The notes below the pieces were generated by a model that worked only from the letters and a program-made list of their open reading frames with translations, was not told where the DNA came from and did no database searches. 64,000 bases of DNA from contig CACYPS010000010.1 in assembly GCA_902776305.1 (NCBI GenBank), positions 1 to 64,000 of the forward strand, given 5' to 3'. Every line of letters begins with the position of its first letter. The stretch's first letter is position 1. The DNA is from an uncultured Lachnospiraceae bacterium. GTDB taxonomy: Bacteria; Bacillota; Clostridia; Lachnospirales; Lachnospiraceae. Positions 1 through 64,000 of the stretch are shown one piece after another. The translations under genes and the position numbers were made by a program.

Positions 1-27
1 AGGAGGCGTATCCGCAGGTGCGTGAGT

Positions 28-146
28 CCGGCCGCCTAAAGCGGCCCTGCGGCGAGAGCCGCATATGGAAGCACGTGGATTTATCCATGTGAGCTTCACT
101 GAATATCCATGTTATGCCTCTCTTATATGGATTATATGATGTTTTT
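28..146. other. hairpin-rich non-coding stretch at window start
   Basis: No gene is recognisable in the first 234 bases. Several consecutive stems are visible: GGCCGC/GCGGCC (30-35 with 41-46), TGCGGC/GCCGCA (48-53 with 58-63), and a two-part stem pairing GAAGC/GCTTC (68-72 with 93-97) around GTGGAT/ATCCAT. It could be the 3' region of a gene to the left, a repeat, or a structured RNA. No U-run terminator is seen. Confidence 0.25.
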
Positions 147-234
147 AAGACTTGAAGCGAATTCGGGTCAATACCAAATGACATGGTTAAAAATGAATTC
201 TGCACAATATCCTATCATATCAGATACGTATCTC

Positions 235-269
235 AAAGAAAAAGGATCATCGCATATGCGATGATCCTT
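235..269 (-). terminator. rho-independent terminator of rpsT
   Basis: A perfect 14+14 palindrome (242-269, AAGGATCATCGCAT and its complement) lies 16 bases beyond the rpsT stop. On the minus strand it is followed by TTTTTCTTT, the layout of an intrinsic terminator for rpsT. Confidence 0.9.
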
Positions 270-285
270 GCATTTCTCACTTTGA

Positions 286-549
286 TCAGCCGATAGAGTT
301 AACTCTCTTTGCCATACGGGAGATCTTTCTTGCGTTAGTGTTCTTCTTGTAAACACCCTTGGAAGTAGCACGTCCCATTTCAGCCTTAAGAGCATCAAGG
401 GCCTCGACTGCTGCTGCCTTATCACCGGCTGCGACTGCTGCGTCAACTTTCTTGATTGCAGTCTTTACACCTGAACGAATAGCTTTGTTTCTTGCAGCTC
501 TCTTTGCATTGACAAGAATTCTTTTCTTAGCAGATTTGATGTTAGCCAA
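286..549 (-). CDS. rpsT: 30S ribosomal protein S20
   Basis: This is the small basic protein bS20 of the 30S subunit, which binds 16S rRNA early in assembly. It is 87 residues long, the usual size, begins ANIKSAKKR after the initiator and is rich in Lys, Arg and Ala. The start codon is TTG (minus strand, 549-547), preceded at 8 bases by a perfect AGGAGG (558-563). A TTG start is also used by E. coli rpsT, where it takes part in feedback control by S20; whether that applies here is inference. The gene has its own promoter (650-678) and terminator (235-269), so it is probably monocistronic. Proximity to holA and lepA matches the order in Firmicutes. Confidence 0.97.
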   Translation of the reverse strand: MANIKSAKKRILVNAKRAARNKAIRSGVKTAIKKVDAAVAAGDKAAAVEALDALKAEMGRATSKGVYKKNTNARKISRMAKRVNSIG

Positions 550-649
550 ATCAGTTTCCTCCTAAATGATACATACAATCTAAGTTCTCAGCTGTCCTGC
601 CTTTAGCCAAGAGACACGAGATTGCGGCATGGGCGGAACACACTTAGTT

Positions 650-678
650 ATTGTATTCAAAAGGGCTATCCGTGTCAA
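650..678 (-). promoter_or_regulatory. sigma-A-type promoter of rpsT
   Basis: On the minus strand TTGACA (678-673), a 17-base spacer and TACAAT (655-650) are present, close to the vegetative consensus. It implies a leader of roughly 95 bases before the TTG start of rpsT. Confidence 0.85.
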
Positions 679-883
679 GATGTAAAATTAACTTTTTGTG
701 CGTTTTTCAGCGCCTTTTTCATCGCCTTTTTCAGAAGCGTTCTGCGACTTCACAAGACGTCTCGTTGCTTTTTTAGTTAAATGATTCTGTTCACTATACA
801 GGTGTCCATAACTTCTTTACTACAATGTTACGTATCCGTTTTCAGGCATTTTATTGCCACTTAACATCCTTTCGCTAATACCT
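679..883. other. intergenic stretch between rpsT promoter and repeat C1
   Basis: No supported gene. Three degenerate direct repeats of the form CG(C/T)(C/T)TTTTTCA lie at about 701-732. On the minus strand they give short Lys-rich reading frames, but no convincing ribosome binding site accompanies them. Confidence 0.3.
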
Positions 884-969
884 TAATTTGCTCCTCCAGA
901 GTCAGGCGACCATGCTTGCATGGTCATCTGACCCGCCAATCAAAGTTTGAAAGTTTACTTTCAAACTTT
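884..969. repeat. dispersed palindromic repeat, family C, copy 1
   Basis: The 50-odd bases from TAATTTGCTCCTCCAG onward are almost identical to 13221-13274. They comprise a conserved hairpin (GTCAGGCGACCATGC, TT, GCATGGTCATCTGAC, about 901-932) and a second palindrome of 13-base arms, AAAGTTTGAAAGT TT ACTTTCAAACTTT (942-969). The right end runs into the holA stop codon (968-970). Confidence 0.85.
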
Positions 970-1948
970 ATTCTCCCGCAGCCCCCAGAAGAATCAGCTC
1001 GACTGAGAGCCGGTCGCCTATTTGCCCCGTCTTGACCGCCTCCTCCATAGCCACACAGGCATTGACCGATTTCTGCAGATCATTCCGGGAGAAGTTGCGT
1101 GCGATACCGGTAAGCTTCTGGACTGCATAGGGGTGGATACCGGATTTCTGTGCAATCAGTGGCGGGGAATTCCCCTCCGCGAGGAGTTCCTTTATTATAA
1201 GAAGCTGGTTGTACTGGCGGCCGATCAGGTAGAGGATCCGCATCGGAGGTTCCTTGAGCGCAAGAAGGTCCGCATAGAGGTCCAGCGCCTTCTTCTTATT
1301 ACCGGTCGTGACAGCTTCAATCATGTCAAATATATGGCTCTCGATCTGCGTTCCCGTCACCGCCTCGATGTCATCGCGCTCGACGGCGGTTCTGCCGTGA
1401 CAGTAATTTACGAGTTTGTCTATTTCAAGGGACAGATGGCTCATATCCGGTCCGGTTCTGGAGAGAAGATATCTCATGTTATTCGCGGAGATACGAAGAC
1501 CTGATTTTCCGAGCAGTCCCGCACCCCATTTCATGAGTGCCGCTTCCTTCTGCTCGGCAAACTCCGAGATGTAGCCGGCATTTTTAATAGCTTTGAAAAG
1601 GCGGCTTCGCTTGTCGACCTCAGTCTCGGAGAAGACGATTACAGCGTGGTCTGGAATGTTCTTCATGTAATCCGGTAGAAGCTCCGCCCCACTTTTCAGG
1701 AGTCCGCTGTCCTTGATTCGGATCAGTCTGTGATCGGCAAAAAAAGGTAATGTCTCAGCGAAGTCGATGACCTCGCTCTCGCGCACTTTGTCGCCGTCAA
1801 GATTCAGGCGGTTCATTGTGTCGGTTTCCGGAACGATCGCATCACAAAGATGCTTCGTATAGAGAAGACGAAGGTAGCTTTCCGGGCCGTACAGGAGATA
1901 TACACGGCCGAATGTTTTGTTGTCGATATCGTTCTTGATTCGTTTCAT
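968..1948 (-). CDS. holA: DNA polymerase III subunit delta
   Basis: This is the clamp-loader delta subunit, which opens the beta clamp during loading onto DNA. It is 326 residues, normal for the Gram-positive HolA (YqeN) family. The N-terminal region holds the family pattern LLYGPESYLRLLYTK (about residues 18-32) in the AAA+-like fold without a true Walker A. The middle region (VIVFSETEVDKRSRLFKAIK) is typical of HolA, and the C-terminal helical collar domain ends VELILLGAAG. The start is ATG at 1948 with a weak upstream GGCAGG; a small 7-bp hairpin lies in its leader (1965-1981). It is divergent from lepA and co-directional with rpsT downstream. Its stop codon is inside repeat C1, whose terminal hairpin would form at the 3' end of the message. 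Confidence 0.93.
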   Translation of the reverse strand: MKRIKNDIDNKTFGRVYLLYGPESYLRLLYTKHLCDAIVPETDTMNRLNLDGDKVRESEVIDFAETLPFFADHRLIRIKDSGLLKSGAELLPDYMKNIPDHAVIVFSETEVDKRSRLFKAIKNAGYISEFAEQKEAALMKWGAGLLGKSGLRISANNMRYLLSRTGPDMSHLSLEIDKLVNYCHGRTAVERDDIEAVTGTQIESHIFDMIEAVTTGNKKKALDLYADLLALKEPPMRILYLIGRQYNQLLIIKELLAEGNSPPLIAQKSGIHPYAVQKLTGIARNFSRNDLQKSVNACVAMEEAVKTGQIGDRLSVELILLGAAGE

Positions 1949-2129
1949 GGGAACCTGCCATTCGTTCTGCCGGAGGCAGAAGTTTACATTGCGCGCGTAT
2001 CGTAATCGAAATTTAGCGTCTTAATCATATCATAGATTCCTATGTCGTGCCAGAAAATCAAAAGTTAACCGGAAATCAGGAATTAATGAGAATTCCTCAC
2101 CGGAGGTTTAAAACAAATGTTCGACACTA
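1949..2129. other. divergent intergenic region holA/lepA
   Basis: This is a leader region between divergent genes. It contains the stem TTCTGCC/GGCAGAA (1965-1971 with 1975-1981) in the holA 5' leader. No clear holA promoter was identified. Confidence 0.4.
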
Positions 2130-2158
2130 TTGCATTTAGCGCACTCTTTTGGTAGAAT
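2130..2158 (+). promoter_or_regulatory. probable promoter of lepA
   Basis: TTGCAT (2130-2135), 17-base spacer, TAGAAT (2153-2158). It implies a leader of about 165 bases. A second -10-like TATAAT lies at 2285-2290 but lacks a well-spaced -35. Confidence 0.65.
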
Positions 2159-2332
2159 AATCAATACTGAATTTTCAGGAAAATACCAATACTTCCCGAA
2201 TATTGCTCACGAGCAGACTTTACAGTTAAAATGCATAGTCACGACGATTCCAATCCGACTGCACTTACAGTGTGAATCGGGAAGTATAATCAAATGCATA
2301 TATGACGTTACATCCCGAAAAAAGGAGCCTTC

Positions 2333-4138
2333 ATGGATCAGAGCAAAATCCGCAATTTCTGTATAATAGCCCACATCGACCACGGCAAGTCCACCCTCGC
2401 CGACCGCATCATTCAGATGACAGGTCTTCTCACAGAGCGTGAAATGCAAAATCAGGTCCTCGACAACATGGACCTGGAGAGGGAGCGAGGCATTACGATC
2501 AAAGCCCAGACAGTCCGCACAGTTTATCGCGCGGATGACGGGGAAGAGTATATTTTCAACCTGATCGATACCCCCGGCCATGTCGACTTTAATTATGAAG
2601 TTTCGCGTTCGCTCGCAGCCTGCGACGGAGCGGTGCTCGTTGTCGACGCGACGCAGGGTGTGGAAGCGCAGACGTTGGGAAATGTCTATCTTGCACTCGA
2701 CCACGATCTGGAAATCGTGTCCGTCATCAACAAGATTGACCTGCCGAGCGCAATTCCCGATGAAGTCGCGCAGGAAATCGAGGATATCGTCGGTGTGGAA
2801 GCAATGGATGCACCGCGCATTTCCGCTAAGACCGGTCTCAATGTGCACGATGTCCTCGAGGAGATCGTGACAAAGCTGCCCGCTCCGACCGGCGATGCGG
2901 ACGCGCCGCTGAAAGCGCTCATATTTGACTCGCTCTATGACTCCTACAGAGGCGTCATAGTATTCTGCCGTCTCTTCGACGGGACCATGAAAAAAGGAAG
3001 CCGCGTGAAGATGTGCGCCACGGGTGCCGAGTTCGAAGTAGTCGAAGTCGGATATTTCGGACCTGGCCGATTCATTCCGTGCGAGGAGCTGAGAGCCGGT
3101 GAAGTCGGATATATGACTGCCAGCATCAAGGAGATCCGTGAAACGCGGGTCGGTGATACGATCACAGACAAGGACAACCCCTGTGAGGAAGCGCTCCCCG
3201 GCTATAAGGAGCCGCAGCCGATGGTCTACTGCGGTATTTACCCTGCGGATTCCGCCAAGTATCCGGATCTTAGGGACGCGCTGGAGAAACTTCAGCTCAA
3301 CGACGCTGCCCTCCAGTATGAGCCGGAGACGAGCCAGGCGCTCGGTTTCGGATTCCGCTGCGGGTTCCTGGGACTACTCCATCTGGATGTCGTCATTCAG
3401 AGACTGGAACGCGAGTATGACATGGATCTTGTCACCACGGCGCCTTCCGTTATCTATAAAGTACACAAGACGGACGGAACACTGATCGAGCTCACCAATC
3501 CGTCGAATCTGCCGGCCCCATCGGAGATCGAGTACATGGAGGAGCCGATGGTCCGGGCGGAAATCATGGTCACGACCGAGTATATCGGATCGATCATGAC
3601 GCTCTGCCAGGAGAGACGCGGCGTATACGAAGGGACCGAATATATTGAGACGACACGCGCTGTATTAAAATACAAGCTACCGCTCAACGAAATCATTTAC
3701 GACTTCTTTGATGCGCTGAAGAGCAGGTCGAGGGGATACGCTTCATTTGACTATGAACCCATCGGCTATGAGCAGAGCGAACTGGTCAAGATGGACATTC
3801 TGGTCAATCATGAGGCGGTAGATGCACTTTCCTTCATCGTCTATGCTCCGTCGGCTTATGAGCGCGGCTCAAAGATGTGCGAGAAACTGAAGAAAGAGAT
3901 ACCGAGACAGCTCTTCGACATCCCGATCCAGGCGGCGATCGGTTCCAAGATCATTGCCCGTGAAACAGTTCGTCAGCTGCGCAAGGATGTCCTGGCCAAG
4001 TGCTACGGCGGCGACATCTCGCGTAAGAGAAAGCTGCTCGAGAAACAGAAGGAAGGCAAGAAAAAGATGCGTCAGATCGGTAATGTTGAGATCCCGAAAG
4101 ACGCGTTCCTCAACGTGCTCAAGTTGGATGAGGAGTGA
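2333..4138 (+). CDS. lepA: elongation factor 4 (LepA), ribosome-associated GTPase
   Basis: This translational GTPase acts on elongating or initiating ribosomes and can promote back-translocation. It is 601 residues, the standard LepA length. Visible GTPase motifs are G1 HIDHGKST (residues 14-21), G3 DTPGH (79-83) and G4 NKID (133-136). The LepA C-terminal domain is present, including [20 protein letters not shown] near the end. The start at 2333 is supported by AAAGGAG about 7 bases upstream. It is followed after only 11 bases by uvrA, so the two probably share a transcript from the promoter at 2130. In Bacillus, lepA also lies near holA and rpsT. Confidence 0.97.
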
Positions 4139-4149
4139 TTTGCTGATAT

Positions 4150-7020
4150 ATGAGAGAAATGAAATTTATATCGATTCGCGGGGCAAATGTCAACAACCTG
4201 AAAAATCTCAGTGTTGAAATCCCGCGCGATCAAATGGTCGTTCTCACCGGACTTTCGGGTTCCGGCAAGAGTTCACTGGCATTTGATACGATTTATGCAG
4301 AAGGACAGAGACGCTATATGGAGTCTCTGTCTTCTTATGCCCGACAGTTCCTCGGTCAGATGGAGAAGCCGGATGTGGAGAGTATTGAGGGTCTTCCGCC
4401 CGCCATTTCCATCGACCAGAAATCTACGAATCGGAATCCGAGGTCCACGGTCGGAACTGTGACGGAGATTTACGATTACCTGCGTCTTCTTTACGCGAGG
4501 ATCGGCATCCCGCACTGCCCGAACTGCGGTCGTGTGATCGAGAGGCAGACCGTTGATCAGATGGTCGACCGGATCATGGAACTGCCCGAGAGAAGCAGGA
4601 TTCAGCTTCTGGCACCGGTCGTGAGGGGCAGAAAAGGCCGTCATGAGAAGATCTTCGAGCAGGCCAAGAAGAGCGGATATGTCCGCGTCATGGTCGACGG
4701 AAATATGTATGAACTGTCGGAGGAGATCACGCTCGATAAGAATATCAAGCACAATATAGAAATCGTGGTCGACAGACTGGTCGTCAAGCCGGGCATTGAA
4801 AAGCGTCTCACGGACTCCATCGAGACGGTCCTGGGACTTGCGGAAGGCCTGGTCATGGTTGATACCATGGACGGCAACGTGATGACGCTCAGCTCGAGCT
4901 TCGCCTGCCCGGACTGCGGTATTTCAATTGACGAGATCGAGCCGCGAAGCTTTTCGTTTAACAATCCGTTCGGTGCATGCCCTGTGTGCGCGGGACTTGG
5001 TTACAAGATGGAGTTTGACCTGAATCTTATCATTCCGGACAGAACGCTCTCCATTAATGAAGGGGCTATCATTGTTCCCGGCTGGCAGAGCGCCATGGAT
5101 GATGGGTCCTTTACACACGCAATTCTGGTCGCACTGTGCGAAGAGTACGGATTCGACCTAGATACACCGTACAACAAGTATCCGGCCAAGGTCCGCAAGA
5201 TCCTCGAGTACGGGACCGACGGTCACGAGGTCAAGGTTCGCTATAAGGGACAGCGGGGAGAGGGCGTTTACGATGTGGCATTTGAAGGACTTCTTGCCAA
5301 TGTCGCACGCCGTTACCGCGAGACATTCAGTGAAGCATCGAAGGCTGAATATGAGAAGTTCATGCAGATTTCGCCCTGCACGGCCTGCGGCGGTCAGAGG
5401 CTGAAGCCGTCAGCGCTCGCAGTTACGGTCGGGACGAAGAACATCTCGGAGGTCACGAACCTCTCCGTCACAGAGTTTCTGAGATACTTTGAAGAGCTGA
5501 ATCTTAACGAGACGCAGCTGGCGATCGGCAGACAGATCCTCAAGGAAATCAATACCCGCGTCACGTTTCTGCGGGACGTAGGCCTTGAGTATCTGACTCT
5601 CAGCCGCGCGACCGGAACACTTTCCGGCGGCGAAGCGCAGAGAATCCGGCTCGCGACACAGATCGGCTCGGGTCTGGTAGGCGTCGCTTATATTCTGGAT
5701 GAGCCGAGTATCGGTCTGCATCAGAAAGATAATGACAAATTGCTGGCGACTCTCAAATCTCTTCGCGATCTGGGAAATACTCTGATCGTCGTAGAGCACG
5801 ATGAGGACACGATGCGGGCATCGGACTACATAGTTGATATAGGTCCCGGAGCGGGTGAGCACGGCGGACAGCTGGTAGCGGCAGGAACTGCAGAGGATAT
5901 CATGAACTGTCCGGAATCGATCACCGGTCAGTACCTGAGCGGCAGAAAATACATACCTGTTCCGAAAGTCCGCAGAGAGCCGAAGGACTGGCTCAAAGTG
6001 AGAGGCGCAAATGTCCATAACCTGAAGAATCTCGATGTAGATATACCGCTCGGCATCTTTACCTGTGTCACAGGCGTGTCCGGATCGGGCAAGAGCTCTC
6101 TGGTGAACGAGATCCTGTTCAAGAGGTTGTCCAGAGACCTGAACAGATCGCATGAAGTGCCGGGTGAGCATAAAGAAATAATAGGTATTAAAAAGCTCGA
6201 TAAAGTCATCAACATAGACCAGTCACCTATAGGTCGCACGCCGAGATCGAATCCCGCCACCTATACCGGAGTATTTGACATGATCCGCGATCTGTTCGCG
6301 GGTACGGTCGATGCGAAGATGCGTGGTTATAAGAAAGGAAGATTTTCCTTTAATGTGAAGGGCGGCCGCTGCGAGGCGTGTCAGGGAGACGGTATCCGGA
6401 AGATCGAGATGCATTTTCTGCCTGATGTCTATGTCCCGTGCGAAGTATGCCACGGCAAGCGCTATAACCGCGAGACACTGGATGTACACTATAAAGGTAA
6501 GAGTATCTATGACGTTCTGAATATGACCGTGGAGGAAGCTCTGACATTTTTTGAAAATGTTCCGAGAATCCGGTCTAAGATCCAGACACTGTACGATGTG
6601 GGTCTTTCCTACATACGTCTCGGTCAGCCATCCACGGAGCTTTCCGGCGGCGAGGCGCAGAGAATAAAGCTCGCAACTGAGCTCTCAAAGAGATCCACGG
6701 GCAAGACGATCTATATTCTTGATGAACCTACGACAGGCCTTCATTTTGCGGATGTCCACAAGCTTGTCGATATTCTGCAGCGTTTTACGGAGGACGGGAA
6801 CACCGTCGTGGTCATAGAGCACAATCTCGACGTCATCAAGACGGCTGATTACATCATCGATCTCGGACCGGACGGCGGAGACCGCGGCGGAACCGTCGTG
6901 GTGCAGGGTACGCCGGAGGAGGTTGCTGCTTGCGAAGCATCTTACACAGGCATTTACATCAGGAAGGAACTCGAGAAGGCAAGGAAGCTGGAAGCGGCAG
7001 GAGCTGAGTCTGAAGCGTGA
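4150..7020 (+). CDS. uvrA: excinuclease ABC subunit A
   Basis: This is the DNA-damage recognition ATPase of nucleotide excision repair, acting as a dimer with UvrB. It is 956 residues. Two ABC ATPase halves are visible: Walker [10 protein letters not shown] (34-42) and GVSGSGKSS (642-650), each with a signature LSGGEAQRI(R/K)LAT. Zinc-finger cysteines appear as CPNCG near residue 120, CPDCG and CPVCAG near 258 and 278, CTACGG near 413, and [14 protein letters not shown] in the second half. The start could be ATG 4150 or the in-frame ATG 4159 (MKFISIRG); neither has an ideal ribosome binding site, although GAGG of the lepA end lies about 14 bases upstream. It is transcribed with lepA. Repeat B1 follows the stop. 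Confidence 0.97.
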
Positions 7021-7045
7021 TTCGATCCGGCGTTCATTTGTCTTC

Positions 7046-7092
7046 AAGAACGCCTCGGCGTTCTTGCCGCGATGTGCGCGGCGCATAAGCGC
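7046..7092 (+). repeat. dispersed palindromic repeat, family B, copy 1
   Basis: Three adjacent small palindromes occur 25 bases after the uvrA stop: AAGAACGCC TC GGCGTTCTT (7046-7065), GCCGCG ATGTG CGCGGC (7066-7082) and GCGC ATAA GCGC (7081-7092). The same series recurs at 40556 with few changes, and in variant form at 25117 and, inverted, near 33850. Confidence 0.85.
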
Positions 7093-7144
7093 CTTTAACT
7101 GAAGAATAAAATCGGTCCCAAGGCACAAGGTATTATATTCAATC

Positions 7145-7278
7145 GGGAAACATTCGCAGTCCTGCTGAGAAACGAAAGCCATTGCACTTTGTGTGACCAA
7201 GTGTATGCAGAATGCGACACGCGGGAACACAAAGTGCAGATATGGGTTTCGTTTCGCAAGAAAGGACAAGAGTTTCCC
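7145..7278. repeat. 134-base imperfect palindrome, possible structured RNA
   Basis: Long inverted repeat: outer arms GGGAAAC (7145-7151)/GTTTCCC (7272-7278), then GAAACGAAA (7169-7177)/TTTCGTTTC (7247-7255), then GCACTTTGTG (7184-7193)/CACAAAGTGC (7228-7237). The loop is about 34 bases. It precedes the mreB-type gene's promoter. It could be a small RNA, a miniature inverted-repeat element or a folded transcript end. Confidence 0.6.
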
Positions 7279-7317
7279 GATGAATATAATGACCGGTGCC
7301 GTAGGATATGTATGATG

Positions 7318-7346
7318 TAACGGCAGTGACAGCTATCATGCCGTTA
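7318..7346. other. intergenic hairpin
   Basis: TAACGGCA (7318-7325) pairs with TGCCGTTA (7339-7346) around a 13-base loop. It is followed by an A-rich stretch rather than a T-run, so it is not a standard plus-strand terminator. Confidence 0.5.
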
Positions 7347-7377
7347 TATAAGGACACAAAAAAACACAATCTCAGCA

Positions 7378-7435
7378 TTGAACTGACAATTAGGTTCGTG
7401 TATTATTATCTCAGCGGGTCGTGTGACCCGCTGAG
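7378..7435 (+). promoter_or_regulatory. promoter and 5'-terminal hairpin of the mreB-type gene
   Basis: TTGAAC (7378-7383), 17-base spacer, TATTAT (7401-7406). The predicted transcription start falls at the base of a perfect 11-bp stem, CTCAGCGGGTC GTGT GACCCGCTGAG (7410-7435). The mRNA may therefore begin with a stable hairpin. Confidence 0.65.
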
Positions 7436-7491
7436 TTTGTCATTACAGACAAGAAATCCATTACTTTGAATGTTACAGACGGGAGGGAAAC

Positions 7492-8487
7492 ATGCCTGCA
7501 ACAGATATAGGAATCGATCTCGGGTCATCCAACGTCGTCATCTACGCAAAACAGAAAGGTATAACCATACTTGAACCTTCTGTCGTTGCTTATGATAAAG
7601 ATACAGAAAAGATCCTGGCATACGGTGAGGAAGCACAGAGGCTCATCGACCGTACCCAGGGCAACATAGTCGCAATCAGACCGCTCCGCAACGGAGTGAT
7701 TTCCGATTACCGCATGACGGAGCTTCTCCTGAAGCACTTCATCCAGAAGGCTTTGGGCAGGCGCGCTTTCAGAAAACCTTACATCAGCATCTGTGTTCCG
7801 AGCGGCGTCACGGAAGTTGAAAAACGTGCCGTTGAGGAGGCTTCTTATCAGGCCGGAGCCCGCGATGTTACGATCGTCGAGGAGACAGTCGCGGCTGCGA
7901 TCGGTGCCGGCATCGATATCACCAAGCCGGTCGGCAACCTTGTCGTAGACATCGGAGGCGCGACGACAAAATGTGCAGTTATCTCGCTCGGTGCACCTGT
8001 CGTTCTCCAGACACTTCGCATCGGAGGAGATACATTCAGCGAGGCCATCGTACGCTATGTGCGCAGAAACCATAACCTTTTCATTGGCGAAGGTCAGGCC
8101 GAAGCAATCAAGATAAAGATAGGAACTGTCTATCCGAAGCCGAATTCCGAATCCATGCAGATCAGCGGCAGGAATGTCATCACAGGACTTCCGAGGACCA
8201 TTTCCATAACGTCGGATGAAGTCAGACAGGCCTGCGGTGAGGCGGCCAATGAAATAGTAGAGGTAGTACACGGCGTTCTTGAGAAAACTCCGCCCGAACT
8301 GTCACAGGATATCGTTGAGAGAGGAATCATCCTTACCGGAGGCGGTGCACTGCTCGACGGTTTTGAGGAAATGATCGAAGAACGGACAGGCATCAACGCC
8401 ATGACTGCGGAGCATCCCGAGTGTGCTGTGGCGGAGGGGACCGGTCTGTATAATGAGAAAATCGCTATGCTGAGCCGCATGGATTGA
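7492..8487 (+). CDS. mreB: MreB/Mbl-family cell-shape actin homologue
   Basis: Members of this family polymerise under the membrane and guide lateral wall synthesis. It is 331 residues, typical for MreB, Mbl or MreBH. It shows the actin-type phosphate 1 motif IGIDLGSSNVVIYAK near the N terminus, phosphate 2 VVDIGGATTKCAVISLG (about 156-172) and the adenosine motif ILTGGGALLDGFEE near the C terminus. GGGAGG lies 4 bases before the ATG, which fixes the start. It has its own promoter (7378-7406) and is not next to mreC or mreD. It could therefore be an Mbl or MreBH paralogue rather than the mreBCD-linked copy; the exact paralogue cannot be decided here. Confidence 0.9.
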   Translation: MPATDIGIDLGSSNVVIYAKQKGITILEPSVVAYDKDTEKILAYGEEAQRLIDRTQGNIVAIRPLRNGVISDYRMTELLLKHFIQKALGRRAFRKPYISICVPSGVTEVEKRAVEEASYQAGARDVTIVEETVAAAIGAGIDITKPVGNLVVDIGGATTKCAVISLGAPVVLQTLRIGGDTFSEAIVRYVRRNHNLFIGEGQAEAIKIKIGTVYPKPNSESMQISGRNVITGLPRTISITSDEVRQACGEAANEIVEVVHGVLEKTPPELSQDIVERGIILTGGGALLDGFEEMIEERTGINAMTAEHPECAVAEGTGLYNEKIAMLSRMD

Positions 8488-8572
8488 TTTCCGCAGATAG
8501 AATTAAGGCGCGATCTCAAGTGAGGCCGGTCTGTATTTTGCAGAGAACGCGGATTGAACAAAGGACAAAAGA

Positions 8573-10867
8573 ATGCAGGAATCTGTAAAAGGGATTATAG
8601 AACACATCATATTCAGGAATGAGGAGAACGGATACACCGTTCTGAGTCTCAGGTCCAAAGGGAAAGAGCTGACTCTGGTCGGCTTTTTTCAGTCTGTGAA
8701 CGAAGGCGAAAGTATCGAAGCGTTCGGTCGTTTTACTGCCCATGTCTCCTACGGGGAACAGTTCAAGGTGGAAAGCTACGAGATTCGCGAGCCTGAAGGC
8801 AGGGAAGCCGTTGAGCGTTATCTCGGGTCGGGGGCTATCAAAGGTATAGGCAAAGCCCTGGCCGCGAGGATCGTCAGGAAGTTCGGGGAGGAGACGCTGA
8901 GGATTCTTGAGGAGGAGCCGGAAAGGCTGGCAGAAATCAAGGGAATCAGCATGAAAAAAGCCAGAGATATCGCGAAACAGGCTGATGCACAGCGCAGCCA
9001 GCGGGCCGCTATGCTGTTTCTGCAGCAATACGGTGTGTCTCTTGCCCTCGGCGTGAAGATATACACGAAATACGGCGAAGAGATGTACAGTATTCTCCGA
9101 GAGAACCCCTACCGCCTGGCAGAGGATATCGACGGAGTCGGATTCAAGACGGCAGACGCTATTGCCGCAAAAATCGGTATTGCCGCAGACTCGGAGTATC
9201 GCATACGCTGCGGAATACTCTACGTTCTGGGGCTTGCCTCGGGAGAGGGCAGCGTGTATCTGCCCGAATGGGATCTGACAGCAAAGACAGCAGATCTTCT
9301 TGGCGTTGCCGACGGTGATGTTGAGCGGCAGATCATGTCCCTTGCAATCGAGAGGAAAATCATCATTCGTAATCATACATCTATGGAGGGAATGCCGGAG
9401 GAGAGCCTGTCGGAGGGGAAGAACAGGATCGTATATCTTGCCAGATACTATTATCTTGAGCTGAATGCCGCGCGAATGCTGTGCGACCTCAATGTGCGCG
9501 TCACCGCGGACGAGGACGCGGATATTGAGCGAAGACTCATGCATGTGCTCGCGCGCGGCGGGAGCAGGAGCATTGTTCTCGAGGAAGAACAGAAACAGGC
9601 TATATTGAGCGCTGCAAAATATGGTCTGTTCATCCTGACCGGCGGACCCGGCACGGGCAAGACTACCACGATCAATCAGATGCTCCGCTTTTTTGAATCC
9701 GAGAATATGGACATCCGTCTTGCTGCACCGACCGGCCGTGCGGCAAAGCGAATGACCGAAACGACAGGATATGAAGCCTCCACGATCCACAGACTGCTGG
9801 AAATCAGCTCCATGTCGGATGAGATGGGGGAGAGTGTACGTTTTGAGAGAAATGAACAGAATCCGCTGGAGACGGACGTCGTCATCATCGATGAGATGTC
9901 CATGGTGGATATATTTTTGATGTATTCCCTTCTGTCTGCGCTGCCTGTGGGCACCCGTCTGGTGCTTGTAGGCGATGTGGATCAGCTTCCGTCCGTAGGA
10001 CCCGGCGCTGTACTGGGAGATATGCTGAAGTCGGGTGCATTTCCGAGCATTCGCCTGTCCAGGATCTTTCGGCAGGCCGCATCTTCGGATATTATCGTCA
10101 ATGCACACAAGATCAACTCCGGGCAGCAGATCGTACTCGGAAATAAGAGTAAGGACTTTTTCTTTTTGCGCAGATCCGACCCTAATCTGATCATCAGTAA
10201 TATCATAGAATTGGTCCGGGATAAACTGCCCGGGTATGTGGATGCAAAGCCGTTTGATATACAGGTACTCGCTCCGATGCGCAAGGGTGCACTCGGTGTG
10301 GAGCGCCTGAATCGGATTCTCCAGGAATACCTCAATCCCCCCTCCGAAGAGAAAGCGGAGAGGATGTTCGGCGACAACAAGTTCCGGGTCGGTGACAAGG
10401 TCATGCAGATCAAGAACAATTATCAGATCGAGTGGGAGATAAAGAAAGGAAGATACGGGATCGTTGTTGACCATGGACAGGGCATTTTCAACGGGGATAT
10501 GGGAACAATACGGGAAATCAATGAATTTGCAAATATCCTGACCATCGAATTCGACGAAGGCCGTTTCGTAGACTATCCGTTCTCAAATATCGAAGAACTT
10601 GAGCTGGCCTATGCCGTAACGATCCATAAATCACAGGGAAGCGAATATCCCGCGGTGATCCTTCCGCTCCTTACCGGTCCGCGCATGCTGTTCTCTCGGA
10701 ATCTGTTATATACGGCCGTGACACGCGCGAGAAAGTGCGTTATGATCCTCGGCAGCGAGGAGACCGTGAGGGGAATGATCGAAAATGTAACACAGCAGCT
10801 GCGATACACTTCCCTGGATGAGAGGATTCTTGAGATGAAGAAGCTCAATGAGGAGGAATTTTCGTGA
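8573..10867 (+). CDS. recD2: RecD2-type ATP-dependent DNA helicase (RecD/TraA family)
   Basis: This is a superfamily 1B 5'-3' DNA helicase, linked in other bacteria to replication-fork and mismatch or recombination repair. It is 764 residues, usual for RecD2. The N-terminal OB-like region is followed by helix-hairpin-helix segments (GSGAIKGIGKALAARIV near 84-100, and VGFKTADAIAAKIG). Then come Walker A GGPGTGKTT (357-365), Walker B with VVIIDEMSMVD, a VGDVDQLPSVGPG motif and the C-terminal UvrD-like motif YAVTIHKSQGSEY. The stop overlaps the comF GTG start by 4 bases, so the two are translationally coupled, as often seen for the recD2-comF pair in Clostridia. Confidence 0.95.
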   Translation: MQESVKGIIEHIIFRNEENGYTVLSLRSKGKELTLVGFFQSVNEGESIEAFGRFTAHVSYGEQFKVESYEIREPEGREAVERYLGSGAIKGIGKALAARIVRKFGEETLRILEEEPERLAEIKGISMKKARDIAKQADAQRSQRAAMLFLQQYGVSLALGVKIYTKYGEEMYSILRENPYRLAEDIDGVGFKTADAIAAKIGIAADSEYRIRCGILYVLGLASGEGSVYLPEWDLTAKTADLLGVADGDVERQIMSLAIERKIIIRNHTSMEGMPEESLSEGKNRIVYLARYYYLELNAARMLCDLNVRVTADEDADIERRLMHVLARGGSRSIVLEEEQKQAILSAAKYGLFILTGGPGTGKTTTINQMLRFFESENMDIRLAAPTGRAAKRMTETTGYEASTIHRLLEISSMSDEMGESVRFERNEQNPLETDVVIIDEMSMVDIFLMYSLLSALPVGTRLVLVGDVDQLPSVGPGAVLGDMLKSGAFPSIRLSRIFRQAASSDIIVNAHKINSGQQIVLGNKSKDFFFLRRSDPNLIISNIIELVRDKLPGYVDAKPFDIQVLAPMRKGALGVERLNRILQEYLNPPSEEKAERMFGDNKFRVGDKVMQIKNNYQIEWEIKKGRYGIVVDHGQGIFNGDMGTIREINEFANILTIEFDEGRFVDYPFSNIEELELAYAVTIHKSQGSEYPAVILPLLTGPRMLFSRNLLYTAVTRARKCVMILGSEETVRGMIENVTQQLRYTSLDERILEMKKLNEEEFS

Positions 10868-11616
10868 ACAGTCGAGGAAGGACCGGAACCGTGAAGGCTG
10901 CCCTGAAGAGGACTGCCATTGACCTTTTATATCCGCGCCGCTGTATGATTTGCCACGGTCCTGCGCCCTGGGGCGAGTATATCTGTCCGGAATGTGAGCC
11001 TGAGCTTCCGGTCATTGAGAGCAGGAGGTGCAGAAAGTGCGGGAAACCGGTCGAAGATTTTGAAGCGCTCTGTCCTGACTGTGAAAAGAATCCCCATCAG
11101 TATGACAGAGGAATCGGGATCTACCGGTATGATTCTGTGATGCGGGAGGCAGTCAGCTATCTTAAGTATAAAGGACGCAGGGAATATGGGGAAGCCATGG
11201 GCATCTATGCCGCCGAATCTGCGCGAAGCGAACTTATGACCTGGAATCCGGAGATCATTGTGCCGATTCCCATACATCCGGCCAGACTCCGCGAGAGGGG
11301 CTACAATCAGGCAGAAGTGATTGCCCGGGCCGTCTCGGAAGAGAGCGGAATCAGGATGGCACCGGATGCTCTGCAAAGAAAAGACACCACATCTGCCATG
11401 AAGAATCTGTCAGTCAGAGAACGCTACAGTAATCTTTCAAAGGTCCTTGTGGCAGGACCCGGGCTATCCGGTATACGCAGCGCGCTCATCGTCGATGATA
11501 TTTACACGACGGGAGCGACAGTCGATGCGGGGGCGCGGGTGCTTCGCGATGCCGGAATATCCCGAATCTATTTTCTGTCGGTTTGCATTGGCGGTGGTTT
11601 TATGGTATCATACTAA
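10864..11616 (+). CDS. comF: ComF family protein (phosphoribosyltransferase fold)
   Basis: It is 250 residues. The N terminus has a double zinc ribbon (CMICHG, CPEC, CRKCGKPV, CPDC, between about residues 24 and 78). The C terminus has the phosphoribosyltransferase PRPP-binding motif ALIVDDIYTTGAT (207-219), preceded by the family motif PIPIHPARLRERGYNQAE. ComF proteins support DNA uptake in competent bacteria, but many homologues lie in non-competent species and their reaction is not established. The start is GTG overlapping the recD2 stop. A promoter-like element for the next gene lies inside the 3' end of this gene (11583-11611). Confidence 0.92.
   Translation: MNSRGRTGTVKAALKRTAIDLLYPRRCMICHGPAPWGEYICPECEPELPVIESRRCRKCGKPVEDFEALCPDCEKNPHQYDRGIGIYRYDSVMREAVSYLKYKGRREYGEAMGIYAAESARSELMTWNPEIIVPIPIHPARLRERGYNQAEVIARAVSEESGIRMAPDALQRKDTTSAMKNLSVRERYSNLSKVLVAGPGLSGIRSALIVDDIYTTGATVDAGARVLRDAGISRIYFLSVCIGGGFMVSY
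11583..11611 (+). promoter_or_regulatory. probable promoter inside the comF 3' end
   Basis: TTGCAT (11583-11588), 17-base spacer, TATCAT (11606-11611). It would drive the small membrane protein gene at 11703. Confidence 0.5.
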
Positions 11617-11644
11617 TAATTACGCCAATTCATAGGTAGTATCG

Positions 11645-11677
11645 CAGGTGCCGTTCAAAAAAACGGGCGGTCATCTG
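11645..11677. repeat. hairpin resembling repeat family C
   Basis: CAGGTG (11645-11650) pairs with CATCTG (11672-11677) with one G-T wobble, and CCGTT pairs with AACGG inside it. The right arm GGTCATCTGAC is identical to the right arm of the family C hairpin. It may be a diverged member. It ends 25 bases before the next start codon. Confidence 0.4.
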
Positions 11678-11702
11678 ACACATTTTCGGAATGGAGTGCA
11701 TT

Positions 11703-12083
11703 ATGCCGGATGAAAGAAAAGTGAGAGCCATGATCGATCTTTGCCGCTATGAGAACGGGGAAGGGCGCGAGGATGTCCGCATCAGAAGATATTACCGGGC
11801 GGATTACATGGCCCTGCAGTTAATAAAATCCTGGATATTTACAAGCATTGGGTATATGCTGATTCTTGCTCTGATCGTTGCAGGCAATCTCGAATATCTG
11901 CTCAATAATATTGACTCGTTTAACCTGAAAGTACTCGGCTCATGGCTATTGATCGGGTATATTCTGTTTGTCGGAATATATCTGGCAATTGCATATATTT
12001 CGTCGCTTGTCAGATATAACAGAGCCAGAAGAAACGTTCAGGAGTATCTGACAAAACTCAGAAGGCTGCTTCGCATGGAATAG
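11703..12083 (+). CDS. small membrane protein of unknown function
   Basis: It is 126 residues and not recognised as a named family. Two hydrophobic segments (about 44-60 and 79-100) suggest a membrane hairpin. The N-terminal 40 residues and the C-terminal tail (about 103-126, ending RLLRME) are highly charged and probably cytoplasmic. ATG 11703 was chosen over the in-frame ATG at 11691 because GGAG (11693-11696) sits 6 bases upstream of 11703 and overlaps the alternative start. It lies between comF and another membrane protein, in the run that leads to cdaA. A structural or signalling role in the envelope is possible but unproven. Confidence 0.75.
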   Translation: MPDERKVRAMIDLCRYENGEGREDVRIRRYYRADYMALQLIKSWIFTSIGYMLILALIVAGNLEYLLNNIDSFNLKVLGSWLLIGYILFVGIYLAIAYISSLVRYNRARRNVQEYLTKLRRLLRME

Positions 12084-12197
12084 CGCAGTGCAGGAAATGC
12101 ATGCACTGCATGCCGTTACGTCCGCGCGACATAAGCAATCATCACAGGCCTGATCAGGAAAAATCCGATTTTGATACGAGGAAGGATTTAATACGTT

Positions 12198-13223
12198 ATG
12201 ACAATGATGCTGGAACTGAAGGAAAAACTGAAAGCTGCATACGCAAAACAGACTATTTATGTTGATATTGTTCTCAAAGCCCTGCTCGCTTTCATCTGTT
12301 TCTACTGGATAAGCGTGGCATTTGCGACGGACAGCGTCTTTTCAAATGTCTTCATAATGCTCATCGCAGCTCTCCTGTGTTCGGTGCTTCCCCTTCGCGT
12401 CATCCCGATGTGCTCAGCCGGTTTTATAATCGGCCATGCCTTTATGATGGGAATCGATGCGGGTGCAGTCACACTGGTCGTACTTCTTGTTCTGCTGTTC
12501 CTGTTCCTGAGATTTGTCCCGGATGACTCTCTTGGCCTCATACTCATGCCTATCGGGATGTATTTCGGAATGCCGGCGCTCATACCGATCTGTTTCGGTC
12601 TCAGAAGGCGCCCGGTATCTCTCGTGGCTGTAGGCAGCGGATGTGTCACATATTATATGATCGATTCGCTTACAAGAAATAAGGATCAGCTGGCTACGCT
12701 TGAGCAGACAGAGTATATGGAGAGACTCACCCTCCTTTTGGGAGGTCTGGTCTCAGACAGCGGAATGGTCGTCAATCTGCTTGCAATCTCGGCAGTGATC
12801 GTTATCGTGTACGCGATCAGGCGACTGGGATTTGCTCACTCATTCACGGTCGCAACGCTTGTCGGTGCGGTCACATATGTGTTTTTTATAATGCTCGGCA
12901 ATGCTGTAGTGGAGACGCATTTTAATGTTTCCATGATTATGATCGGAGCAATGTTCACAGTCGTGATCGCTCTGATTGTCCAATTCTTCTTCCTGTCTGT
13001 GGACTACAGCAGGACGGAGACGATGGAGTTTGAGGATGACGATTATTACTATTACGTCAAGGCTGTGCCGAAACAGTATGCTTATAAGAACAGAGTAAGA
13101 GAAATCGAGAGCGTCAACCAGTACAGAGATCTCGATGAGATAGATAACGGACAGGAGACGCAGGTCGAATCGTCCGATGTCGACTTTGAACAGAGGCTCG
13201 AGGAATCTCTCAGAAATCTGTAA
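12198..13223 (+). CDS. polytopic membrane protein of unknown function
   Basis: It is 341 residues with about nine hydrophobic segments between residues 22 and 285. These are followed by an acidic, tyrosine-rich cytoplasmic tail: EDDDYYYYVKAVPK near residue 280, then many Glu and Asp to the end. The tail pattern suggests a protein-interaction or phosphorylation segment, but no function is assigned. A GAGGAAGGA (12178-12186) supports the ATG at 12198; ATG 12204 or 12207 are close alternatives. The gene sits two places upstream of cdaA. Its stop codon coincides with the left end of repeat C2. Confidence 0.75.
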   Translation: MTMMLELKEKLKAAYAKQTIYVDIVLKALLAFICFYWISVAFATDSVFSNVFIMLIAALLCSVLPLRVIPMCSAGFIIGHAFMMGIDAGAVTLVVLLVLLFLFLRFVPDDSLGLILMPIGMYFGMPALIPICFGLRRRPVSLVAVGSGCVTYYMIDSLTRNKDQLATLEQTEYMERLTLLLGGLVSDSGMVVNLLAISAVIVIVYAIRRLGFAHSFTVATLVGAVTYVFFIMLGNAVVETHFNVSMIMIGAMFTVVIALIVQFFFLSVDYSRTETMEFEDDDYYYYVKAVPKQYAYKNRVREIESVNQYRDLDEIDNGQETQVESSDVDFEQRLEESLRNL

Positions 13224-13344
13224 TTTGCTCCTCCAGGGTCAGGCGACCATGCTTGCATGGTCATCTGACCCGCTAATGCGAAAGTTTGAAAGTTTACTTT
13301 CAAACTTTCGCATTAGCGTAAAATGCCCGCCTTCTGAGGCGGGC
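13221..13344. repeat. dispersed palindromic repeat, family C, copy 2, plus GC hairpin
   Basis: It begins in the stop codon of the preceding gene. The first hairpin (about 13238-13269) matches copy 1. It is followed by a perfect palindrome with 23-base arms and a 2-base centre (13271-13293 and 13296-13318), beginning CGCTAATGCG. In copy 1 only the inner 13 bases of each arm remain paired. A separate hairpin TGCCCGCC/GGCGGGCA follows (about 13324-13345). Confidence 0.9.
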
Positions 13345-13424
13345 ACCGAATAGCTCAGGTTGCACGACGTATCGTTACAGTCAGCTTCGTTCAGACCCAG
13401 ATCACGCATCATTAGGAGGTTGCT

Positions 13425-14291
13425 GTGTCCGCATTTCTTCAACAAATCGCCAATTTCTTTTCCGGTCTGTACCTGCCAAGGTTACATGCCAATGATGTTG
13501 TGGAAATCCTCATCCTCGCCGCCTTGCTCTACATGTTCATGGAGTGGGTGCAGAGGACAAGGGCGTACACTCTTCTGAAAGGTTTTGTAATTGTCATTAT
13601 ATTTATCGCGTTCGCATGGCTGTTCCAGCTGGCTACGATCCTCTGGCTCGTATCGCGACTGGCATCCATAGCCCTCTTATCTCTGATCATCATTTTCCAG
13701 CCTGAACTGCGCAAAGCCCTGGAATCACTGGGCAGACGAACGTTCACGTCTATTCTTCCGTTTGAAAGCAGCAGGGAAGTTCTGAGGTATTCCGATTTTA
13801 CAATCAATGAGATCATTCGTGCTGTAAACGAGATGGCCGAAGTCAGGACCGGCGCGCTGATTGTAATAGAACAGAATATATTTCTGACGGAATATATCAA
13901 TACCGGTATTGCAATGGATTCCCTGGTCTCTTCGCAGCTGCTCGTGAATATATTTGAGCATAATACTCCGCTTCATGACGGAGCCGTTATCATGAGAGGA
14001 GACCGGATCGTCGCTGCCACCTGTTATCTCCCGCTTTCCGAGAATGTGTCAATCAATAAAAAATACGGCACGAGGCACAGAGCTGCGCTGGGAATAAGCG
14101 AGGAGAGCGATGCTTTCACGATCGTCGTATCGGAAGAGACCGGCCGCGTTTCTTATTCCTATATGGGACATCTCGAGACCGGCGTTACCCCGAGCGAATT
14201 GCGTGAACAGCTGCATCTGGTTCAGAAAGATACTATGCACGACAGAGAGGAAAACAAATTCCATATCTGGAAAGGACAGGCGCGATCATGA
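13425..14291 (+). CDS. cdaA: membrane-bound diadenylate cyclase
   Basis: It condenses two ATP into cyclic di-AMP, the second messenger controlling potassium, osmolyte and wall homeostasis. It is 288 residues. Three N-terminal membrane helices (within about residues 25-90) precede the DAC domain. The catalytic DGA motif is at 185-187 (HDGAVIM) and the nucleotide-binding RHR at 217-219, both intact. The start is GTG (13425), with a perfect AGGAGG (13414-13419) at 5 bases. It overlaps cdaR by 4 bases (ATGA), the usual coupled pair. No glmM follows in this window, unlike the cdaA-cdaR-glmM order of Bacillus. Confidence 0.97.
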   Translation: MSAFLQQIANFFSGLYLPRLHANDVVEILILAALLYMFMEWVQRTRAYTLLKGFVIVIIFIAFAWLFQLATILWLVSRLASIALLSLIIIFQPELRKALESLGRRTFTSILPFESSREVLRYSDFTINEIIRAVNEMAEVRTGALIVIEQNIFLTEYINTGIAMDSLVSSQLLVNIFEHNTPLHDGAVIMRGDRIVAATCYLPLSENVSINKKYGTRHRAALGISEESDAFTIVVSEETGRVSYSYMGHLETGVTPSELREQLHLVQKDTMHDREENKFHIWKGQARS

Positions 14292-15577
14292 AGAAAAAAC
14301 TGCTTGAGCATCCCGGTCTGAAACTGGGGGCACTTGCCGGTGCCATCCTGATGTGGCTGATTATTACGAACTTTAACGATCCCATTATGACCATGACCTT
14401 TTCAGATATACCGGTCATGGTCGTAAATTCGTCTTATGTCGAATCCATGGGACAATCCTATAAGATTTCGGATAACTATGATACCGTAGATGTTACGGTG
14501 AGGGCCAACAGGTCTACGGTGGATCGACTTTCGCCGACGTCCATCACAGCGACAGCCGATCTTTCGCAGATCATCAGCTTTGAGACAGACCCCGTCATGG
14601 TGCCGACCAGTATAAGCATTCCAGGCGTTTCGGCCGCCAATGTGACATCGTCCCCCAAAAACATCAGTATTGAGTTGGAGGATATGGTCAGCAGCGAATT
14701 CGTAATCGCGGCGACAGTCGGAACAACCAGACCCGCGAACGGATATGAAGTCGGAAAACTGGAAGTCAGTCCGGAGACTCTGACAATCAGAGGACCCGGC
14801 TCCCTTGTAAATATTATTGAGCGTGTTACAGCCAATGTAGATGTCACACTCCTGAAAAAAGACAGTGATCTGCGGGCGCAGCTCAAGATTTTCGACCGCA
14901 ACGGCATGGAATTTACAGATGCCCAGATGTCATATCTGACTTTTAACGTCGATGAGAGAGAAGTCATTGTACATGTGACTCTTTATAAAGTCGTCAGCGG
15001 CGTTACGATCGAGGTCGAGACAAGCGGCGAGCCTGCCCCCGGATATCAGGTAAGCAGAGTTACTGTGACGCCTTCCACGGTCTCTGTGGTAGGAAGTGAG
15101 GAAGCACTTGAACAGCTGGCTGCGAACGGAAATATTATCACGATTTCATCAGATTCCGGTCTGATCAACATCGATGGGGCATCTTCCGATCAGGAATTCC
15201 GACTTGACATAAGCAAGCTGATGCCGAACGGCATATCGCTTGCCCAGGATGTAAGCAGCATGGCCCTCGTCAATGTTCAGATACTTCCCTACAACAGCAA
15301 ATCTGTGCCTATCGCGACGAAGAATATCCAGACGACGGGTCTTGCAGAGGGAATGAATTGTGTATTCGGTGTGAATCGACTGGAAATCAAAGTGCGGGCA
15401 ACAGACGAGAATCTGGAATCGCTCGATGCCAATTCGATTGGTATGAGTGTAGACCTTACCGGTCTCCCGGCAGGTACGCATTCGGTGCCGGTGGCGATTA
15501 CCTTGCCCGAGGGTTGTGAACTTGTGGAAGATGTAACAGTGGATGCCGTGCTGTCAGCGACGGAAATCAATCAGTGA
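14288..15577 (+). CDS. cdaR: YbbR-domain regulator of diadenylate cyclase
   Basis: This is an extracytoplasmic partner that modulates CdaA. It is 429 residues. A short basic N terminus and a single membrane helix (about residues 12-30, LKLGALAGAILMWLIITNF) are followed by tandem YbbR repeats outside the cell. Repeating beta-strand patterns such as ANGYEVGKLEVSPETLTIRG and APGYQVSRVTVTPSTVSVVG mark successive units; about four are likely. ATG overlaps the cdaA stop. It was recognised by repeat pattern and linkage to cdaA. The HPr-like gene begins 13 bases after its stop. Confidence 0.93.
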   Translation: MKKKLLEHPGLKLGALAGAILMWLIITNFNDPIMTMTFSDIPVMVVNSSYVESMGQSYKISDNYDTVDVTVRANRSTVDRLSPTSITATADLSQIISFETDPVMVPTSISIPGVSAANVTSSPKNISIELEDMVSSEFVIAATVGTTRPANGYEVGKLEVSPETLTIRGPGSLVNIIERVTANVDVTLLKKDSDLRAQLKIFDRNGMEFTDAQMSYLTFNVDEREVIVHVTLYKVVSGVTIEVETSGEPAPGYQVSRVTVTPSTVSVVGSEEALEQLAANGNIITISSDSGLINIDGASSDQEFRLDISKLMPNGISLAQDVSSMALVNVQILPYNSKSVPIATKNIQTTGLAEGMNCVFGVNRLEIKVRATDENLESLDANSIGMSVDLTGLPAGTHSVPVAITLPEGCELVEDVTVDAVLSATEINQ

Positions 15578-15590
15578 TGGGAGGATTGCT

Positions 15591-15860
15591 ATGGTCAGTA
15601 AAAAGGTTGTCGTGATAAATCCGGAGGGACTTCATCTGAAGCCGGCTGCCTGCTTCTGTAAGGAGGCTTTGAACTTTAAGAGCCTTATAACATTCACGTT
15701 TGACGGTACGACTGCAAATGCAAAGAGCGTACTCTCTGTTCTCGGAGCATGCGTGAGATCCGGCGATGAGATAGAGATCGTCTGTGACGGTGAAGATGAG
15801 GCAGAGGCGCTCGAAGCTATGTGCAGGGCAGTAGAAAACGGTCTCGGTGAATCCCTGTGA
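15591..15860 (+). CDS. HPr-family phosphocarrier protein
   Basis: It is 89 residues, the size of HPr. The PTS phosphorylation site His15 lies in NPEGLHLKPA; position 17 is Lys where standard HPr has Arg. The regulatory Ser46, target of HPr kinase in Firmicutes, is present in NAKSVLSVLG. The ATG at 15591 is preceded by GGGAGGATTGCT and was chosen over longer in-frame starts inside cdaR. It is tucked between cdaR and the carboxypeptidase rather than beside ptsI. It could be the genome's main HPr or a second HPr-like regulator; the R17K change makes the latter a real possibility. Confidence 0.85.
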   Translation: MVSKKVVVINPEGLHLKPAACFCKEALNFKSLITFTFDGTTANAKSVLSVLGACVRSGDEIEIVCDGEDEAEALEAMCRAVENGLGESL

Positions 15861-15891
15861 ACACCGGGATGAGAGTGAGGAGTTTTAGTAA

Positions 15892-17412
15892 ATGAAGGAT
15901 AAGTTCTATAGAAAGACGGTAATGGCAGGCATTCTTCGCCGATTTACAGTCTTATTACTTGTCTGCGCGATGGTTTTCGGAAACGCCCGGCCGCTTCTGG
16001 CTGCTGAGGCAGCGCCCGAAGCAGAGGCTACGCCCGCTCCCGCAGATCCCGGTATAGTATCTACCAACGGAATCGCGGGATGGCCTCAGGCGAGAGACAT
16101 TTTTTCCGATTCTGCAGTTCTCATGGACGCGGACACGGGTACGATCCTTTTTGATAAATCTATGGACAGGCAGATGTATCCCGCATCGGTCACCAAACTG
16201 ATGACGGTTCTTCTTGCACTGGAGAACGGGAATCTTGAAGATCAGGTGGCTATGACGGAGACCGGAACAGCGTATTGCGTGGACGGGAGCTCCAATCTCT
16301 ACACGCAGGTCGGTGAGGTATTTACTCTCGAACAGCTGCTTTACGGAACCATGCTCAAATCTGCAAACGATATGGCGACGCAGGTGGGAGAATATATCGG
16401 CGGCACGCTCGACAATTTTATTCAGATGATGAATGACCGGGCTGTGTCTCTCGGATGTACGGGAAGTCATTTTGAAAATGCATGCGGCATGCCTAATGAT
16501 GCGCATATGACGACCGCGCACGATCTCGCCCTGATCGCTCAGCAGGATCTCAAATACCCGAAGTTCAGAGAGATCGTCAACACGGCTTCATACACATTGC
16601 CGCCGACCAATATGACTTCGACAGAGCGGTCCATGACGAACCACAATGCGCTTCTGGTCGTTCCCGAATTTTTCTATCCCGGAATTATCGGCGGGAAAAC
16701 AGGGTACACGGACGCAGCACAGTCCTGCCTCAGCAATTTTGCATCGCGGAACGGTATGACGCTGATCGTCATCACACTGCACGCGATGGACGGAAGCTAT
16801 GCGGCACAGGACAATGTGGATCTGCTTGACTACGGTTATAATAACTTTAAACTTGTCGATGTCGGCGTTGCGGATTATATTACATCCGGCGGAAAAATTA
16901 TCATTCCATCAACGGCAGATGCAAAAGACTGTACGGTCGAAATCGAGGAGTATGAAGACCCGACGGCCGGGAAGATGGTCAACTGGGTATATTATTATTC
17001 GGGACACAGAGTCGGCAACATTCTGATGACGGCTGAAAACGCCGATGCCTACGAAAAATACCTGCTCAAGGAAAAAGAGAAGACCGAGAAGAAGGACGAA
17101 TCGAAGGCGAATAAGAAGAATAACAACAAAAATAACAATACAAAGAAGACAGACGAGTCTTCTGCAGACTCCGGAAAGAGCAGTTCTGTAAAAGCCGGAA
17201 CGGAAAATGCCGGAACGGATGAGAGTAACGAAATTTCTTCCGGAAAAGTCACTGCCGAGAAGAATCAGGACGGTAATATTCGAAGTATTCTTAAGAAAAT
17301 TATCATCGGTCTCGTCATCTTTATCATCGTCTTTGTTATTGCCATGAGTACTGCTCTGAGCATAATCAGGAATAAAAAAAGACGGAGAAAGAAAAGAAAG
17401 AGAAGAAAGTAG
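15892..17412 (+). CDS. D-alanyl-D-alanine carboxypeptidase, peptidase S11 (DacF-like)
   Basis: It trims the terminal D-Ala from peptidoglycan stem peptides and so controls cross-linking. It is 506 residues, longer than typical DacA or DacF. A signal peptide (about 1-40) is followed by the S11 domain with SxxK S99-V-T-K102, SxN S157-A-N159 and KTG K269-T-G271, all intact. A low-complexity Asn/Lys/Ser/Glu linker (about 390-465) leads to a C-terminal membrane helix (about 467-492) and a strongly basic tail of about 14 residues. This replaces the amphipathic C-terminal helix usual in PBP5-type enzymes. GAGGAG about 9 bases upstream supports the start. It is probably co-transcribed with cdaA, cdaR and the HPr gene. 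Confidence 0.93.
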
Positions 17413-17426
17413 GTGTTAAGCTGCGT

Positions 17427-18983
17427 ATGCGAGTCTTAATAATTGGCGCCGGTCCGGCCGGAATAACCGCCGGCTATGAATTGAAAAAGAGAGCTCCCGA
17501 GACAGACGTTACCATTTTTGAGGAAAACGGAAAAGTCGGCGGGATATCAAAGACTGTGAAGTACAAGGGCAATCGGATGGATATCGGCGGCCACAGATTC
17601 TTCTCCAAGGATACGAGGGTGACCGACTGGTGGGAGAGCATCATGAAGACGCAGGGTGCTCCCGCATATGATTATAAAGTACTCGGAAGAGATTCAACCG
17701 TTGTGCCGGGAGGACCGGATCCGGAAAAAGAGGATCGGGTCATGCTCATAAGGAACAGAGTGTCCCGGATTTATTACCGAAAAAAGTTTTTTGACTATCC
17801 GGTCAAGATGAATGCCAATACGATCCGCAACATGGGCCTTGCAACCACAGCGGAGGCGGGGGCATCCTATCTCGCTTCGATGGTCAGAAAGCTTCCGGAG
17901 GATTCGCTGGAGAATTTCTATATCAACCGGTTCGGAAAAAAACTGTATTCTATGTTCTTTGAAGGGTATACAGAAAAACTCTGGGGCAGACATCCGAGGG
18001 ATATTTCGGCCGACTGGGGTTCACAGCGTGTCAAGGGGCTTTCCATTCTCGCTATTATCAGAGATATGGTCATGAAGATGTCACCCGGCAAAGTTGATGC
18101 GAAAAAGGTGGAAACTTCACTGATCGAGGAATTTGCCTACCCGAAGTATGGACCGGGACAGCTGTGGGAGACGGCTGCATCAGATTTTGAAGCGATGGGC
18201 GGAACCATCATAAAACATGCCCGTGTGTGCGGAATCAGCAACACGGACGGCCATGTGAACGGTCTTACATGGATGGACGAGGAGGGACTGACCCATGAGG
18301 AGCAGGCCGATATCATCATCTCATCCATGCCGCTCAAGGATCTGGTGGCTGATATGCGTGGTGTTCCGGAGGAAATCCGGGCAATCGCGGATGGTCTCCC
18401 ATACAGAGATTTTGTCACAGTCGGTCTGCTGGTAAGGAAGCTCAACCTTAAAAATGAGACCGATATACCGACTCTCGGAGATATTGTTCCGGATAACTGG
18501 ATTTACGTGCAGGACACGGGCGTAAAACTCGGCAGGATCCAGGTCTTCAATAACTGGTCGCCCTATATGGTAAAAGATCCGGAGCACACTGTCTGGATCG
18601 GACTTGAGTACTTCTGCTCCGAGGGCGACGAATACTGGACGATGCCGGCAAGAAAGTGGAAAGCTCTCGGTGTCCGAGAACTAAAGAAGATGGGCGTCAT
18701 AACAGGTATAGAAGATGTGCTTGACGCGCACTGTGAGAGAATCAAAAAAGCTTATCCGGCATACTTCGATACATACCAGAGAATCGATGAGCTGATTGAA
18801 TACCTTGATACATATGATAACCTGTACTGCATCGGAAGAAACGGACAGCACAGATACAACAATATGGATCATTCGATGGAAACAGCGTTCCAGACCGTTG
18901 ACAATATTCTGACCGGGAAAAAGGACAGAAGCAATATCTGGAATGTCAACACTGAAAAAGAGTATCATGAGGAAAAATCGTAA
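17427..18983 (+). CDS. FAD-dependent oxidoreductase of polysaccharide clusters
   Basis: It is 518 residues. The N-terminal dinucleotide-binding motif GAGPAG (7-12) is followed by an acidic strand end (FEENGKVGG) and GGHRFFSK (about 55-62), a pattern of the amine-oxidase/protoporphyrinogen-oxidase-like flavoproteins that includes UDP-galactopyranose mutase relatives. No signal peptide is seen, so it is probably cytoplasmic. The substrate is unknown; its position at the head of the polysaccharide block, 2 bases before a GT-C membrane protein, suggests a sugar or lipid-linked sugar. The start ATG has a weak AGGTG upstream. Confidence 0.8.
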
Positions 18984-18985
18984 AA

Positions 18986-20527
18986 ATGGGTAATGCATCG
19001 CGCGTTCGAAGCAAACTGCAGTCTATACGGAATGACCAGGAGGTTATTCCGTATGTTTTGTTTTTTGTAATACTGATTGTATTCAATTTTATCCTGATGT
19101 TCAGGCATGAGGCATGGAGAGACGAGGCGCAGGCATGGCTCATGGCGAAAGAATTGGGGCCGTTCGCTCTGTTGAATGAGCTCTCCTACGAAGGACATCC
19201 GTTCCTGTGGTTTTACCTCCTGATGCCATTTGCGAAAGCCGGACTGCCCTATATTACGCTGAACATAGTAAGCTGCGCGATTATGACAGTTGTTATGATC
19301 CTGATTGCGGCCCGGGCTCCATTTGACCGGATTTCCAGAATGCTGCTCGCAGCGAGCCCTTTATGCATCTATGCGTTCTCGGCAATCAGCCGAAGCTACT
19401 GTCTGGTTGCACTGCTCATGGTTCTCCTTGCCATGGCGGACCGTGACCGCTACAAGCATCCGTTCCGGTTCTGTATACTGATCGCTTTGCTTGTTCAGAC
19501 GCATATTGTCATGATCGGAATGTGCTTTGCGTTATGTGCCTGCCACTTCTTCGGCACGATCATACGCTACAGGAAGATGGTGAAGGTGCATCACGAGGAT
19601 TCTAAGAAGAGTCTTCTGGCAAATATCGGTGCCCTTGCAATTCCTCTCGCCAGCGCGCTGTTCCTGCTTTACGAGTTCCGTGATGTGGGAAATGCCGCTT
19701 CTGTAAATGTTGGCGGAGCGGTCACCGTATCAAAACTCATTACGGAGTTTGTCGGGACAACAAAGACCTGTCTGGTTCTCCTGTTCACCAACTTCCGTTA
19801 CGGTACTGCGATATTGATAGGACTCTTTGTCCTTGCAGCGGTGGTATGTGATTTCAGACTCCTCAGGGGCGTAATCGTCTGTGCGATCACCATGGCATTT
19901 CAGCTTTACGTCTATGCCGAAATCTGGGGACTCAGCAACTACAGGCATCTTCTGTGGCTCTGGCAGATTTTCTGGTTCATGTGGATCGCAAAAGACTATA
20001 TTGATGAGAGGAAAGAGCATTTTCTCTATATTCCGGTAAATATTCTTCTGAGTCTTGCGATTCTCACGTCCGCTCTTGCTTCTTCATGGTCCCTGATCGA
20101 TGATATCAAACTGGACTATGACGGGCTGTACACGGATGCACAGGGGGCGGCGGACGCTCTCGAAGCGCTCCCGAAGGATGCGCTGATCTTTGAGGGATCC
20201 GGTGAATTCTGTAACTCGGTAATTCCGCGTCTGAAAACGAAAAAAGTATATTCTGCTTTCTATGAGCAGGAAGCCGGATTCTGTATCAGGAATACGGCCA
20301 GATTTAAGGATCTCGATTATGCGGGATTTGAGAAGACAGTGAAAAAGATGTTTCCGGATGCGGAGGGTGTTTATGTATTTTTCTCCGACACATCCCCTGA
20401 AGGATATATGGGTAACATAAACGGGTATCCGGAAGAGTACGAAGAAGTATACGCTACCGCGATCGACACGATCCGGGACGAAGGATATAAGATTGTCCAC
20501 ATCCCGTTCAAAACGAAGAAAAAGTGA
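18986..20527 (+). CDS. GT-C-fold membrane glycosyltransferase-like protein
   Basis: It is 513 residues with about ten hydrophobic segments. Just after the first helix is WRDEAQAW (44-51), the acidic first-loop motif of GT-C transferases that use polyprenyl-phosphate sugars. A soluble domain of about 150 residues forms the C terminus. No close named family was recognised; an ArnT/PMT-like role, moving a sugar from a lipid carrier on the outer face, is inferred. It starts 2 bases after the FAD oxidoreductase stop, with GAGGAAAAA upstream, so the two are coupled. Confidence 0.7.
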   Translation: MGNASRVRSKLQSIRNDQEVIPYVLFFVILIVFNFILMFRHEAWRDEAQAWLMAKELGPFALLNELSYEGHPFLWFYLLMPFAKAGLPYITLNIVSCAIMTVVMILIAARAPFDRISRMLLAASPLCIYAFSAISRSYCLVALLMVLLAMADRDRYKHPFRFCILIALLVQTHIVMIGMCFALCACHFFGTIIRYRKMVKVHHEDSKKSLLANIGALAIPLASALFLLYEFRDVGNAASVNVGGAVTVSKLITEFVGTTKTCLVLLFTNFRYGTAILIGLFVLAAVVCDFRLLRGVIVCAITMAFQLYVYAEIWGLSNYRHLLWLWQIFWFMWIAKDYIDERKEHFLYIPVNILLSLAILTSALASSWSLIDDIKLDYDGLYTDAQGAADALEALPKDALIFEGSGEFCNSVIPRLKTKKVYSAFYEQEAGFCIRNTARFKDLDYAGFEKTVKKMFPDAEGVYVFFSDTSPEGYMGNINGYPEEYEEVYATAIDTIRDEGYKIVHIPFKTKKK

Positions 20528-20551
20528 GCAGGAAGCTGCACGGAGGTTTTT

Positions 20552-21331
20552 ATGAAGGTTGTAATTCTTGCCGGCGGATTCGGAACGAGAATCAGTGAGG
20601 AGAGCCACTTAAAGCCGAAGCCTATGATCGAGATCGGTGACAAGCCGATTCTCTGGCATATTATGAAAATGTATTCATACTACGGCTACAATGAATTTGT
20701 TATATGCTGCGGTTACAAGCAGCACGTGATCAAGGAGTGGTTCGCGGACTATTATCTGCATAACAGCGATATAACATTTGACTTTACCGCCGGCAAAAAT
20801 GAGATGATCGTCCACAACAACACCCTTGAGCCGTGGAAAGTTACACTGGTCGATACCGGGCTTCGTACCATGACGGGCGGACGTGTAAAGAGAGTCAGGG
20901 AATATCTGAATAATGAGACGTTCCTGCTTACATACGGCGACGGAGTGGCTGACATCGATGTGCCTCAGCTCGTCGATTTCCACAGAAAGGCCGGAAAAAT
21001 GGTCACAATCACCTCTGTTCATCCGAGCGGGCGTTTCGGAATCCTCGATATACAGGATGACGGAGCGATCACCAGTTTCCGGGAGAAGAGGAAGGAAGAG
21101 GGCGGCTGGATCAATGCCGGCTTTATGGTCGTCGAACCGGACATTTTTGACTTTATTGACGGCGATAATGTCGTTCTCGAGAGATATCCGCTGGAGGAGA
21201 TTTCCCGCCGCGGACAGTTGAACGGATATAAGCACCATGGCTTCTGGCAGTGTATGGATACTATGCGCGAGAAGGCACTTTTGGAAGAGCTCTGGGAGAG
21301 CGGAAAGGCACCCTGGAAAATATGGGACTGA
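20552..21331 (+). CDS. rfbF: glucose-1-phosphate cytidylyltransferase
   Basis: It makes CDP-glucose from CTP and glucose-1-phosphate, the entry to CDP-deoxysugars. It is 259 residues, normal for RfbF/DdhA. The nucleotidyltransferase motif LAGGFGTR (6-13) is followed by the family pattern SHLKPKPMIEIGDKPILWH. GGAGG lies upstream of the ATG. Its stop overlaps the start of rfbG, and the pair is a standard unit. Confidence 0.95.
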   Translation: MKVVILAGGFGTRISEESHLKPKPMIEIGDKPILWHIMKMYSYYGYNEFVICCGYKQHVIKEWFADYYLHNSDITFDFTAGKNEMIVHNNTLEPWKVTLVDTGLRTMTGGRVKRVREYLNNETFLLTYGDGVADIDVPQLVDFHRKAGKMVTITSVHPSGRFGILDIQDDGAITSFREKRKEEGGWINAGFMVVEPDIFDFIDGDNVVLERYPLEEISRRGQLNGYKHHGFWQCMDTMREKALLEELWESGKAPWKIWD

Positions 21332-22392
21332 GTTTGGAAGAGTTTTATAAAGGCAGGAAAGTATTTGTGACAGGACACACCGGGTTCAAGGGAAGCTGGC
21401 TGTGTCATCTGCTCCTCTATCTCGGTGCGGAGGTGACAGGCTATGCGACCCTTCCGCCGACAGACCCGAGCATATATGAACTTACAGGCCTGTCCGACAG
21501 GATACATTCTGTGATCGGAGACGTCAGGGACGGGGAGAAGCTGAAGAACGCAATGCGGGAAGCAGAGCCGGAGATCGTTCTCCATCTGGCGGCGCAGCCG
21601 ATCGTGCGCGAGTCATACAGGAATCCGGTCTATACCTATGAGACCAATGTTATGGGAACCGTACATGTCCTTGAGGCAGTCCGAGCTGTGGAATCTGTGC
21701 GTTCCTTCCTGAATGTAACGACCGATAAAGTTTATCAGAACAATGAGTGGGAATGGGGATACCGAGAGACAGATCCCCTTGACGGCTACGATCCGTATTC
21801 GAACAGCAAATCCTGTTCTGAGCTCGTGACCCACAGCTATCAGAAGTCTTTCTTCACGGACGGACGATGCGCCATATCGACAGCCCGTGCCGGCAATGTA
21901 ATAGGCGGCGGCGACTTTGCGGCGGACCGCATCATTCCGGATTGCGTGCGCGCTGCGCTGACCGGTCAGGATATCATTGTGAGGAATCCTTTCTCTACGA
22001 GACCTTACCAGCATGTCCTTGAGCCGCTCTGCGCCTATCTGATGATCGCTATGAGACAGTACGAGGATAACAGATTTTCCGGCAACTACAATGTGGGTCC
22101 CGATGATCGGGACTGTGTGACGACCGGGGAGCTTGCGGATCTCTTCTGCGCATCCTGGGGGGATGGCATGAGGTGGATCAACAAGTATGACGGGGGTCCT
22201 CATGAGGCGAATTTCCTCAAGTTGGACTGCTCGAGGATAAAATCTGTGTTCGGGTGGAAGAGTGTCTGGCGTGTTTCCGAGGCCGTGGAGAGGACCGTTG
22301 CATGGAGCCGCGTTTATGAGGCGGGCGAGGATGTGACGGGGGTGATGGGGCGGCAGATAGGGGAGTATTTGCAGGCTTTTGTATATAATTGA
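21322..22392 (+). CDS. rfbG: CDP-glucose 4,6-dehydratase
   Basis: It converts CDP-glucose to CDP-4-keto-6-deoxyglucose. The protein is 356 residues from ATG 21322, which overlaps the rfbF stop by 10 bases; longer in-frame starts lie deep inside rfbF and are rejected. It is an extended SDR with the nucleotide motif TGHTGFKGSW (17-26), typical of this enzyme. The catalytic Tyr/Lys pair is Y159-x3-K163. No gene for the 3-dehydratase (ddhC/ascC) is seen nearby, so the product probably keeps its 3-OH unless that enzyme lies elsewhere. Repeat A1 starts 4 bases after the stop. Confidence 0.94.
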   Translation: MGLSLEEFYKGRKVFVTGHTGFKGSWLCHLLLYLGAEVTGYATLPPTDPSIYELTGLSDRIHSVIGDVRDGEKLKNAMREAEPEIVLHLAAQPIVRESYRNPVYTYETNVMGTVHVLEAVRAVESVRSFLNVTTDKVYQNNEWEWGYRETDPLDGYDPYSNSKSCSELVTHSYQKSFFTDGRCAISTARAGNVIGGGDFAADRIIPDCVRAALTGQDIIVRNPFSTRPYQHVLEPLCAYLMIAMRQYEDNRFSGNYNVGPDDRDCVTTGELADLFCASWGDGMRWINKYDGGPHEANFLKLDCSRIKSVFGWKSVWRVSEAVERTVAWSRVYEAGEDVTGVMGRQIGEYLQAFVYN

Positions 22393-22395
22393 TTA

Positions 22396-22533
22396 AAACT
22401 TCCCACGGGCAGTTTATCATCAGTCTCATCATAAAAAAATGCATCGTCGGGACGCTTTCGCCAGGCGACGCCCTCCGACTGCATTTTTAATGATTTCGAC
22501 CGTAGCCAAGTACGAAGTGGGAAGTTTGAGTAA
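22396..22533 (+). repeat. nested palindromic repeat, family A, copy 1 (terminator-like core)
   Basis: Outer arms AAACTTCCCAC (about 22397-22407) and GTGGGAAGTTT (about 22518-22528) enclose a core hairpin (about 22433-22489). In the core, AAAAATGCA/TGCATTTTT and GTCGG/CCGAC pair, so an A-run precedes and a T-run follows. The core could act as an intrinsic terminator or attenuator. It is homologous over its length to 30777-30975 in inverted orientation, and its right half to 62061-62119. Confidence 0.85.
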
Positions 22534-22558
22534 ATAATTCTAACGGAAGGACAGTATC

Positions 22559-23872
22559 ATGGTAATAGATGAGAGAGCACGATGGTTCGGATTCTGGCTC
22601 CTTGACCGCAAAAACGGCGGGGTCATCCGCAAAGCATACGATGAGATCCGCTACGCTTACCGGAACGGTACATCCGTCGCGGAGACGGAGGAGAAGATCG
22701 CTAAGCTGATCGACCATGCCAGAAGGACAACGAAGTTTTACAGCAATATTCCCGAGGGAGCCGGACTTAACGACATGCCGATCGTCAATAAGGACACCTA
22801 CAGGGCTGATTACGATGCGTTTCTCTCGTCCGAATACCTGAATGAAAAAGGCAGCCGCGTGATGTCAACGAGCGGCTCGACCGGAACCCCGCTTCAGATC
22901 GTTCAGAATCTGGATAAGGTTCGCCATGACACGGCGGACGGAATCTTTTTCGGCGCCATGGCAGATTATTATATCGGCATGAAGATGGGATTCATAAGGG
23001 TCTGGGTCCACAATGTGAAGAAAAGCCCGCTGCGTCTTTTGGCTGAAAATATGATCATGGTCGACAGCTCGGATCTCGGAGAAAAAGCTCTGACGGAGAT
23101 GCTTGACATGATCCGTAAGAAGAAGGTCAGATGCCTTCTCGGCTACGCATCCGCACTTGCAGAGATGAGCCGTTTCATTGAAACGCATGATGTCGATACG
23201 TCAAAATTCTCTGTCACGTCGATCATCCCGATTTCGGAGAGCATGCCGACTGTCGTCAAGGAGAAACTGAAGGAACAGTTCCACTGTCCGGTGCAGCAAT
23301 GGTACTCCAACGAGGAGAACGGTATCATGGGCATTCAGGGCAGGGATAACGATGTCTATTATATCGATTCGGAAAATTTCTATTTCGAAATTCTGAAGCT
23401 TGACAGTGATGAACCTGCCGAGCCGGGTGAAATGGGCAGAATTGTCATCACGGACCTGCGCAATTACGCGATGCCGATCATCCGATATGATAACGGTGAT
23501 CTCGCAGTTTACAGAAGAGTTGAAAAGAACGGCAGATTCAAGCTCTATCTTACAGAACTGTATGGCAGACGAAGCGACACGATTTACGATACGGCCGGTA
23601 ATGCGCTGACGCCGTTCATTATCACGAACAATTTATGGGACGTCGAAGGTGTACGCCAGTACAGATTTTTACAGGATACGAAAGATACGTATACGCTTGA
23701 GCTGAACGGTGACCCGGATGTGATGGATGAGGAGGACATCCTCGGCAGGATCCTTCCGTATTTCGGTGAAGGCGCGAAGATCAATATTGTCTATGTCGAT
23801 GAGATCCCGGTCCTGAATTCCGGCAAGAGAAAATATATCGAGAATCGCTGTCCGGAGTATACGGGCAGGTAA
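22559..23872 (+). CDS. CapK/PaaK-like adenylate-forming enzyme, copy 1
   Basis: It is 437 residues, in the phenylacetate-CoA ligase/CapK branch of the ANL superfamily. The phosphate-binding loop STSGSTGTPL is at 103-112. Further family patterns are YSNEENGIMG, LDSDEPAEPGEMGRIVITDL and IIRYDNGD, and it ends DEIPVLNSGKRKYIENRCPEY. Such proteins in capsule clusters presumably activate a carboxylic acid as acyl-AMP for transfer; the acid and acceptor here are unknown. GGAAGG lies upstream of the ATG. It is clearly paralogous to the gene at 25210 (same ending, same loop), with a flippase between them. Confidence 0.85.
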   Translation: MVIDERARWFGFWLLDRKNGGVIRKAYDEIRYAYRNGTSVAETEEKIAKLIDHARRTTKFYSNIPEGAGLNDMPIVNKDTYRADYDAFLSSEYLNEKGSRVMSTSGSTGTPLQIVQNLDKVRHDTADGIFFGAMADYYIGMKMGFIRVWVHNVKKSPLRLLAENMIMVDSSDLGEKALTEMLDMIRKKKVRCLLGYASALAEMSRFIETHDVDTSKFSVTSIIPISESMPTVVKEKLKEQFHCPVQQWYSNEENGIMGIQGRDNDVYYIDSENFYFEILKLDSDEPAEPGEMGRIVITDLRNYAMPIIRYDNGDLAVYRRVEKNGRFKLYLTELYGRRSDTIYDTAGNALTPFIITNNLWDVEGVRQYRFLQDTKDTYTLELNGDPDVMDEEDILGRILPYFGEGAKINIVYVDEIPVLNSGKRKYIENRCPEYTGR

Positions 23873-23899
23873 ACGGGTCATGTCAGGAGGAGTGTTTAC

Positions 23900-25138
23900 T
23901 TGAATCCTAATACACAGAAAAAAGTCATAGCGGGGAATACCGTCTATACGATCGGCGCCGGGCTCCTTATGAACGGAGTCCTGCAGATCATCGTGTATCC
24001 GCTCCTCAATCGCCATATGGGAAGCGAGCCGCTGGGAAATCTCCTGTTCATTATGGGTCTGACTGCCATAATAACCCCGTCCATCGGGCAGGCACTTAAC
24101 ACGAGCCGTCTGGTCGTCAGACGAACGGAACCTGTCAGCAACGGTGACTACAACACCATGCTCCTGGTCTACGGTTCAATCGGCGCGGTCATTGCGCTTC
24201 TCATAGCCGGGGCGATGGGACAGGGAACGCTGGGAGGCATTTTCGGAGCGGCAGCGACATTTGCATTGATCCTTCTGATGGTCTTCCGCTATTACGGAGA
24301 CGTCGAGTTCCGTCTGAATCTGAATTACAGGAATTATTTTATTTATTATGCGATCCTGACCGCGGGATATCTGATTGGATTCGGCCTGTATTTTATCACA
24401 GGGATCTGGTATCTGATCTTTGTCACGGGCGAAGCGATGGCTATTTGCTATCTGGTTCTCAGAGGAACGATATTTAAGAATTTCCTGAAGACCAGCGATG
24501 CCTTCCGCGTTGCGGTGACGCGGGGGACTTTCCTGATATTTTCATACGTCATCACGAACCTGACACTGAATATCGATCGCCTCGTGCTCAAGATGCTGAT
24601 CGACGATCTTGCTGTCACGCAGTATTATGTCGTATCATTGATCGGAAAGACGATGGTGCTTCTTGTGGCGCCGATCAACACGATCATAATTTCCTACCTG
24701 ACAAAGCGGAAGGAGAATCTGGACAGAAAGCAGTACATGATGTTCGTAGGAGGCGGACTTCTCGTGAGTCTTGTCTTCTTTCTGGGAGCGGAGATCGCAA
24801 CGCCAATATTCCTTATGCTTTTCTACGGAAACCTGTATGAGTCGGTGCGCGGTCTCATCACGATCGTCAACGCAAGCCAGATCCTCGGCCTGCTGTCGGC
24901 CTACATATTTATCGTGGTCCTGACGTTCACAGAGGAGAAATGGCAGATGATACTTCAGACGATCCATCTGATCATCATTTCCCTGCTTGTCTTCTTTATG
25001 ACGCGGGGCGGTGATCTGCACGGGTTCTCGATAGCGGTTCTTCTTGCAAATACGATCCGCGTTATTACAGTTATCACATTCGGCCTGATCCGGGTGGGAA
25101 AGAGACAGACGGATTCAGGAACGTCTCAGCGTTCTTAA
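23900..25138 (+). CDS. polysaccharide flippase (Wzx/MATE-like)
   Basis: It is 412 residues with about 12 hydrophobic segments spread over the whole length, as in the MOP superfamily of lipid-linked oligosaccharide flippases. The start is TTG (23900), supported by AGGAGG 9-10 bases upstream. It would move an undecaprenyl-linked unit to the outer face. A flippase implies an assembly route separate from the Wzm/Wzt exporter further on. The last codons are provided by repeat B2, so the C-terminal tail (SGTSQRS) is probably a late addition. It is flanked by the two CapK-like genes. Confidence 0.85.
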   Translation: MNPNTQKKVIAGNTVYTIGAGLLMNGVLQIIVYPLLNRHMGSEPLGNLLFIMGLTAIITPSIGQALNTSRLVVRRTEPVSNGDYNTMLLVYGSIGAVIALLIAGAMGQGTLGGIFGAAATFALILLMVFRYYGDVEFRLNLNYRNYFIYYAILTAGYLIGFGLYFITGIWYLIFVTGEAMAICYLVLRGTIFKNFLKTSDAFRVAVTRGTFLIFSYVITNLTLNIDRLVLKMLIDDLAVTQYYVVSLIGKTMVLLVAPINTIIISYLTKRKENLDRKQYMMFVGGGLLVSLVFFLGAEIATPIFLMLFYGNLYESVRGLITIVNASQILGLLSAYIFIVVLTFTEEKWQMILQTIHLIIISLLVFFMTRGGDLHGFSIAVLLANTIRVITVITFGLIRVGKRQTDSGTSQRS

Positions 25139-25160
25139 CGCGATGTGCGCGTATCATAGA
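25117..25160 (+). repeat. dispersed palindromic repeat, family B, copy 2 (diverged)
   Basis: The sequence GGAACGTCTCAGCGTTCTT followed by AACGCGATGTGCGCG matches copies B1 and B4 with several changes. It begins inside the flippase coding end and contains its stop codon (25136-25138). Confidence 0.7.
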
Positions 25161-25174
25161 TAAAAAATGGTTAT

Positions 25175-25194
25175 GCAGCCGCAAGAACGGCTGC
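25175..25194 (+). other. hairpin before CapK-like gene 2
   Basis: GCAGCCG CAAGAA CGGCTGC forms a perfect 7-bp stem that ends 6 bases before the AGGAG of the next gene. It could affect its translation. Confidence 0.5.
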
Positions 25195-25209
25195 TTTGAA
25201 AGGAGTAAT

Positions 25210-26532
25210 ATGCAGGCTGGAGAAGTCTTAAGAAGAGTTGCGTTCAATACGCTTGACATGATCAAAGGCGGTAAAATGAATCGCATCATGGAAGTGAACG
25301 AGAGCGAGATCGTCAGAGGTATCACGCCTGAATATGAGGAGAGACGGCTCCGCGCGATCACGGATTATGCGAGATATAACTGTGCATTTTATAAGGATAT
25401 CCCGGAAGACCACACTCTCACGGATTTTCCCGTTATGCGCAAGATGGATTACAACGAGCATCGACAGGAGATCCTTGCGGACGAGTATCAGGGAAAAGAG
25501 GATACTCTTTATCAGCTGAACACGAGCGGTTCGACGGGTGTTCCGTTCACAGTCTATGCGGACCCGGAGAAAATGACCCGTGTTCTCATGAATACGATGG
25601 CCGTATATGAGCTGAACGGATTCCGCATGGGCATGAAGCGTGGTGAATTCCGTGTGTGGATAGAAGGGAAAAATGTCATCACACCCTGGAAATCGTTCAA
25701 GAATAATCTTCAGATGATTGATATCTCCAATATGGGCGACGACTATCTTGCGACAGTCTGCGAGCGCATACGCAAGGAGAAAATGCAGTGCCTTGTCGCC
25801 TATTCCAGCGCGCTCACTGCGCTGACAGAATACATTAAACGCGAAAATGTGGATGTCAGCCGTTGGAAGGTGGAGATGATATTCTCCATGGGAGAAGCCC
25901 TGCCGGATTCTACCTACTCGCTTATCGAGGAGATTTTCGGTTTCACGCCTGTCCGCTCCTACGGAAACAATGAGAACGGCTTTATTGCGGTCTCTCTGCC
26001 GAGCGATGACCGCTATGTTGCCGACCTTTACAACTTTTATGTAGAAATTCTGAAACTCGATTCCGACGAGCCGGCTGCTCCGGGTGAGGTCGGAAGAATC
26101 GTAGTTACGGATTATTATAACCGGGCATTTCCGATGATTCGATACGACACCGGCGATACGGGCATCTACTGTACGGAAATCGACAAGTTCGGAAGAAAGC
26201 ACGGCTATTTCACGGAAATCTACGGAAGGCGCGGGTCGCTCCTCTACAATACAAAGGGAGAGCCGCTGTCGATCCATGTATTTATGAACGTGCTTCTGAA
26301 GTTGGAGGGCGTAGTTCACCAGTCCAAGTGTATACAGTGGGAGAAAAAGCGCTACGAGCTTCTCGTCAATGCGGACAGGGATAACCTGGACGAGGAGATG
26401 CTGGTCGGACTGTACAGGAGGTACCTCGGCGAGGATGCTCAGATCGATGTGACGTATGTGGATGAGATTCCGGTACAGGCTTCCGGAAAGAGGATGGTGT
26501 GCGAGAACCGCTGTCCGGATTATGTGAAATAA
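25210..26532 (+). CDS. CapK/PaaK-like adenylate-forming enzyme, copy 2
   Basis: It is 440 residues and a paralogue of the gene at 22559: loop NTSGSTGVPF (104-113), YGNNENGFIA, LDSDEPAAPGEVGRIVVTDY, MIRYDTGDTG, and the ending DEIPVQASGKRMVCENRCPDY. The two share framework but differ in the stretch between the loop and the active-site region, suggesting different acids or acceptors. AAAGGAG lies upstream of ATG 25210. It is plausibly an acyl-activating enzyme decorating the sugar made by the rfbF/rfbG/ThDP block; this is inference. Confidence 0.85.
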   Translation: MQAGEVLRRVAFNTLDMIKGGKMNRIMEVNESEIVRGITPEYEERRLRAITDYARYNCAFYKDIPEDHTLTDFPVMRKMDYNEHRQEILADEYQGKEDTLYQLNTSGSTGVPFTVYADPEKMTRVLMNTMAVYELNGFRMGMKRGEFRVWIEGKNVITPWKSFKNNLQMIDISNMGDDYLATVCERIRKEKMQCLVAYSSALTALTEYIKRENVDVSRWKVEMIFSMGEALPDSTYSLIEEIFGFTPVRSYGNNENGFIAVSLPSDDRYVADLYNFYVEILKLDSDEPAAPGEVGRIVVTDYYNRAFPMIRYDTGDTGIYCTEIDKFGRKHGYFTEIYGRRGSLLYNTKGEPLSIHVFMNVLLKLEGVVHQSKCIQWEKKRYELLVNADRDNLDEEMLVGLYRRYLGEDAQIDVTYVDEIPVQASGKRMVCENRCPDYVK

Positions 26533-26549
26533 GTGATAAGTGGGCAGTA

Positions 26550-26607
26550 TTTTAATCTCTGACGCAGAATTCTCGTGACTTCAGTCGTGAGATGAATGCG
26601 ATAAATG
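26550..26607 (+). repeat. dispersed element, family D, copy 1
   Basis: It begins TTTTAATCTCTGACGCAG, 18 bases after the preceding stop. A 9-bp stem with two adjacent G-U pairs (TCTCGTGAC 26571-26579 with GTCGTGAGA 26584-26592) suggests that the element works as RNA. GATGAATGCG follows. Related copies are at 30522 and 48574. Confidence 0.7.
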
Positions 26608-26679
26608 CCTGCATAATAAATGAACGGTTAAGCATGATAATTCCTTTCCAATCATGTTTTCATGAGCGGCGAGAGGTTT

Positions 26680-26688
26680 TGATACAAT
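26680..26688 (+). promoter_or_regulatory. possible extended -10 promoter before the ThDP enzyme gene
   Basis: TGATACAAT (26680-26688) fits an extended -10 element, but no good -35 lies 16-18 bases upstream. It precedes GGAGG and the TTG start at 26712. Confidence 0.3.
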
Positions 26689-26711
26689 TATTCTGCGGAG
26701 GATAAACAGAC

Positions 26712-28559
26712 TTGAGACAGAAGGTTTCGGATTATATAGCTGATTTTTTAGCCGGTGCCGGAGTTACCGAGATATTTACGGTACCGGGCGGTCTTGCAAT
26801 GCACATGAATGACTCTTTCGGCCATCACCCGAAGATTCACTGCACGTATCAGCACCATGAACAGGCCTGCGGTATGGCTGCGGAAGCCTACGCAAGGTAT
26901 TCCGGGAAAATGGCCGGCGTCTGCGTCACAGCAGGTCCTGCCGCGACAAATGCGGTCACAGGCGTTCTCGGATGCTGGATGAGTTCTATACCCATGATTG
27001 TACTTTCGGGACAGACCAGAACTGCTACGTCTATTGAGAGCACGGGTCTTCCGGTCAGATGCCGCGGCATTCAGGAATGTGAAATAACAGATGTCGTGAG
27101 ACCGATTACAAAGTATGCAGTGAAAATCCGTGAGGCGGAGTCGATCCGCTACCATTTGGAGAGGGCACTGCATTTGGCTGCAAACGGCAGGCCGGGACCT
27201 GTCTGGATCGACGTCCCGCTTGACATTCAGGGCGGCAGCATTGAGACGGATGACCTGAAAGCCTATGATCCGGCTGAGGATCCGGAAGCAATGAGACCGG
27301 AGATTCCGGCTGAGATTATATCAGAAATTCTGAAGCGAATCGCAAATGCCGAGCGGCCGGTCCTCTTCCCCGGTTTCGGCGTCAGAATGGCCGGAGCGCA
27401 TGACGCCTTTATCGAGATGGCGGAAATCCTCGGCGTACCGGTCGCGGACGGAGTAAGCTCAGTGGACGCGATTGCTTACGACCATCCGCTCTATACCGGC
27501 AGATGCGGCGGTACGGGTGATCGTGCCGGGAATTTTGCCGTGCAGAACAGTGATGTCTTCTTCTCGATCGGATGCCGTCTCAGCTATTCACAGACCGGAT
27601 TTAAGACGGAGAGCTGGGCGAGGGAAGCATTTAAGATTATCGCAGATATCGATCGCAATGAAATCATGAAAGCGGATCTGCGCGTGGATCTCCCCGTTGT
27701 GTCAGACGCAAAGGACCTTATAGAAAAGGTCATTGCAGGTGCAAAAGCACTCGGAGCAACGAAAGAGGAACCTCTGAACAAATCAGCGGCGTGGAGAGAT
27801 AAATGCAGATACTGGAAGGAGACCTATCGTCCTGTTTCCGATGAGCATTATAAAGTTCTCGAAGAGGGACGTACGAACATTTATGCATTTTACAATGAAC
27901 TCTCGGATGCCCTTCCGGAAGATGCAATTCTTATGGTCAGTGTCGGAACATCCCGCGTTGTCGGCAGTCAGACGCTCAGAACAAAGGCCGGACAGAGATA
28001 TATCAATAACTCTAACACGGCTTCGATGGGATTCGACCTTCCTGCAGTGGTCGGCATAAGCCGTGCAGTACCCGGGAAAAAGATCATCTGCATCACCGGT
28101 GAAGGCAGTCTTATGATGAATCTTCAGGAATTCCAGACTCTCAGGCAGAACCGCGTTCCGTTCACACTGTTCGTCATGAACAATGAAGGGTATCATTCCG
28201 TGCGGCAGACACAGAGCGGTTTCTTCAAGACCAGTCTGGTCGGTGTCGGCGAGGAGAGCGGGGATCTCAGTTTCCCGGATCTTAAACTTCTGGCTCCGGT
28301 ATTCGGGCTGACCTACAGTGCATGCCATGCACCGGAAGACCTGAAATCTGTGATTCAGGATGCGCTTGCCCATGAATCGAATATCTGTGAGATATTTGTC
28401 ACGAAGAAGCAGTTCACGGAACCGAAGATATCCTCCCGAAGACTGGAGGACGGAAGCATGGTATCTGCTCCGCTCGAAGATATGTATCCTTTCCTTCCGA
28501 GGGAGGAACTTGCTCAGAATATGTACATTGAACTGGATGAGAGTTCAAGGAAGGCTTGA
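26712..28559 (+). CDS. ThDP-dependent enzyme, acetolactate-synthase-like, of a CDP-sugar cluster
   Basis: It is 615 residues with the three-domain layout of the acetolactate synthase/YerE group. The N-terminal PYR domain has catalytic Glu50 (HHEQACGMAAEAYAR). The central domain is followed by a PP domain with the Mg/ThDP motif G463-E-G465 (GEG in place of GDG) and N490-N491. The start is TTG with GGAGG upstream. No small regulatory subunit or other ilv gene is near, so a housekeeping role in branched amino acids is unlikely. In Yersinia, YerE adds a pyruvate-derived two-carbon unit to a CDP-keto-sugar to give yersiniose; a similar C-C bond formation on CDP-4-keto-6-deoxyglucose is proposed here. 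An SDR that could reduce the product follows directly. Confidence 0.85.
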   Translation: MRQKVSDYIADFLAGAGVTEIFTVPGGLAMHMNDSFGHHPKIHCTYQHHEQACGMAAEAYARYSGKMAGVCVTAGPAATNAVTGVLGCWMSSIPMIVLSGQTRTATSIESTGLPVRCRGIQECEITDVVRPITKYAVKIREAESIRYHLERALHLAANGRPGPVWIDVPLDIQGGSIETDDLKAYDPAEDPEAMRPEIPAEIISEILKRIANAERPVLFPGFGVRMAGAHDAFIEMAEILGVPVADGVSSVDAIAYDHPLYTGRCGGTGDRAGNFAVQNSDVFFSIGCRLSYSQTGFKTESWAREAFKIIADIDRNEIMKADLRVDLPVVSDAKDLIEKVIAGAKALGATKEEPLNKSAAWRDKCRYWKETYRPVSDEHYKVLEEGRTNIYAFYNELSDALPEDAILMVSVGTSRVVGSQTLRTKAGQRYINNSNTASMGFDLPAVVGISRAVPGKKIICITGEGSLMMNLQEFQTLRQNRVPFTLFVMNNEGYHSVRQTQSGFFKTSLVGVGEESGDLSFPDLKLLAPVFGLTYSACHAPEDLKSVIQDALAHESNICEIFVTKKQFTEPKISSRRLEDGSMVSAPLEDMYPFLPREELAQNMYIELDESSRKA

Positions 28560-28562
28560 TTT

Positions 28563-29492
28563 ATGCAGACTATTTTTATCACGGGTTCGACCAGTATGAT
28601 CGGCGCCGCACTTGTTTCCGAGTGTCTGAAAGAAGGTAAGACGGTCTATGCGATGGTGAGACACAACTCTCCAAAGATAGCCCGCCTGCCGGTACACGAA
28701 AATCTGCATCTGGTGGAAGGATATCTGGATTCGTTGTCCTCCCTGCCGGAAAAGGTGCCGGAAAAGTGTGATACGTTCTATCACATAGCCTGGGGAAATA
28801 CCGGAGCCAGGAGAAACGACAGCACGGAGCTTCAGGCAATCAATATACAGTATACGCTCGATGCAGTGCGTGCCGCCAAAGCCATGGGATGCACGAGATT
28901 TATCGGAGCGGGATCTCAGGCAGAGTACGGTCCGAAAAATCTTGATGTGATAGGACCGGAGACAGAGACAGCACCGGTCAATCCTTACGGTGCAAGCAAG
29001 CTTGCGGCGGGACTGCTCGCCAGGATGCTCTGCCGGGAGATCGGTATGGAGTGCATCTGGCCGCGCATTTTCAGCACATACGGGATCTACGATAAGGAGA
29101 GCTCGATGATTTCCTCTTCCCTCAGAAAAATGCTGAACGGTGAGAAAACATCTTTCTCACCCGCTGAACATCGCTGGGATTATCTTTTCTCGGAGGATGC
29201 AGGACGGGCGTTCTATCTCATGGGTGAGAAGGGAAAAGACGGGAGCATTTACTGTATCGGAAGCGGACAGGGTCGTGTGCTTCGCGAGTTTATTGAAGAG
29301 ATGGCTGCCTGTTGCGGCGTCCCGGTAGAAGGAATAGGTGATATTCCGTATCCCGCAAGCGGAAGAATAAGAAACCTGTGCGCTGATATTACGAACTTGA
29401 CGGAGGACACGGGATTTGTTCCCCAGGTCTCCTTCAAGGAGGGGATTGCCCGTACGGTCGAGTGGATGAGAAATGAGAGGTGTTATGGATAA
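28563..29492 (+). CDS. NAD-dependent epimerase/dehydratase family (SDR)
   Basis: It is 309 residues. Its dinucleotide motif is TGSTSMIG near the N terminus; the catalytic YxxxK is in NPYGASKLAAG (about 140-150), and GAGSQAEYG provides the active-site Ser region. It starts 3 bases after the ThDP enzyme stop and overlaps the following GT2 by 8 bases, so the three are one unit. It is likely a reductase or epimerase acting on the CDP-sugar made upstream. The exact step is unknown. Confidence 0.85.
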   Translation: MQTIFITGSTSMIGAALVSECLKEGKTVYAMVRHNSPKIARLPVHENLHLVEGYLDSLSSLPEKVPEKCDTFYHIAWGNTGARRNDSTELQAINIQYTLDAVRAAKAMGCTRFIGAGSQAEYGPKNLDVIGPETETAPVNPYGASKLAAGLLARMLCREIGMECIWPRIFSTYGIYDKESSMISSSLRKMLNGEKTSFSPAEHRWDYLFSEDAGRAFYLMGEKGKDGSIYCIGSGQGRVLREFIEEMAACCGVPVEGIGDIPYPASGRIRNLCADITNLTEDTGFVPQVSFKEGIARTVEWMRNERCYG

Positions 29493-30498
29493 GAAACTGA
29501 TTTCGGTTGTCGTGCCGACATACAATGAACAGGAAAATGTTGTTCCGCTCACAGATACGCTCGTGAAGATCTTCACGGAGGAGCTTCCGGAGTACAATTA
29601 TGAGATCATCTTCATCGACAACCATTCTAAAGACAACACGAAGGCACTGATTCGGCAGATCTGCAGCGAAAATCCGAATGTCAAGGCTATATTCAACGCA
29701 AGGAATTTCGGACAGATGAGATCGCCTGTTTACGGTTTTAAGCAGGCCTACGGTGACTGCGTTGTCAGACTGAACGCTGACTTCCAGGATCCGCCTTCAC
29801 TCATTCCGACATTTGTCAGGGAGTGGGAGAAAGGCCATAAGATCGTGATCGGAATCAAGGAGAAGACGGAAGAAGGTTTCTTCATGGCCTTTGTCCGGAG
29901 ACAGTATTACAAGTTCCTTCGGAAGATTACAGACATCGGACATATCGAGAACTTTACGGGATTCGGGCTTTTTGACAAGGCTTTTGTCGATGTGGTGCGC
30001 AACATTCACGACCCCATGCCGTATTTCCGCGGAATGGTCGCAGAGTTCGGATTTGAGTATAAGACCATTCTCTATCAGCGCCCGAATCGTAGAGCGGGAA
30101 AGAGCAAGAATCATTTCTATACGCTCTACGACTTGGCTATGATCGGTATAACATCCTACTCGAAGGTCATGCTTCGCCTGGCATCATTTCTCGGGTTCAT
30201 AATCGGGGGCTTGAGCTTCCTTGTGGCGCTCGTCTACTTTATCATGAAGCTCGTGCATTGGGACTGGTTCCGTTCCGGAATTGCGCCTCTTGTGATCGGC
30301 GTGTTCTTCCTCGGAGGGGTTCAGCTCTTCTTCATCGGGCTCCTCGGCGAGTATGTGCTCGCCATCAACTCGAGGGTGCTCGACCGCCCGCTGGTGGTGG
30401 AGGAGGAGCGCCTCAACTTCAACGTGAGGCCTGATCCTGAGCTTGAGCCGGACACGGCCCCGGCTGGTTCCGAGCAGCCGGTGGAGCAGGGGACGTGA
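29485..30498 (+). CDS. GT2 glycosyltransferase, polyprenyl-phosphate sugar type
   Basis: It is 337 residues from ATG 29485, chosen over ATG 29473 because GAGG lies just upstream and the ORF then begins MDKKLISVVVPTYNE, the family start. It has the GT-A fold with NADFQDPPS (DxD-like region) and ARNFGQMRS, followed by two C-terminal membrane helices (about 235-300). This is the ArnC/DPM1/GtrB layout, which makes undecaprenyl-phosphate sugars for GT-C transferases. A partner GT-C could be the protein at 18986 or a YfhO. Confidence 0.88.
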   Translation: MDKKLISVVVPTYNEQENVVPLTDTLVKIFTEELPEYNYEIIFIDNHSKDNTKALIRQICSENPNVKAIFNARNFGQMRSPVYGFKQAYGDCVVRLNADFQDPPSLIPTFVREWEKGHKIVIGIKEKTEEGFFMAFVRRQYYKFLRKITDIGHIENFTGFGLFDKAFVDVVRNIHDPMPYFRGMVAEFGFEYKTILYQRPNRRAGKSKNHFYTLYDLAMIGITSYSKVMLRLASFLGFIIGGLSFLVALVYFIMKLVHWDWFRSGIAPLVIGVFFLGGVQLFFIGLLGEYVLAINSRVLDRPLVVEEERLNFNVRPDPELEPDTAPAGSEQPVEQGT

Positions 30499-30521
30499 GT
30501 AGCGAATCCGTATACATAGAT

Positions 30522-30614
30522 TTTGGACGCAGAGTCTTGTGACTTTCGTCGTGACATGAATGCACAAAATAAAACTTATATATGACATGGTTTTAAACTC
30601 GCGTCAGAGATCAG
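30522..30614 (+). repeat. dispersed element, family D, copy 2
   Basis: It contains GGACGCAGAGTCTTGTGACT, a GTCGTGACATGAATGC segment as in copy 1, and CAAAATAAAACTT...GACATGG as in copy 3. It is bounded on the right by CTCGCGTCAGAGATC, an inverted match to the start of the family consensus. It lies 24 bases after the GT2 stop. Confidence 0.65.
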
Positions 30615-30710
30615 ATGCCTTCAGCAGCTTACAGAAGTGTGCAGTAGGTGCGCATGCGTGTCGCGGCAAGAACGTTGCAGCAGTATAGATATTTATAAAA
30701 CCTGACAAAA

Positions 30711-30749
30711 AAAACAGTCTCACCACAACACCAACGGTGAGACTGTTTT
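30711..30749. terminator. bidirectional intrinsic terminator between convergent operons
   Basis: ACAGTCTCACC (30714-30724) pairs with GGTGAGACTGT (30736-30746). An A-run lies to the left and TTTT to the right, so it can stop transcription from either side. It lies between the GT2 gene ending at 30498 and the yfhO-like gene ending at 30985. Confidence 0.85.
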
Positions 30750-30776
30750 CATATCCCCACGTGTTCAATGACTGAT

Positions 30777-30975
30777 CCTTCCCACCGGTTATCACGGCAC
30801 AGTCGAATCATAAAAAATGCAAACGGAGGGCGTCGTCGAGCGGCCGGTACTTTAAAAATTCGAGCTTTCAGCGACGAATTTTTATTAGTACCGTTGCCAG
30901 CGAGACCGAGCGAAAGCGTCCCGACGGTGCATTTTTTAATGATGAGACTGTCCATAAGAGCCGTGGCAAGGGTTA
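30777..30975 (-). repeat. nested palindromic repeat, family A, copy 2 (with inserted stem)
   Basis: It is the inverted homologue of 22396-22533. Flanking arms, the A-run/T-run core and the sequence between are all conserved. About 65 extra bases in the core form their own hairpin: CGGTACT/AGTACCG (30845-30851 with 30887-30893) and AAAAATTCG/CGAATTTTT (30854-30862 with 30875-30883). Read on the minus strand, it starts about 10 bases after the yfhO-like stop. Confidence 0.85.
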
Positions 30976-30984
30976 GTTATTGAA

Positions 30985-33723
30985 TCACCTTTCTTTTTTT
31001 CTCCCAAACGGCACCACACACAACACCAGTACCCCCACCAGCGCCGCCAGCGACACATACATACCCACCTTAAAGTAGGGAACCGCATAGCGTATCATGA
31101 CCCGGTTCTCCCCCTTCTCCAGCGTCACGCCAAGCATACCACCGTTGATGTTCATCAGGTCGGCCTTGTTCCCGTTCACATACGCCTTCCAGTTCTCCGA
31201 GTAGAGAAGCGGCACGCAGAGCACGCCCCCCTTATCTTTCGTGTAGACCGTGGCACTATACGTATCGTCCCGGAAGAGAGCATCCTTGATGTCCGTTTTG
31301 GCGAGCGCTTCAAAGTCCGAGGCAGCATTCGATATCGTCGTAATCTTCATTTCCCGGAACGTGATTGCTGCGGTGTTTCCGAGATCCACGCGAATATCCT
31401 GCACCTGATCCGGAAGAAGGATATTGAGCTCCGGATAGTCGTGACTGAGGTAATAAATCCTGCTCAGCTCCGGGCAGAGCTGCTGATGCTTTTTCGTTGT
31501 CAGGAAAATCTGAATCTGGGATTCGCCTCCCAGTGTATCGGGATCGGCGGTCAGCGTCAGATACTGGATTTGATTCTTTTTGCTCGTATTAACACCCGAT
31601 AAGTCATAGAGGAAATAGGGGTCTGTTCCGTTTGAATAAACAGTCAGCGAATGATCCTTATTTTCTTCGAGCGATATGTCGTTCGGAGAATGTATTTTCT
31701 CCAGAAGATCCGTCTCCTTCTCTGTACGATCGAAATCCGAGGCGGCTTTCTTGTCGGAGCTTGCATCAGCCTGAGGCAGGATCTCCTCTGTTCTTACATA
31801 TCCGGTCGTGAGAGCCCTCATGCGATCGATGCCGTCGAGGGCGGAAAAAGCGGCGCCGTTCAGTTCATTTTCATATACATAGCCGAATGGGAGGGCATTG
31901 ACATTTTCAAATGTCCTGTTCGTTCCCGTCTCATCCACCTTCTTGAAAAGAGACTCCTCATAGGTGTCCGCAAAGAAATCGGGTTCATCGGTGATCAGAT
32001 ATTTTCCGCCGAGCAGCGTGTACAGGTAGTACTGCGGATATCCGACGATGAAGAAATTGCTGGACTTCTGGTACACTTTCGCAGCGCGGGTCAGAGAGAC
32101 GAGCGAAGCGGCGTTGGTATTGGAATATACACTGACGGAGTTATGGCCGTCGACAAGGCCTTCATTGGCTATATCATAGTCCAAACCGGTGCAGATTCGA
32201 TAGAGCGATTCGTCCTCGGTACGGATTTTTGCGGATGCATCCTGTGTGCCGTCATTGTAGAAATTATTCGCGAATCCTTCCTTGGTCAGGAAATCGCGGT
32301 CATAGAGAGAAGGCACGTTCTGCACAGCGAGCTCAGCGATGAGGACCAGCAGCATGATAGCGGGAAGCAATCTCTGTCTGAGCTTCTCCGAGAAATGCAG
32401 GAAGAGAAGCACCGTGAAGAACACGACACATGCGGCCGAGAGCACCAGGGTCTTGTTCCTGAAGTTGAAAGCAAAGCGGTCCTTTGTGATATAAAGCAGT
32501 GCGAGCGAACCGATCGTGATCACGGGGGTCAGGATGCCGGAGAGCACCAGCGAGGCCTTGTGTATGCCTTCATCGAGATCCTTCATCAGGAATGCTATCG
32601 CGATACACTCCGCAAAGCAGATGATGAATGAATATCGCTGCGCATGAATGTTAAATGTCAGTACAAATCCCGCGAGCGGCACCACGAGCAGACCTGCGGC
32701 AATCAGCAGGGAGAAGAGTGTTTTTACAAATGTTCCCCTGCGGAAGAACAGGTAAACTACTGCAAATGTAAAAAGGATGCTCGTTGACAGAAGCGCTGTC
32801 TCGTAATAATTCAGGGAGCCGGTGAAAGCGTTGCCGGCGCCGAAAATATTTGCCGAGAAAATCCTTCCGAGGAATGTCATGTAGGTCTTCAAGTCAAACA
32901 GCGCGATGAGCTGCCTGATTCCTACGGATGTCGTATCTCCGGTGCGCGCGCTGCCGGTGAAGGACATGATGATCGGCAGGACCGATACGGCAGACACGAT
33001 GACAGACCCGATACCGATTGCAAGCAGCATGAACAGTCTCTTGAACGTGAGAACGAATTTTCCCTCCTCGCCGGCATAAAATGTGTAAAGTATGACGTAG
33101 AGGGCGCTCACCGCAGCCGTCATGTAGAAGAAATAGTAATTGGATATCAGGAAAATTGCATATCCGAGAACGAGAAGCATAGCTCTCCTGATACCGCCGT
33201 TCTGCAGAAAGCACTGTAAAAGGAACATGATCATGGTGAACATGAGCATGCACATACCGTAGCTGTAATTCTGTCCCCAGACGACCATGTAGGACGAGAA
33301 AGTCCAGGCCAGGGAGGGGAGGAGCGCGGCGTAATCATTTTTCGTGAGACGCCTGAAAAAACCGAACGCGAAGAGTGCGGTCAACATATGTGTCAGAAAT
33401 ACGACCAGCAGGATGCCGATCGGGAAATTGTCACGCCCGAAAAGCAGGATCAGGAATTTCAACGGGTTTATGTACTGAAGGAAAGTGGACGTTGTATCGG
33501 CACCGAGTCCATCCCAGAGAGTATAGTAGTTGAAAGTCCGGGTCCCGAAAAGACGCGAGAGCATGACAATGATCGGATAGCTGGATGAGAGCGAGTCGGA
33601 ACCGACATCGCTATACATGTAGACCGCATCGCCGAACAGAAAACGACCGTACAGTATCAGATACAGTACGGCCGTCGCTGCAAGGAGTGTGGTCCGTGTG
33701 TGTTTTCTTATGAAGAAAGACAT
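30985..33723 (-). CDS. YfhO-family membrane glycosyltransferase-like protein
   Basis: It is 912 residues from ATG 33723, chosen because AGGAGG (complement of 33735-33740) precedes it; the upstream in-frame extension runs into repeat B3. About 12 hydrophobic segments fill the first 500 residues. The first loop contains YSDVGSD, and a large extracytoplasmic domain precedes a final membrane helix near the C terminus, ending with basic residues. YfhO proteins are GT-C-like; in Listeria and Bacillus relatives are linked to glycosylation of teichoic acids. Here it is the last gene of the WecE operon, so a role in transferring the WecE-derived sugar is plausible. A second YfhO begins at 63077. Confidence 0.85.
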   Translation of the reverse strand: MSFFIRKHTRTTLLAATAVLYLILYGRFLFGDAVYMYSDVGSDSLSSSYPIIVMLSRLFGTRTFNYYTLWDGLGADTTSTFLQYINPLKFLILLFGRDNFPIGILLVVFLTHMLTALFAFGFFRRLTKNDYAALLPSLAWTFSSYMVVWGQNYSYGMCMLMFTMIMFLLQCFLQNGGIRRAMLLVLGYAIFLISNYYFFYMTAAVSALYVILYTFYAGEEGKFVLTFKRLFMLLAIGIGSVIVSAVSVLPIIMSFTGSARTGDTTSVGIRQLIALFDLKTYMTFLGRIFSANIFGAGNAFTGSLNYYETALLSTSILFTFAVVYLFFRRGTFVKTLFSLLIAAGLLVVPLAGFVLTFNIHAQRYSFIICFAECIAIAFLMKDLDEGIHKASLVLSGILTPVITIGSLALLYITKDRFAFNFRNKTLVLSAACVVFFTVLLFLHFSEKLRQRLLPAIMLLVLIAELAVQNVPSLYDRDFLTKEGFANNFYNDGTQDASAKIRTEDESLYRICTGLDYDIANEGLVDGHNSVSVYSNTNAASLVSLTRAAKVYQKSSNFFIVGYPQYYLYTLLGGKYLITDEPDFFADTYEESLFKKVDETGTNRTFENVNALPFGYVYENELNGAAFSALDGIDRMRALTTGYVRTEEILPQADASSDKKAASDFDRTEKETDLLEKIHSPNDISLEENKDHSLTVYSNGTDPYFLYDLSGVNTSKKNQIQYLTLTADPDTLGGESQIQIFLTTKKHQQLCPELSRIYYLSHDYPELNILLPDQVQDIRVDLGNTAAITFREMKITTISNAASDFEALAKTDIKDALFRDDTYSATVYTKDKGGVLCVPLLYSENWKAYVNGNKADLMNINGGMLGVTLEKGENRVMIRYAVPYFKVGMYVSLAALVGVLVLCVVPFGRKKER

Positions 33724-33777
33724 AGCACGCAAAACCTCCTGATTATTCTGTAGTGTGAGATGTCCACGCCATGCAGG

Positions 33778-33850
33778 CGGCGGATCGCAGCTGCGCATTA
33801 AGGTATGCTTCGCACCATGCGCGGCGCGGAATGAACGCCGAGGCGTTCTT
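33778..33850 (-). repeat. dispersed palindromic repeat, family B, copy 3 (inverted)
   Basis: Read on the minus strand it matches B4: AAGAACGCCTCGGCGTTC, a GCGCC/GGCGC-rich stretch, then TGCGCA and CTGCGATCCGCC. It lies about 33 bases beyond the wecE stop, in the same orientation as wecE. Confidence 0.75.
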
Positions 33851-33882
33851 GATATCAATGCGCTCTAATAGAGCAGAAGAAT

Positions 33883-35010
33883 TTATTTGAAGAATGAAAA
33901 TACGGAAGCGATGACTTTCTCACGATCCTCCTGTGTGATTCCGTAATACAGAGGAAGCCTCAGAAGACGTTCACTCTCTTTCGTCGTATACTCATCCTCG
34001 CCGTGGAATCGTCCGAACTTTATACCGGCCGGTGCGCTGTGAAGCGGAATATAGTGGAACACAGCCAGGATACCGTTGTTCTTCAGATGCTTTATAAGTG
34101 CGGAACGCTGCTCCAGGTCTGCCGCTTTGATGTAATACATGTGAGCGTTGTGACCGCATTCCTCCGGTATATAAGGCTGCTCTATAAGACCTTTGTCCGC
34201 AAGCGGGCGGAGAGCCTCATTATAGAAATTCCATGTCTCCATTCGATCGTTGTAGATCGTGTCATATTCCTCGAGCTGTGCCCAAAGGTAGGCGGCGTTC
34301 AGATCGCTCGGCAGATAAGATGAACCGTAATCTACCCAGGTGTATTTGTCGATCTGACCGCGGAAGAACTTGCTTCTGTCAGTACCTTTCTCACGGTAGA
34401 TCTCAGCCTGATCTCTGTAGGCGAGGTCCGGAAGGACCAGTGCTCCGCCTTCTCCCATGGAGAAATTCTTCGTCTCATGGAAAGAGTAGCATCCGAAATC
34501 GCAGTCCTTGCCGAGAAATCTTCCCTTATACGTGGAGCCGAAGCCCTGTGCCGCATCTTCGACAACTTTCAGGCCGTGCTTTTTTGCGATGGCGAGGATG
34601 GTGTCGATCTCGCAGGCTACCCCGGCGTAATCCACCGTCACAATAACGCGGGTCTTGTCCGTTATAGCTGCCTCGATCTTCTTTTCATCGATGTTCATCG
34701 TATCGGGGCGAATGTCGACAAATACGAGCGTTGCGCCTCTCTGCACAAATGCATCTGCTGTTGAGCAGAACGTATAGGACGGGAGAATTACTTCATCCCC
34801 CGGCTTCAGGTCACAGAGAAGAGCTGCCATCTCAAGCGCCGATGTTCCGGAAGTGGTAAGATATGTGGCCGGAACGTCGAACTTCTCGTTCATCCATGCC
34901 TGGCATTTTTTGGTAAAAGGCCCATCGCCGCAGATCTTTCTGTTCTCGATGGCTTGTTTCATGTAATATGTTTCTTTCCCGGTGCTTGGCGGGACATTAA
35001 AATCAATCAT
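33883..35010 (-). CDS. wecE: dTDP-4-amino-4,6-dideoxygalactose transaminase
   Basis: It transaminates dTDP-4-keto-6-deoxyglucose at C4, with PLP and glutamate, to a 4-amino-4,6-dideoxy sugar. It is 375 residues from ATG 35010 (GGAGG 9 bases upstream), matching the E. coli WecE/RffA length. Diagnostic stretches are FNVPPSTGKE near the N terminus, DEVILPSYTF (72-81), SFHETKN with PLP lysine K181, FFRGQIDKYTWVDYGSSYLP, and HYIPLHSAPAG with TTKESERLLRLPLYYG near the end. The substrate is made by RfbA/RfbB on the other side of the divergent promoter. It is preceded at 16 bases by an ATP-grasp gene. Confidence 0.94.
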   Translation of the reverse strand: MIDFNVPPSTGKETYYMKQAIENRKICGDGPFTKKCQAWMNEKFDVPATYLTTSGTSALEMAALLCDLKPGDEVILPSYTFCSTADAFVQRGATLVFVDIRPDTMNIDEKKIEAAITDKTRVIVTVDYAGVACEIDTILAIAKKHGLKVVEDAAQGFGSTYKGRFLGKDCDFGCYSFHETKNFSMGEGGALVLPDLAYRDQAEIYREKGTDRSKFFRGQIDKYTWVDYGSSYLPSDLNAAYLWAQLEEYDTIYNDRMETWNFYNEALRPLADKGLIEQPYIPEECGHNAHMYYIKAADLEQRSALIKHLKNNGILAVFHYIPLHSAPAGIKFGRFHGEDEYTTKESERLLRLPLYYGITQEDREKVIASVFSFFK

Positions 35011-35026
35011 GCATTTCCTCCGTATG

Positions 35027-36289
35027 TTAATAAGTTCCCAGGCAATTCGGATACAGAAGATCGTGACCGTCTGCATCTCTCATCGCCATTTTAGAAATGA
35101 TTTCTTCAGAACGTGCATCGATTTCCTCCCTTGAGTCCGCAATGATATAGAAGCGGGCAGCGTAGGGCATTATCTGCGGAGAACCGATCCGATCACCGAC
35201 AGAATAGAAAATCTTACCGTATTGTACATCGTTTCGGGCACGAATAGCAAGAGCGGAGCTCAAATCAGAGACAATTCCGTCCTTCGCATGGAAATAAATG
35301 ACCGCAGCAGAGTTTTTGGCGAACGGATCACAGGAATCGAGAAGCGAGTGAAGCCGTTCTCTGTCAAATGCTCCCGCAAGCAGGATCTCCTCAATCGAGA
35401 CGCCGGTGGTGAACTCGATAAGCTCATGCTCGTACCCGAGATACCTTGCGGCTATTTCGCCGACCATGAATCCTTTTTTCGGTCCCCAGAAGAACTGCAT
35501 GGAAAGCGGACCGTCCGTCTGACCGGTTTTCGCTATGTAGCGGGAGAGTGCGTCAAGCGCGGGCGCATACACCTTGTCTATCAGTCTGGAAGGATAAATG
35601 TTTCGCGTACTGAGCGGGATCTCTGTCGGATCGTGGGACGTCTTTTCCCGGTCCGCGATACCGAGGACGCGTACTGTTCCGTCAAGTACCCAGCACTGCA
35701 TATTGAATTCGTATTCGTCATTATACTCTTCCGCAAGGACTTCCGGCCTGTGTGAGGTTTTCAGGCAGGCTTCAAAGTGTGCGCGGATGTCGGATGCGCT
35801 CTTTACAATGCGGAGCCCGCGGGATCCGTACATGTCGAGCGGCTTTATGATCATGGGAAATTCGAATCCGTCGAGTTCCGAATCCTCAAAGCCCGGCTTT
35901 AACAGGACGCTCTTCGTCGTTCCTATACCAAGCTCCTCGCATGTTCGATTCGTCACATCTTTGTCGCGATACCAGGGGAGCTGGCCGGGCGTCAGGTGAC
36001 ACGGCAGACCTGCTCTGTCTGCGATTTTGACCATGCACTCCAGAAGAAGGTCCGAATAAGCCGTTGTGATGGCGTCGGCATGTTCCTTCGCCGCGATGCC
36101 GGCTATGTGCTCTGTGTCGTGGATGTCGGTGTCATAGGCAGTGCCGCCCAGTCTCTGTGCTTCTTTTTTTGCGGGCGCTCCGGGGTTCCCGTCAACGACG
36201 ACGGGGCGGATGTTTCTGCTGACCGCGAGTTTAACGAGCGGGACGAATTCCTCCAGGGCTCCTAATATAAGTAAGGTTTTTTCTGACAT
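35027..36289 (-). CDS. ATP-grasp ligase
   Basis: It is 420 residues with the ATP-grasp layout of the CarB/PurK/LysX group. An N-terminal Rossmann-like region (LLILGALEEFVPLV) precedes the ATP-binding part (FPMIIKPLDMYGSRGLRIV, about 145-163) and an acidic catalytic region (SMQFFW...GFMVGEIAARYLG). Such enzymes form amide bonds from a carboxyl phosphate. Its place directly before wecE suggests it may acylate the 4-amino sugar, for example with an amino acid, but the substrate is not shown by sequence. The start at 36289 has GGAG 5 bases upstream. Confidence 0.85.
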   Translation of the reverse strand: MSEKTLLILGALEEFVPLVKLAVSRNIRPVVVDGNPGAPAKKEAQRLGGTAYDTDIHDTEHIAGIAAKEHADAITTAYSDLLLECMVKIADRAGLPCHLTPGQLPWYRDKDVTNRTCEELGIGTTKSVLLKPGFEDSELDGFEFPMIIKPLDMYGSRGLRIVKSASDIRAHFEACLKTSHRPEVLAEEYNDEYEFNMQCWVLDGTVRVLGIADREKTSHDPTEIPLSTRNIYPSRLIDKVYAPALDALSRYIAKTGQTDGPLSMQFFWGPKKGFMVGEIAARYLGYEHELIEFTTGVSIEEILLAGAFDRERLHSLLDSCDPFAKNSAAVIYFHAKDGIVSDLSSALAIRARNDVQYGKIFYSVGDRIGSPQIMPYAARFYIIADSREEIDARSEEIISKMAMRDADGHDLLYPNCLGTY

Positions 36290-36334
36290 GGGAACTCCAT
36301 TCTGTTATTGTAATCTCTTCATATCGAAAGCTCT

Positions 36335-37312
36335 TCATGAAAGCTCACGCATGACCGCCTCCGCGACGACTTCCATATCTTCCTTATCATATCGCTGATC
36401 GCATGGCAGAGCCAGAATATCGGCTGCATATCTTTGCTCCACGCTCCCCTTCGGAGCATCTGTAATGAGATCAGACCAGTAAGTCGGCACGAAGATCTTC
36501 TGTGCCGCGAGCTTCTTTCGCAAGTCGGGACCGTTCTTTACAAGCATCGGGTAAACGAACGGACCTATATCCGGAACGCGCAGGTTGTGGCTCAGTGCAA
36601 GTTCGTTGCAGCCGGCAAGACGTGCATCAAGGGCCAGATAATTCGACATCCTTGTTTTTGCGATTCTGTCGTAATCCAGACCGCCCAGCATATTTTCGGT
36701 AAGACGTGACATTCTTGCCGGCGCTGCGCCTTCGTAACCGTGTGCATTGTCAAGCATCTGTTTATAGAACGTCCCGGCATCTTTCTCATATCTGCCGAGG
36801 ATATGAGAAAATCTGTCATGGGAGAAGTCCTGCAGCTGCGGCTCGGCGATCTCCCGGTCCGGATAGAGGTAGGCTCCGTCGGTCACGCCCAGGAACTTTC
36901 GGACGGAATAGAGCGTTGCTACGCCTTCCGCAGGTTTCTGGAAGAAAGCGTGCGTGTTGTCCACAAGGACACGGTCATAGCGCTCCTTGAATGCGAAGAG
37001 CTCTTCATTGGTCAGCTGACCGTAAGCGTTATCGATAAAGAGCCATGCATCGCTTTCGAGCGTTTCCGGAAGCTCGGATGTTTCCGGCCTGAAATCCGGT
37101 CGCATGCTGTAGCGTATCAGCTCAATGCCCGCGTCGCACACTGCATTTGTGACAGATGCGCATATGAACCACGGGAGATAAAGCCTCCGGCATCCGACCT
37201 CGGACAGGAACCATGTGATCGCACATCTTCCCAGATTCAATTTTAAACAGCCGGGATGATATTCCCGGCTGCCAAGGTTTTCAAATTCCAGATATCCACC
37301 GATTTCTTTCAT
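36335..37312 (-). CDS. PLP-fold protein, DegT/aminotransferase-like
   Basis: It is 325 residues and shorter than standard DegT/WecE enzymes. The likely PLP lysine is K139 in YSVRKFLGVTDGAYLY, preceded by DNTHAFF (DxxH/A type, about 118-124) as in fold-type I enzymes. The N terminus GCLKLNLGRCAITWFL resembles the SGTSA-type start of DegT proteins but without the usual Thr-Ser-Gly. It could be a divergent aminotransferase or a non-catalytic relative. The ATG overlaps the stop of the GT2 gene upstream by 4 bases (ATGA), so the two are coupled. Confidence 0.7.
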   Translation of the reverse strand: MKEIGGYLEFENLGSREYHPGCLKLNLGRCAITWFLSEVGCRRLYLPWFICASVTNAVCDAGIELIRYSMRPDFRPETSELPETLESDAWLFIDNAYGQLTNEELFAFKERYDRVLVDNTHAFFQKPAEGVATLYSVRKFLGVTDGAYLYPDREIAEPQLQDFSHDRFSHILGRYEKDAGTFYKQMLDNAHGYEGAAPARMSRLTENMLGGLDYDRIAKTRMSNYLALDARLAGCNELALSHNLRVPDIGPFVYPMLVKNGPDLRKKLAAQKIFVPTYWSDLITDAPKGSVEQRYAADILALPCDQRYDKEDMEVVAEAVMRELS

Positions 37313-38265
37313 GAGGTTTCCTTTTCTAAATTATTATCAATATCTTTCTGTCTGAGCACATAGTGCGGCATCTTCTTCGTCTCATCAAGAATGTGCATCA
37401 TGTACTCTCCGAGTATGCCGACGGACAGAAGCGTCAGTCCCGTGGACGCGAGCATGACCAGGATCAGAGAGGTCCAGCCCTGTACGGATGTGCCGATCAC
37501 AAAATAGCGGATCAGATAGAATAACCCGAGGACCATGCTCACGAAGAAGGTGATGATTCCGATATTTCTCACAATGATCAGCGGCAGTATCGAGTTGGTC
37601 GTGATATCGTAGAGCAGTTCCTTGACGAGCTCCTTCATTGTGTAACCGCTCTTGCCGTAAGCGCGCTCCGCGTGATGCACATCCACGTTAATGATCCTGT
37701 TCGAACTCATGACCAGAAGATTACCGATCTGCGGAAGATGGATGGAAGTATCCATAATAGCATCCACGATGAACCTCCTCATCAGACGGAAGCTTGTGAT
37801 CTCGAGATCCGGGTCCTTGCCGAGCATCTTTGAGGTCATGGATACAGAGATCCTTGTGCCGATCTTGCGAATGATATTATGTTTTCGTCCCTCATAGCGG
37901 GCGAGAATGACATCCACATCGTCGCGCTCATTCATAACTTTGATGAGCTTCGGAATCTCTTCGGGCGGATGCTGGAGATCGTCGTCCATTGTGATAACGA
38001 AATCTCCCTTAACATAATGGAAGCCGCACAGAAGAGCGGGATGTTGGCCGAAATTTCTCGCCATCTGGAATATTTTGACCCGGTCGTCCTTTGCGCGGAG
38101 AGCCTTCATGACTTCCCAGGAGCGGTCCTTGGAACCGTCATCCACCAGGAGCAGTTCAAAGGGTTCTTTTATTTCTTCATCGAATACTTTTGCCAGACGT
38201 GTGTACAACTCATCCAGCATGTGTTCGCCGTAATATACGGGAACAACGATTGAGTACAGACTCAT
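37309..38265 (-). CDS. GT2 glycosyltransferase, GtrB/DPM type
   Basis: It is 318 residues from ATG 38265 (MSLYSIVVPVYYGEH), preceded by GAGGAAATC; upstream in-frame ATGs lack a site. The GT-A domain has LLLVDDGSKD, ARNFGQHPALLCGF and MDDDLQHPPEE (the metal-binding DxD region). Two C-terminal membrane helices (about 225-290) follow, ending with a cytosolic tail. It probably makes a polyprenyl-phosphate sugar from a nucleotide sugar. It is the first gene of the minus operon driven from 38368-38396. Confidence 0.88.
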   Translation of the reverse strand: MSLYSIVVPVYYGEHMLDELYTRLAKVFDEEIKEPFELLLVDDGSKDRSWEVMKALRAKDDRVKIFQMARNFGQHPALLCGFHYVKGDFVITMDDDLQHPPEEIPKLIKVMNERDDVDVILARYEGRKHNIIRKIGTRISVSMTSKMLGKDPDLEITSFRLMRRFIVDAIMDTSIHLPQIGNLLVMSSNRIINVDVHHAERAYGKSGYTMKELVKELLYDITTNSILPLIIVRNIGIITFFVSMVLGLFYLIRYFVIGTSVQGWTSLILVMLASTGLTLLSVGILGEYMMHILDETKKMPHYVLRQKDIDNNLEKETS

Positions 38266-38367
38266 GATTTCCTCGTTTTCTGTTGTAAACTCATTTCGGT
38301 AACAATAATCCTGCCGGATCACCGCTCAGGCAGACAAAAACCTGCCGGCAGAATCCGACACTGTAAC

Positions 38368-38396
38368 AATATACCATGTTTAACGCTTTCTTGCAA
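38368..38396 (-). promoter_or_regulatory. promoter of the minus-strand wecE operon
   Basis: On the minus strand TTGCAA (38396-38391), a 17-base spacer and TATATT (38373-38368). The -35 hexamer is the same six bases used by the rfbB promoter, because TTGCAA is self-complementary. The leader that follows carries three CTGCC/GGCAG blocks that can pair in alternative ways. Confidence 0.7.
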
Positions 38397-38419
38397 CTCA
38401 TCATCGATGATGCTATAAT
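38391..38419 (+). promoter_or_regulatory. promoter of rfbB
   Basis: TTGCAA (38391-38396), 17-base spacer, TATAAT (38414-38419). It shares its -35 with the divergent promoter. The segment GATGCTATAAT is also found at the promoter before the ABC exporter (47047-47057). Confidence 0.8.
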
Positions 38420-38493
38420 GACTCTATCTGTACAATAATGCAAATAAGTGCTGGTACCATTACAGCATATAAAAAAAGGAGATTTAACGGAAT

Positions 38494-39576
38494 ATGAGAA
38501 CGTATGTAGTCACGGGAGGCGCCGGTTTTATCGGGTCAAATTACATTCACTATATGTTCAAAAAATACGGCGATGAGATCCGCATTATCAATGTGGACAA
38601 ACTTACATACGCCGGAAATCTCGAGAACCTTAAGGATATCGAGGATAGAGACAACTATACATTTGTAAAGGCTGATATCTGCGATGCGGAAGCAATCGGC
38701 AAAATCTTTGAGGAGAATGATGTTGACCGCGTTGTACATTTTGCCGCTGAGAGCCATGTAGACCGTTCCATCAAGGATCCGGGCGTATTTGTTAAGACAA
38801 ATGTCCTCGGAACGCTCACAATGCTGAACGCCGCAAGAGCTGCCTGGGAGCGTGAGGACGGAACATACCCGGAAGGAAAGAAGTTCCTGCATGTTTCCAC
38901 CGACGAAGTGTACGGATCCCTCTCCGATCCTAACGAGTATTTCTATGAGACGACTCCGTATGATCCGCACAGCCCGTACTCAGCGAGCAAGGCGTCCTCT
39001 GACTTTATGGTCAAGGCATTTATGGACACATATAAGTTCCCGGCCAACATTACGAACTGCAGCAACAACTACGGTCCGTATCAGTTCCCGGAGAAACTGA
39101 TCCCGCTCATGATCAATAACGCTCTTCACGGAAAAGCTCTGCCGGTTTACGGCGACGGCAAGAATGTACGTGACTGGCTCTATGTTGAAGACCACTGCAA
39201 GGGTATCGATATGGTCCAGGAAAAGGGAAGACTTTTTGAGACATATAATATCGGCGGCCACAACGAGAGAGAGAATATCCAGATCGTAAAGACGATCATC
39301 AGCACACTTCGCGAAGAGCTCGCAGATGACGATCCGAGAAAAGAAAACGTATCCGAAGACCTTATCAAGTATGTCACAGACCGCAAGGGACATGACCGCA
39401 GATACGCGATCGCTCCGGACAAGATCAAGGCTGAGATCGGCTGGTATCCGGAGACATGCTTTGAGGAAGGTATCAAGAAGACGATTCGCTGGTACTTCGA
39501 CCATCAGGAGTGGATGGAGCATGTTACAAGCGGCAATTATCAGAAATATTACGAGGATATGTACGCAGGTCGTTGA
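38494..39576 (+). CDS. rfbB: dTDP-glucose 4,6-dehydratase
   Basis: It converts dTDP-glucose to dTDP-4-keto-6-deoxyglucose, the branch point to dTDP-L-rhamnose and to the WecE product. It is 360 residues. The nucleotide motif GGAGFIG is at 8-14. STDEVYG carries the catalytic Thr-Asp-Glu, and the YxxxK pair is Y162/K166 in PYSASKASSD. GGAG lies upstream at a somewhat long spacing. A 13-bp perfect hairpin (39588-39627) separates it from rfbA. Confidence 0.97.
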   Translation: MRTYVVTGGAGFIGSNYIHYMFKKYGDEIRIINVDKLTYAGNLENLKDIEDRDNYTFVKADICDAEAIGKIFEENDVDRVVHFAAESHVDRSIKDPGVFVKTNVLGTLTMLNAARAAWEREDGTYPEGKKFLHVSTDEVYGSLSDPNEYFYETTPYDPHSPYSASKASSDFMVKAFMDTYKFPANITNCSNNYGPYQFPEKLIPLMINNALHGKALPVYGDGKNVRDWLYVEDHCKGIDMVQEKGRLFETYNIGGHNERENIQIVKTIISTLREELADDDPRKENVSEDLIKYVTDRKGHDRRYAIAPDKIKAEIGWYPETCFEEGIKKTIRWYFDHQEWMEHVTSGNYQKYYEDMYAGR

Positions 39577-39587
39577 GAAAGAACATA

Positions 39588-39627
39588 TGAGTATGTTAAC
39601 GGCTGTGCAGAAGTGTTAACATACTCA
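39588..39627. other. perfect 13-bp hairpin between rfbB and rfbA
   Basis: TGAGTATGTTAAC (39588-39600) and GTTAACATACTCA (39615-39627) pair around a 14-base loop. There is no T-run, so an mRNA processing or stability role is more likely than termination. Confidence 0.6.
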
Positions 39628-39680
39628 GTGATCCGACACTTGCAGACATCTGAAAAAAAGAATACGAGGTGTTTACTATT

Positions 39681-40550
39681 ATGAAGGGAATTATTCTTGC
39701 CGGCGGTTCCGGAACAAGACTTTATCCGCTGACCAAGGCAGTCAGCAAGCAGATGATGCCTGTCTATGACAAGCCGATGATTTACTATCCGCTTTCCACA
39801 CTGATGCTTGCCGGAATCAGGGACGTGCTGATCATTTCCACACCGCGCGACCTTCCGGCGTTCGAGGAACTCTTCGGCGACGGCAGCCAGCTCGGAATGC
39901 ATTTCGAGTACGCTGTGCAGGATAAGCCGAGAGGACTTGCCGATGCCTTCATCATCGGCGCTGATTTTATCGGCGATGACAGAGTAGCGCTTGTGCTCGG
40001 CGATAACATTTTCTACGGACAGAGTTTCTCCAGAGTCCTCAAGGAAGCGGCCGGAAGAGAAAAAGGTGCTACGATTTTCGGCTATTATGTAAAAGATCCG
40101 TCCGAATACGGCGTCGTGGAATTTGACGAGAACGGAAAAGCGATCTCCATTGAGGAGAAGCCGAAGTATCCGAAGTCAAAGTATGCCGTTCCGGGACTTT
40201 ACTTCTATGACAATGACGTTGTGGAAATTGCACGCAATGTCAAGCCTTCCGCAAGAGGAGAGATTGAGATCACATCCATCAATAATGAGTATCTTCGCAG
40301 GGGAGACCTCTACGTCGAGACGCTCGGACGCGGATTTGCATGGCTCGACACGGGCAATCATGACATGCTTCTTGATGCAGCGGATTTCGTCGCCGCTTTC
40401 CAGAAGCGACAGGGAATGTACATTTCCTGTATCGAGGAGATAGCATTCAGACGCGGCTTTATCGACGCAGCACAGCTCAGGAAACTTGCCGAGCCGCTGA
40501 TGAAGACGCCATACGGCCAGTATCTGCTTGACGTGGCGGAAGGGTTATAA
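39681..40550 (+). CDS. rfbA: glucose-1-phosphate thymidylyltransferase
   Basis: It makes dTDP-glucose from dTTP and glucose-1-phosphate. It is 289 residues from ATG 39681, giving the family start [18 protein letters not shown]; a GTG at 39669 is possible but adds four atypical residues. [14 protein letters not shown] and LGDNIFYG are typical RfbA/RmlA stretches. The rfbB and rfbA pair feeds both rhamnose (rfbC, rfbD) and wecE. Repeat B4 begins 6 bases after the stop. Confidence 0.97.
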
Positions 40551-40555
40551 AAATC

Positions 40556-40634
40556 AAGAACGCCTCGGCGTTCTTGCCGCGACATGCGCGGCGCGCAAGC
40601 GCCTTCCACTGCGCATGTCTGCGATCCGCCGGAG
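40556..40634 (+). repeat. dispersed palindromic repeat, family B, copy 4
   Basis: AAGAACGCCTCGGCGTTCTT (40556-40575) and GCCGCG ACATG CGCGGC (40576-40592) are almost identical to copy B1. The extension TGCGCATGTCTGCGATCCGCC matches the inverted copy B3. Confidence 0.85.
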
Positions 40635-40638
40635 GCTT

Positions 40639-40769
40639 TTATTCTTCATCGCTCACGAGTATTGCGCGATGAAGAATAACTGCGTGTAGAAATCTCCCGG
40701 CACAGGGCCGCTATGATCAGGGTAAAAGCTCAGTGCGGGATGCCCCGCCTCCGCGGGCGGAGGGCATCG
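40639..40769. other. two strong hairpins upstream of the SDR gene
   Basis: A perfect 14-bp stem TTATTCTTCATCGC/GCGATGAAGAATAA (40639-40652 with 40666-40679) is followed by a GC-rich stem GATGCC...CTCCGC/GCGGAGGGCATC (about 40738-40769). The rest of the 300-base gap after rfbA shows no gene. Confidence 0.6.
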
Positions 40770-40850
40770 AAATAGTCTCAGACATGTGGAGGTTTCGACA
40801 ACTTGGTTCTGAATCAGATAGGAAATGAGTACAAGGGAGCAGCAGTAGAC

Positions 40851-41696
40851 ATGAGAGTTCTTGTCACCGGAGCGAACGGATACATCGGAAGACATGTTAT
40901 CCCGGAGCTTTTATCCAGAGGCGTGAAGGTGACGGCTGTGGATCTTCATTGTGATGCGGTGGATGGACGCTGCGATACGATCGAAGCGGATATACTCAGT
41001 ACCGGAGACGGCTTTTATGAGAAAGCCGGAAAGCCGGATGCATGTATCCATCTCGCATGGAGGAACAGCTTCGAGCATAACAATGAGAGTCATACAACAG
41101 ACATGGAGAAACACTATCGTTTTCTTTCCGGTCTTGTCGATGACGGACTGCCTCAGCTCATGGTCATGAGCACTATGCACGAGGTGGGCTATTTTGAAGG
41201 AGCCATAACCGAGGATACACCGACCAATCCGGTCACTGCCTACGGAATCGCAAAAAACGCATTGAGAAAGAAGATGACCGACTACTGCAGAGAGAAGAAT
41301 TGTATCCTGCAGTGGATCCGGGGATTCTATATTGTCGGTGACGATGAACACAATAATTCGGTATTCACGCGTATGGTGGAAGCCAGTAAGACCGGGAGTG
41401 GGCCGTTCCCGTTCACAACAGGCAGGAATAAATTTGATTTTATCGGCATCGATGAACTGGCCGGTCAGATCGCAGCGACCATCATGCAGAAGGAAGTCTG
41501 CGGAATAATAAACTGCTGCAGCGGTATCGCTGTTCCGCTGGCGGATGAAGCGGAGAGATTTCTGAAAGAGCGCAAGATGGATATACAGCTTGACTACGGA
41601 AAATACCCCGAGAGGGAGGATGCCTCCCCGGCGGTCTGGGGCGATCCGACAAAAATCAGAAAAATTATGGAAGCGGACAAGGGAAGAAAGGAATAA
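40851..41696 (+). CDS. NAD-dependent epimerase/dehydratase family (SDR)
   Basis: It is 281 residues from ATG 40851 (MRVLVTGANGYIGRH), with AAGGGAG 11-12 bases upstream. GANGYIG is the nucleotide motif; YxxxK is in TAYGIAKNALRK. It is not RfbD (which is at 62138) and sits between rfbA and rfbC, so it may modify a dTDP- or other sugar of the same polymer. The stop is 2 bases before the rfbC start, so the two are coupled. Confidence 0.82.
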   Translation: MRVLVTGANGYIGRHVIPELLSRGVKVTAVDLHCDAVDGRCDTIEADILSTGDGFYEKAGKPDACIHLAWRNSFEHNNESHTTDMEKHYRFLSGLVDDGLPQLMVMSTMHEVGYFEGAITEDTPTNPVTAYGIAKNALRKKMTDYCREKNCILQWIRGFYIVGDDEHNNSVFTRMVEASKTGSGPFPFTTGRNKFDFIGIDELAGQIAATIMQKEVCGIINCCSGIAVPLADEAERFLKERKMDIQLDYGKYPEREDASPAVWGDPTKIRKIMEADKGRKE

Positions 41697-41698
41697 AA

Positions 41699-42262
41699 AT
41701 GGGCAAAATTACGGTTGAAACATGTGACATAGAGGGACTTAAGATTATTACTCCTACCGTTTACGGCGACAAGCGCGGTTATTTCATGGAGACTTATAAC
41801 TACAATGATTTTGCAGCTGCGGGAATTGACTATCAGTTCGTTCAGGACAATCAGTCCAGCTCCGTCAAAGGAGTTCTTCGCGGTCTGCATTTTCAGATCA
41901 ATTATCCGCAGGATAAGCTCGTTCGCGTAGTCAAAGGCGAGGTCTTTGATGTTGCGGTAGACCTTAGAGAAGGATCGAAGACTTACGGGAAGTGGTTCGG
42001 CGTTCTCCTTTCCGCTGAGAATAAGAAGCAGTTCTTCATCCCCAAGAATTTTGCCCATGGCTTTGTCGTTCTGAGTGATGAAGCGGAATTCTGCTATAAG
42101 TGCACGGATTTCTATCATCCGAATGATGAAGGCGGGCTTGCATGGAACGATCCGGATATCGGCGTCGAGTGGCCGATTCCGGAGGGCATGGAGCTGAATC
42201 TTTCCGAGAAGGACCAGAAATGGGGAAGCTTCAAGGAGTATACCGAAAAGTATCATAAGTAA
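41699..42262 (+). CDS. rfbC: dTDP-4-dehydrorhamnose 3,5-epimerase
   Basis: It epimerises dTDP-4-keto-6-deoxyglucose at C3 and C5. It is 187 residues, normal length. The catalytic His64 is in SVKGVLRGLHFQ; KLVRVVKGEVFDVAVDLR and FAHGFVVLSD are family hallmarks. AAGGA lies 8 bases upstream. It commits the branch-point intermediate to L-rhamnose, completed by rfbD at the far end of the polymer block. Confidence 0.97.
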   Translation: MGKITVETCDIEGLKIITPTVYGDKRGYFMETYNYNDFAAAGIDYQFVQDNQSSSVKGVLRGLHFQINYPQDKLVRVVKGEVFDVAVDLREGSKTYGKWFGVLLSAENKKQFFIPKNFAHGFVVLSDEAEFCYKCTDFYHPNDEGGLAWNDPDIGVEWPIPEGMELNLSEKDQKWGSFKEYTEKYHK

Positions 42263-42401
42263 CAGATAGAACATAGAATGAAAAGGGCTGTTGCATACAC
42301 GTGTAATATAACTGTATCGGTCGTTGTTTCGGAGATATGGTCATATGCGCTTTGTGTGGCAGCCCTGTGTTTTTGAGAAGGGAACAGGCAGCGGGAAGTT
42401 T

Positions 42402-44225
42402 ATGGCAGAGCAAGTGATCAGAAAGAACCGTCAGGCGGTATATTGCTTTTATGATAAAGATGGGATCGTCGACGGGTATGTTCCTTTCTTTCTGAAAGGG
42501 CTCAGGGAAGTGGCGGACGGCATATGTGTCGTTGTGAACGGCGAGGTGTGTGAACGCGGTCTCGAACTCCTCCGTACATATTCCGATGAAGTCATTTTGC
42601 GTCCGAATGACGGCTATGATGTCACGGCCTACAAGGCCGGTCTGGAGCATATTCTGTCCGAAAAAGAAGATGTTTCTTCCGTGATCCTGTGCAACAACAC
42701 ATTGTTCGGACCGTTCCGGCCTTTTTCGGAGATGTTCGAGGAGATGGAGAGCCGGAATCTTGATTTCTGGGGCATCACAGCGTTCGAGGGAGATCCGGGG
42801 GATCCGTTCGGCACGATCCGATACGGATATATTCCGGAGCACGTGCAGTCTTTCTTCATGGTGTTCGAGAGGAGATTCCTTAAGGCGGAAGACTTCGGAT
42901 GCTGGTGGAAGCAATTGCCTGCGATACATCGCTACGAGGAGGCAATCGGATACTTTGAGGCTGTCTTTACCAAAGATATGAGTGACCTCGGGTACCGCTG
43001 GGACGTCTACATGAATTGTCCCGAGCTCCGAGGATACTCGAAGGATCCGCTGCGCGATTTTCCGCGTTATCTGATCGAACAAAAGGGATGTCCGGTCATG
43101 AAGAAGCGGTCCTTCTTCCACGAGTACGGGGAAGCCTTCGAGAGGAGCGGCGGCGAGGCCACAAGGGAAGCCTTCGAGTACCTTGAGCACGAGACGGACT
43201 ATGATACGGATCTCATCTGGGAGACGATCCTCAGGACCGAGAACATGGCTGCCGTAAAAAGGCGTCTGCATCTCAATTTCACGCTTCCGACGGAATGCTT
43301 AAGGAAAAGCGGTCCCGAGCAGACGAGCCTTGCCGTAATCGCGCACATCTATTATCCGGAACTTGCTGAAAATATGGCGTCATACGCCGCGCATCTCCCG
43401 GAAGGGACTCCTATATACATTTCCGTTCCGGCAGGAGATACGCCCGAAAAGGTAAAGAGCGCATTTGCCCCGCTCGAACAATCACACAGGGTCGAGATCA
43501 GGTCGATAGAAAACCGGGGACGTGACCTCATGCCGTTCCTTATGCTTTGGAGGGACGTCATTTTCAGATATGATGTGATCCTCAAAGTCCATGATAAGAA
43601 GGTGCCGCAGCTGCCGCAGCTGTCCACCGGCCGGTCATGGGAGAAGATGTGTTTTGAATGTCTGATGCCCACGGAAGTATATGTACGGAATGTACTGGAT
43701 CTCTTTGCAAAGAACAAAAGGCTGGGACTTCTCACGCCTCCGCCTCCCGTTCACGCGGATTACTATCCGACGATCGGACATGGGGAATGGGGAGAAAATT
43801 ATGAGGGAGTCAGAAAGATTGCTTCGGAGCTGAACATCCGGGTTTCCGTGGAGAGAGAGTGGGAGCCTGTGGCGCCGTTCGGCTCAGAGTGCTATATCCG
43901 CTCGGAGGCTCTCAGAACGCTGTTCTCAAAGGACTGGTCGATCAACGATTTTCCGAAGGAACCTACCCCGGCAGATGCGACGCCGCTCCATGCGATTGAG
44001 AGAGTAATCCCGTTTGCCGTGCAGAATGACGGGTACTATTCCGGATGGCTCATGTCCGATCGGTGGGCGCCGGTCATCCTTGACAATCTGACATATCTGA
44101 CGCATACGCTGAAAAGCCGGGAGAGCGCACTGTGCGGCGGCTACATGCCCTACAGGTTCTTTATGGACCGGCTCAGTCACATTCCCGGGGAAGATGTAGA
44201 CAGACCGGAGGAAGGTCTGCAATAA
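42402..44225 (+). CDS. RgpF-like rhamnan synthesis protein, copy 1
   Basis: It is 607 residues from ATG 42402 (GGGAAG upstream); in-frame ATGs at 42324 and 42345 are less likely. It has RgpF-family stretches AVYCFYDKDGIVDGYV, VVVNGEV, RPNDGYDVTAYKAG, LCNNTLFGPF, FWGIT and, in the second half, IENRGRDLMPFL, VHDKK and GLLTPPP. RgpF is needed for rhamnose-glucose polysaccharide in streptococci and is regarded as a glycosyltransferase. No membrane segment is obvious. It is followed 3 bases later by a second RgpF-like gene. Confidence 0.88.
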   Translation: MAEQVIRKNRQAVYCFYDKDGIVDGYVPFFLKGLREVADGICVVVNGEVCERGLELLRTYSDEVILRPNDGYDVTAYKAGLEHILSEKEDVSSVILCNNTLFGPFRPFSEMFEEMESRNLDFWGITAFEGDPGDPFGTIRYGYIPEHVQSFFMVFERRFLKAEDFGCWWKQLPAIHRYEEAIGYFEAVFTKDMSDLGYRWDVYMNCPELRGYSKDPLRDFPRYLIEQKGCPVMKKRSFFHEYGEAFERSGGEATREAFEYLEHETDYDTDLIWETILRTENMAAVKRRLHLNFTLPTECLRKSGPEQTSLAVIAHIYYPELAENMASYAAHLPEGTPIYISVPAGDTPEKVKSAFAPLEQSHRVEIRSIENRGRDLMPFLMLWRDVIFRYDVILKVHDKKVPQLPQLSTGRSWEKMCFECLMPTEVYVRNVLDLFAKNKRLGLLTPPPPVHADYYPTIGHGEWGENYEGVRKIASELNIRVSVEREWEPVAPFGSECYIRSEALRTLFSKDWSINDFPKEPTPADATPLHAIERVIPFAVQNDGYYSGWLMSDRWAPVILDNLTYLTHTLKSRESALCGGYMPYRFFMDRLSHIPGEDVDRPEEGLQ

Positions 44226-44228
44226 GAA

Positions 44229-45941
44229 ATGTTCATAGACAGAAATTCGCGAAACAGATGCATAATATTTCTATATTACGATAAGGACGGACTGGTCGAT
44301 CGATATGTGACCGGTCTTCTTGACGCGCTCAAAAGCGTCTCCTCGTACGTGCTTGTTGTGGTGAACGGCTACGTGACAGGGGAAGGCGAGGCCGAATTGA
44401 GGAGCCACGCGGATTCTGTACTTGTGCGCGTCAACACCGGTTTTGATGTCGGGGGATACAGGGAAGGTCTTTTCTGGATCGGTTTCGAGAGGCTTTCGGC
44501 GTATGGCGAACTGATCCTGATGAACTATACATTTTTTGCGCCGCTGTTCCCGCTCCAGGAAATGTTCGGCGAGATGAGCGGCCGTGATCTCGATTTCTGG
44601 GGCATTACGAAGCATCACGACGTTCCGACGGACACGACGGGCGGCCGGATCCGTTACGGCCATATTCCGGAGCATCTGAATTCACATTTTCTTGCCCTGA
44701 GAAGAGACTTTTTCCTCAGTTACAGCTACCGGGATTTTATCATAAACATGTCCGATCCCATTTCCTACGAGGCGTCCATCAACGAGTATGAGGCGATCTT
44801 TACGAGGCATTTTGCGGATCTCGGCTATAAATGGGATGTATACTCCAACACCGATGCATTTGAGGGCGTCGTGTACGCCCCATTTATGTTCGAGGGGGGA
44901 GAGCTCATCAAGGAGCGCTGCCCGATCATAAAGCGCCGTCTCTTCTTCGGCGACTATTTCAGCCTGCTGGCGAATTCCGCCGGGGAGAGCTACAGCGACG
45001 CCTGCAGGGCTTTGCGGGAGCTGACCGATTACGACATGTCCATGATCTGGGACAATCTTCTGAGACTGCAGGATTTGAATTCGGTGCGCTATGCGATCCA
45101 TGAATCCTACGTGGTCGATTCGGAAGTCTCAAAGGGGAAGATTTCTGCAAATGAAGCCTGCGTTCTCGTCATCGGCACCAAAGAGCAGGGTGACTTTCTT
45201 GCGGGAAGATACCTGAAGCAGATTCCGGCAGAATGCGATATTCTGTATTCGAATGAAATACCACAGTCAATTTCCGAATTCGGAAGGCTGTTCGCTTCGC
45301 CGGATCTTAGGAAATACAGATATGTATGTGTTCTGAAACTTCCGGAAAGCGCATACGAGGACATGGGTTCGACTTTTTACGGAAGCGCGGAAAGCCTCAT
45401 CGGTTCGGCTTCCCAGACAGAGAACACTGTGCAGATATTCAGAGATAACCCCGAACTCGGGCTGCTCGTGCCGCCTCTGCCCACTTTCGGGAGGCATTTC
45501 CATGAGGCGGAGGACGGCTGGCACGGGAGATATGAGGAAGTTCGAGCGGTCACGGACGCTCTCGGCTTCACCTTCCCGATCCTCAGGGGAGAAATGCCGC
45601 CGGTATGGCCGGCAGGCGGAAGCTTCTGGGTGAGAGGAAGTCTGCTCATGGAGATCTTTGAGTCTCATGAAGTGTCGGATGTGCTGAGCCGCGAGATTCG
45701 TCTTTCTGACGGAAAGAACGTGAAGCCGGACTTTGAGCTGATCATGCTGCTTCTTCCCTACCTTTTCCAGAGCAGGAAGCAGATGACGGGGACGGTCACG
45801 GGTTCGCACTATGCTTCCGTTCAGCTGACGAACCTGGATTACGAACTGAGGGAAAACAATAAGGTCCTCTTTGAAAAAATCCGACCGGGTGCCTGGTGGG
45901 AGGTTCTGAAAAAGCTCGACCGAATCGGAGAAAATGTATGA
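44229..45941 (+). CDS. RgpF-like rhamnan synthesis protein, copy 2
   Basis: It is 570 residues and a paralogue of the preceding protein: IIFLYYDKDGLVDRYV, VVVNGYV, RVNTGFDVGGYREG, LMNYTFFAPLFPL, FWGITKHHD, YGHIPEHLNSHFL and, late, GLLVPPLPTFG. The second half lacks the GRDLMPF motif seen in copy 1 and is more diverged, so this copy may have lost or changed one function. It overlaps the next gene by 4 bases (ATGA). Confidence 0.85.
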   Translation: MFIDRNSRNRCIIFLYYDKDGLVDRYVTGLLDALKSVSSYVLVVVNGYVTGEGEAELRSHADSVLVRVNTGFDVGGYREGLFWIGFERLSAYGELILMNYTFFAPLFPLQEMFGEMSGRDLDFWGITKHHDVPTDTTGGRIRYGHIPEHLNSHFLALRRDFFLSYSYRDFIINMSDPISYEASINEYEAIFTRHFADLGYKWDVYSNTDAFEGVVYAPFMFEGGELIKERCPIIKRRLFFGDYFSLLANSAGESYSDACRALRELTDYDMSMIWDNLLRLQDLNSVRYAIHESYVVDSEVSKGKISANEACVLVIGTKEQGDFLAGRYLKQIPAECDILYSNEIPQSISEFGRLFASPDLRKYRYVCVLKLPESAYEDMGSTFYGSAESLIGSASQTENTVQIFRDNPELGLLVPPLPTFGRHFHEAEDGWHGRYEEVRAVTDALGFTFPILRGEMPPVWPAGGSFWVRGSLLMEIFESHEVSDVLSREIRLSDGKNVKPDFELIMLLLPYLFQSRKQMTGTVTGSHYASVQLTNLDYELRENNKVLFEKIRPGAWWEVLKKLDRIGENV

Positions 45942-47011
45942 AGAAACTTATAATGAAGTGTGCGGATGAGAGAAGACGGGCATTTGCAATGATTACCTCC
46001 GTATGGGAAGACGACGGAAAGCGGTTCGTCGAAAAGTGCGCCGTCCACAAAGAGGGCAGAAGACACCTTGAGAATATGATACGGTATCAGACGCTCCTTG
46101 ACGAGATTTATCCGGGCGTACGTGCGTGCCCGGCAAAGCTGACTGAGAACGGTCTGGTTTTTGACTTTATCGAAGGGAGTTCTCTTGAGGACCGCTACCG
46201 CCTGGCCGCTTCTGAGGGTGACCGGGATGCCCTGGTCCTGTATATGAAAAGCCATGCAGAACTGCTCGATTCTGTGCCCGGCGGAACTGTTCCGTTCGAG
46301 GAGACGGACAGCTTTCGGGAGTGGTTCGGGGACGGAAGAGTCTATGCGGGCAAGCCGGCCTACAGGGCAGCCAATTTTGATGCGACCGCTTCAAATATCA
46401 TTCTGCAGGATGGGGAGCCGGTCTTTATCGACTATGAATGGGTGACGGAATTTCCCGTTCCGCGGAATCTTGTCGTCTACCATGCGATCCGTGACAGCTA
46501 CTACCACATTCCAGAATTGGAGAGCCTGCTTCCTCTCGCGGAGGCGATAGCCCTTGCCGGCGTCGAGACGGAACAGGAGATCCTGCAGAGGAGCTATGAA
46601 CATTTCTTTTTCAGCTATGTCTACGGCAGTGACTCGGATGCGGGGCTTTCGGTCCTGACGGACCGCAAAAAGATCGATTATCTTGCAAATGAGCGCACCC
46701 TCCTCGCAGAACGCATGTGGAGAGAAAATGAGAGGGCAGTCCTCGTGCAGCGGTCAGAGATAGACCGTCTCACGAAGGAACTGGAAGAAGCGCGGAAGAA
46801 ATATGCGGACCTCGATCAGTCGTGGTTCTGGAGATGGGACGAGACAAGGGACGCTCTGCAAAAGTTCAGGGAAGAGAACGCCGCTCTCCGGGAATCTCTG
46901 AGACTCATGGAACAGGATCGGGATACCTGGAAATCCAATTTCGAGACGGTGACGAATTCCCGCTCCTACAAGGATATGATGAAATTAAAGGGGATTCTCG
47001 GGCGCAAGTAG
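45938..47011 (+). CDS. kinase-fold protein with C-terminal coiled coil
   Basis: It is 357 residues from ATG 45938 (GGAG 7 bases upstream, overlapping the previous stop). The aminoglycoside/choline-kinase-like core shows a catalytic loop NFDATASN (D148, N153) and a DFG-equivalent IDYEW (D165), with spacing as in active kinases; the usual His before the catalytic Asp is replaced. From about residue 265 a long heptad-like, Glu/Lys/Arg-rich coiled coil runs to the end. In E. coli O9a, WbdD joins a kinase, a methyltransferase and a coiled coil to cap and measure the chain. Here a separate methyltransferase lies at 50056, beyond Wzm/Wzt. The equivalence is inference. Confidence 0.75.
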   Translation: MKKLIMKCADERRRAFAMITSVWEDDGKRFVEKCAVHKEGRRHLENMIRYQTLLDEIYPGVRACPAKLTENGLVFDFIEGSSLEDRYRLAASEGDRDALVLYMKSHAELLDSVPGGTVPFEETDSFREWFGDGRVYAGKPAYRAANFDATASNIILQDGEPVFIDYEWVTEFPVPRNLVVYHAIRDSYYHIPELESLLPLAEAIALAGVETEQEILQRSYEHFFFSYVYGSDSDAGLSVLTDRKKIDYLANERTLLAERMWRENERAVLVQRSEIDRLTKELEEARKKYADLDQSWFWRWDETRDALQKFREENAALRESLRLMEQDRDTWKSNFETVTNSRSYKDMMKLKGILGRK

Positions 47012-47028
47012 GCATAAAAGCGCTCAGC

Positions 47029-47057
47029 TTGCACAGGTATTCTTTCGATGCTATAAT
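47029..47057 (+). promoter_or_regulatory. promoter of the ABC exporter genes
   Basis: TTGCAC (47029-47034), 17-base spacer, TATAAT (47052-47057). It shares GATGCTATAAT with the rfbB promoter. It gives a leader of about 65 bases before ATG 47131. Confidence 0.8.
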
Positions 47058-47130
47058 ACTTAGGATTATGGCAACTACTCAGCACCCGATTCGCAGGTGC
47101 TTTAGATTACAGACACAAGGAGCATACAAC

Positions 47131-48522
47131 ATGTCAAAGAAACTGAAGTTGATTGCTGTTCTCGGCATCCTTCTTGTCATTCTTCTCAATATCGGTATCC
47201 TGAAGTGGCACAGCCGGGGCGGGGCGGCATTCACGGGGAAGATGACAATCCGATCGGACATATCAGACAATGTCCAGATTTTCTATTCGGGTCCCGAGAA
47301 CGCTTACGGAGAAAGTACGAGCACGATTGCAGGATATCCCGCCGAGGGACAGAAGATCGGCGATGACTGCGAGCTGGAATTTACGGCCGGGTCTCAGACC
47401 GAGTTCCTGCGGATTGATTTCGGCGCGGCAGCAGGTACCTGGGATATCGGCAGCCTGACTGTGGCCTACGGCGATACGGTCGATAAGATCGACCTCGAAG
47501 CGGCAGCGGGGAGTGCGGTGCAGAATGACATCGCATCGATGACCTTTAAGAACGGCGTTCTGCATGTGGAGACGAAAGCGGGGGATCCGCATATCGTGAT
47601 CCCGGTCGAACTCGCACAGACGAAAGCCGCAGCCCTGGCAAGCACGCAGAGAGCCGACTGGATCATCCGTATTCTGGCGCTTCTTCTGCTTGACGGAGCG
47701 TTCATCGCGGCATTTGTATTCAGAAACAAGTTCCTGACTCTTCCGATAGAGATATTTGAGAACAGGCAGCTCATTTTCAAGCTCGCCAGCAACGACTTCA
47801 AGACAAAATATGCCGGATCGTATCTGGGTATCTTCTGGGCGTTCGTTCAGCCGGTCGTCACGGTCCTGGTGTACTGGTTCGTCTTCTCGGTCGGCTTCAG
47901 GAGCGGGCGTGTGGCGGAGGTTCCCTTCGTCGTCTATCTGGTATCCGGTATCGTTCCGTGGTTCTACATCCAGGATCTCATGAATTCCGGCACCAACGCC
48001 TTGATTGAGTACAGTTATCTGGTCAAGAAGGTCGTGTTCAAGATCAGCGTGCTGCCGATGGTAAAGGCCATTTCAGCCCTGTTCGTGCACTCTTTCTTTG
48101 TAGTGCTGACGATCCTGATTGCGGCGCTTTACCGTATCTGGCCGAGCCTCTACACACTGCAGGTCCTTTACTATTTCATCTGCATGTTCGTATTCGGTCT
48201 CGGCATAACTTACGGGACATGCGCGATCGTAATTTTCTTCCGCGACTTGTCGCAGATCATCAATATCATCCTGCAGATCGGCGTTTGGACGATCCCGATC
48301 ATGTGGAACCTGGATATGGTCCCGGCGAAATATCAGTTCATTTTCAAGATCAATCCGATGTTCTATGTTATCAACGGGTACAGACAGTCTATATACGGAC
48401 ATGTCTGGTTCTGGCAGGACCTGAAGCTCACGATCTATTTCTGGGCCGTGACGGCAGTCCTGTTCGTGATCGGTTCCGTTATATTCAAGAGACTTAAGAT
48501 ACATTTTGCGGATGTGCTTTAA
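47131..48522 (+). CDS. wzm: polysaccharide ABC exporter permease with extra N-terminal domain
   Basis: It is 463 residues from ATG 47131 (AAGGAG 8 bases upstream); the longer in-frame reading upstream overlaps the kinase-like gene in another frame and is rejected. The C-terminal 260 residues are an ABC-2 permease of the Wzm/TagG type with about six helices. In front lies an unusual module: a membrane helix (about 5-23), an extracytoplasmic beta-rich domain (about 30-165) with LRIDF at 93-97, and a second helix (about 173-195). Typical Wzm is about 260 residues, so this is a fusion. Wzt follows after repeat D3. Confidence 0.9.
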   Translation: MSKKLKLIAVLGILLVILLNIGILKWHSRGGAAFTGKMTIRSDISDNVQIFYSGPENAYGESTSTIAGYPAEGQKIGDDCELEFTAGSQTEFLRIDFGAAAGTWDIGSLTVAYGDTVDKIDLEAAAGSAVQNDIASMTFKNGVLHVETKAGDPHIVIPVELAQTKAAALASTQRADWIIRILALLLLDGAFIAAFVFRNKFLTLPIEIFENRQLIFKLASNDFKTKYAGSYLGIFWAFVQPVVTVLVYWFVFSVGFRSGRVAEVPFVVYLVSGIVPWFYIQDLMNSGTNALIEYSYLVKKVVFKISVLPMVKAISALFVHSFFVVLTILIAALYRIWPSLYTLQVLYYFICMFVFGLGITYGTCAIVIFFRDLSQIINIILQIGVWTIPIMWNLDMVPAKYQFIFKINPMFYVINGYRQSIYGHVWFWQDLKLTIYFWAVTAVLFVIGSVIFKRLKIHFADVL

Positions 48523-48573
48523 TGAGAATGACCGTATCCGGGCCGGTGCCTGTTGGAGCATAAGACGACTCGA

Positions 48574-48652
48574 ATCTTTTAATCTCTGACGCAGGATTCG
48601 CGTGACGCGAGTCTATGATGAATGCGCAAAATGAAACTTGTCTCTGACATGG
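48574..48652 (+). repeat. dispersed element, family D, copy 3
   Basis: It contains TTTTAATCTCTGACGCAG as in copy 1, a stem GATTCGCG/CGCGAGTC (48595-48602 with 48606-48613, one G-U), then GATGAATGCGCAAAATGAAACTT and GACATGG as in copy 2. It sits between wzm and wzt, so it must be read through for their joint expression. CGACTCGAATC just before it could compete for the same stem. Confidence 0.7.
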
Positions 48653-48686
48653 AATACAAGATTGAAAAGAAGGAGCACTTATATAG

Positions 48687-50045
48687 ATGAGTGAAACAGA
48701 AAAAGTCCTGGACGGGAACGTGAAAGAGCAGGAGAGCAGCGGCAAAAAAGTGGCTGCTCTTCAGGTCACGCATCTCTCCAAGATGTACAGACTATATGAC
48801 AAGCCCTCAGACAGACTGAAAGAGGCACTGGGACTGTCCAGACAGAAGAGATACCGCGAGCTCTACGCCCTCAATGATGTGAGCTTTGTGGTCAATAAGG
48901 GCGAGACGGTCGGTATCATCGGAACGAACGGTTCCGGCAAATCGACTATTCTGAAGATCATAACGGGCGTTCTCTCACCTACTGCCGGTGACGTAAAAGT
49001 CAACGGCAGGATTTCTGCGCTTCTGGAGCTGGGTGCGGGATTCAACATGGAATATACAGGTATGGAAAATGTCTACCTGAACGGTACGATGATGGGATTT
49101 TCGAGGGAAGAGATCGAGAAGAGAGTACCGGAAATTCTTGCATTTGCGGATATAGGAGACTTTATCAACCAGCCCTGTAAGACATATTCGAGCGGTATGT
49201 TCGTCAGACTGGCCTTCGCGGTTGCCATCAACATTGACCCTGAGATACTGATCGTCGATGAGGCGCTCTCGGTAGGTGACGTATTCTTCCAGGCTAAGTG
49301 CTATCACAAGTTCGAGGAGTTCAAGAAGCAGGGCAAGACGATTCTCTTCGTAAGCCATGACCTTGGCAGCATCTCCAAGTACTGCGACAGAGTCATCCTG
49401 CTCAACAAGGGCGTCAAGATGGATGAGGGAAATCCCAAGGAGATCGTTGACCTCTACAAGAAGCTTCTTGTCCACATCGAGGACGGGGGAGAAGGCACTG
49501 AGGGTGAAAATGAGCAGGAAGCGCTCTCGCCCGAGGAACAGGAAAAGCGCGCCATGGAGACAGGCGGTCTCACGGGCGGGCTCCCGAAGAATCCAAATAC
49601 GCTGGAATACGGTGAAGGTCACGCGTCAATCGTTTATGTCGCGACTATGGATGCGGCGGGAAATGTCACGAGTTCCATCGAAAAGGGAACGGAATTCTCT
49701 ATCCGCATGCGCGTGAAGTTCAATAAGGACGTGAGCGAACCGATTTTCGCATACACATTTAAGAACCTGCAGGGTACGGAAATTACCGGCACCAACACGA
49801 TGTTCGAGGGGATACCCGTCGGACCGAGAAAAGCAGGAGATGACATCGTGATCACATTCCGACAGAAGATGGACCTGCAGGGAGGAGAATATCTGCTGTC
49901 CTTCGGATGTACCGGATATATGGACGGAGATTTCAGGGTGTTCCACAGACTTTACGATATCCTGAACGTCACGTGTGTATCTCCGAAGAACACAGTCGGT
50001 TTCTATGATATGAATTCCCAGATCACCACAAAGCTGCTTAATTAA
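48687..50045 (+). CDS. wzt: polysaccharide ABC exporter ATPase with C-terminal domain
   Basis: It is 452 residues. The N-terminal ABC ATPase has Walker A GTNGSGKST (79-87), the signature SSGMFVRLAF and Walker B ILIVDEALSVGD. An acidic linker (about 265-300) leads to a C-terminal beta-sandwich of about 150 residues (from YGEGHASIVYV), the Wzt-C arrangement. In E. coli O9a this domain binds the capped end of the polymer and gates export. Its presence suggests that a terminal structure is recognised here too. It starts 165 bases after wzm and is followed 10 bases later by the methyltransferase gene. Confidence 0.93.
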   Translation: MSETEKVLDGNVKEQESSGKKVAALQVTHLSKMYRLYDKPSDRLKEALGLSRQKRYRELYALNDVSFVVNKGETVGIIGTNGSGKSTILKIITGVLSPTAGDVKVNGRISALLELGAGFNMEYTGMENVYLNGTMMGFSREEIEKRVPEILAFADIGDFINQPCKTYSSGMFVRLAFAVAINIDPEILIVDEALSVGDVFFQAKCYHKFEEFKKQGKTILFVSHDLGSISKYCDRVILLNKGVKMDEGNPKEIVDLYKKLLVHIEDGGEGTEGENEQEALSPEEQEKRAMETGGLTGGLPKNPNTLEYGEGHASIVYVATMDAAGNVTSSIEKGTEFSIRMRVKFNKDVSEPIFAYTFKNLQGTEITGTNTMFEGIPVGPRKAGDDIVITFRQKMDLQGGEYLLSFGCTGYMDGDFRVFHRLYDILNVTCVSPKNTVGFYDMNSQITTKLLN

Positions 50046-50055
50046 CGGAGAGAGT

Positions 50056-50979
50056 ATGGAATACAGAGAGACAATCGGAAATGTCGTACTAAATACCGAG
50101 GATTATCCGGGACGTGATCTCTACTCGGACGGTGAGATAGAGGACGTCCTCCTTGACATTGCGAAAAATACGGATCCAAGGGATTTTGACAAGGTAGTCG
50201 AGGAGAGGGAGAGCTGGCCGGTCATGTATCATTTCTCCACGATCCGGACCAATATCATGAGCTGGATGCCGATCGACCGCAGTATGAAAGTCCTGGAGAT
50301 CGGGTCCGGCTGCGGCGCGATCACCGGCACGATCGCGGAGAAAGCCGGAAGCGTCACATGTGTGGAGCTGTCCAGAAAGAGAAGCCTCATCAATGCATGG
50401 CGCAACCGGGAGAAAGATAACATCGAGATCCGTCTCGGCAACTTCGAGGATGTTGAGAAGAAGCTCGAAACCGACTATGACATGATCACCCTGATCGGCG
50501 TCTTTGAGTACGCGCAGGGATATATATCATCCGGCACGCCCTACAGGGATTTCCTTGCCATCATACTCCGGCACCTTAAGCCGGGCGGACAGCTGGTCAT
50601 AGCCATAGAGAACCGCCTGGGCATGAAATACTTTGCCGGCGCCACGGAAGATCACAGCGGAAAGTATTTCGAGGGAATCGAGGGCTACAGCGATACGAGC
50701 AGGGCGAGAACATTTTCAAAGCCTGAACTCGAAGCACTCCTTACGGAAGGCGGAATTTCCGACTTTACCTTCTACTACCCATATCCGGACTATAAGTTCC
50801 CGATGTCGATCTACTCGGACTATTATCTTCCGAAGCGCGGTGAACTTCGCATGAACCTTGCCAATTTCGACAGGGAAAGGATGATTCTTTTCGATGAGAC
50901 GCAGGCGTACGATTCACTTGTTGACAGCGGGCTCTTTCCGCTGTTCTCCAATTCATTTCTTGTCGTAGCGCGCCGATAG
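50056..50979 (+). CDS. class I SAM-dependent methyltransferase
   Basis: It is 307 residues. SAM motif I is VLEIGSGCGAITG (G83-S-G-C-G87), followed by an acidic residue at the end of strand 2 (TCVELSRKRS), then LIGVFEYAQGY and LKPGGQLVIAIENRLG (motifs II-III). The C-terminal part has YYPYPDYKFP. GGAGAGAGT upstream fixes the start. Position right after wzt and five bases-pairs of context within the export block suggest it methylates the polymer or its cap; the acceptor is not shown by the sequence. Confidence 0.88.
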   Translation: MEYRETIGNVVLNTEDYPGRDLYSDGEIEDVLLDIAKNTDPRDFDKVVEERESWPVMYHFSTIRTNIMSWMPIDRSMKVLEIGSGCGAITGTIAEKAGSVTCVELSRKRSLINAWRNREKDNIEIRLGNFEDVEKKLETDYDMITLIGVFEYAQGYISSGTPYRDFLAIILRHLKPGGQLVIAIENRLGMKYFAGATEDHSGKYFEGIEGYSDTSRARTFSKPELEALLTEGGISDFTFYYPYPDYKFPMSIYSDYYLPKRGELRMNLANFDRERMILFDETQAYDSLVDSGLFPLFSNSFLVVARR

Positions 50980-51034
50980 ACCGGCAGGTGTACCCGAAAA
51001 CTATTGCATCAGACTTTTGATTTAGAGGAAGCCT

Positions 51035-54000
51035 ATGATTATTTTTACGAAATATTCAAATGACCGCCGTCCTGAACTCGCTATCCGCACGGATATCATC
51101 GAGGACGGAGGCGTAAAGTCTGTTATCAAGGCAGCTGCAGATCCCCGTGCATCAGCGCACATGAACGGTCTTATGGACAGCTATCAGGGACTCATGCGCA
51201 TATTTGACAAGACGCGGTTCATTCCGAACCGGTGCACTGCCGGTGAGGGATTCTGTTCCTTTGAGTTCCTTGAGGGAGAGATGCTCGAGGAACATATGGA
51301 TATGCTTCTTGAGCGCCCGGACGAACTGGTCGGAGCGCTTCGGGAATACTTCGATGAGCTGATCAAGGCCGCGGACACCGATTATGTAAAGACAGATGAT
51401 TATGTCCGCGTTTTTGGGGATATCAACACATCGGGAACACGGGCCTTCTCTGTGGCCAATATTGATATGGTACTTAATAATGTGATTGTCAGGGACGGCT
51501 GGAACGTAATCGATTACGAGTGGACGTTCCATTTTCCCGTGCCCGTCAACTATATCATCTGGAGAGTATACCACTACTATGTGGACGTGAACATGAAACG
51601 GCAGTTCCTTCACGATTACAACATCCTCCCGTCCTACGGGATCACGGAGAAGGATATTGCCGGATACGAGCAGATGGAGACGAACTTCCAGGCTTATGTT
51701 ACGGGGGATAAGGTCGCACTGCGCGATTTATATCCTGTCATTTCCCCGGGTCACGTCGTGATCGGCGAGCTTCTCGAAGCATACAGCCAGAAAAATGAGA
51801 AGCGCACTGTCACGCTCTTCCCTGAAAAGGACGGAACTTTCACGCCTGATCACATGATCGTAACGTACTCTGCCCCGCAGGGTATCTACAAGCGGACGAT
51901 TCGTCTCGGAGGATCTTCCATGCTGCGAATCGACCCGACCGAGGCAGCCGTCATCGTTCACGTGAACAGCCTGACTGCCGACGGAGTGCCCCTCGACCTC
52001 TCGAAAGCGATCATAAACGGAAGACTTCTGGGTGACAACGACCTGATCTTCACGGAAGAGGATCCCTGGTTCATACTGACCGATATTCCGAAAGGATCGG
52101 AAAGCGTGGAGGTCGACATGAAGGTGCTTCCTCTCGATGAAGGCTACACAGCTGCATGGCAGAAAGTGTCGGCCGCGATGAAGGAGCAGGAGTCGGTGAA
52201 CGCCGCTCTGAAAGACAGAATCGAGGAACAGAAGACTCTGATGGCCGGTATGCGGCGTGCCGCGCGGCTTTCCCAGAATATAATCGATAACAGGAACCAC
52301 GCCATCAATGAACTGGGCGATACCAAAGTTCTTCGCCTCTACCGCAAAGTCCGGGCAAGCAGAAAGCAGGATGACCCGATCGCACGATTCCGTCCGAAGA
52401 TCACCAACGACGGGTCGGAGATCCTCTACAATATCGATAATGTCACGGCACACGACAGCTACCTTCTGATTCACGGGTGGACTGTGGATACATTGTTCGG
52501 CAATGAGATCCTTCAGGTCGTGGACGCGGAAGGACATGAAGTAAAATGCAGCATTCTCCGCTCCTTCAGGGATGATGTCGCGGAGCAGCTCAAGTTCGAT
52601 CCGGAGAGACGGCCGGGCTTTGAAATCCGGATCCGCTACAGCAGGATCGGAAGCCTGCCGCTCACGCTCAGAATCGAAGATCCGCGGGGATATCTCGAAG
52701 TGCCGGTAGAAGGCGTGGACGAGGCGGAAATCGAGCGCGGAAAACAGGGTGAGATCGTTTACGAAGCGACAGAAGGCCGCCCGATGGAGTATGACGACTA
52801 CTCCAGAAGGGGAAGGGCAAGTCATGAGGAACTCCGCAGACAGCGCAAGAAGACATTCGCCTTCGAACCGCTCGTGAGTTTCTGTATGCAGGTCTACAAC
52901 GTATCGAACAAGAACCTCAGAAAGATGATAGACTCCCTTCTGTCTCAGAGCTATCGGAAAGTGGAAATCTGCATCGCTGACGGCAGCACGAACGATGAGA
53001 CAAAGAAATTCATTGAGGACAGTTACGGCACGGAAGCGAAACTGCGCTATGTCCGGCTCGAGGAAGACCCAGTCACTGCGTCCAACCTCGCGGAAGCGAT
53101 GAAGATCGCATCCGGAGATGTGATCATTCCGGTCGACGCCAATGACATAGCGGATCCGCGGACAGCCTATGAAATAGTGAAATATATGAACCGTGAGGAC
53201 GCGGACGCCGTCTACACGGATGAGGACAGGGTAACCCCGGAGGGATTCTTCTACACTTCACCGAAGTTCAAACCGGACTACAGCCCGGATTATCTGAGAA
53301 GCAATAACTATATCGGCAGCTTCTTCGCGGTAAGGCGTGAGGTGCTTGAGAAAGCCGGTCTGCCGGATCTCAACTACGGCGACGCTTACATGTACGATTT
53401 CATTTTCCGCTGCTGTGAAAATGCCCGCAAAGTAGCCCATGTACCGATCGCCCTCAGCCACAGACGGATCAATCCGGCGAGACTGCTCGAAAATCCCGAC
53501 AGTATCGAAGCGGAATATATCTGTGAAATGCGCGCGATCGATGCGCACTTAAAGCGCGTCGGAATCGACGGCAGGAGCGAAAGAGGTCCGATAAGAGGCG
53601 GATATCACGTAAAGGCCAGGGTCTCGGGAAGACCTCTCGTATCGATCATCATCCCCAATAAGGACCACATGCTGACCCTTCGCAGAGCGATCGATTCGAT
53701 CATGGGCAAGACCACTTACGGAAATTACGAGATCATTATCATCGAGAACGGCAGTACCGAGGAACAGACTTTCCTCTACTATGAGAGACTGGAACACAGG
53801 TACCCGAACGTCAGGGTCCTGACATGGGATAAGCCGTTCAACTACTCCGCAATCAATAACTTCGGTGTGAAAGCGGCGAACGGAAGCTACCTTCTGTTCC
53901 TCAACAACGACGTCGAAGTGATCACGCCGGATTGGATCGAGGAAATGCTCTCCATATGTCAGAGGGAGGATTGCGGAGCCTGCGGAGCAAGGCTGCTCTT

Positions 54001-54502
54001 CCCGGATAATACAATTCAGCATGTCGGAGTAGTGGTAGGTATGGGAGGCGCCGCCGGCCATATGTTCAGCGGCGAGGAGGCATCATCTCCTCACAGCGAC
54101 CCCAGATCCTGTCTGACTCAGAACCTGAGCGCCGCGACGGCCGCCTGCCTGATGGTGAAGAGAGAAGTATTTGAAGAAATCGGCGGATTTGATGAGGAAT
54201 ATACGGTCGCGTTCAACGATGTGGACCTGTGCCTTAAGGTGCGGGAGGCAGGCTATCTGGTGACGGTGAATGCATTTGCACAGCTCACCCACTATGAATC
54301 CCTGACACGCGGAAGTGACAAGGCAAGAGATGACAGCGAAAAGCATGAGAGATTCCTGAGGGAGTCCCGCAATATACGAGAGCGCTGGGAGAAGTATTTC
54401 AGAGACGGCGATCCGTATTTCAATCCGAATCTGGATGCAGCACGCGGAGATTTCGCGTTCGTCGGAGAGTATCCGAAGCTCGCAAATCAGGAAGAAGAAT
54501 AG
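51035..54502 (+). CDS. kinase-fold domain fused to two GT2 modules
   Basis: It is 1155 residues. Order: kinase-fold domain (about 1-240) with NIDMVLNN (D144, N149) and IDYEW (D160), paralogous to the protein at 45938; beta domain with LRIDP (297-301); short coiled region (about 385-420); 'GW' beta domain (W482) with RDDVAEQ and GFEIRI; GT2 module A (about 610-830); GT2 module B (about 866-1130) with FNYSAINN, LNNDVEV and FNDVDLC. Module A lacks the expected DHDD; it has D701-A-N-D704, and its first strand reads FCMQVYN instead of VVPLYK, so it may be inactive. GAGGAAGCC upstream of ATG 51035. It heads a run of four double-GT2 genes. Confidence 0.88.
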   Translation: MIIFTKYSNDRRPELAIRTDIIEDGGVKSVIKAAADPRASAHMNGLMDSYQGLMRIFDKTRFIPNRCTAGEGFCSFEFLEGEMLEEHMDMLLERPDELVGALREYFDELIKAADTDYVKTDDYVRVFGDINTSGTRAFSVANIDMVLNNVIVRDGWNVIDYEWTFHFPVPVNYIIWRVYHYYVDVNMKRQFLHDYNILPSYGITEKDIAGYEQMETNFQAYVTGDKVALRDLYPVISPGHVVIGELLEAYSQKNEKRTVTLFPEKDGTFTPDHMIVTYSAPQGIYKRTIRLGGSSMLRIDPTEAAVIVHVNSLTADGVPLDLSKAIINGRLLGDNDLIFTEEDPWFILTDIPKGSESVEVDMKVLPLDEGYTAAWQKVSAAMKEQESVNAALKDRIEEQKTLMAGMRRAARLSQNIIDNRNHAINELGDTKVLRLYRKVRASRKQDDPIARFRPKITNDGSEILYNIDNVTAHDSYLLIHGWTVDTLFGNEILQVVDAEGHEVKCSILRSFRDDVAEQLKFDPERRPGFEIRIRYSRIGSLPLTLRIEDPRGYLEVPVEGVDEAEIERGKQGEIVYEATEGRPMEYDDYSRRGRASHEELRRQRKKTFAFEPLVSFCMQVYNVSNKNLRKMIDSLLSQSYRKVEICIADGSTNDETKKFIEDSYGTEAKLRYVRLEEDPVTASNLAEAMKIASGDVIIPVDANDIADPRTAYEIVKYMNREDADAVYTDEDRVTPEGFFYTSPKFKPDYSPDYLRSNNYIGSFFAVRREVLEKAGLPDLNYGDAYMYDFIFRCCENARKVAHVPIALSHRRINPARLLENPDSIEAEYICEMRAIDAHLKRVGIDGRSERGPIRGGYHVKARVSGRPLVSIIIPNKDHMLTLRRAIDSIMGKTTYGNYEIIIIENGSTEEQTFLYYERLEHRYPNVRVLTWDKPFNYSAINNFGVKAANGSYLLFLNNDVEVITPDWIEEMLSICQREDCGACGARLLFPDNTIQHVGVVVGMGGAAGHMFSGEEASSPHSDPRSCLTQNLSAATAACLMVKREVFEEIGGFDEEYTVAFNDVDLCLKVREAGYLVTVNAFAQLTHYESLTRGSDKARDDSEKHERFLRESRNIRERWEKYFRDGDPYFNPNLDAARGDFAFVGEYPKLANQEEE

Positions 54503-54523
54503 GAATGGCAATCGGAGGACACT

Positions 54524-57235
54524 ATGTCACAAGATTCGTTAGAATACAGAGAGCTGAAGAACAGCTATGACCTGCTCAAGAAACAGTATGATGAACTTGC
54601 TGCGGAAAACGCAGGCGGCAGAACGGTGAAGATCTACAGAAAGATCGGCGAGACCTATGACGAGGAACCGGCTCTTGAGATACCTGTAGGTCGTGACGGC
54701 GATATTGCCGTCGAACTCCCGCTCGGCGACGCAGCGGAAGTGCGTGTCGAACTTGGACATATGCCGGCTTATGTCCGCGTGGCGGGCATATCGACCGATC
54801 AGGGCGTTCTGACAACGGAAAGCATGAAGGGCACTTTTCAGTCCATCACCGGGAACATCTGCATATTCCCGAATATGGACCCGGATTTTGTCGTGAGTGA
54901 GTGGATGGCGGGATCCCGTGTGTTCTACTGCCGTCTGAACGTGCTGACGCTGTCCGCTGAGGTGGCTCCGCTCGTCGCGCAGGAAATCGGAAACCGCGAT
55001 GAGGAAGTCAGCCATCTCCGCATCGTGGACCGCCACAGAATGGAACTCCTGATTGAGCGCAGCGCGCTTCTGCGCGCGATTGCGGATCTCAAGGTCGTGC
55101 GCACATACAGACAGATGCGCCGTATGATGAAGAAGGACGATCCGTTCAGCCGCATACATCCCCGCCTCAAAAATGATACGGAGGGGATCTGCTATTACGT
55201 TGATGAGATCACTTACCACAAAGAGGTGTGCGTCCTGCGCGGCTGGGTATTTGACCGCGAATACCTGATCAGCGAGATAAAAATCCTGAACGCCAAAAAA
55301 CAGCCGATCAACTGCAAGATCATGCGCCAGATCCGCAATGACGTTGCGGACCAGTTCTGCCTGGACCCGAAGGATCGCCAGGGCTTCTCGATCTCGATCA
55401 ATTATGAGGATATCCACGATCTGCCGCTGTTTTTGGAGATTCATGACCTTCGCGGTTTTGTACGCAGAAAGCTCAATTATGAGCCGGATGCGGAAAAACA
55501 GAAGATCGTGGAAGAGAACCGGAACAGCGCTTACATCGATTATAACGACTGGGCCATCGATCACAGAGCCACAAAAGATGAACTGGAGATTCAGAGAAGG
55601 AAACAGTTCCGCTATGAGCCGAAGTTCTCCGTGGTCGTGCCTCTTTATAAGACGCCCGAGAGATATCTTACGGAACTTGTTGACAGCATCAAGGCACAGA
55701 CTTATACCAACTGGGAACTGATCCTCTCGGACGGCAGCGGTGAGAACTCTCCGATAGACGGAATCCTTACGCAGCTGGAAGAGTCGGACAGCAGGATCAA
55801 AGTCGTCCGCAACAGGCAGCAGCTTCACATTTCGGAGAATACCAATGCCGCTCTCGAGGAAGTCACCGGCGATTACGTTGTATTCTGCGATCACGATGAT
55901 ATCTTATCGCCCGAAGCGTTCTTTGAAAATGTGCGCATAATCAACAAATATCCGGGCACGGAAATGATTTATTCGGATGAGGATAAGATCCTGGATGACT
56001 GGATGCTCACGGAACCGCATTTTAAACCGGACTTCAATCTTGACCTGCTGCTCACGAACAATTACATATGCCATCTGCTGGTCGTCAGCAGAAAGCTTCA
56101 GGAGAAAGTCGGCGGACTCGACCCTGCATTCGACGGCGCGCAGGATTACGATTTTGTACTTCGTTGCGTGAGCGAGACAAAGAATATCAGACATATCCCG
56201 AGAGCACTCTACCACTGGCGCATTTCAGCCACATCGACCGCGGAAAATCCTGAATCCAAGGAATACGCATTTTATTCGGGCAAACGCGCAGTGGAGGCTT
56301 ACTACAAGCGGGCTGGAATTCCTGCCGAGGTGTCCATGACGGAAGCGGCAGGCTGGTACAAGACGACCTATCACTGGGACAGTGAACCGCTCGTATCGAT
56401 CGTCATTCCGAATAAGGACCATAAGGAAGACCTCGAAAGATGTATCAATTCGATAGAGGAGAAGAGTACTTACAGGAATTACGAGTACATTATTGTTGAA
56501 AACAACAGTGTTGATCCGCAGACTTTCAGCTATTACGAGAAGCTGAAGAGCGATCTGCCGAATCTAAACGTTGTGACCTACAAGGATGCATTCAATTACT
56601 CGGCTATCAACAATTACGGCGTCAGTTTTGCGAGAGGAGAGTTCATCCTCTTCCTCAATAATGACACGGAAGTCATAAATCCCGATTTCATGAAGGAAAT
56701 GCTCGGCTACTGTCTGCGAGAGGATGTCGGAGCATGCGGAGCCCGTCTGTACTATGAGGACGGTTCCCTGCAGCACGCAGGCGTCGTGGTCGGTCTCGGA
56801 GGGCTTGCGGGACACCCGTTCGCCAAAACAATCCATGATGATCACGGTTATATGAACCGGATCGCGTCGGCGCAGGATCTCTCAGCAGTCACAGCCGCCT
56901 GCATGATGATGAAGAAAACCGTGTTCAATCTGGTCGGCGGTTTCTACGAGGGGATGGCTGTCGCCTTTAACGATGTTGATCTGTGCATGAAGATCACCAA
57001 GGCCGGTTACCGTATCGTGTATAATCCGGCAGTGGAGCTTTATCATTACGAGTCAAAGTCCCGCGGAAATGAGGATACCAAGGCCAAGGTGGCAAGATTT
57101 GAACAGGAAGTTGCGCTGTTCAGGGAACGCTGGCCGGAGATCCTGGAGAACGGAGATCCCTATTACAATCCGAACTTCACTTTACGACGCACCGGGTACG
57201 CGCTTCGCGAGAAGGACGAACCTGCGCAGGGATGA
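54524..57235 (+). CDS. double GT2 glycosyltransferase (tandem paralogue 2)
   Basis: It is 903 residues. A short N-terminal coiled region (about 1-28) is followed by a beta domain (VRVE at 73-76 in the LRIDP position), a linker with VRTYRQMRRMMKKDDPF, a 'GW' domain (W241; RNDVADQ, GFSISINY), GT2 module A (about 365-605) with D456-H-D-D459 and YSDEDK, and GT2 module B (about 622-870) with FNYSAINN, LNNDTEV and FNDVDLC. Both modules look intact. It most resembles Myxococcus RfbC-like double transferases. GGAGG upstream; it starts 21 bases after the preceding stop. Probably cytosolic, building the exported glycan. Confidence 0.9.
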   Translation: MSQDSLEYRELKNSYDLLKKQYDELAAENAGGRTVKIYRKIGETYDEEPALEIPVGRDGDIAVELPLGDAAEVRVELGHMPAYVRVAGISTDQGVLTTESMKGTFQSITGNICIFPNMDPDFVVSEWMAGSRVFYCRLNVLTLSAEVAPLVAQEIGNRDEEVSHLRIVDRHRMELLIERSALLRAIADLKVVRTYRQMRRMMKKDDPFSRIHPRLKNDTEGICYYVDEITYHKEVCVLRGWVFDREYLISEIKILNAKKQPINCKIMRQIRNDVADQFCLDPKDRQGFSISINYEDIHDLPLFLEIHDLRGFVRRKLNYEPDAEKQKIVEENRNSAYIDYNDWAIDHRATKDELEIQRRKQFRYEPKFSVVVPLYKTPERYLTELVDSIKAQTYTNWELILSDGSGENSPIDGILTQLEESDSRIKVVRNRQQLHISENTNAALEEVTGDYVVFCDHDDILSPEAFFENVRIINKYPGTEMIYSDEDKILDDWMLTEPHFKPDFNLDLLLTNNYICHLLVVSRKLQEKVGGLDPAFDGAQDYDFVLRCVSETKNIRHIPRALYHWRISATSTAENPESKEYAFYSGKRAVEAYYKRAGIPAEVSMTEAAGWYKTTYHWDSEPLVSIVIPNKDHKEDLERCINSIEEKSTYRNYEYIIVENNSVDPQTFSYYEKLKSDLPNLNVVTYKDAFNYSAINNYGVSFARGEFILFLNNDTEVINPDFMKEMLGYCLREDVGACGARLYYEDGSLQHAGVVVGLGGLAGHPFAKTIHDDHGYMNRIASAQDLSAVTAACMMMKKTVFNLVGGFYEGMAVAFNDVDLCMKITKAGYRIVYNPAVELYHYESKSRGNEDTKAKVARFEQEVALFRERWPEILENGDPYYNPNFTLRRTGYALREKDEPAQG

Positions 57236-57250
57236 TAAGAAGGAGATATT

Positions 57251-59647
57251 ATGTCTGATATCCTTACACAATACAAAGAACTCCGGGCTTCCTACGAAGC
57301 GCTGCTCGCGGAAAATGAGAAGCTTAGGAAGGAACTTGAAGAGCAGAAAAGTGAAACGGAAAAAGTAACGGAGCAGTATCAGGCCGCCAGAAAAAGCGCG
57401 ATCGATAAGGCTAATCTCGCAGCCGCACTCGCTTCCAATAAGACCATGCGGGCTTATCGGAAGATGATGCAGCATACCGGCAAGGGCGATCCGTTCAAGA
57501 TGCTTCGTCCGGAGCTTACGCAGGCGGAAGCAAGGATCCTGTCCAATATTGATTCCGTGACATACAGAAAAGGCCATCTGGTCGTGAGAGGATGGGCATA
57601 TGATCTGAACGGCGTATTTCCGCCCATCGTTCTGAAAGACCGCAGCCGCATTCTTCCGATGACAGAGCAGCACTATCCCAGACCCGATGTCAACGAATCT
57701 CTTGAACTGGCCGATGACACATGCTCCGGCTATGTAATCAAGACGCCCCTGTCGGAAATTAAGCATGACAGGATCGCGATCGAGTTCGTAAATGAGTTCG
57801 GCTATGTTGCCCGTGAGATAAAGATCATCCTTGATGAGAAGAAGAGGGAGGCATATCTCGCTGAGAATGCCGAGCCCACTTATGCTGTGGATAACGCGGG
57901 CTACGATGACTGGTTCCATGATCAGAGGGTCACGGATGCGGAACTGTCGCGACAGAGAAAGGACCATTTTCCGTACGAACCGAAGATCAGTATCACAATA
58001 CCGCTCTACAATACAGGGGAAGAGTTCCTCACGGAGCTGATGGATACTCTGGTCGACCAGTCTTACTCCAATATAGAAATCTGTTTGGCGGACGGCAGCA
58101 CCTCCGATGAACCGGGGAAGGTCATCCGCGAAAAATACGGAAATGACCCGAGGATCATCTATAAGCGTCTCGAGAAAAATGAGGGAATTTCCGGCAACAC
58201 CAATGCTGCGATCGAAATGGCGACGGGTGATTTCATTATGCTGGCCGATCACGACGATACGCTTGAGAAGGACGCCTGCTACGAGATCGTTCGGGCGCTG
58301 AACAGGGATCCGGAGATCGATGTCATCTACACCGATGAGGACAAGATGCTCCTGACGAAAGACATCTATTACAGCCCGAATTTCAAGCCGGACTACAGCC
58401 CGGATCTGCTTTGCAGCAACAACTATATCACGCACATTTTCTGTGTAAGAAAGAGCATCGTCGACAAAGTCGGCGGAGAGCGGGAAGAGTTCGACGGAGC
58501 GCAGGATCATGATTTCATATTCCGGTGCTGTGAACAGGCGAGAAAGGTCCATCATATCCCGAAATTCCTGTACCATTGGAGAGCACACGCATCCTCTACG
58601 GCAGGAAATCCGGAGAGCAAGATGTACGCCTATGACAGCGGCAGAAGGGCCGTGGAGGCTCACTACCGCAGAATGGGGATCCCGGCGACAGTATCGCTGG
58701 CAGAGGATATCGGCAGCTTCCGCTCGACTTATGAGATTCAGGGAGAGCCGCTCGTCTCCATCATTATTCCGAACAAGGATCTTGTGCCTGTCCTTCGAAG
58801 AGCGATAGACTCGATTTTTGAGAAGTCTACATACAGGAATTTTGAGATCGTTATATGCGAGAACAATTCGACGAAGGAAGAGACATTTGCATATTATGAA
58901 GAGCTGAAGGCGGCGCACGACAATGTGCGCGTGATCGTATGGGACAAGGCGTTCAACTATTCCGCGATCAACAACTTTGCCGCGGCACAGGCTGAAGGAG
59001 AGTACCTGCTCTTCCTCAACAACGATGTGGAAGTCATTACGGACCGCTGGATCGAGGAATTGCTCGGTTACTGCCAGAGACCGGATGTAGGCGCCTGCGG
59101 GGCAAGATTGTATTATCCGAACAACAAACTCCAGCACTGCGGAATCGTAGTCGGAATCGGAGGAATAGCCGGTCATATCTGCCATCTTGAAAAGCGAAGC
59201 TCCGGCGGATATTTCGGAAGGATTGTTAAGTCCCAGGATGTCAGTGCCGTCACTGCTGCCTGCATGATGATGCCGAGGAAGGTCTTCGAGGAAGTCGGCG
59301 GATTCGATGAGAGTTTTGAAGTCGCTTACAATGACGTCGATCTCTGCCTGAAGGTCAGAGAAAAGGGCTATTTCATAGTCTACGACGCATGGTGCGAACT
59401 TTATCACTACGAATCGCTCTCGAGGGGATCTGACGAGGAAGAAGATGACCCGGAGAAGCATGCTCGTCAGATGGCCGAAGCGAAAAGACTTCGTGCGAGA
59501 TGGCCGGAGATCTTTGAGAAGGGTGATCCTTACTTCAACGCTAACCTTGATTACTGTACGTCGGACTTTGTACTGAAAGGAACGATGCCGCCCAACTATT
59601 CAACGCTTCAGAAAGCCAGAGAGGAAGTGAGCGAAGATGATGAATGA
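57251..59647 (+). CDS. double GT2 glycosyltransferase (tandem paralogue 3)
   Basis: It is 798 residues. An N-terminal coiled coil (about 5-55) leads to the linker MRAYRKMMQHTGKGDPFK, a 'GW' domain (W115), GT2 module A (about 241-480) with D333-H-D-D336 and YTDEDK, and GT2 module B (about 498-745) with FNYSAINN, LNNDVEV and YNDVDLC. It lacks the LRIDP-type beta domain of the first two paralogues. AAGGAG upstream at 7 bases. It overlaps the next gene by 11 bases. Confidence 0.9.
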   Translation: MSDILTQYKELRASYEALLAENEKLRKELEEQKSETEKVTEQYQAARKSAIDKANLAAALASNKTMRAYRKMMQHTGKGDPFKMLRPELTQAEARILSNIDSVTYRKGHLVVRGWAYDLNGVFPPIVLKDRSRILPMTEQHYPRPDVNESLELADDTCSGYVIKTPLSEIKHDRIAIEFVNEFGYVAREIKIILDEKKREAYLAENAEPTYAVDNAGYDDWFHDQRVTDAELSRQRKDHFPYEPKISITIPLYNTGEEFLTELMDTLVDQSYSNIEICLADGSTSDEPGKVIREKYGNDPRIIYKRLEKNEGISGNTNAAIEMATGDFIMLADHDDTLEKDACYEIVRALNRDPEIDVIYTDEDKMLLTKDIYYSPNFKPDYSPDLLCSNNYITHIFCVRKSIVDKVGGEREEFDGAQDHDFIFRCCEQARKVHHIPKFLYHWRAHASSTAGNPESKMYAYDSGRRAVEAHYRRMGIPATVSLAEDIGSFRSTYEIQGEPLVSIIIPNKDLVPVLRRAIDSIFEKSTYRNFEIVICENNSTKEETFAYYEELKAAHDNVRVIVWDKAFNYSAINNFAAAQAEGEYLLFLNNDVEVITDRWIEELLGYCQRPDVGACGARLYYPNNKLQHCGIVVGIGGIAGHICHLEKRSSGGYFGRIVKSQDVSAVTAACMMMPRKVFEEVGGFDESFEVAYNDVDLCLKVREKGYFIVYDAWCELYHYESLSRGSDEEEDDPEKHARQMAEAKRLRARWPEIFEKGDPYFNANLDYCTSDFVLKGTMPPNYSTLQKAREEVSEDDE

Positions 59648-62060
59648 CGGCTTTATCATTAAAAATGACCGTTTTTCACTGACAGATGACAATCTCTATT
59701 TCCTGCGCGGACACCTTGCTCCGCGCACGGATCTGACTGCTTTCCTCGATGGGAAACCGTTCGATGTGGACGTGAGGAAGCTCACCGAGAATGTGGATGA
59801 GCGATTCGGCGGAAGCGAGACGATCGCGTCTTTCCGCATCCCGTCAGACATTGCGTCCTACAGGATGCTCAAAGTTTATGTCAATCAGGACAGGGGAAGA
59901 CATCTCTGCTTTGAGATATCAGGAAAAGAACTGGCTGAGAAGATGAACCCCATCAAGCTGTTCATCGACGATTTCTCCGTGAATGAGAAAGACGGTTATA
60001 TGAGACTTCAGGGATGGGCCGTCTCAAAGGAGCCGGTGAAGATGGCTGTTCTCGATGCTGACAGGAAGAAGATGAATGTCAAGGTCGAGCGCTATCAGAG
60101 ATTGGATGTGCAGGGTCTCTTCGAGGAGTGCGAAGTCGATAAAATGAGCGGCTTCCACATCGAGATCCGTCCCATTCCGAAGGATAAGATTTATGTGGCG
60201 TTCAAAGCCGGTGAGGACAGGATGATCAGGGAATACAGGACCGGTTCTGTCGTTGCCAGAGTGGAGAAAGGACAGCGTCTCGCCAAAAAAGCAACGGAGT
60301 ATCTGAAGTACCACGGGGTCCGGGCACTGACCGTCAAAGTTTATGACAAGCTGTTTAACCCCGCGATGAAGCCGGTCATTTATGCGGACTGGATCAAAAA
60401 GCATCTGCCCAGCGACCGTGCGATTGAGAAACAGAAAAAGACGACGTTCGCCTATGAGCCTCTGATCAGTATTGTTGTTCCACTGTATAAGACTCCGGAG
60501 GAGTTCCTCGACGCGTTAGTGGATTCCGTCAGGGAGCAGTCGTATGGCAAATGGGAGCTCATCCTCTCGGACGGCAGCGGCGCGGACTCGCCGCTTGACG
60601 CCATCCTTGACAGACTTGAGAAATCGGATGACAGGATAAAGGCAATCCGGAACGGTCAGCAGCTGCACATAGCGGAGAATACCAACATGGCGCTGGCAGC
60701 GGCGAGCGGAGAGTTTATCGCATTTGCAGATCATGATGATCTTCTTACGCGGAACGCCCTCTTTGAAGTCGTATCTGCGATCAACAACAATCCGGAAGCC
60801 GAATTCCTTTACAGCGATGAGGATAAGATCGGAATCGGTGAGAAATACATGCAGCCTAACCTGAAGCCGGATTTCGATCCCGATTTCCTGACTTCCGTCA
60901 ACTATATATGCCATCTTCTCGTCGTCAAGAAGAAACTGATTGACCGCGTGGGACTTCTGGATCCGGCTTATGACGGTGCCCAGGATTATGATTTTGTTCT
61001 CAGATGTACGGAGAAGACGGACCATATCGTGCATATACCGAAGATCCTGTACCACTGGAGATTCTTTGAGGGAAGTACGGCTGCCAACCCGGAAAGCAAA
61101 GCATATGCATTCGATGCCGGACAGCGCGCTATTCAGGCACATTACGACCGTCTCGGCCTGCCCTGCGAGGTCGTAAAGGGCGAGTTCCCTGGAATATACA
61201 GGACGATCTATCATTGGGATGAAACGCCGAAGGTATCGATTCTGATACCGAATAAGGACCATATCGATGATCTGGATAAATGCCTGAACAGTATTGACAG
61301 CGGCCGCGTCTATCCGAATCTGGAAATCGTGATCGTTGAAAATAACAGTACAGAACAGGAAACTTTTGACTATTATAAAAAATTAATTGACCGTGACAGC
61401 AGAGTAAAAGTGGTTTACTATGAAGGTGGCTTCAATTATTCCGCAATCAACAATTTCGGCGCAAGACATGCAACCGGTGATTATTTATTCCTCCTGAATA
61501 ACGATACGGAATTCATCAGCGAGGATGTGATCGGCGAGATGCTCGGTTTCTGTATGAGACCGGACGTCGGAGCGGTCGGCGCCAGACTGTATTATGAAGA
61601 CAACACGATCCAGCACGCCGGCGTCATCGTCGGATGGGGCGGAATCGCGGGTCACGCATTTGTCAATCAGAAGCGCGGTGAGACAGGGTATCAGCACAGG
61701 ATCATCTGTCAGCAGGATATGAGTGCGGTCACGGCTGCATGCCTTATGGTGAAGAAGAGTGTTTACGATGAGGTGGGCGGTCTCACGGAGGAACTGGCCG
61801 TAGCCTTTAACGATATAGATTTCTGTATGAAGATAAGAAAGGCCGGTTATCTGATCGTCTATGATCCGTACGCGGAGCTGTATCACTACGAATCCAAATC
61901 CCGCGGCCTTGACCAGGGAAATCCGGAGAAGGTAAGGAGATTCCAGAACGAGATGGCTATCTTCCAGAAGAGATGGCCTGAGATCCTCCGGGACGGGGAT
62001 CCCTATTACAATCCGAATCTGTCGATGGTGACGCAGGATTTTTCTTTGAAGCATAATTAA
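59637..62060 (+). CDS. double GT2 glycosyltransferase (tandem paralogue 4)
   Basis: It is 807 residues; ATG 59637 or 59640. An N-terminal beta region contains the 'GW' domain (W127; RLDVQG, GFHIEI), then GT2 module A (about 272-505) with D365-H-D-D368 and YSDEDK, and module B (about 529-780) with FNYSAINN, LNNDTEF and FNDIDFC. It lacks the N-terminal coiled coil of paralogue 3. Translation is coupled to paralogue 3 through the overlap. A half-copy of repeat A follows the stop. Confidence 0.9.
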   Translation: MMNDGFIIKNDRFSLTDDNLYFLRGHLAPRTDLTAFLDGKPFDVDVRKLTENVDERFGGSETIASFRIPSDIASYRMLKVYVNQDRGRHLCFEISGKELAEKMNPIKLFIDDFSVNEKDGYMRLQGWAVSKEPVKMAVLDADRKKMNVKVERYQRLDVQGLFEECEVDKMSGFHIEIRPIPKDKIYVAFKAGEDRMIREYRTGSVVARVEKGQRLAKKATEYLKYHGVRALTVKVYDKLFNPAMKPVIYADWIKKHLPSDRAIEKQKKTTFAYEPLISIVVPLYKTPEEFLDALVDSVREQSYGKWELILSDGSGADSPLDAILDRLEKSDDRIKAIRNGQQLHIAENTNMALAAASGEFIAFADHDDLLTRNALFEVVSAINNNPEAEFLYSDEDKIGIGEKYMQPNLKPDFDPDFLTSVNYICHLLVVKKKLIDRVGLLDPAYDGAQDYDFVLRCTEKTDHIVHIPKILYHWRFFEGSTAANPESKAYAFDAGQRAIQAHYDRLGLPCEVVKGEFPGIYRTIYHWDETPKVSILIPNKDHIDDLDKCLNSIDSGRVYPNLEIVIVENNSTEQETFDYYKKLIDRDSRVKVVYYEGGFNYSAINNFGARHATGDYLFLLNNDTEFISEDVIGEMLGFCMRPDVGAVGARLYYEDNTIQHAGVIVGWGGIAGHAFVNQKRGETGYQHRIICQQDMSAVTAACLMVKKSVYDEVGGLTEELAVAFNDIDFCMKIRKAGYLIVYDPYAELYHYESKSRGLDQGNPEKVRRFQNEMAIFQKRWPEILRDGDPYYNPNLSMVTQDFSLKHN

Positions 62061-62119
62061 GATTGCATTATTATTGGCTCGACAGCAGCCTATATACGTG
62101 AAGCGGGAAGTTTTAGTAA
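62061..62119 (+). repeat. half-copy of repeat family A
   Basis: TTGCATTATTATTGGCTCGAC, AGCC, TACG and GAAGCGGGAAGTTTTAGTAA (62100-62119) align with the right half of copy A1 (22480-22533); the last 20 bases match at 18 positions. The hairpin core and left half are missing. It lies just after a stop codon and 18 bases before rfbD. Confidence 0.6.
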
Positions 62120-62137
62120 GAAAGATGAGGTGGAAAC

Positions 62138-63049
62138 ATGAAAGCGCTTGTAACAGGAGTAGCGGGCCAGCTCGGTCATGATGTAATGAATGAACTTGCA
62201 AAACGCGGGTTTGAGGGCGTCGGAAGCGATCTTGCCCCGGAGTATGCGGGTATGCAGGATGGGACGGCGGTCACGACGATGCCCTATCTCTCCATGGATA
62301 TAACAGATCCTGAGAGCGTCCGGAATACGATCATCGCTTCCGGAGCAGACGCAGTGATCCACTGTGCAGCCTGGACTGCGGTTGATAAGGCGGAAGAGAT
62401 GCCCGAGGCATGCCGCAAGGTGAACGCCTACGGAACAGAGAATATTGCAAAGGTCTGCGAAGAACTCGATCTTCCGATGATGTACTTCTCGACGGACTAT
62501 GTATTCAACGGAAACGGCACCCGTCCGTGGGAACCGGATGATGAGTATGAACCGCTCGGCGTATATGGCCAGACCAAGGCTGAGGGCGAAGTCGCTGTTC
62601 GAGAGCATGTCAGGAAGTTCTTTATCCTGCGTATCGCGTGGGTATTCGGAACCAACGGAAAGAACTTCATCAAGACTATGCTCCGCCTCTCCGAGACACA
62701 TGACAGCCTCCGCGTTGTGTGCGACCAGATCGGTACTCCGACCTACACATATGATCTTGCAAGACTTATTGTGGATATGATCCAGACGGATCGCTACGGC
62801 ATCTATCACGTTACAAATGAAGGCGACTACATCTCATGGTACGATTTCACTCTGGCAATCTTTGAGGAGGCCGGTGTGACACATGTCAAGGTGACCCCGG
62901 TAACTTCCGAGGAGTACGGTGCGGCAGCGAAGCGTCCGTACAACAGCAGGATGGATCGGTCCAAGATCGTTCGCGAAGGGTTCGAGCCGCTGCCTGAATG
63001 GAGAGATGCTCTGAGAAGGTATGTTGCGATTCTGAAGGATCAGAAGTAA
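62138..63049 (+). CDS. rfbD: dTDP-4-dehydrorhamnose reductase
   Basis: This is the final step of dTDP-L-rhamnose synthesis. It is 303 residues, normal length. GVAGQLG (7-13) is the nucleotide motif; STDYVFNG and YGQTKAEGE (catalytic Tyr/Lys) are family hallmarks. GAGGTGG lies upstream of the ATG. It is separated by 20 kb from rfbB, rfbA and rfbC, enclosing the polymerisation and export genes within the rhamnose pathway. Confidence 0.96.
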   Translation: MKALVTGVAGQLGHDVMNELAKRGFEGVGSDLAPEYAGMQDGTAVTTMPYLSMDITDPESVRNTIIASGADAVIHCAAWTAVDKAEEMPEACRKVNAYGTENIAKVCEELDLPMMYFSTDYVFNGNGTRPWEPDDEYEPLGVYGQTKAEGEVAVREHVRKFFILRIAWVFGTNGKNFIKTMLRLSETHDSLRVVCDQIGTPTYTYDLARLIVDMIQTDRYGIYHVTNEGDYISWYDFTLAIFEEAGVTHVKVTPVTSEEYGAAAKRPYNSRMDRSKIVREGFEPLPEWRDALRRYVAILKDQK

Positions 63050-63076
63050 TAATTTGTTGACGGACGTAGAATAGCT

Positions 63077-64000
63077 ATGAATGAAACATTCCAGTTGAAA
63101 CTGAATAAAATGACCATGTTGCTCCTTTCCGCCGTGATAGGAGCAACTTGCATGTTTGTATTCAGCGAATATATCTTCGGAAACAGGATCCTCGCTTTCT
63201 ATGATATCGGTTCAGACACGGCCGAACAGTATCTGTCCCTCTACGCCATGCTCATCAGAAAACTGCAGAGCGGTGACCTGACCCTCTGGGGAGCGGACAA
63301 CGGTTTCGGCATTAATCTGAATATGCTGAATATGACCAACCCTGCCCTGATGATTGTATACTTCGTCGGGGCCGTGATTGGTACCGAGCGTATGCCCTAT
63401 ATGCTTATCTGGGTATATATGCTTGAGATCCTGGCAGCTGGAATCAGCTGCTACCTCTATCTGTCCGTCTTCCGCCTGGATGAGAGGGCGAAGGCGATGG
63501 CAGCTTATATGTACAGCTTCTCAGGCTTTATCATGGTCTGGGGACAGCACTATCAGTTCGCGATCGTGCCCACGCTTCTGATTCTCGAAATGTTATTTAT
63601 TGAGAGATGCATACGCTGTCCGCGCAAGTGGAAAGGGCTCACGATCATGACGGCAATACTTGTTTTTAACAGCATGTATATTGCCTACATGAGTCTGATA
63701 TTCTGTGCGTTTTATGTATGTGTGAGAGTCTTCATGCGGAGACTCCGCTCCTTTAAGCGGTATTTCTGGGATGCCTTTCATCTTGCCTGGGTCATGGGGC
63801 TCGGAGTCGGAATCGGCTTCGTGACTCTTCTTCCTGCGGTCGCGGCTATTTTAAGTGTTTCTTCACGTCTGGCCACGCAGGACTCTCTGTACTACAGACT
63901 ATTCGGCATGAAGTATCCGAAAATCTATTACAGTACCCTGATAGGAAGACTATTCGGCAGTACTTTCAAGGGAATTTCGGATTACAGGGGCTTCTTCAAC
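63077..64000 (+). CDS. YfhO-family membrane protein, second copy (cut by window end)
   Basis: The reading frame is open from ATG 63077 for 308 codons to the end of the window. The first helix (about 12-32) is followed by the loop FYDIGSDTAEQYLSLY, matching YSDVGSD in the YfhO at 30985. GGDLTLWGADNGFG-like and FIMVWGQHYQF stretches are further parallels (the first copy has YMVVWGQNYSYG). At least seven hydrophobic segments are visible. It probably glycosylates the exported polymer outside the cell. The ribosome binding site is weak (GACGTAGA). The C-terminal domain is outside the window. Confidence 0.85.
   Translation, partial: MNETFQLKLNKMTMLLLSAVIGATCMFVFSEYIFGNRILAFYDIGSDTAEQYLSLYAMLIRKLQSGDLTLWGADNGFGINLNMLNMTNPALMIVYFVGAVIGTERMPYMLIWVYMLEILAAGISCYLYLSVFRLDERAKAMAAYMYSFSGFIMVWGQHYQFAIVPTLLILEMLFIERCIRCPRKWKGLTIMTAILVFNSMYIAYMSLIFCAFYVCVRVFMRRLRSFKRYFWDAFHLAWVMGLGVGIGFVTLLPAVAAILSVSSRLATQDSLYYRLFGMKYPKIYYSTLIGRLFGSTFKGISDYRGFFN

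Follow-up and report, generated by a model that had tools for sequence, protein, structure and literature searches.

A putative split methyltransferase-kinase chain terminator, with a second terminator-type kinase, beside an ABC exporter in a rhamnose locus of an uncultured Lachnospiraceae bacterium

The window analysed here, i.e., the whole stretch of 64,000 nt under study (positions 1 to 64,000 of contig CACYPS010000010.1, assembly GCA_902776305.1, uncultured Lachnospiraceae bacterium), carries rhamnose (Rml) genes, two RgpF-family proteins, a Wzm/Wzt exporter, a SAM methyltransferase, two kinase-fold domains (KIN1 and KIN2), and a series of GT2 proteins (Table 1); a LytR-CpsA-Psr gene lies downstream of the locus. 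An earlier note, made from the sequence alone, had proposed that 45938–50979 holds, on separate genes, the parts of the WbdD chain-capping module of Escherichia coli O9a. Its coordinates and kinase residues were verified (KIN1 is 357 aa long from its ATG), and the exporter with a Wzt_C-bearing ATPase, the methyltransferase, and the surrounding RgpF and rhamnose genes were all recovered with Pfam, while the gene at 51035–54502 falls outside the region that the note covered. Four stretches of the genome match Wzt_C, this domain best of all (E = 3.7e-40), and its nearest PDB sequence is 2r5o (E = 1.1e-7), which we take to be the Wzt_C domain of O9a.

Table 1. Features of the locus in window coordinates.
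Feature	Position	Strand	Basis
RmlB	38494..39576	+	Pfam GDP_Man_Dehyd and Epimerase; name from place in rml cluster
RmlA	39669..40550	+	Pfam NTP_transferase; name from place in rml cluster
RmlC	41699..42262	+	PF00908, 249 bits
RgpF-family protein 1 (type A cassette)	42324..44225	+	PF05045, 531 bits
RgpF-family protein 2	44229..45941	+	PF05045, 309.5 bits
KIN1, putative orphan terminator kinase: kinase domain 1-230, ~100 helical residues, short C-terminal helix	45938..47011	+	
KIN1 helical region, residues 242-340	46661..46957	+	AF2, pLDDT 60-81 by blocks
Wzm permease, 463 aa from ATG at 47131 (start chosen by us), extra N-terminal part	47131..48522	+	Pfam ABC2_membrane
Wzt ATPase, C-terminal cap-binding type domain	48687..50045	+	Pfam ABC_tran and Wzt_C
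Wzt_C domain (PF14524)	49599..50012	+	135.5 bits vs curated cut-off 30.4
SAM methyltransferase of putative terminator (type B), 307 aa	50056..50979	+	Pfam Methyltransf_12, 1.3e-9
KIN2 kinase + beta domain + long helix + GT2 + GT2, 1155 aa	51035..54502	+	
KIN2 kinase domain, residues 1-231	51035..51727	+	K32, D144, N149, D160 invariant in A4 (54 sequences)
Beta-rich domain, residues 258-366	51806..52132	+	DSSP of AF2 model
Long helices, residues 369-443, candidate ruler	52139..52363	+	AF2 model
Three double-GT2 proteins (54524-57235, 57251-59647, 59637-62060), candidate polymer synthases	54524..62060	+	Pfam GT2, two stretches each
RmlD	62138..63049	+	PF04321, 321 bits

KIN1, the start of which overlaps the end of RgpF protein 2 by 4 bases, is intact and retains the residues that are invariant among its relatives. 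The alignment of these relatives (A1) contained 42 of 43 kinase stretches; the one left out, the second kinase of locus L046, fell below the score limit and scored in two pieces, with the catalytic Asp replaced by Gln and G131 by Asp. D148, N153, and D165, singled out in the earlier note, were invariant in all 42; over all 43 stretches, N153 and D165 were present in 43/43 and D148 in 42/43, the sole exception being the second of the two terminators in L046 (Gln). K33, D148, N153, and D165 were also invariant in a second alignment (A3) of 60 sequences (58 of 80 named kinase stretches and two window rows), while F130, G131, and P175 were invariant in A1 and not in A3. The alignment used for KIN2 (A4) held 53 of the 80 named stretches and one window row. 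AlphaFold predicted long helices at residues 242–288 and 294–340 of KIN1. The coiled coil named in the earlier note is likely, although in a crude home-made heptad test the scores of the two helices do not stand clearly above chance (91/500 and 20/500 shuffles reached them).

A second kinase domain, overlooked in the earlier note, opens the gene that follows the methyltransferase. KIN2 is homologous to KIN1 (30% identity over 181 aa, 76 bits) and is followed by a beta-rich domain, which is missing from the predicted model of KIN1, by a long helix (91/500 shuffles reached its score in the same crude heptad test), and by two C-terminal GT2 modules identified with Pfam, modules that also end ORF6-O7, the methyltransferase-kinase terminator of Klebsiella pneumoniae O7 (cluster MN173773.1). 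The beta domain may correspond to the Ig-like/CBM domain of ORF6-O7, judging from the predicted model and from an in-register but weak profile match to a stretch of a Pseudomonas asturiensis protein (probability 7.7). Recent duplication as the origin of the two kinases was rejected, because they group separately at only 30% identity; in a tree including all 123 kinase stretches, KIN1 groups with L058 (support 1.0) and KIN2 with L078–L081 (0.888).

The kinase family was present in 75 of 200 sampled Lachnospiraceae genomes (own genome counted). A methyltransferase adjoined or was fused to the kinase in 40/40 kinase-found loci, which represent 40 (mostly better-scoring) of the 74 further genomes that gave a match, and a kinase adjoined or was fused to the methyltransferase in 80/80 methyltransferase-found loci, the 80 best from a total of at least 554. 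Both domains occurred in one ORF, in the order methyltransferase-kinase, for 14 of the 41 kinases in the first set and in 52/80 cases in the second, and Wzt_C lay directly upstream of the pair in 34/41 and 74/80. The same genes thus co-occur again across 120 counted loci, albeit in sets that overlap (L039/L112, L073/L093, and L071/L096 look like the same places), which argues against a chance assembly. L093 is the locus of Anaerosacchariphilus polymeriproducens, a culturable relative. In line with the earlier note, kinase, methyltransferase, and Wzt with a domain of cap-binding type form one conserved module like those of capped O-antigen systems, here on separate genes and in many relatives in a single ORF.

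The pairing of the methyltransferase with KIN1, as first proposed, did not hold up. The methyltransferase belongs to the cassette type that is paired with KIN2, and its partner is the kinase domain with which the following gene begins; KIN1 derives from another cassette type, with the order RgpF-RgpF-methyltransferase-KIN1. Two terminator cassettes are combined in the window as a mosaic, with KIN1 a probable second terminator kinase, a paralogue from the alternative type whose own methyltransferase is absent in the window. KIN1 also lacks a neighbouring methyltransferase in L179 and L180; the copy in L180, which sits amid unrelated genes and carries an internal insertion, fits a relic.

Neither Pfam nor NCBIfam gave a fitting model for the kinase, whether the single protein or the 42 members of A1 were searched. 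Among the 42 members, 16 Pfam families each matched a single one (best DASH_Spc34, 7.1e-5, which we took as chance), and the kinase-like NCBIfam matches were thiamine kinase (two members, best 1.8e-4), Bud32 models (a few members), and macrolide phosphotransferase (one member, 0.051). The predicted models of both kinase domains matched aminoglycoside phosphotransferase (APH)-like folds best, AmiN included, so that an APH/AmiN-like kinase domain with a catalytic Asp and no Pfam annotation follows the methyltransferase, as in the ORF6-O7-type layout. In neither fold search did the 50 matches listed include WbdD, an absence that proves nothing about kinship. At E up to 10, the kinase profile found no WbdD chain among 13 PDB chains, which were mostly the JAK1 N-lobe (E of 0.11 and up) and otherwise unrelated; the methyltransferase profile matched 193 PDB chains at E up to 1, and the 60 of these listed were all other methyltransferases. 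Profile homology instead reached proteobacterial proteins built like ORF6-O7: the methyltransferase profile, built with 39 homologues (A2) that are 31–61% identical to the window protein, scored 211 bits on a P. asturiensis protein and 206 bits on a Citrobacter protein with this architecture, and the kinase profile scored 24.6 bits on the former and only 5.0 bits on the latter. The only relatives recovered by a tblastn search of plasmids were these two from proteobacteria; with KIN2 alone as the query, the search gave one match, taken as chance.

ORF6-O7 caps a terminal rhamnose with methyl-phosphate and phosphorylates its acceptor, while its D441A variant does not (PMC11231755). As far as the similarly built P. 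asturiensis and Citrobacter proteins can represent it, the window shares with ORF6-O7 a homologous methyltransferase and an APH-like kinase, a predicted beta domain and helix, two GT2 modules (missing from some ORF6-O7 orthologues), Rml genes, and Wzm/Wzt; in contrast, the window has a Gram-positive host, a further, orphan kinase that carries a helix of its own, RgpF proteins, and the downstream LytR-CpsA-Psr gene. Because methyltransferase and kinase are on separate genes, the locus is a split variant rather than a strict member of the ORF6-O7 type. The main text of PMC11231755 contains no mention of Gram-positive, Clostridi, Firmicutes, or Lachnospir, and a search of open-licence PubMed Central returned no title or abstract describing this methyltransferase-kinase pair in Gram-positives; for members in these bacteria, neither an enzyme assay nor a polymer structure was found.

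That the locus is instead a WbdD orthologue in pieces, with KIN1 as kinase and ruler and 50056–50979 as its methyltransferase, is very improbable. The kinds of parts agree with a methyltransferase, kinase, and coil that terminate an ABC-exported chain (PMC3482155), the fused relatives have the order methyltransferase-kinase-tail, and the match of Wzt_C to 2r5o points the same way; WbdD is, however, a single chain acting on a mannan with a kinase domain described as eukaryotic (PMC3482155), whereas the folds here are APH-like, the PDB search at E up to 10 gave no WbdD for the kinase, and the methyltransferase is of the type paired with KIN2. The resemblance to WbdD holds for the composition of the module; WbdD as its specific relative is not supported. 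A Gram-positive precedent is WsaE of the Geobacillus stearothermophilus S-layer glycan, a methyltransferase-GT-GT protein that adds a 2-O-methyl cap to a rhamnan exported by Wzm/Wzt, and for which no kinase is described in the accessible text of PMC2943079; in the window, methyltransferase and GT2 modules are on separate genes, with a kinase domain in between. Aquifex Wzt recognises 3-O-methyl sugars (PMC9445017). By analogy, the methyl group might be placed straight onto the terminal rhamnose, the kinase fold being a mere scaffold or acceptor-binding domain. We regard this as highly doubtful, since the invariance of the four active-site residues in A1 and A3 makes a dead kinase domain unlikely, and ORF6-O7, of the same layout, is an active kinase.

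Phosphate groups are common on wall rhamnans, and the kinase could accordingly make a phosphate decoration, such as a cyclic phosphate or a phosphodiester side group, while the methyltransferase acts on another sugar. The S-layer glycan of Clostridioides difficile SLCT-11, a clostridial, ABC-exported rhamnose glycan, ends in a cyclic phospho-rhamnose, so the cap may be another form of phosphate; the main text of PMC6254364 mentions neither a kinase nor a methyltransferase for it. Separate roles are nonetheless unlikely, given that the two domains are fused or adjacent in every locus of both counted sets and that Wzt_C so often lies directly upstream. A further alternative, compatible with the preferred one, is that KIN1 is a decaying leftover without a role and only the 50056–54502 pair matters. 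The loss of its own methyltransferase and the isolated copy with an insertion in genome G614 would agree with this; on the other hand, KIN1 keeps its invariant residues and its 4-base overlap with RgpF2, and it is 96% identical in genome G606 with a dN/dS of 0.09, indicating that it evolves under constraint. Such a leftover is thus quite possible, if on balance doubtful.

We therefore consider it probable that the locus encodes a Gram-positive, split version of the ORF6-O7 methyltransferase-kinase chain terminator. The analysis establishes which genes are present and how they are linked, the homology of their domains, the predicted fold, the retention of the active-site residues, and the mosaic of cassettes, whereas we infer the chemistry of the cap, any action of the helices as rulers, and what the orphan kinase does. 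The GT2 and RgpF proteins would assemble a rhamnose-rich chain on a lipid carrier, the APH-like domain of KIN2 would phosphorylate its terminal sugar, and the methyltransferase would then methylate the terminal phosphate, both of these last steps by analogy with ORF6-O7; a minimum chain length may be imposed by the helix that lies between the kinase and the GT2 modules. As suggested by O9a and Aquifex, the C-terminal domain of Wzt would read the cap and Wzm/Wzt would export the capped chain. KIN1, on this reading a second terminator kinase that is maintained by selection, may either draw on the one methyltransferase left or attach an unmethylated phosphate. More speculatively, and with a low probability, one methyltransferase might serve two rulers, KIN1 with its stand-alone helix and the polymerase-tethered KIN2, so that one exporter would handle two chain populations differing in ends or lengths, and the cap system might be a general control of length and export for ABC-exported rhamnans in Lachnospiraceae.

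End-capping of a polymer as the signal for growth stop and export is known mainly from Gram-negative bacteria, and the present pair would bear on how Gram-positive gut Clostridia stop and release their ABC-exported rhamnose polymers. Immune-active examples occur among the rhamnans of this family, such as the glucorhamnan of Ruminococcus gnavus (PMC12413058). A kinase family that Pfam does not recognise, tied to a methyltransferase, provides a concrete candidate enzyme pair with a methyl-phosphate on rhamnose as the predicted end group; if this is true, terminator-coupled export would reach far into the Gram-positives, taking in a large group of them, and chemists would be directed to a small, easily missed cap.

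The window, bases 1–64000 of contig C10 in a source genome of 4.08 Mb and 128 contigs, contains every part that an earlier note had assembled into a possible split WbdD-like capping and length-control module: the kinase-helix protein KIN1, Wzm, Wzt with a Wzt_C domain, a methyltransferase, RgpF, and Rml genes were all located (table). The capping-module reading was right in kind, but WbdD was the wrong relative; by profile matches, the nearest is the type of ORF6-O7, the methyltransferase-kinase chain terminator of Klebsiella pneumoniae O7. The window is best read as a split terminator of the ORF6-O7 type, accompanied by a second, orphan kinase.

Genes of the polysaccharide locus in the window
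Feature	Position	Strand	Basis or remark
RmlB	38494-39576	+	Pfam; named from its place in the rml cluster
RmlA	39669-40550	+	Pfam; named from its place in the rml cluster
NAD-dependent epimerase-like protein	40803-41696	+	between RmlA and RmlC
RmlC	41699-42262	+	
RgpF protein 1	42324-44225	+	
RgpF protein 2	44229-45941	+	
KIN1, kinase-helix protein	45938-47011	+	
Wzm	47131-48522	+	
Wzt with Wzt_C domain	48687-50045	+	
Methyltransferase	50056-50979	+	
1155-aa protein (KIN2 and other domains)	51035-54502	+	
Three double-GT2 proteins		+	between 1155-aa protein and RmlD
RmlD	62138-63049	+	

KIN1 had been paired with the methyltransferase, a pairing that does not hold. The 1155-aa protein opens with a kinase domain (KIN2, residues 1–231) that shares homology with KIN1 (30% identity over 181 aa, 76 bits). 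A kinase of the KIN1 family is thus encoded 55 bases downstream of the methyltransferase, which belongs with KIN2 to a type B cassette, while KIN1 is of type A. Among 20 loci fetched from the window's genus, 15 (L182–L196) are type A, with a KIN1-type kinase directly after the methyltransferase or fused to it (L183, L185, and L188), and this pair comes after Wzm-Wzt-RgpF-RgpF where the contig shows that part. Type B (Wzm-Wzt-methyltransferase-KIN2 without RgpF) is present in L197 and L198, and L181 holds the part Wzt-methyltransferase-KIN2. The window and its closest relative, L179, carry RgpF-RgpF-KIN1 without a methyltransferase, followed by Wzm-Wzt-methyltransferase-KIN2. At 68–69% identity, the window methyltransferase is closer to those of L197 and L198 than to its type A counterparts (46–49%), and the methyltransferase tree places it with L197 and L198; in the kinase tree, KIN1 groups with L058, which has the type A arrangement (support 1.0). 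By these gene orders, identities, and groupings, KIN1 derives from a type A cassette that lacks its methyltransferase here. Its dN/dS in the comparison of the window with L179 is 0.09 (dS 0.17), inside the 0.03 to 0.11 spanned by the six neighbours compared. A lone KIN1 relative in another genome of the genus (G614; L180:4626-5894) lies among unrelated genes, belongs to no polysaccharide cluster on that contig, and carries an in-frame insertion midway, which points to possible decay of orphan copies.

In the same comparison with L179, Wzt and the methyltransferase (48687-50979) showed a dS of about 0.06, part of the second RgpF gene 0.14, and KIN1, KIN2, Wzm, and RmlC 0.17 to 0.33; judging from its low dS, the Wzt-methyltransferase stretch looks as if it had been exchanged recently. 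L179 also encodes the epimerase-like protein (92%), as do type A loci L183, L186, L187, and L191 (59–61%); no homologue was found in the remaining loci of the L179–L198 set, several of which are cut there. The second RgpF protein is encoded by two open reading frames in L179 (7734-9446) and L185 (5207-6930), reflecting either a true break or an assembly fault.

After KIN2, the predicted model of the 1155-aa protein has a beta-rich stretch (258–366) and long helices (369–443), and two GT2 domains (Pfam) lie C-terminal of these. A stretch of ~170 residues between helix and GT2 (441–612; 52355-52870) is also present in the double-GT2 proteins at 54524-57235 and 57251-59647 (35% and 28% identity); neither it nor its two recurrences gave a Pfam match. 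In L078:10918-13044, the post-kinase beta domain seemingly occurs twice in one protein (matches 286–347 and 421–507).

Two locus sets were counted by one script; because they overlap, the counts represent loci, not independent events. In the 40 loci found by the kinase, a methyltransferase homologue was fused to 14 and directly adjoined 27 kinases (41/41); in the best 80 of at least 554 loci found by the methyltransferase, all 80 had a kinase (52 fused, 28 adjacent). Wzt_C was encoded within 5.5 kb upstream in 40/41 and, among those best 80 of at least 554, 78/80 cases, and directly upstream in 34/41 and 74/80, respectively. The methyltransferase-found loci come, by record names, mostly from Lachnospiraceae and unplaced Eubacteriales or Clostridia, and include Clostridium puniceum, C. 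weizhouense, and an Enterococcus sp. With the source genome included in the samples, 38/42 genomes of the genus, 75/200 of the family, and 7/398 of the phylum had the kinase, and the methyltransferase profile (E up to 1e-30) matched in 9/196 of the class. L046:6705-12875 has two consecutive methyltransferase-kinase open reading frames (1431 and 622 aa), the kinase of the second with Gln in place of the catalytic Asp; this is another doubled terminator, with one copy perhaps inactive.

As described in PMC11231755, ORF6-O7 comprises a methyltransferase, an unannotated kinase domain of 223 aa whose nearest fold is AmiN, an Ig-like CBM, a coiled coil, and two GT2 domains; it phosphorylates and methylates position 3 of the terminal rhamnose of a repeat-unit mimic, and its D441A variant gave no product. 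Orthologues given there are from alpha- and gammaproteobacteria and cyanobacteria, with relatives in Gluconacetobacter and Methanoculleus. ORF6-O7 was likened by this description; sequence comparison ran through two plasmid-borne proteobacterial proteins of the same build (P. asturiensis and Citrobacter), found by tblastn; by annotation, the genes next to them encode an ABC transporter permease and its ATPase. The window-type methyltransferase profile scored 211 and 206 bits on these, respectively, and the kinase profile, in the right place, 24.6 and 5.0 bits. Profile-profile comparison of the kinase segments brought the catalytic motifs into line over 201 columns (probability 96.8, E 2.5e-10), as compared to a probability of 0.2 for an unrelated control pair; in the P. 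asturiensis protein, the conserved Asp stands at position 443, near D441 of ORF6-O7. The beta domain matched a stretch of the P. asturiensis protein weakly by profile. Methyltransferase and kinase share one polypeptide in ORF6-O7, whereas the window encodes them separately; a 1356-aa Lachnospiraceae MAG protein holds methyltransferase, kinase, GT2, and GT2 in a single chain. Together with the profile matches and catalytic Asp position, this chain supports reading the window pair as a split form of an ORF6-O7-type terminator.

Of the four Wzt_C matches in the genome, one of them under the cut-off, that of the window scores highest. An Aquifex Wzt_C-type domain binds a methylated end sugar, according to PMC9445017, and the window Wzt_C may read a methyl-phosphate cap. 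By sequence, its nearest solved structure is 2r5o (E 1.1e-7), the O9a Wzt domain. Wzm has ~190 extra N-terminal residues (47131-47580) outside its Pfam match, which on visual inspection look membrane-anchored, with a portion outside; among complete Wzm proteins of L183–L198, lengths of 460–492 aa recur, and Wzm proteins elsewhere have about 270 aa. Past the window end, GT2 proteins are encoded together with a bacterial sugar transferase (PF02397) and a LytR-CpsA-Psr protein, a set compatible with a polymer that would be built on a lipid carrier and then attached to the wall. The split terminator and its orphan second kinase are best read as a variant of a known terminator type in Gram-positive bacteria; among titles and abstracts in open-licence PubMed Central, the literature searches turned up no description of such a methyltransferase-kinase pair in Gram-positives.
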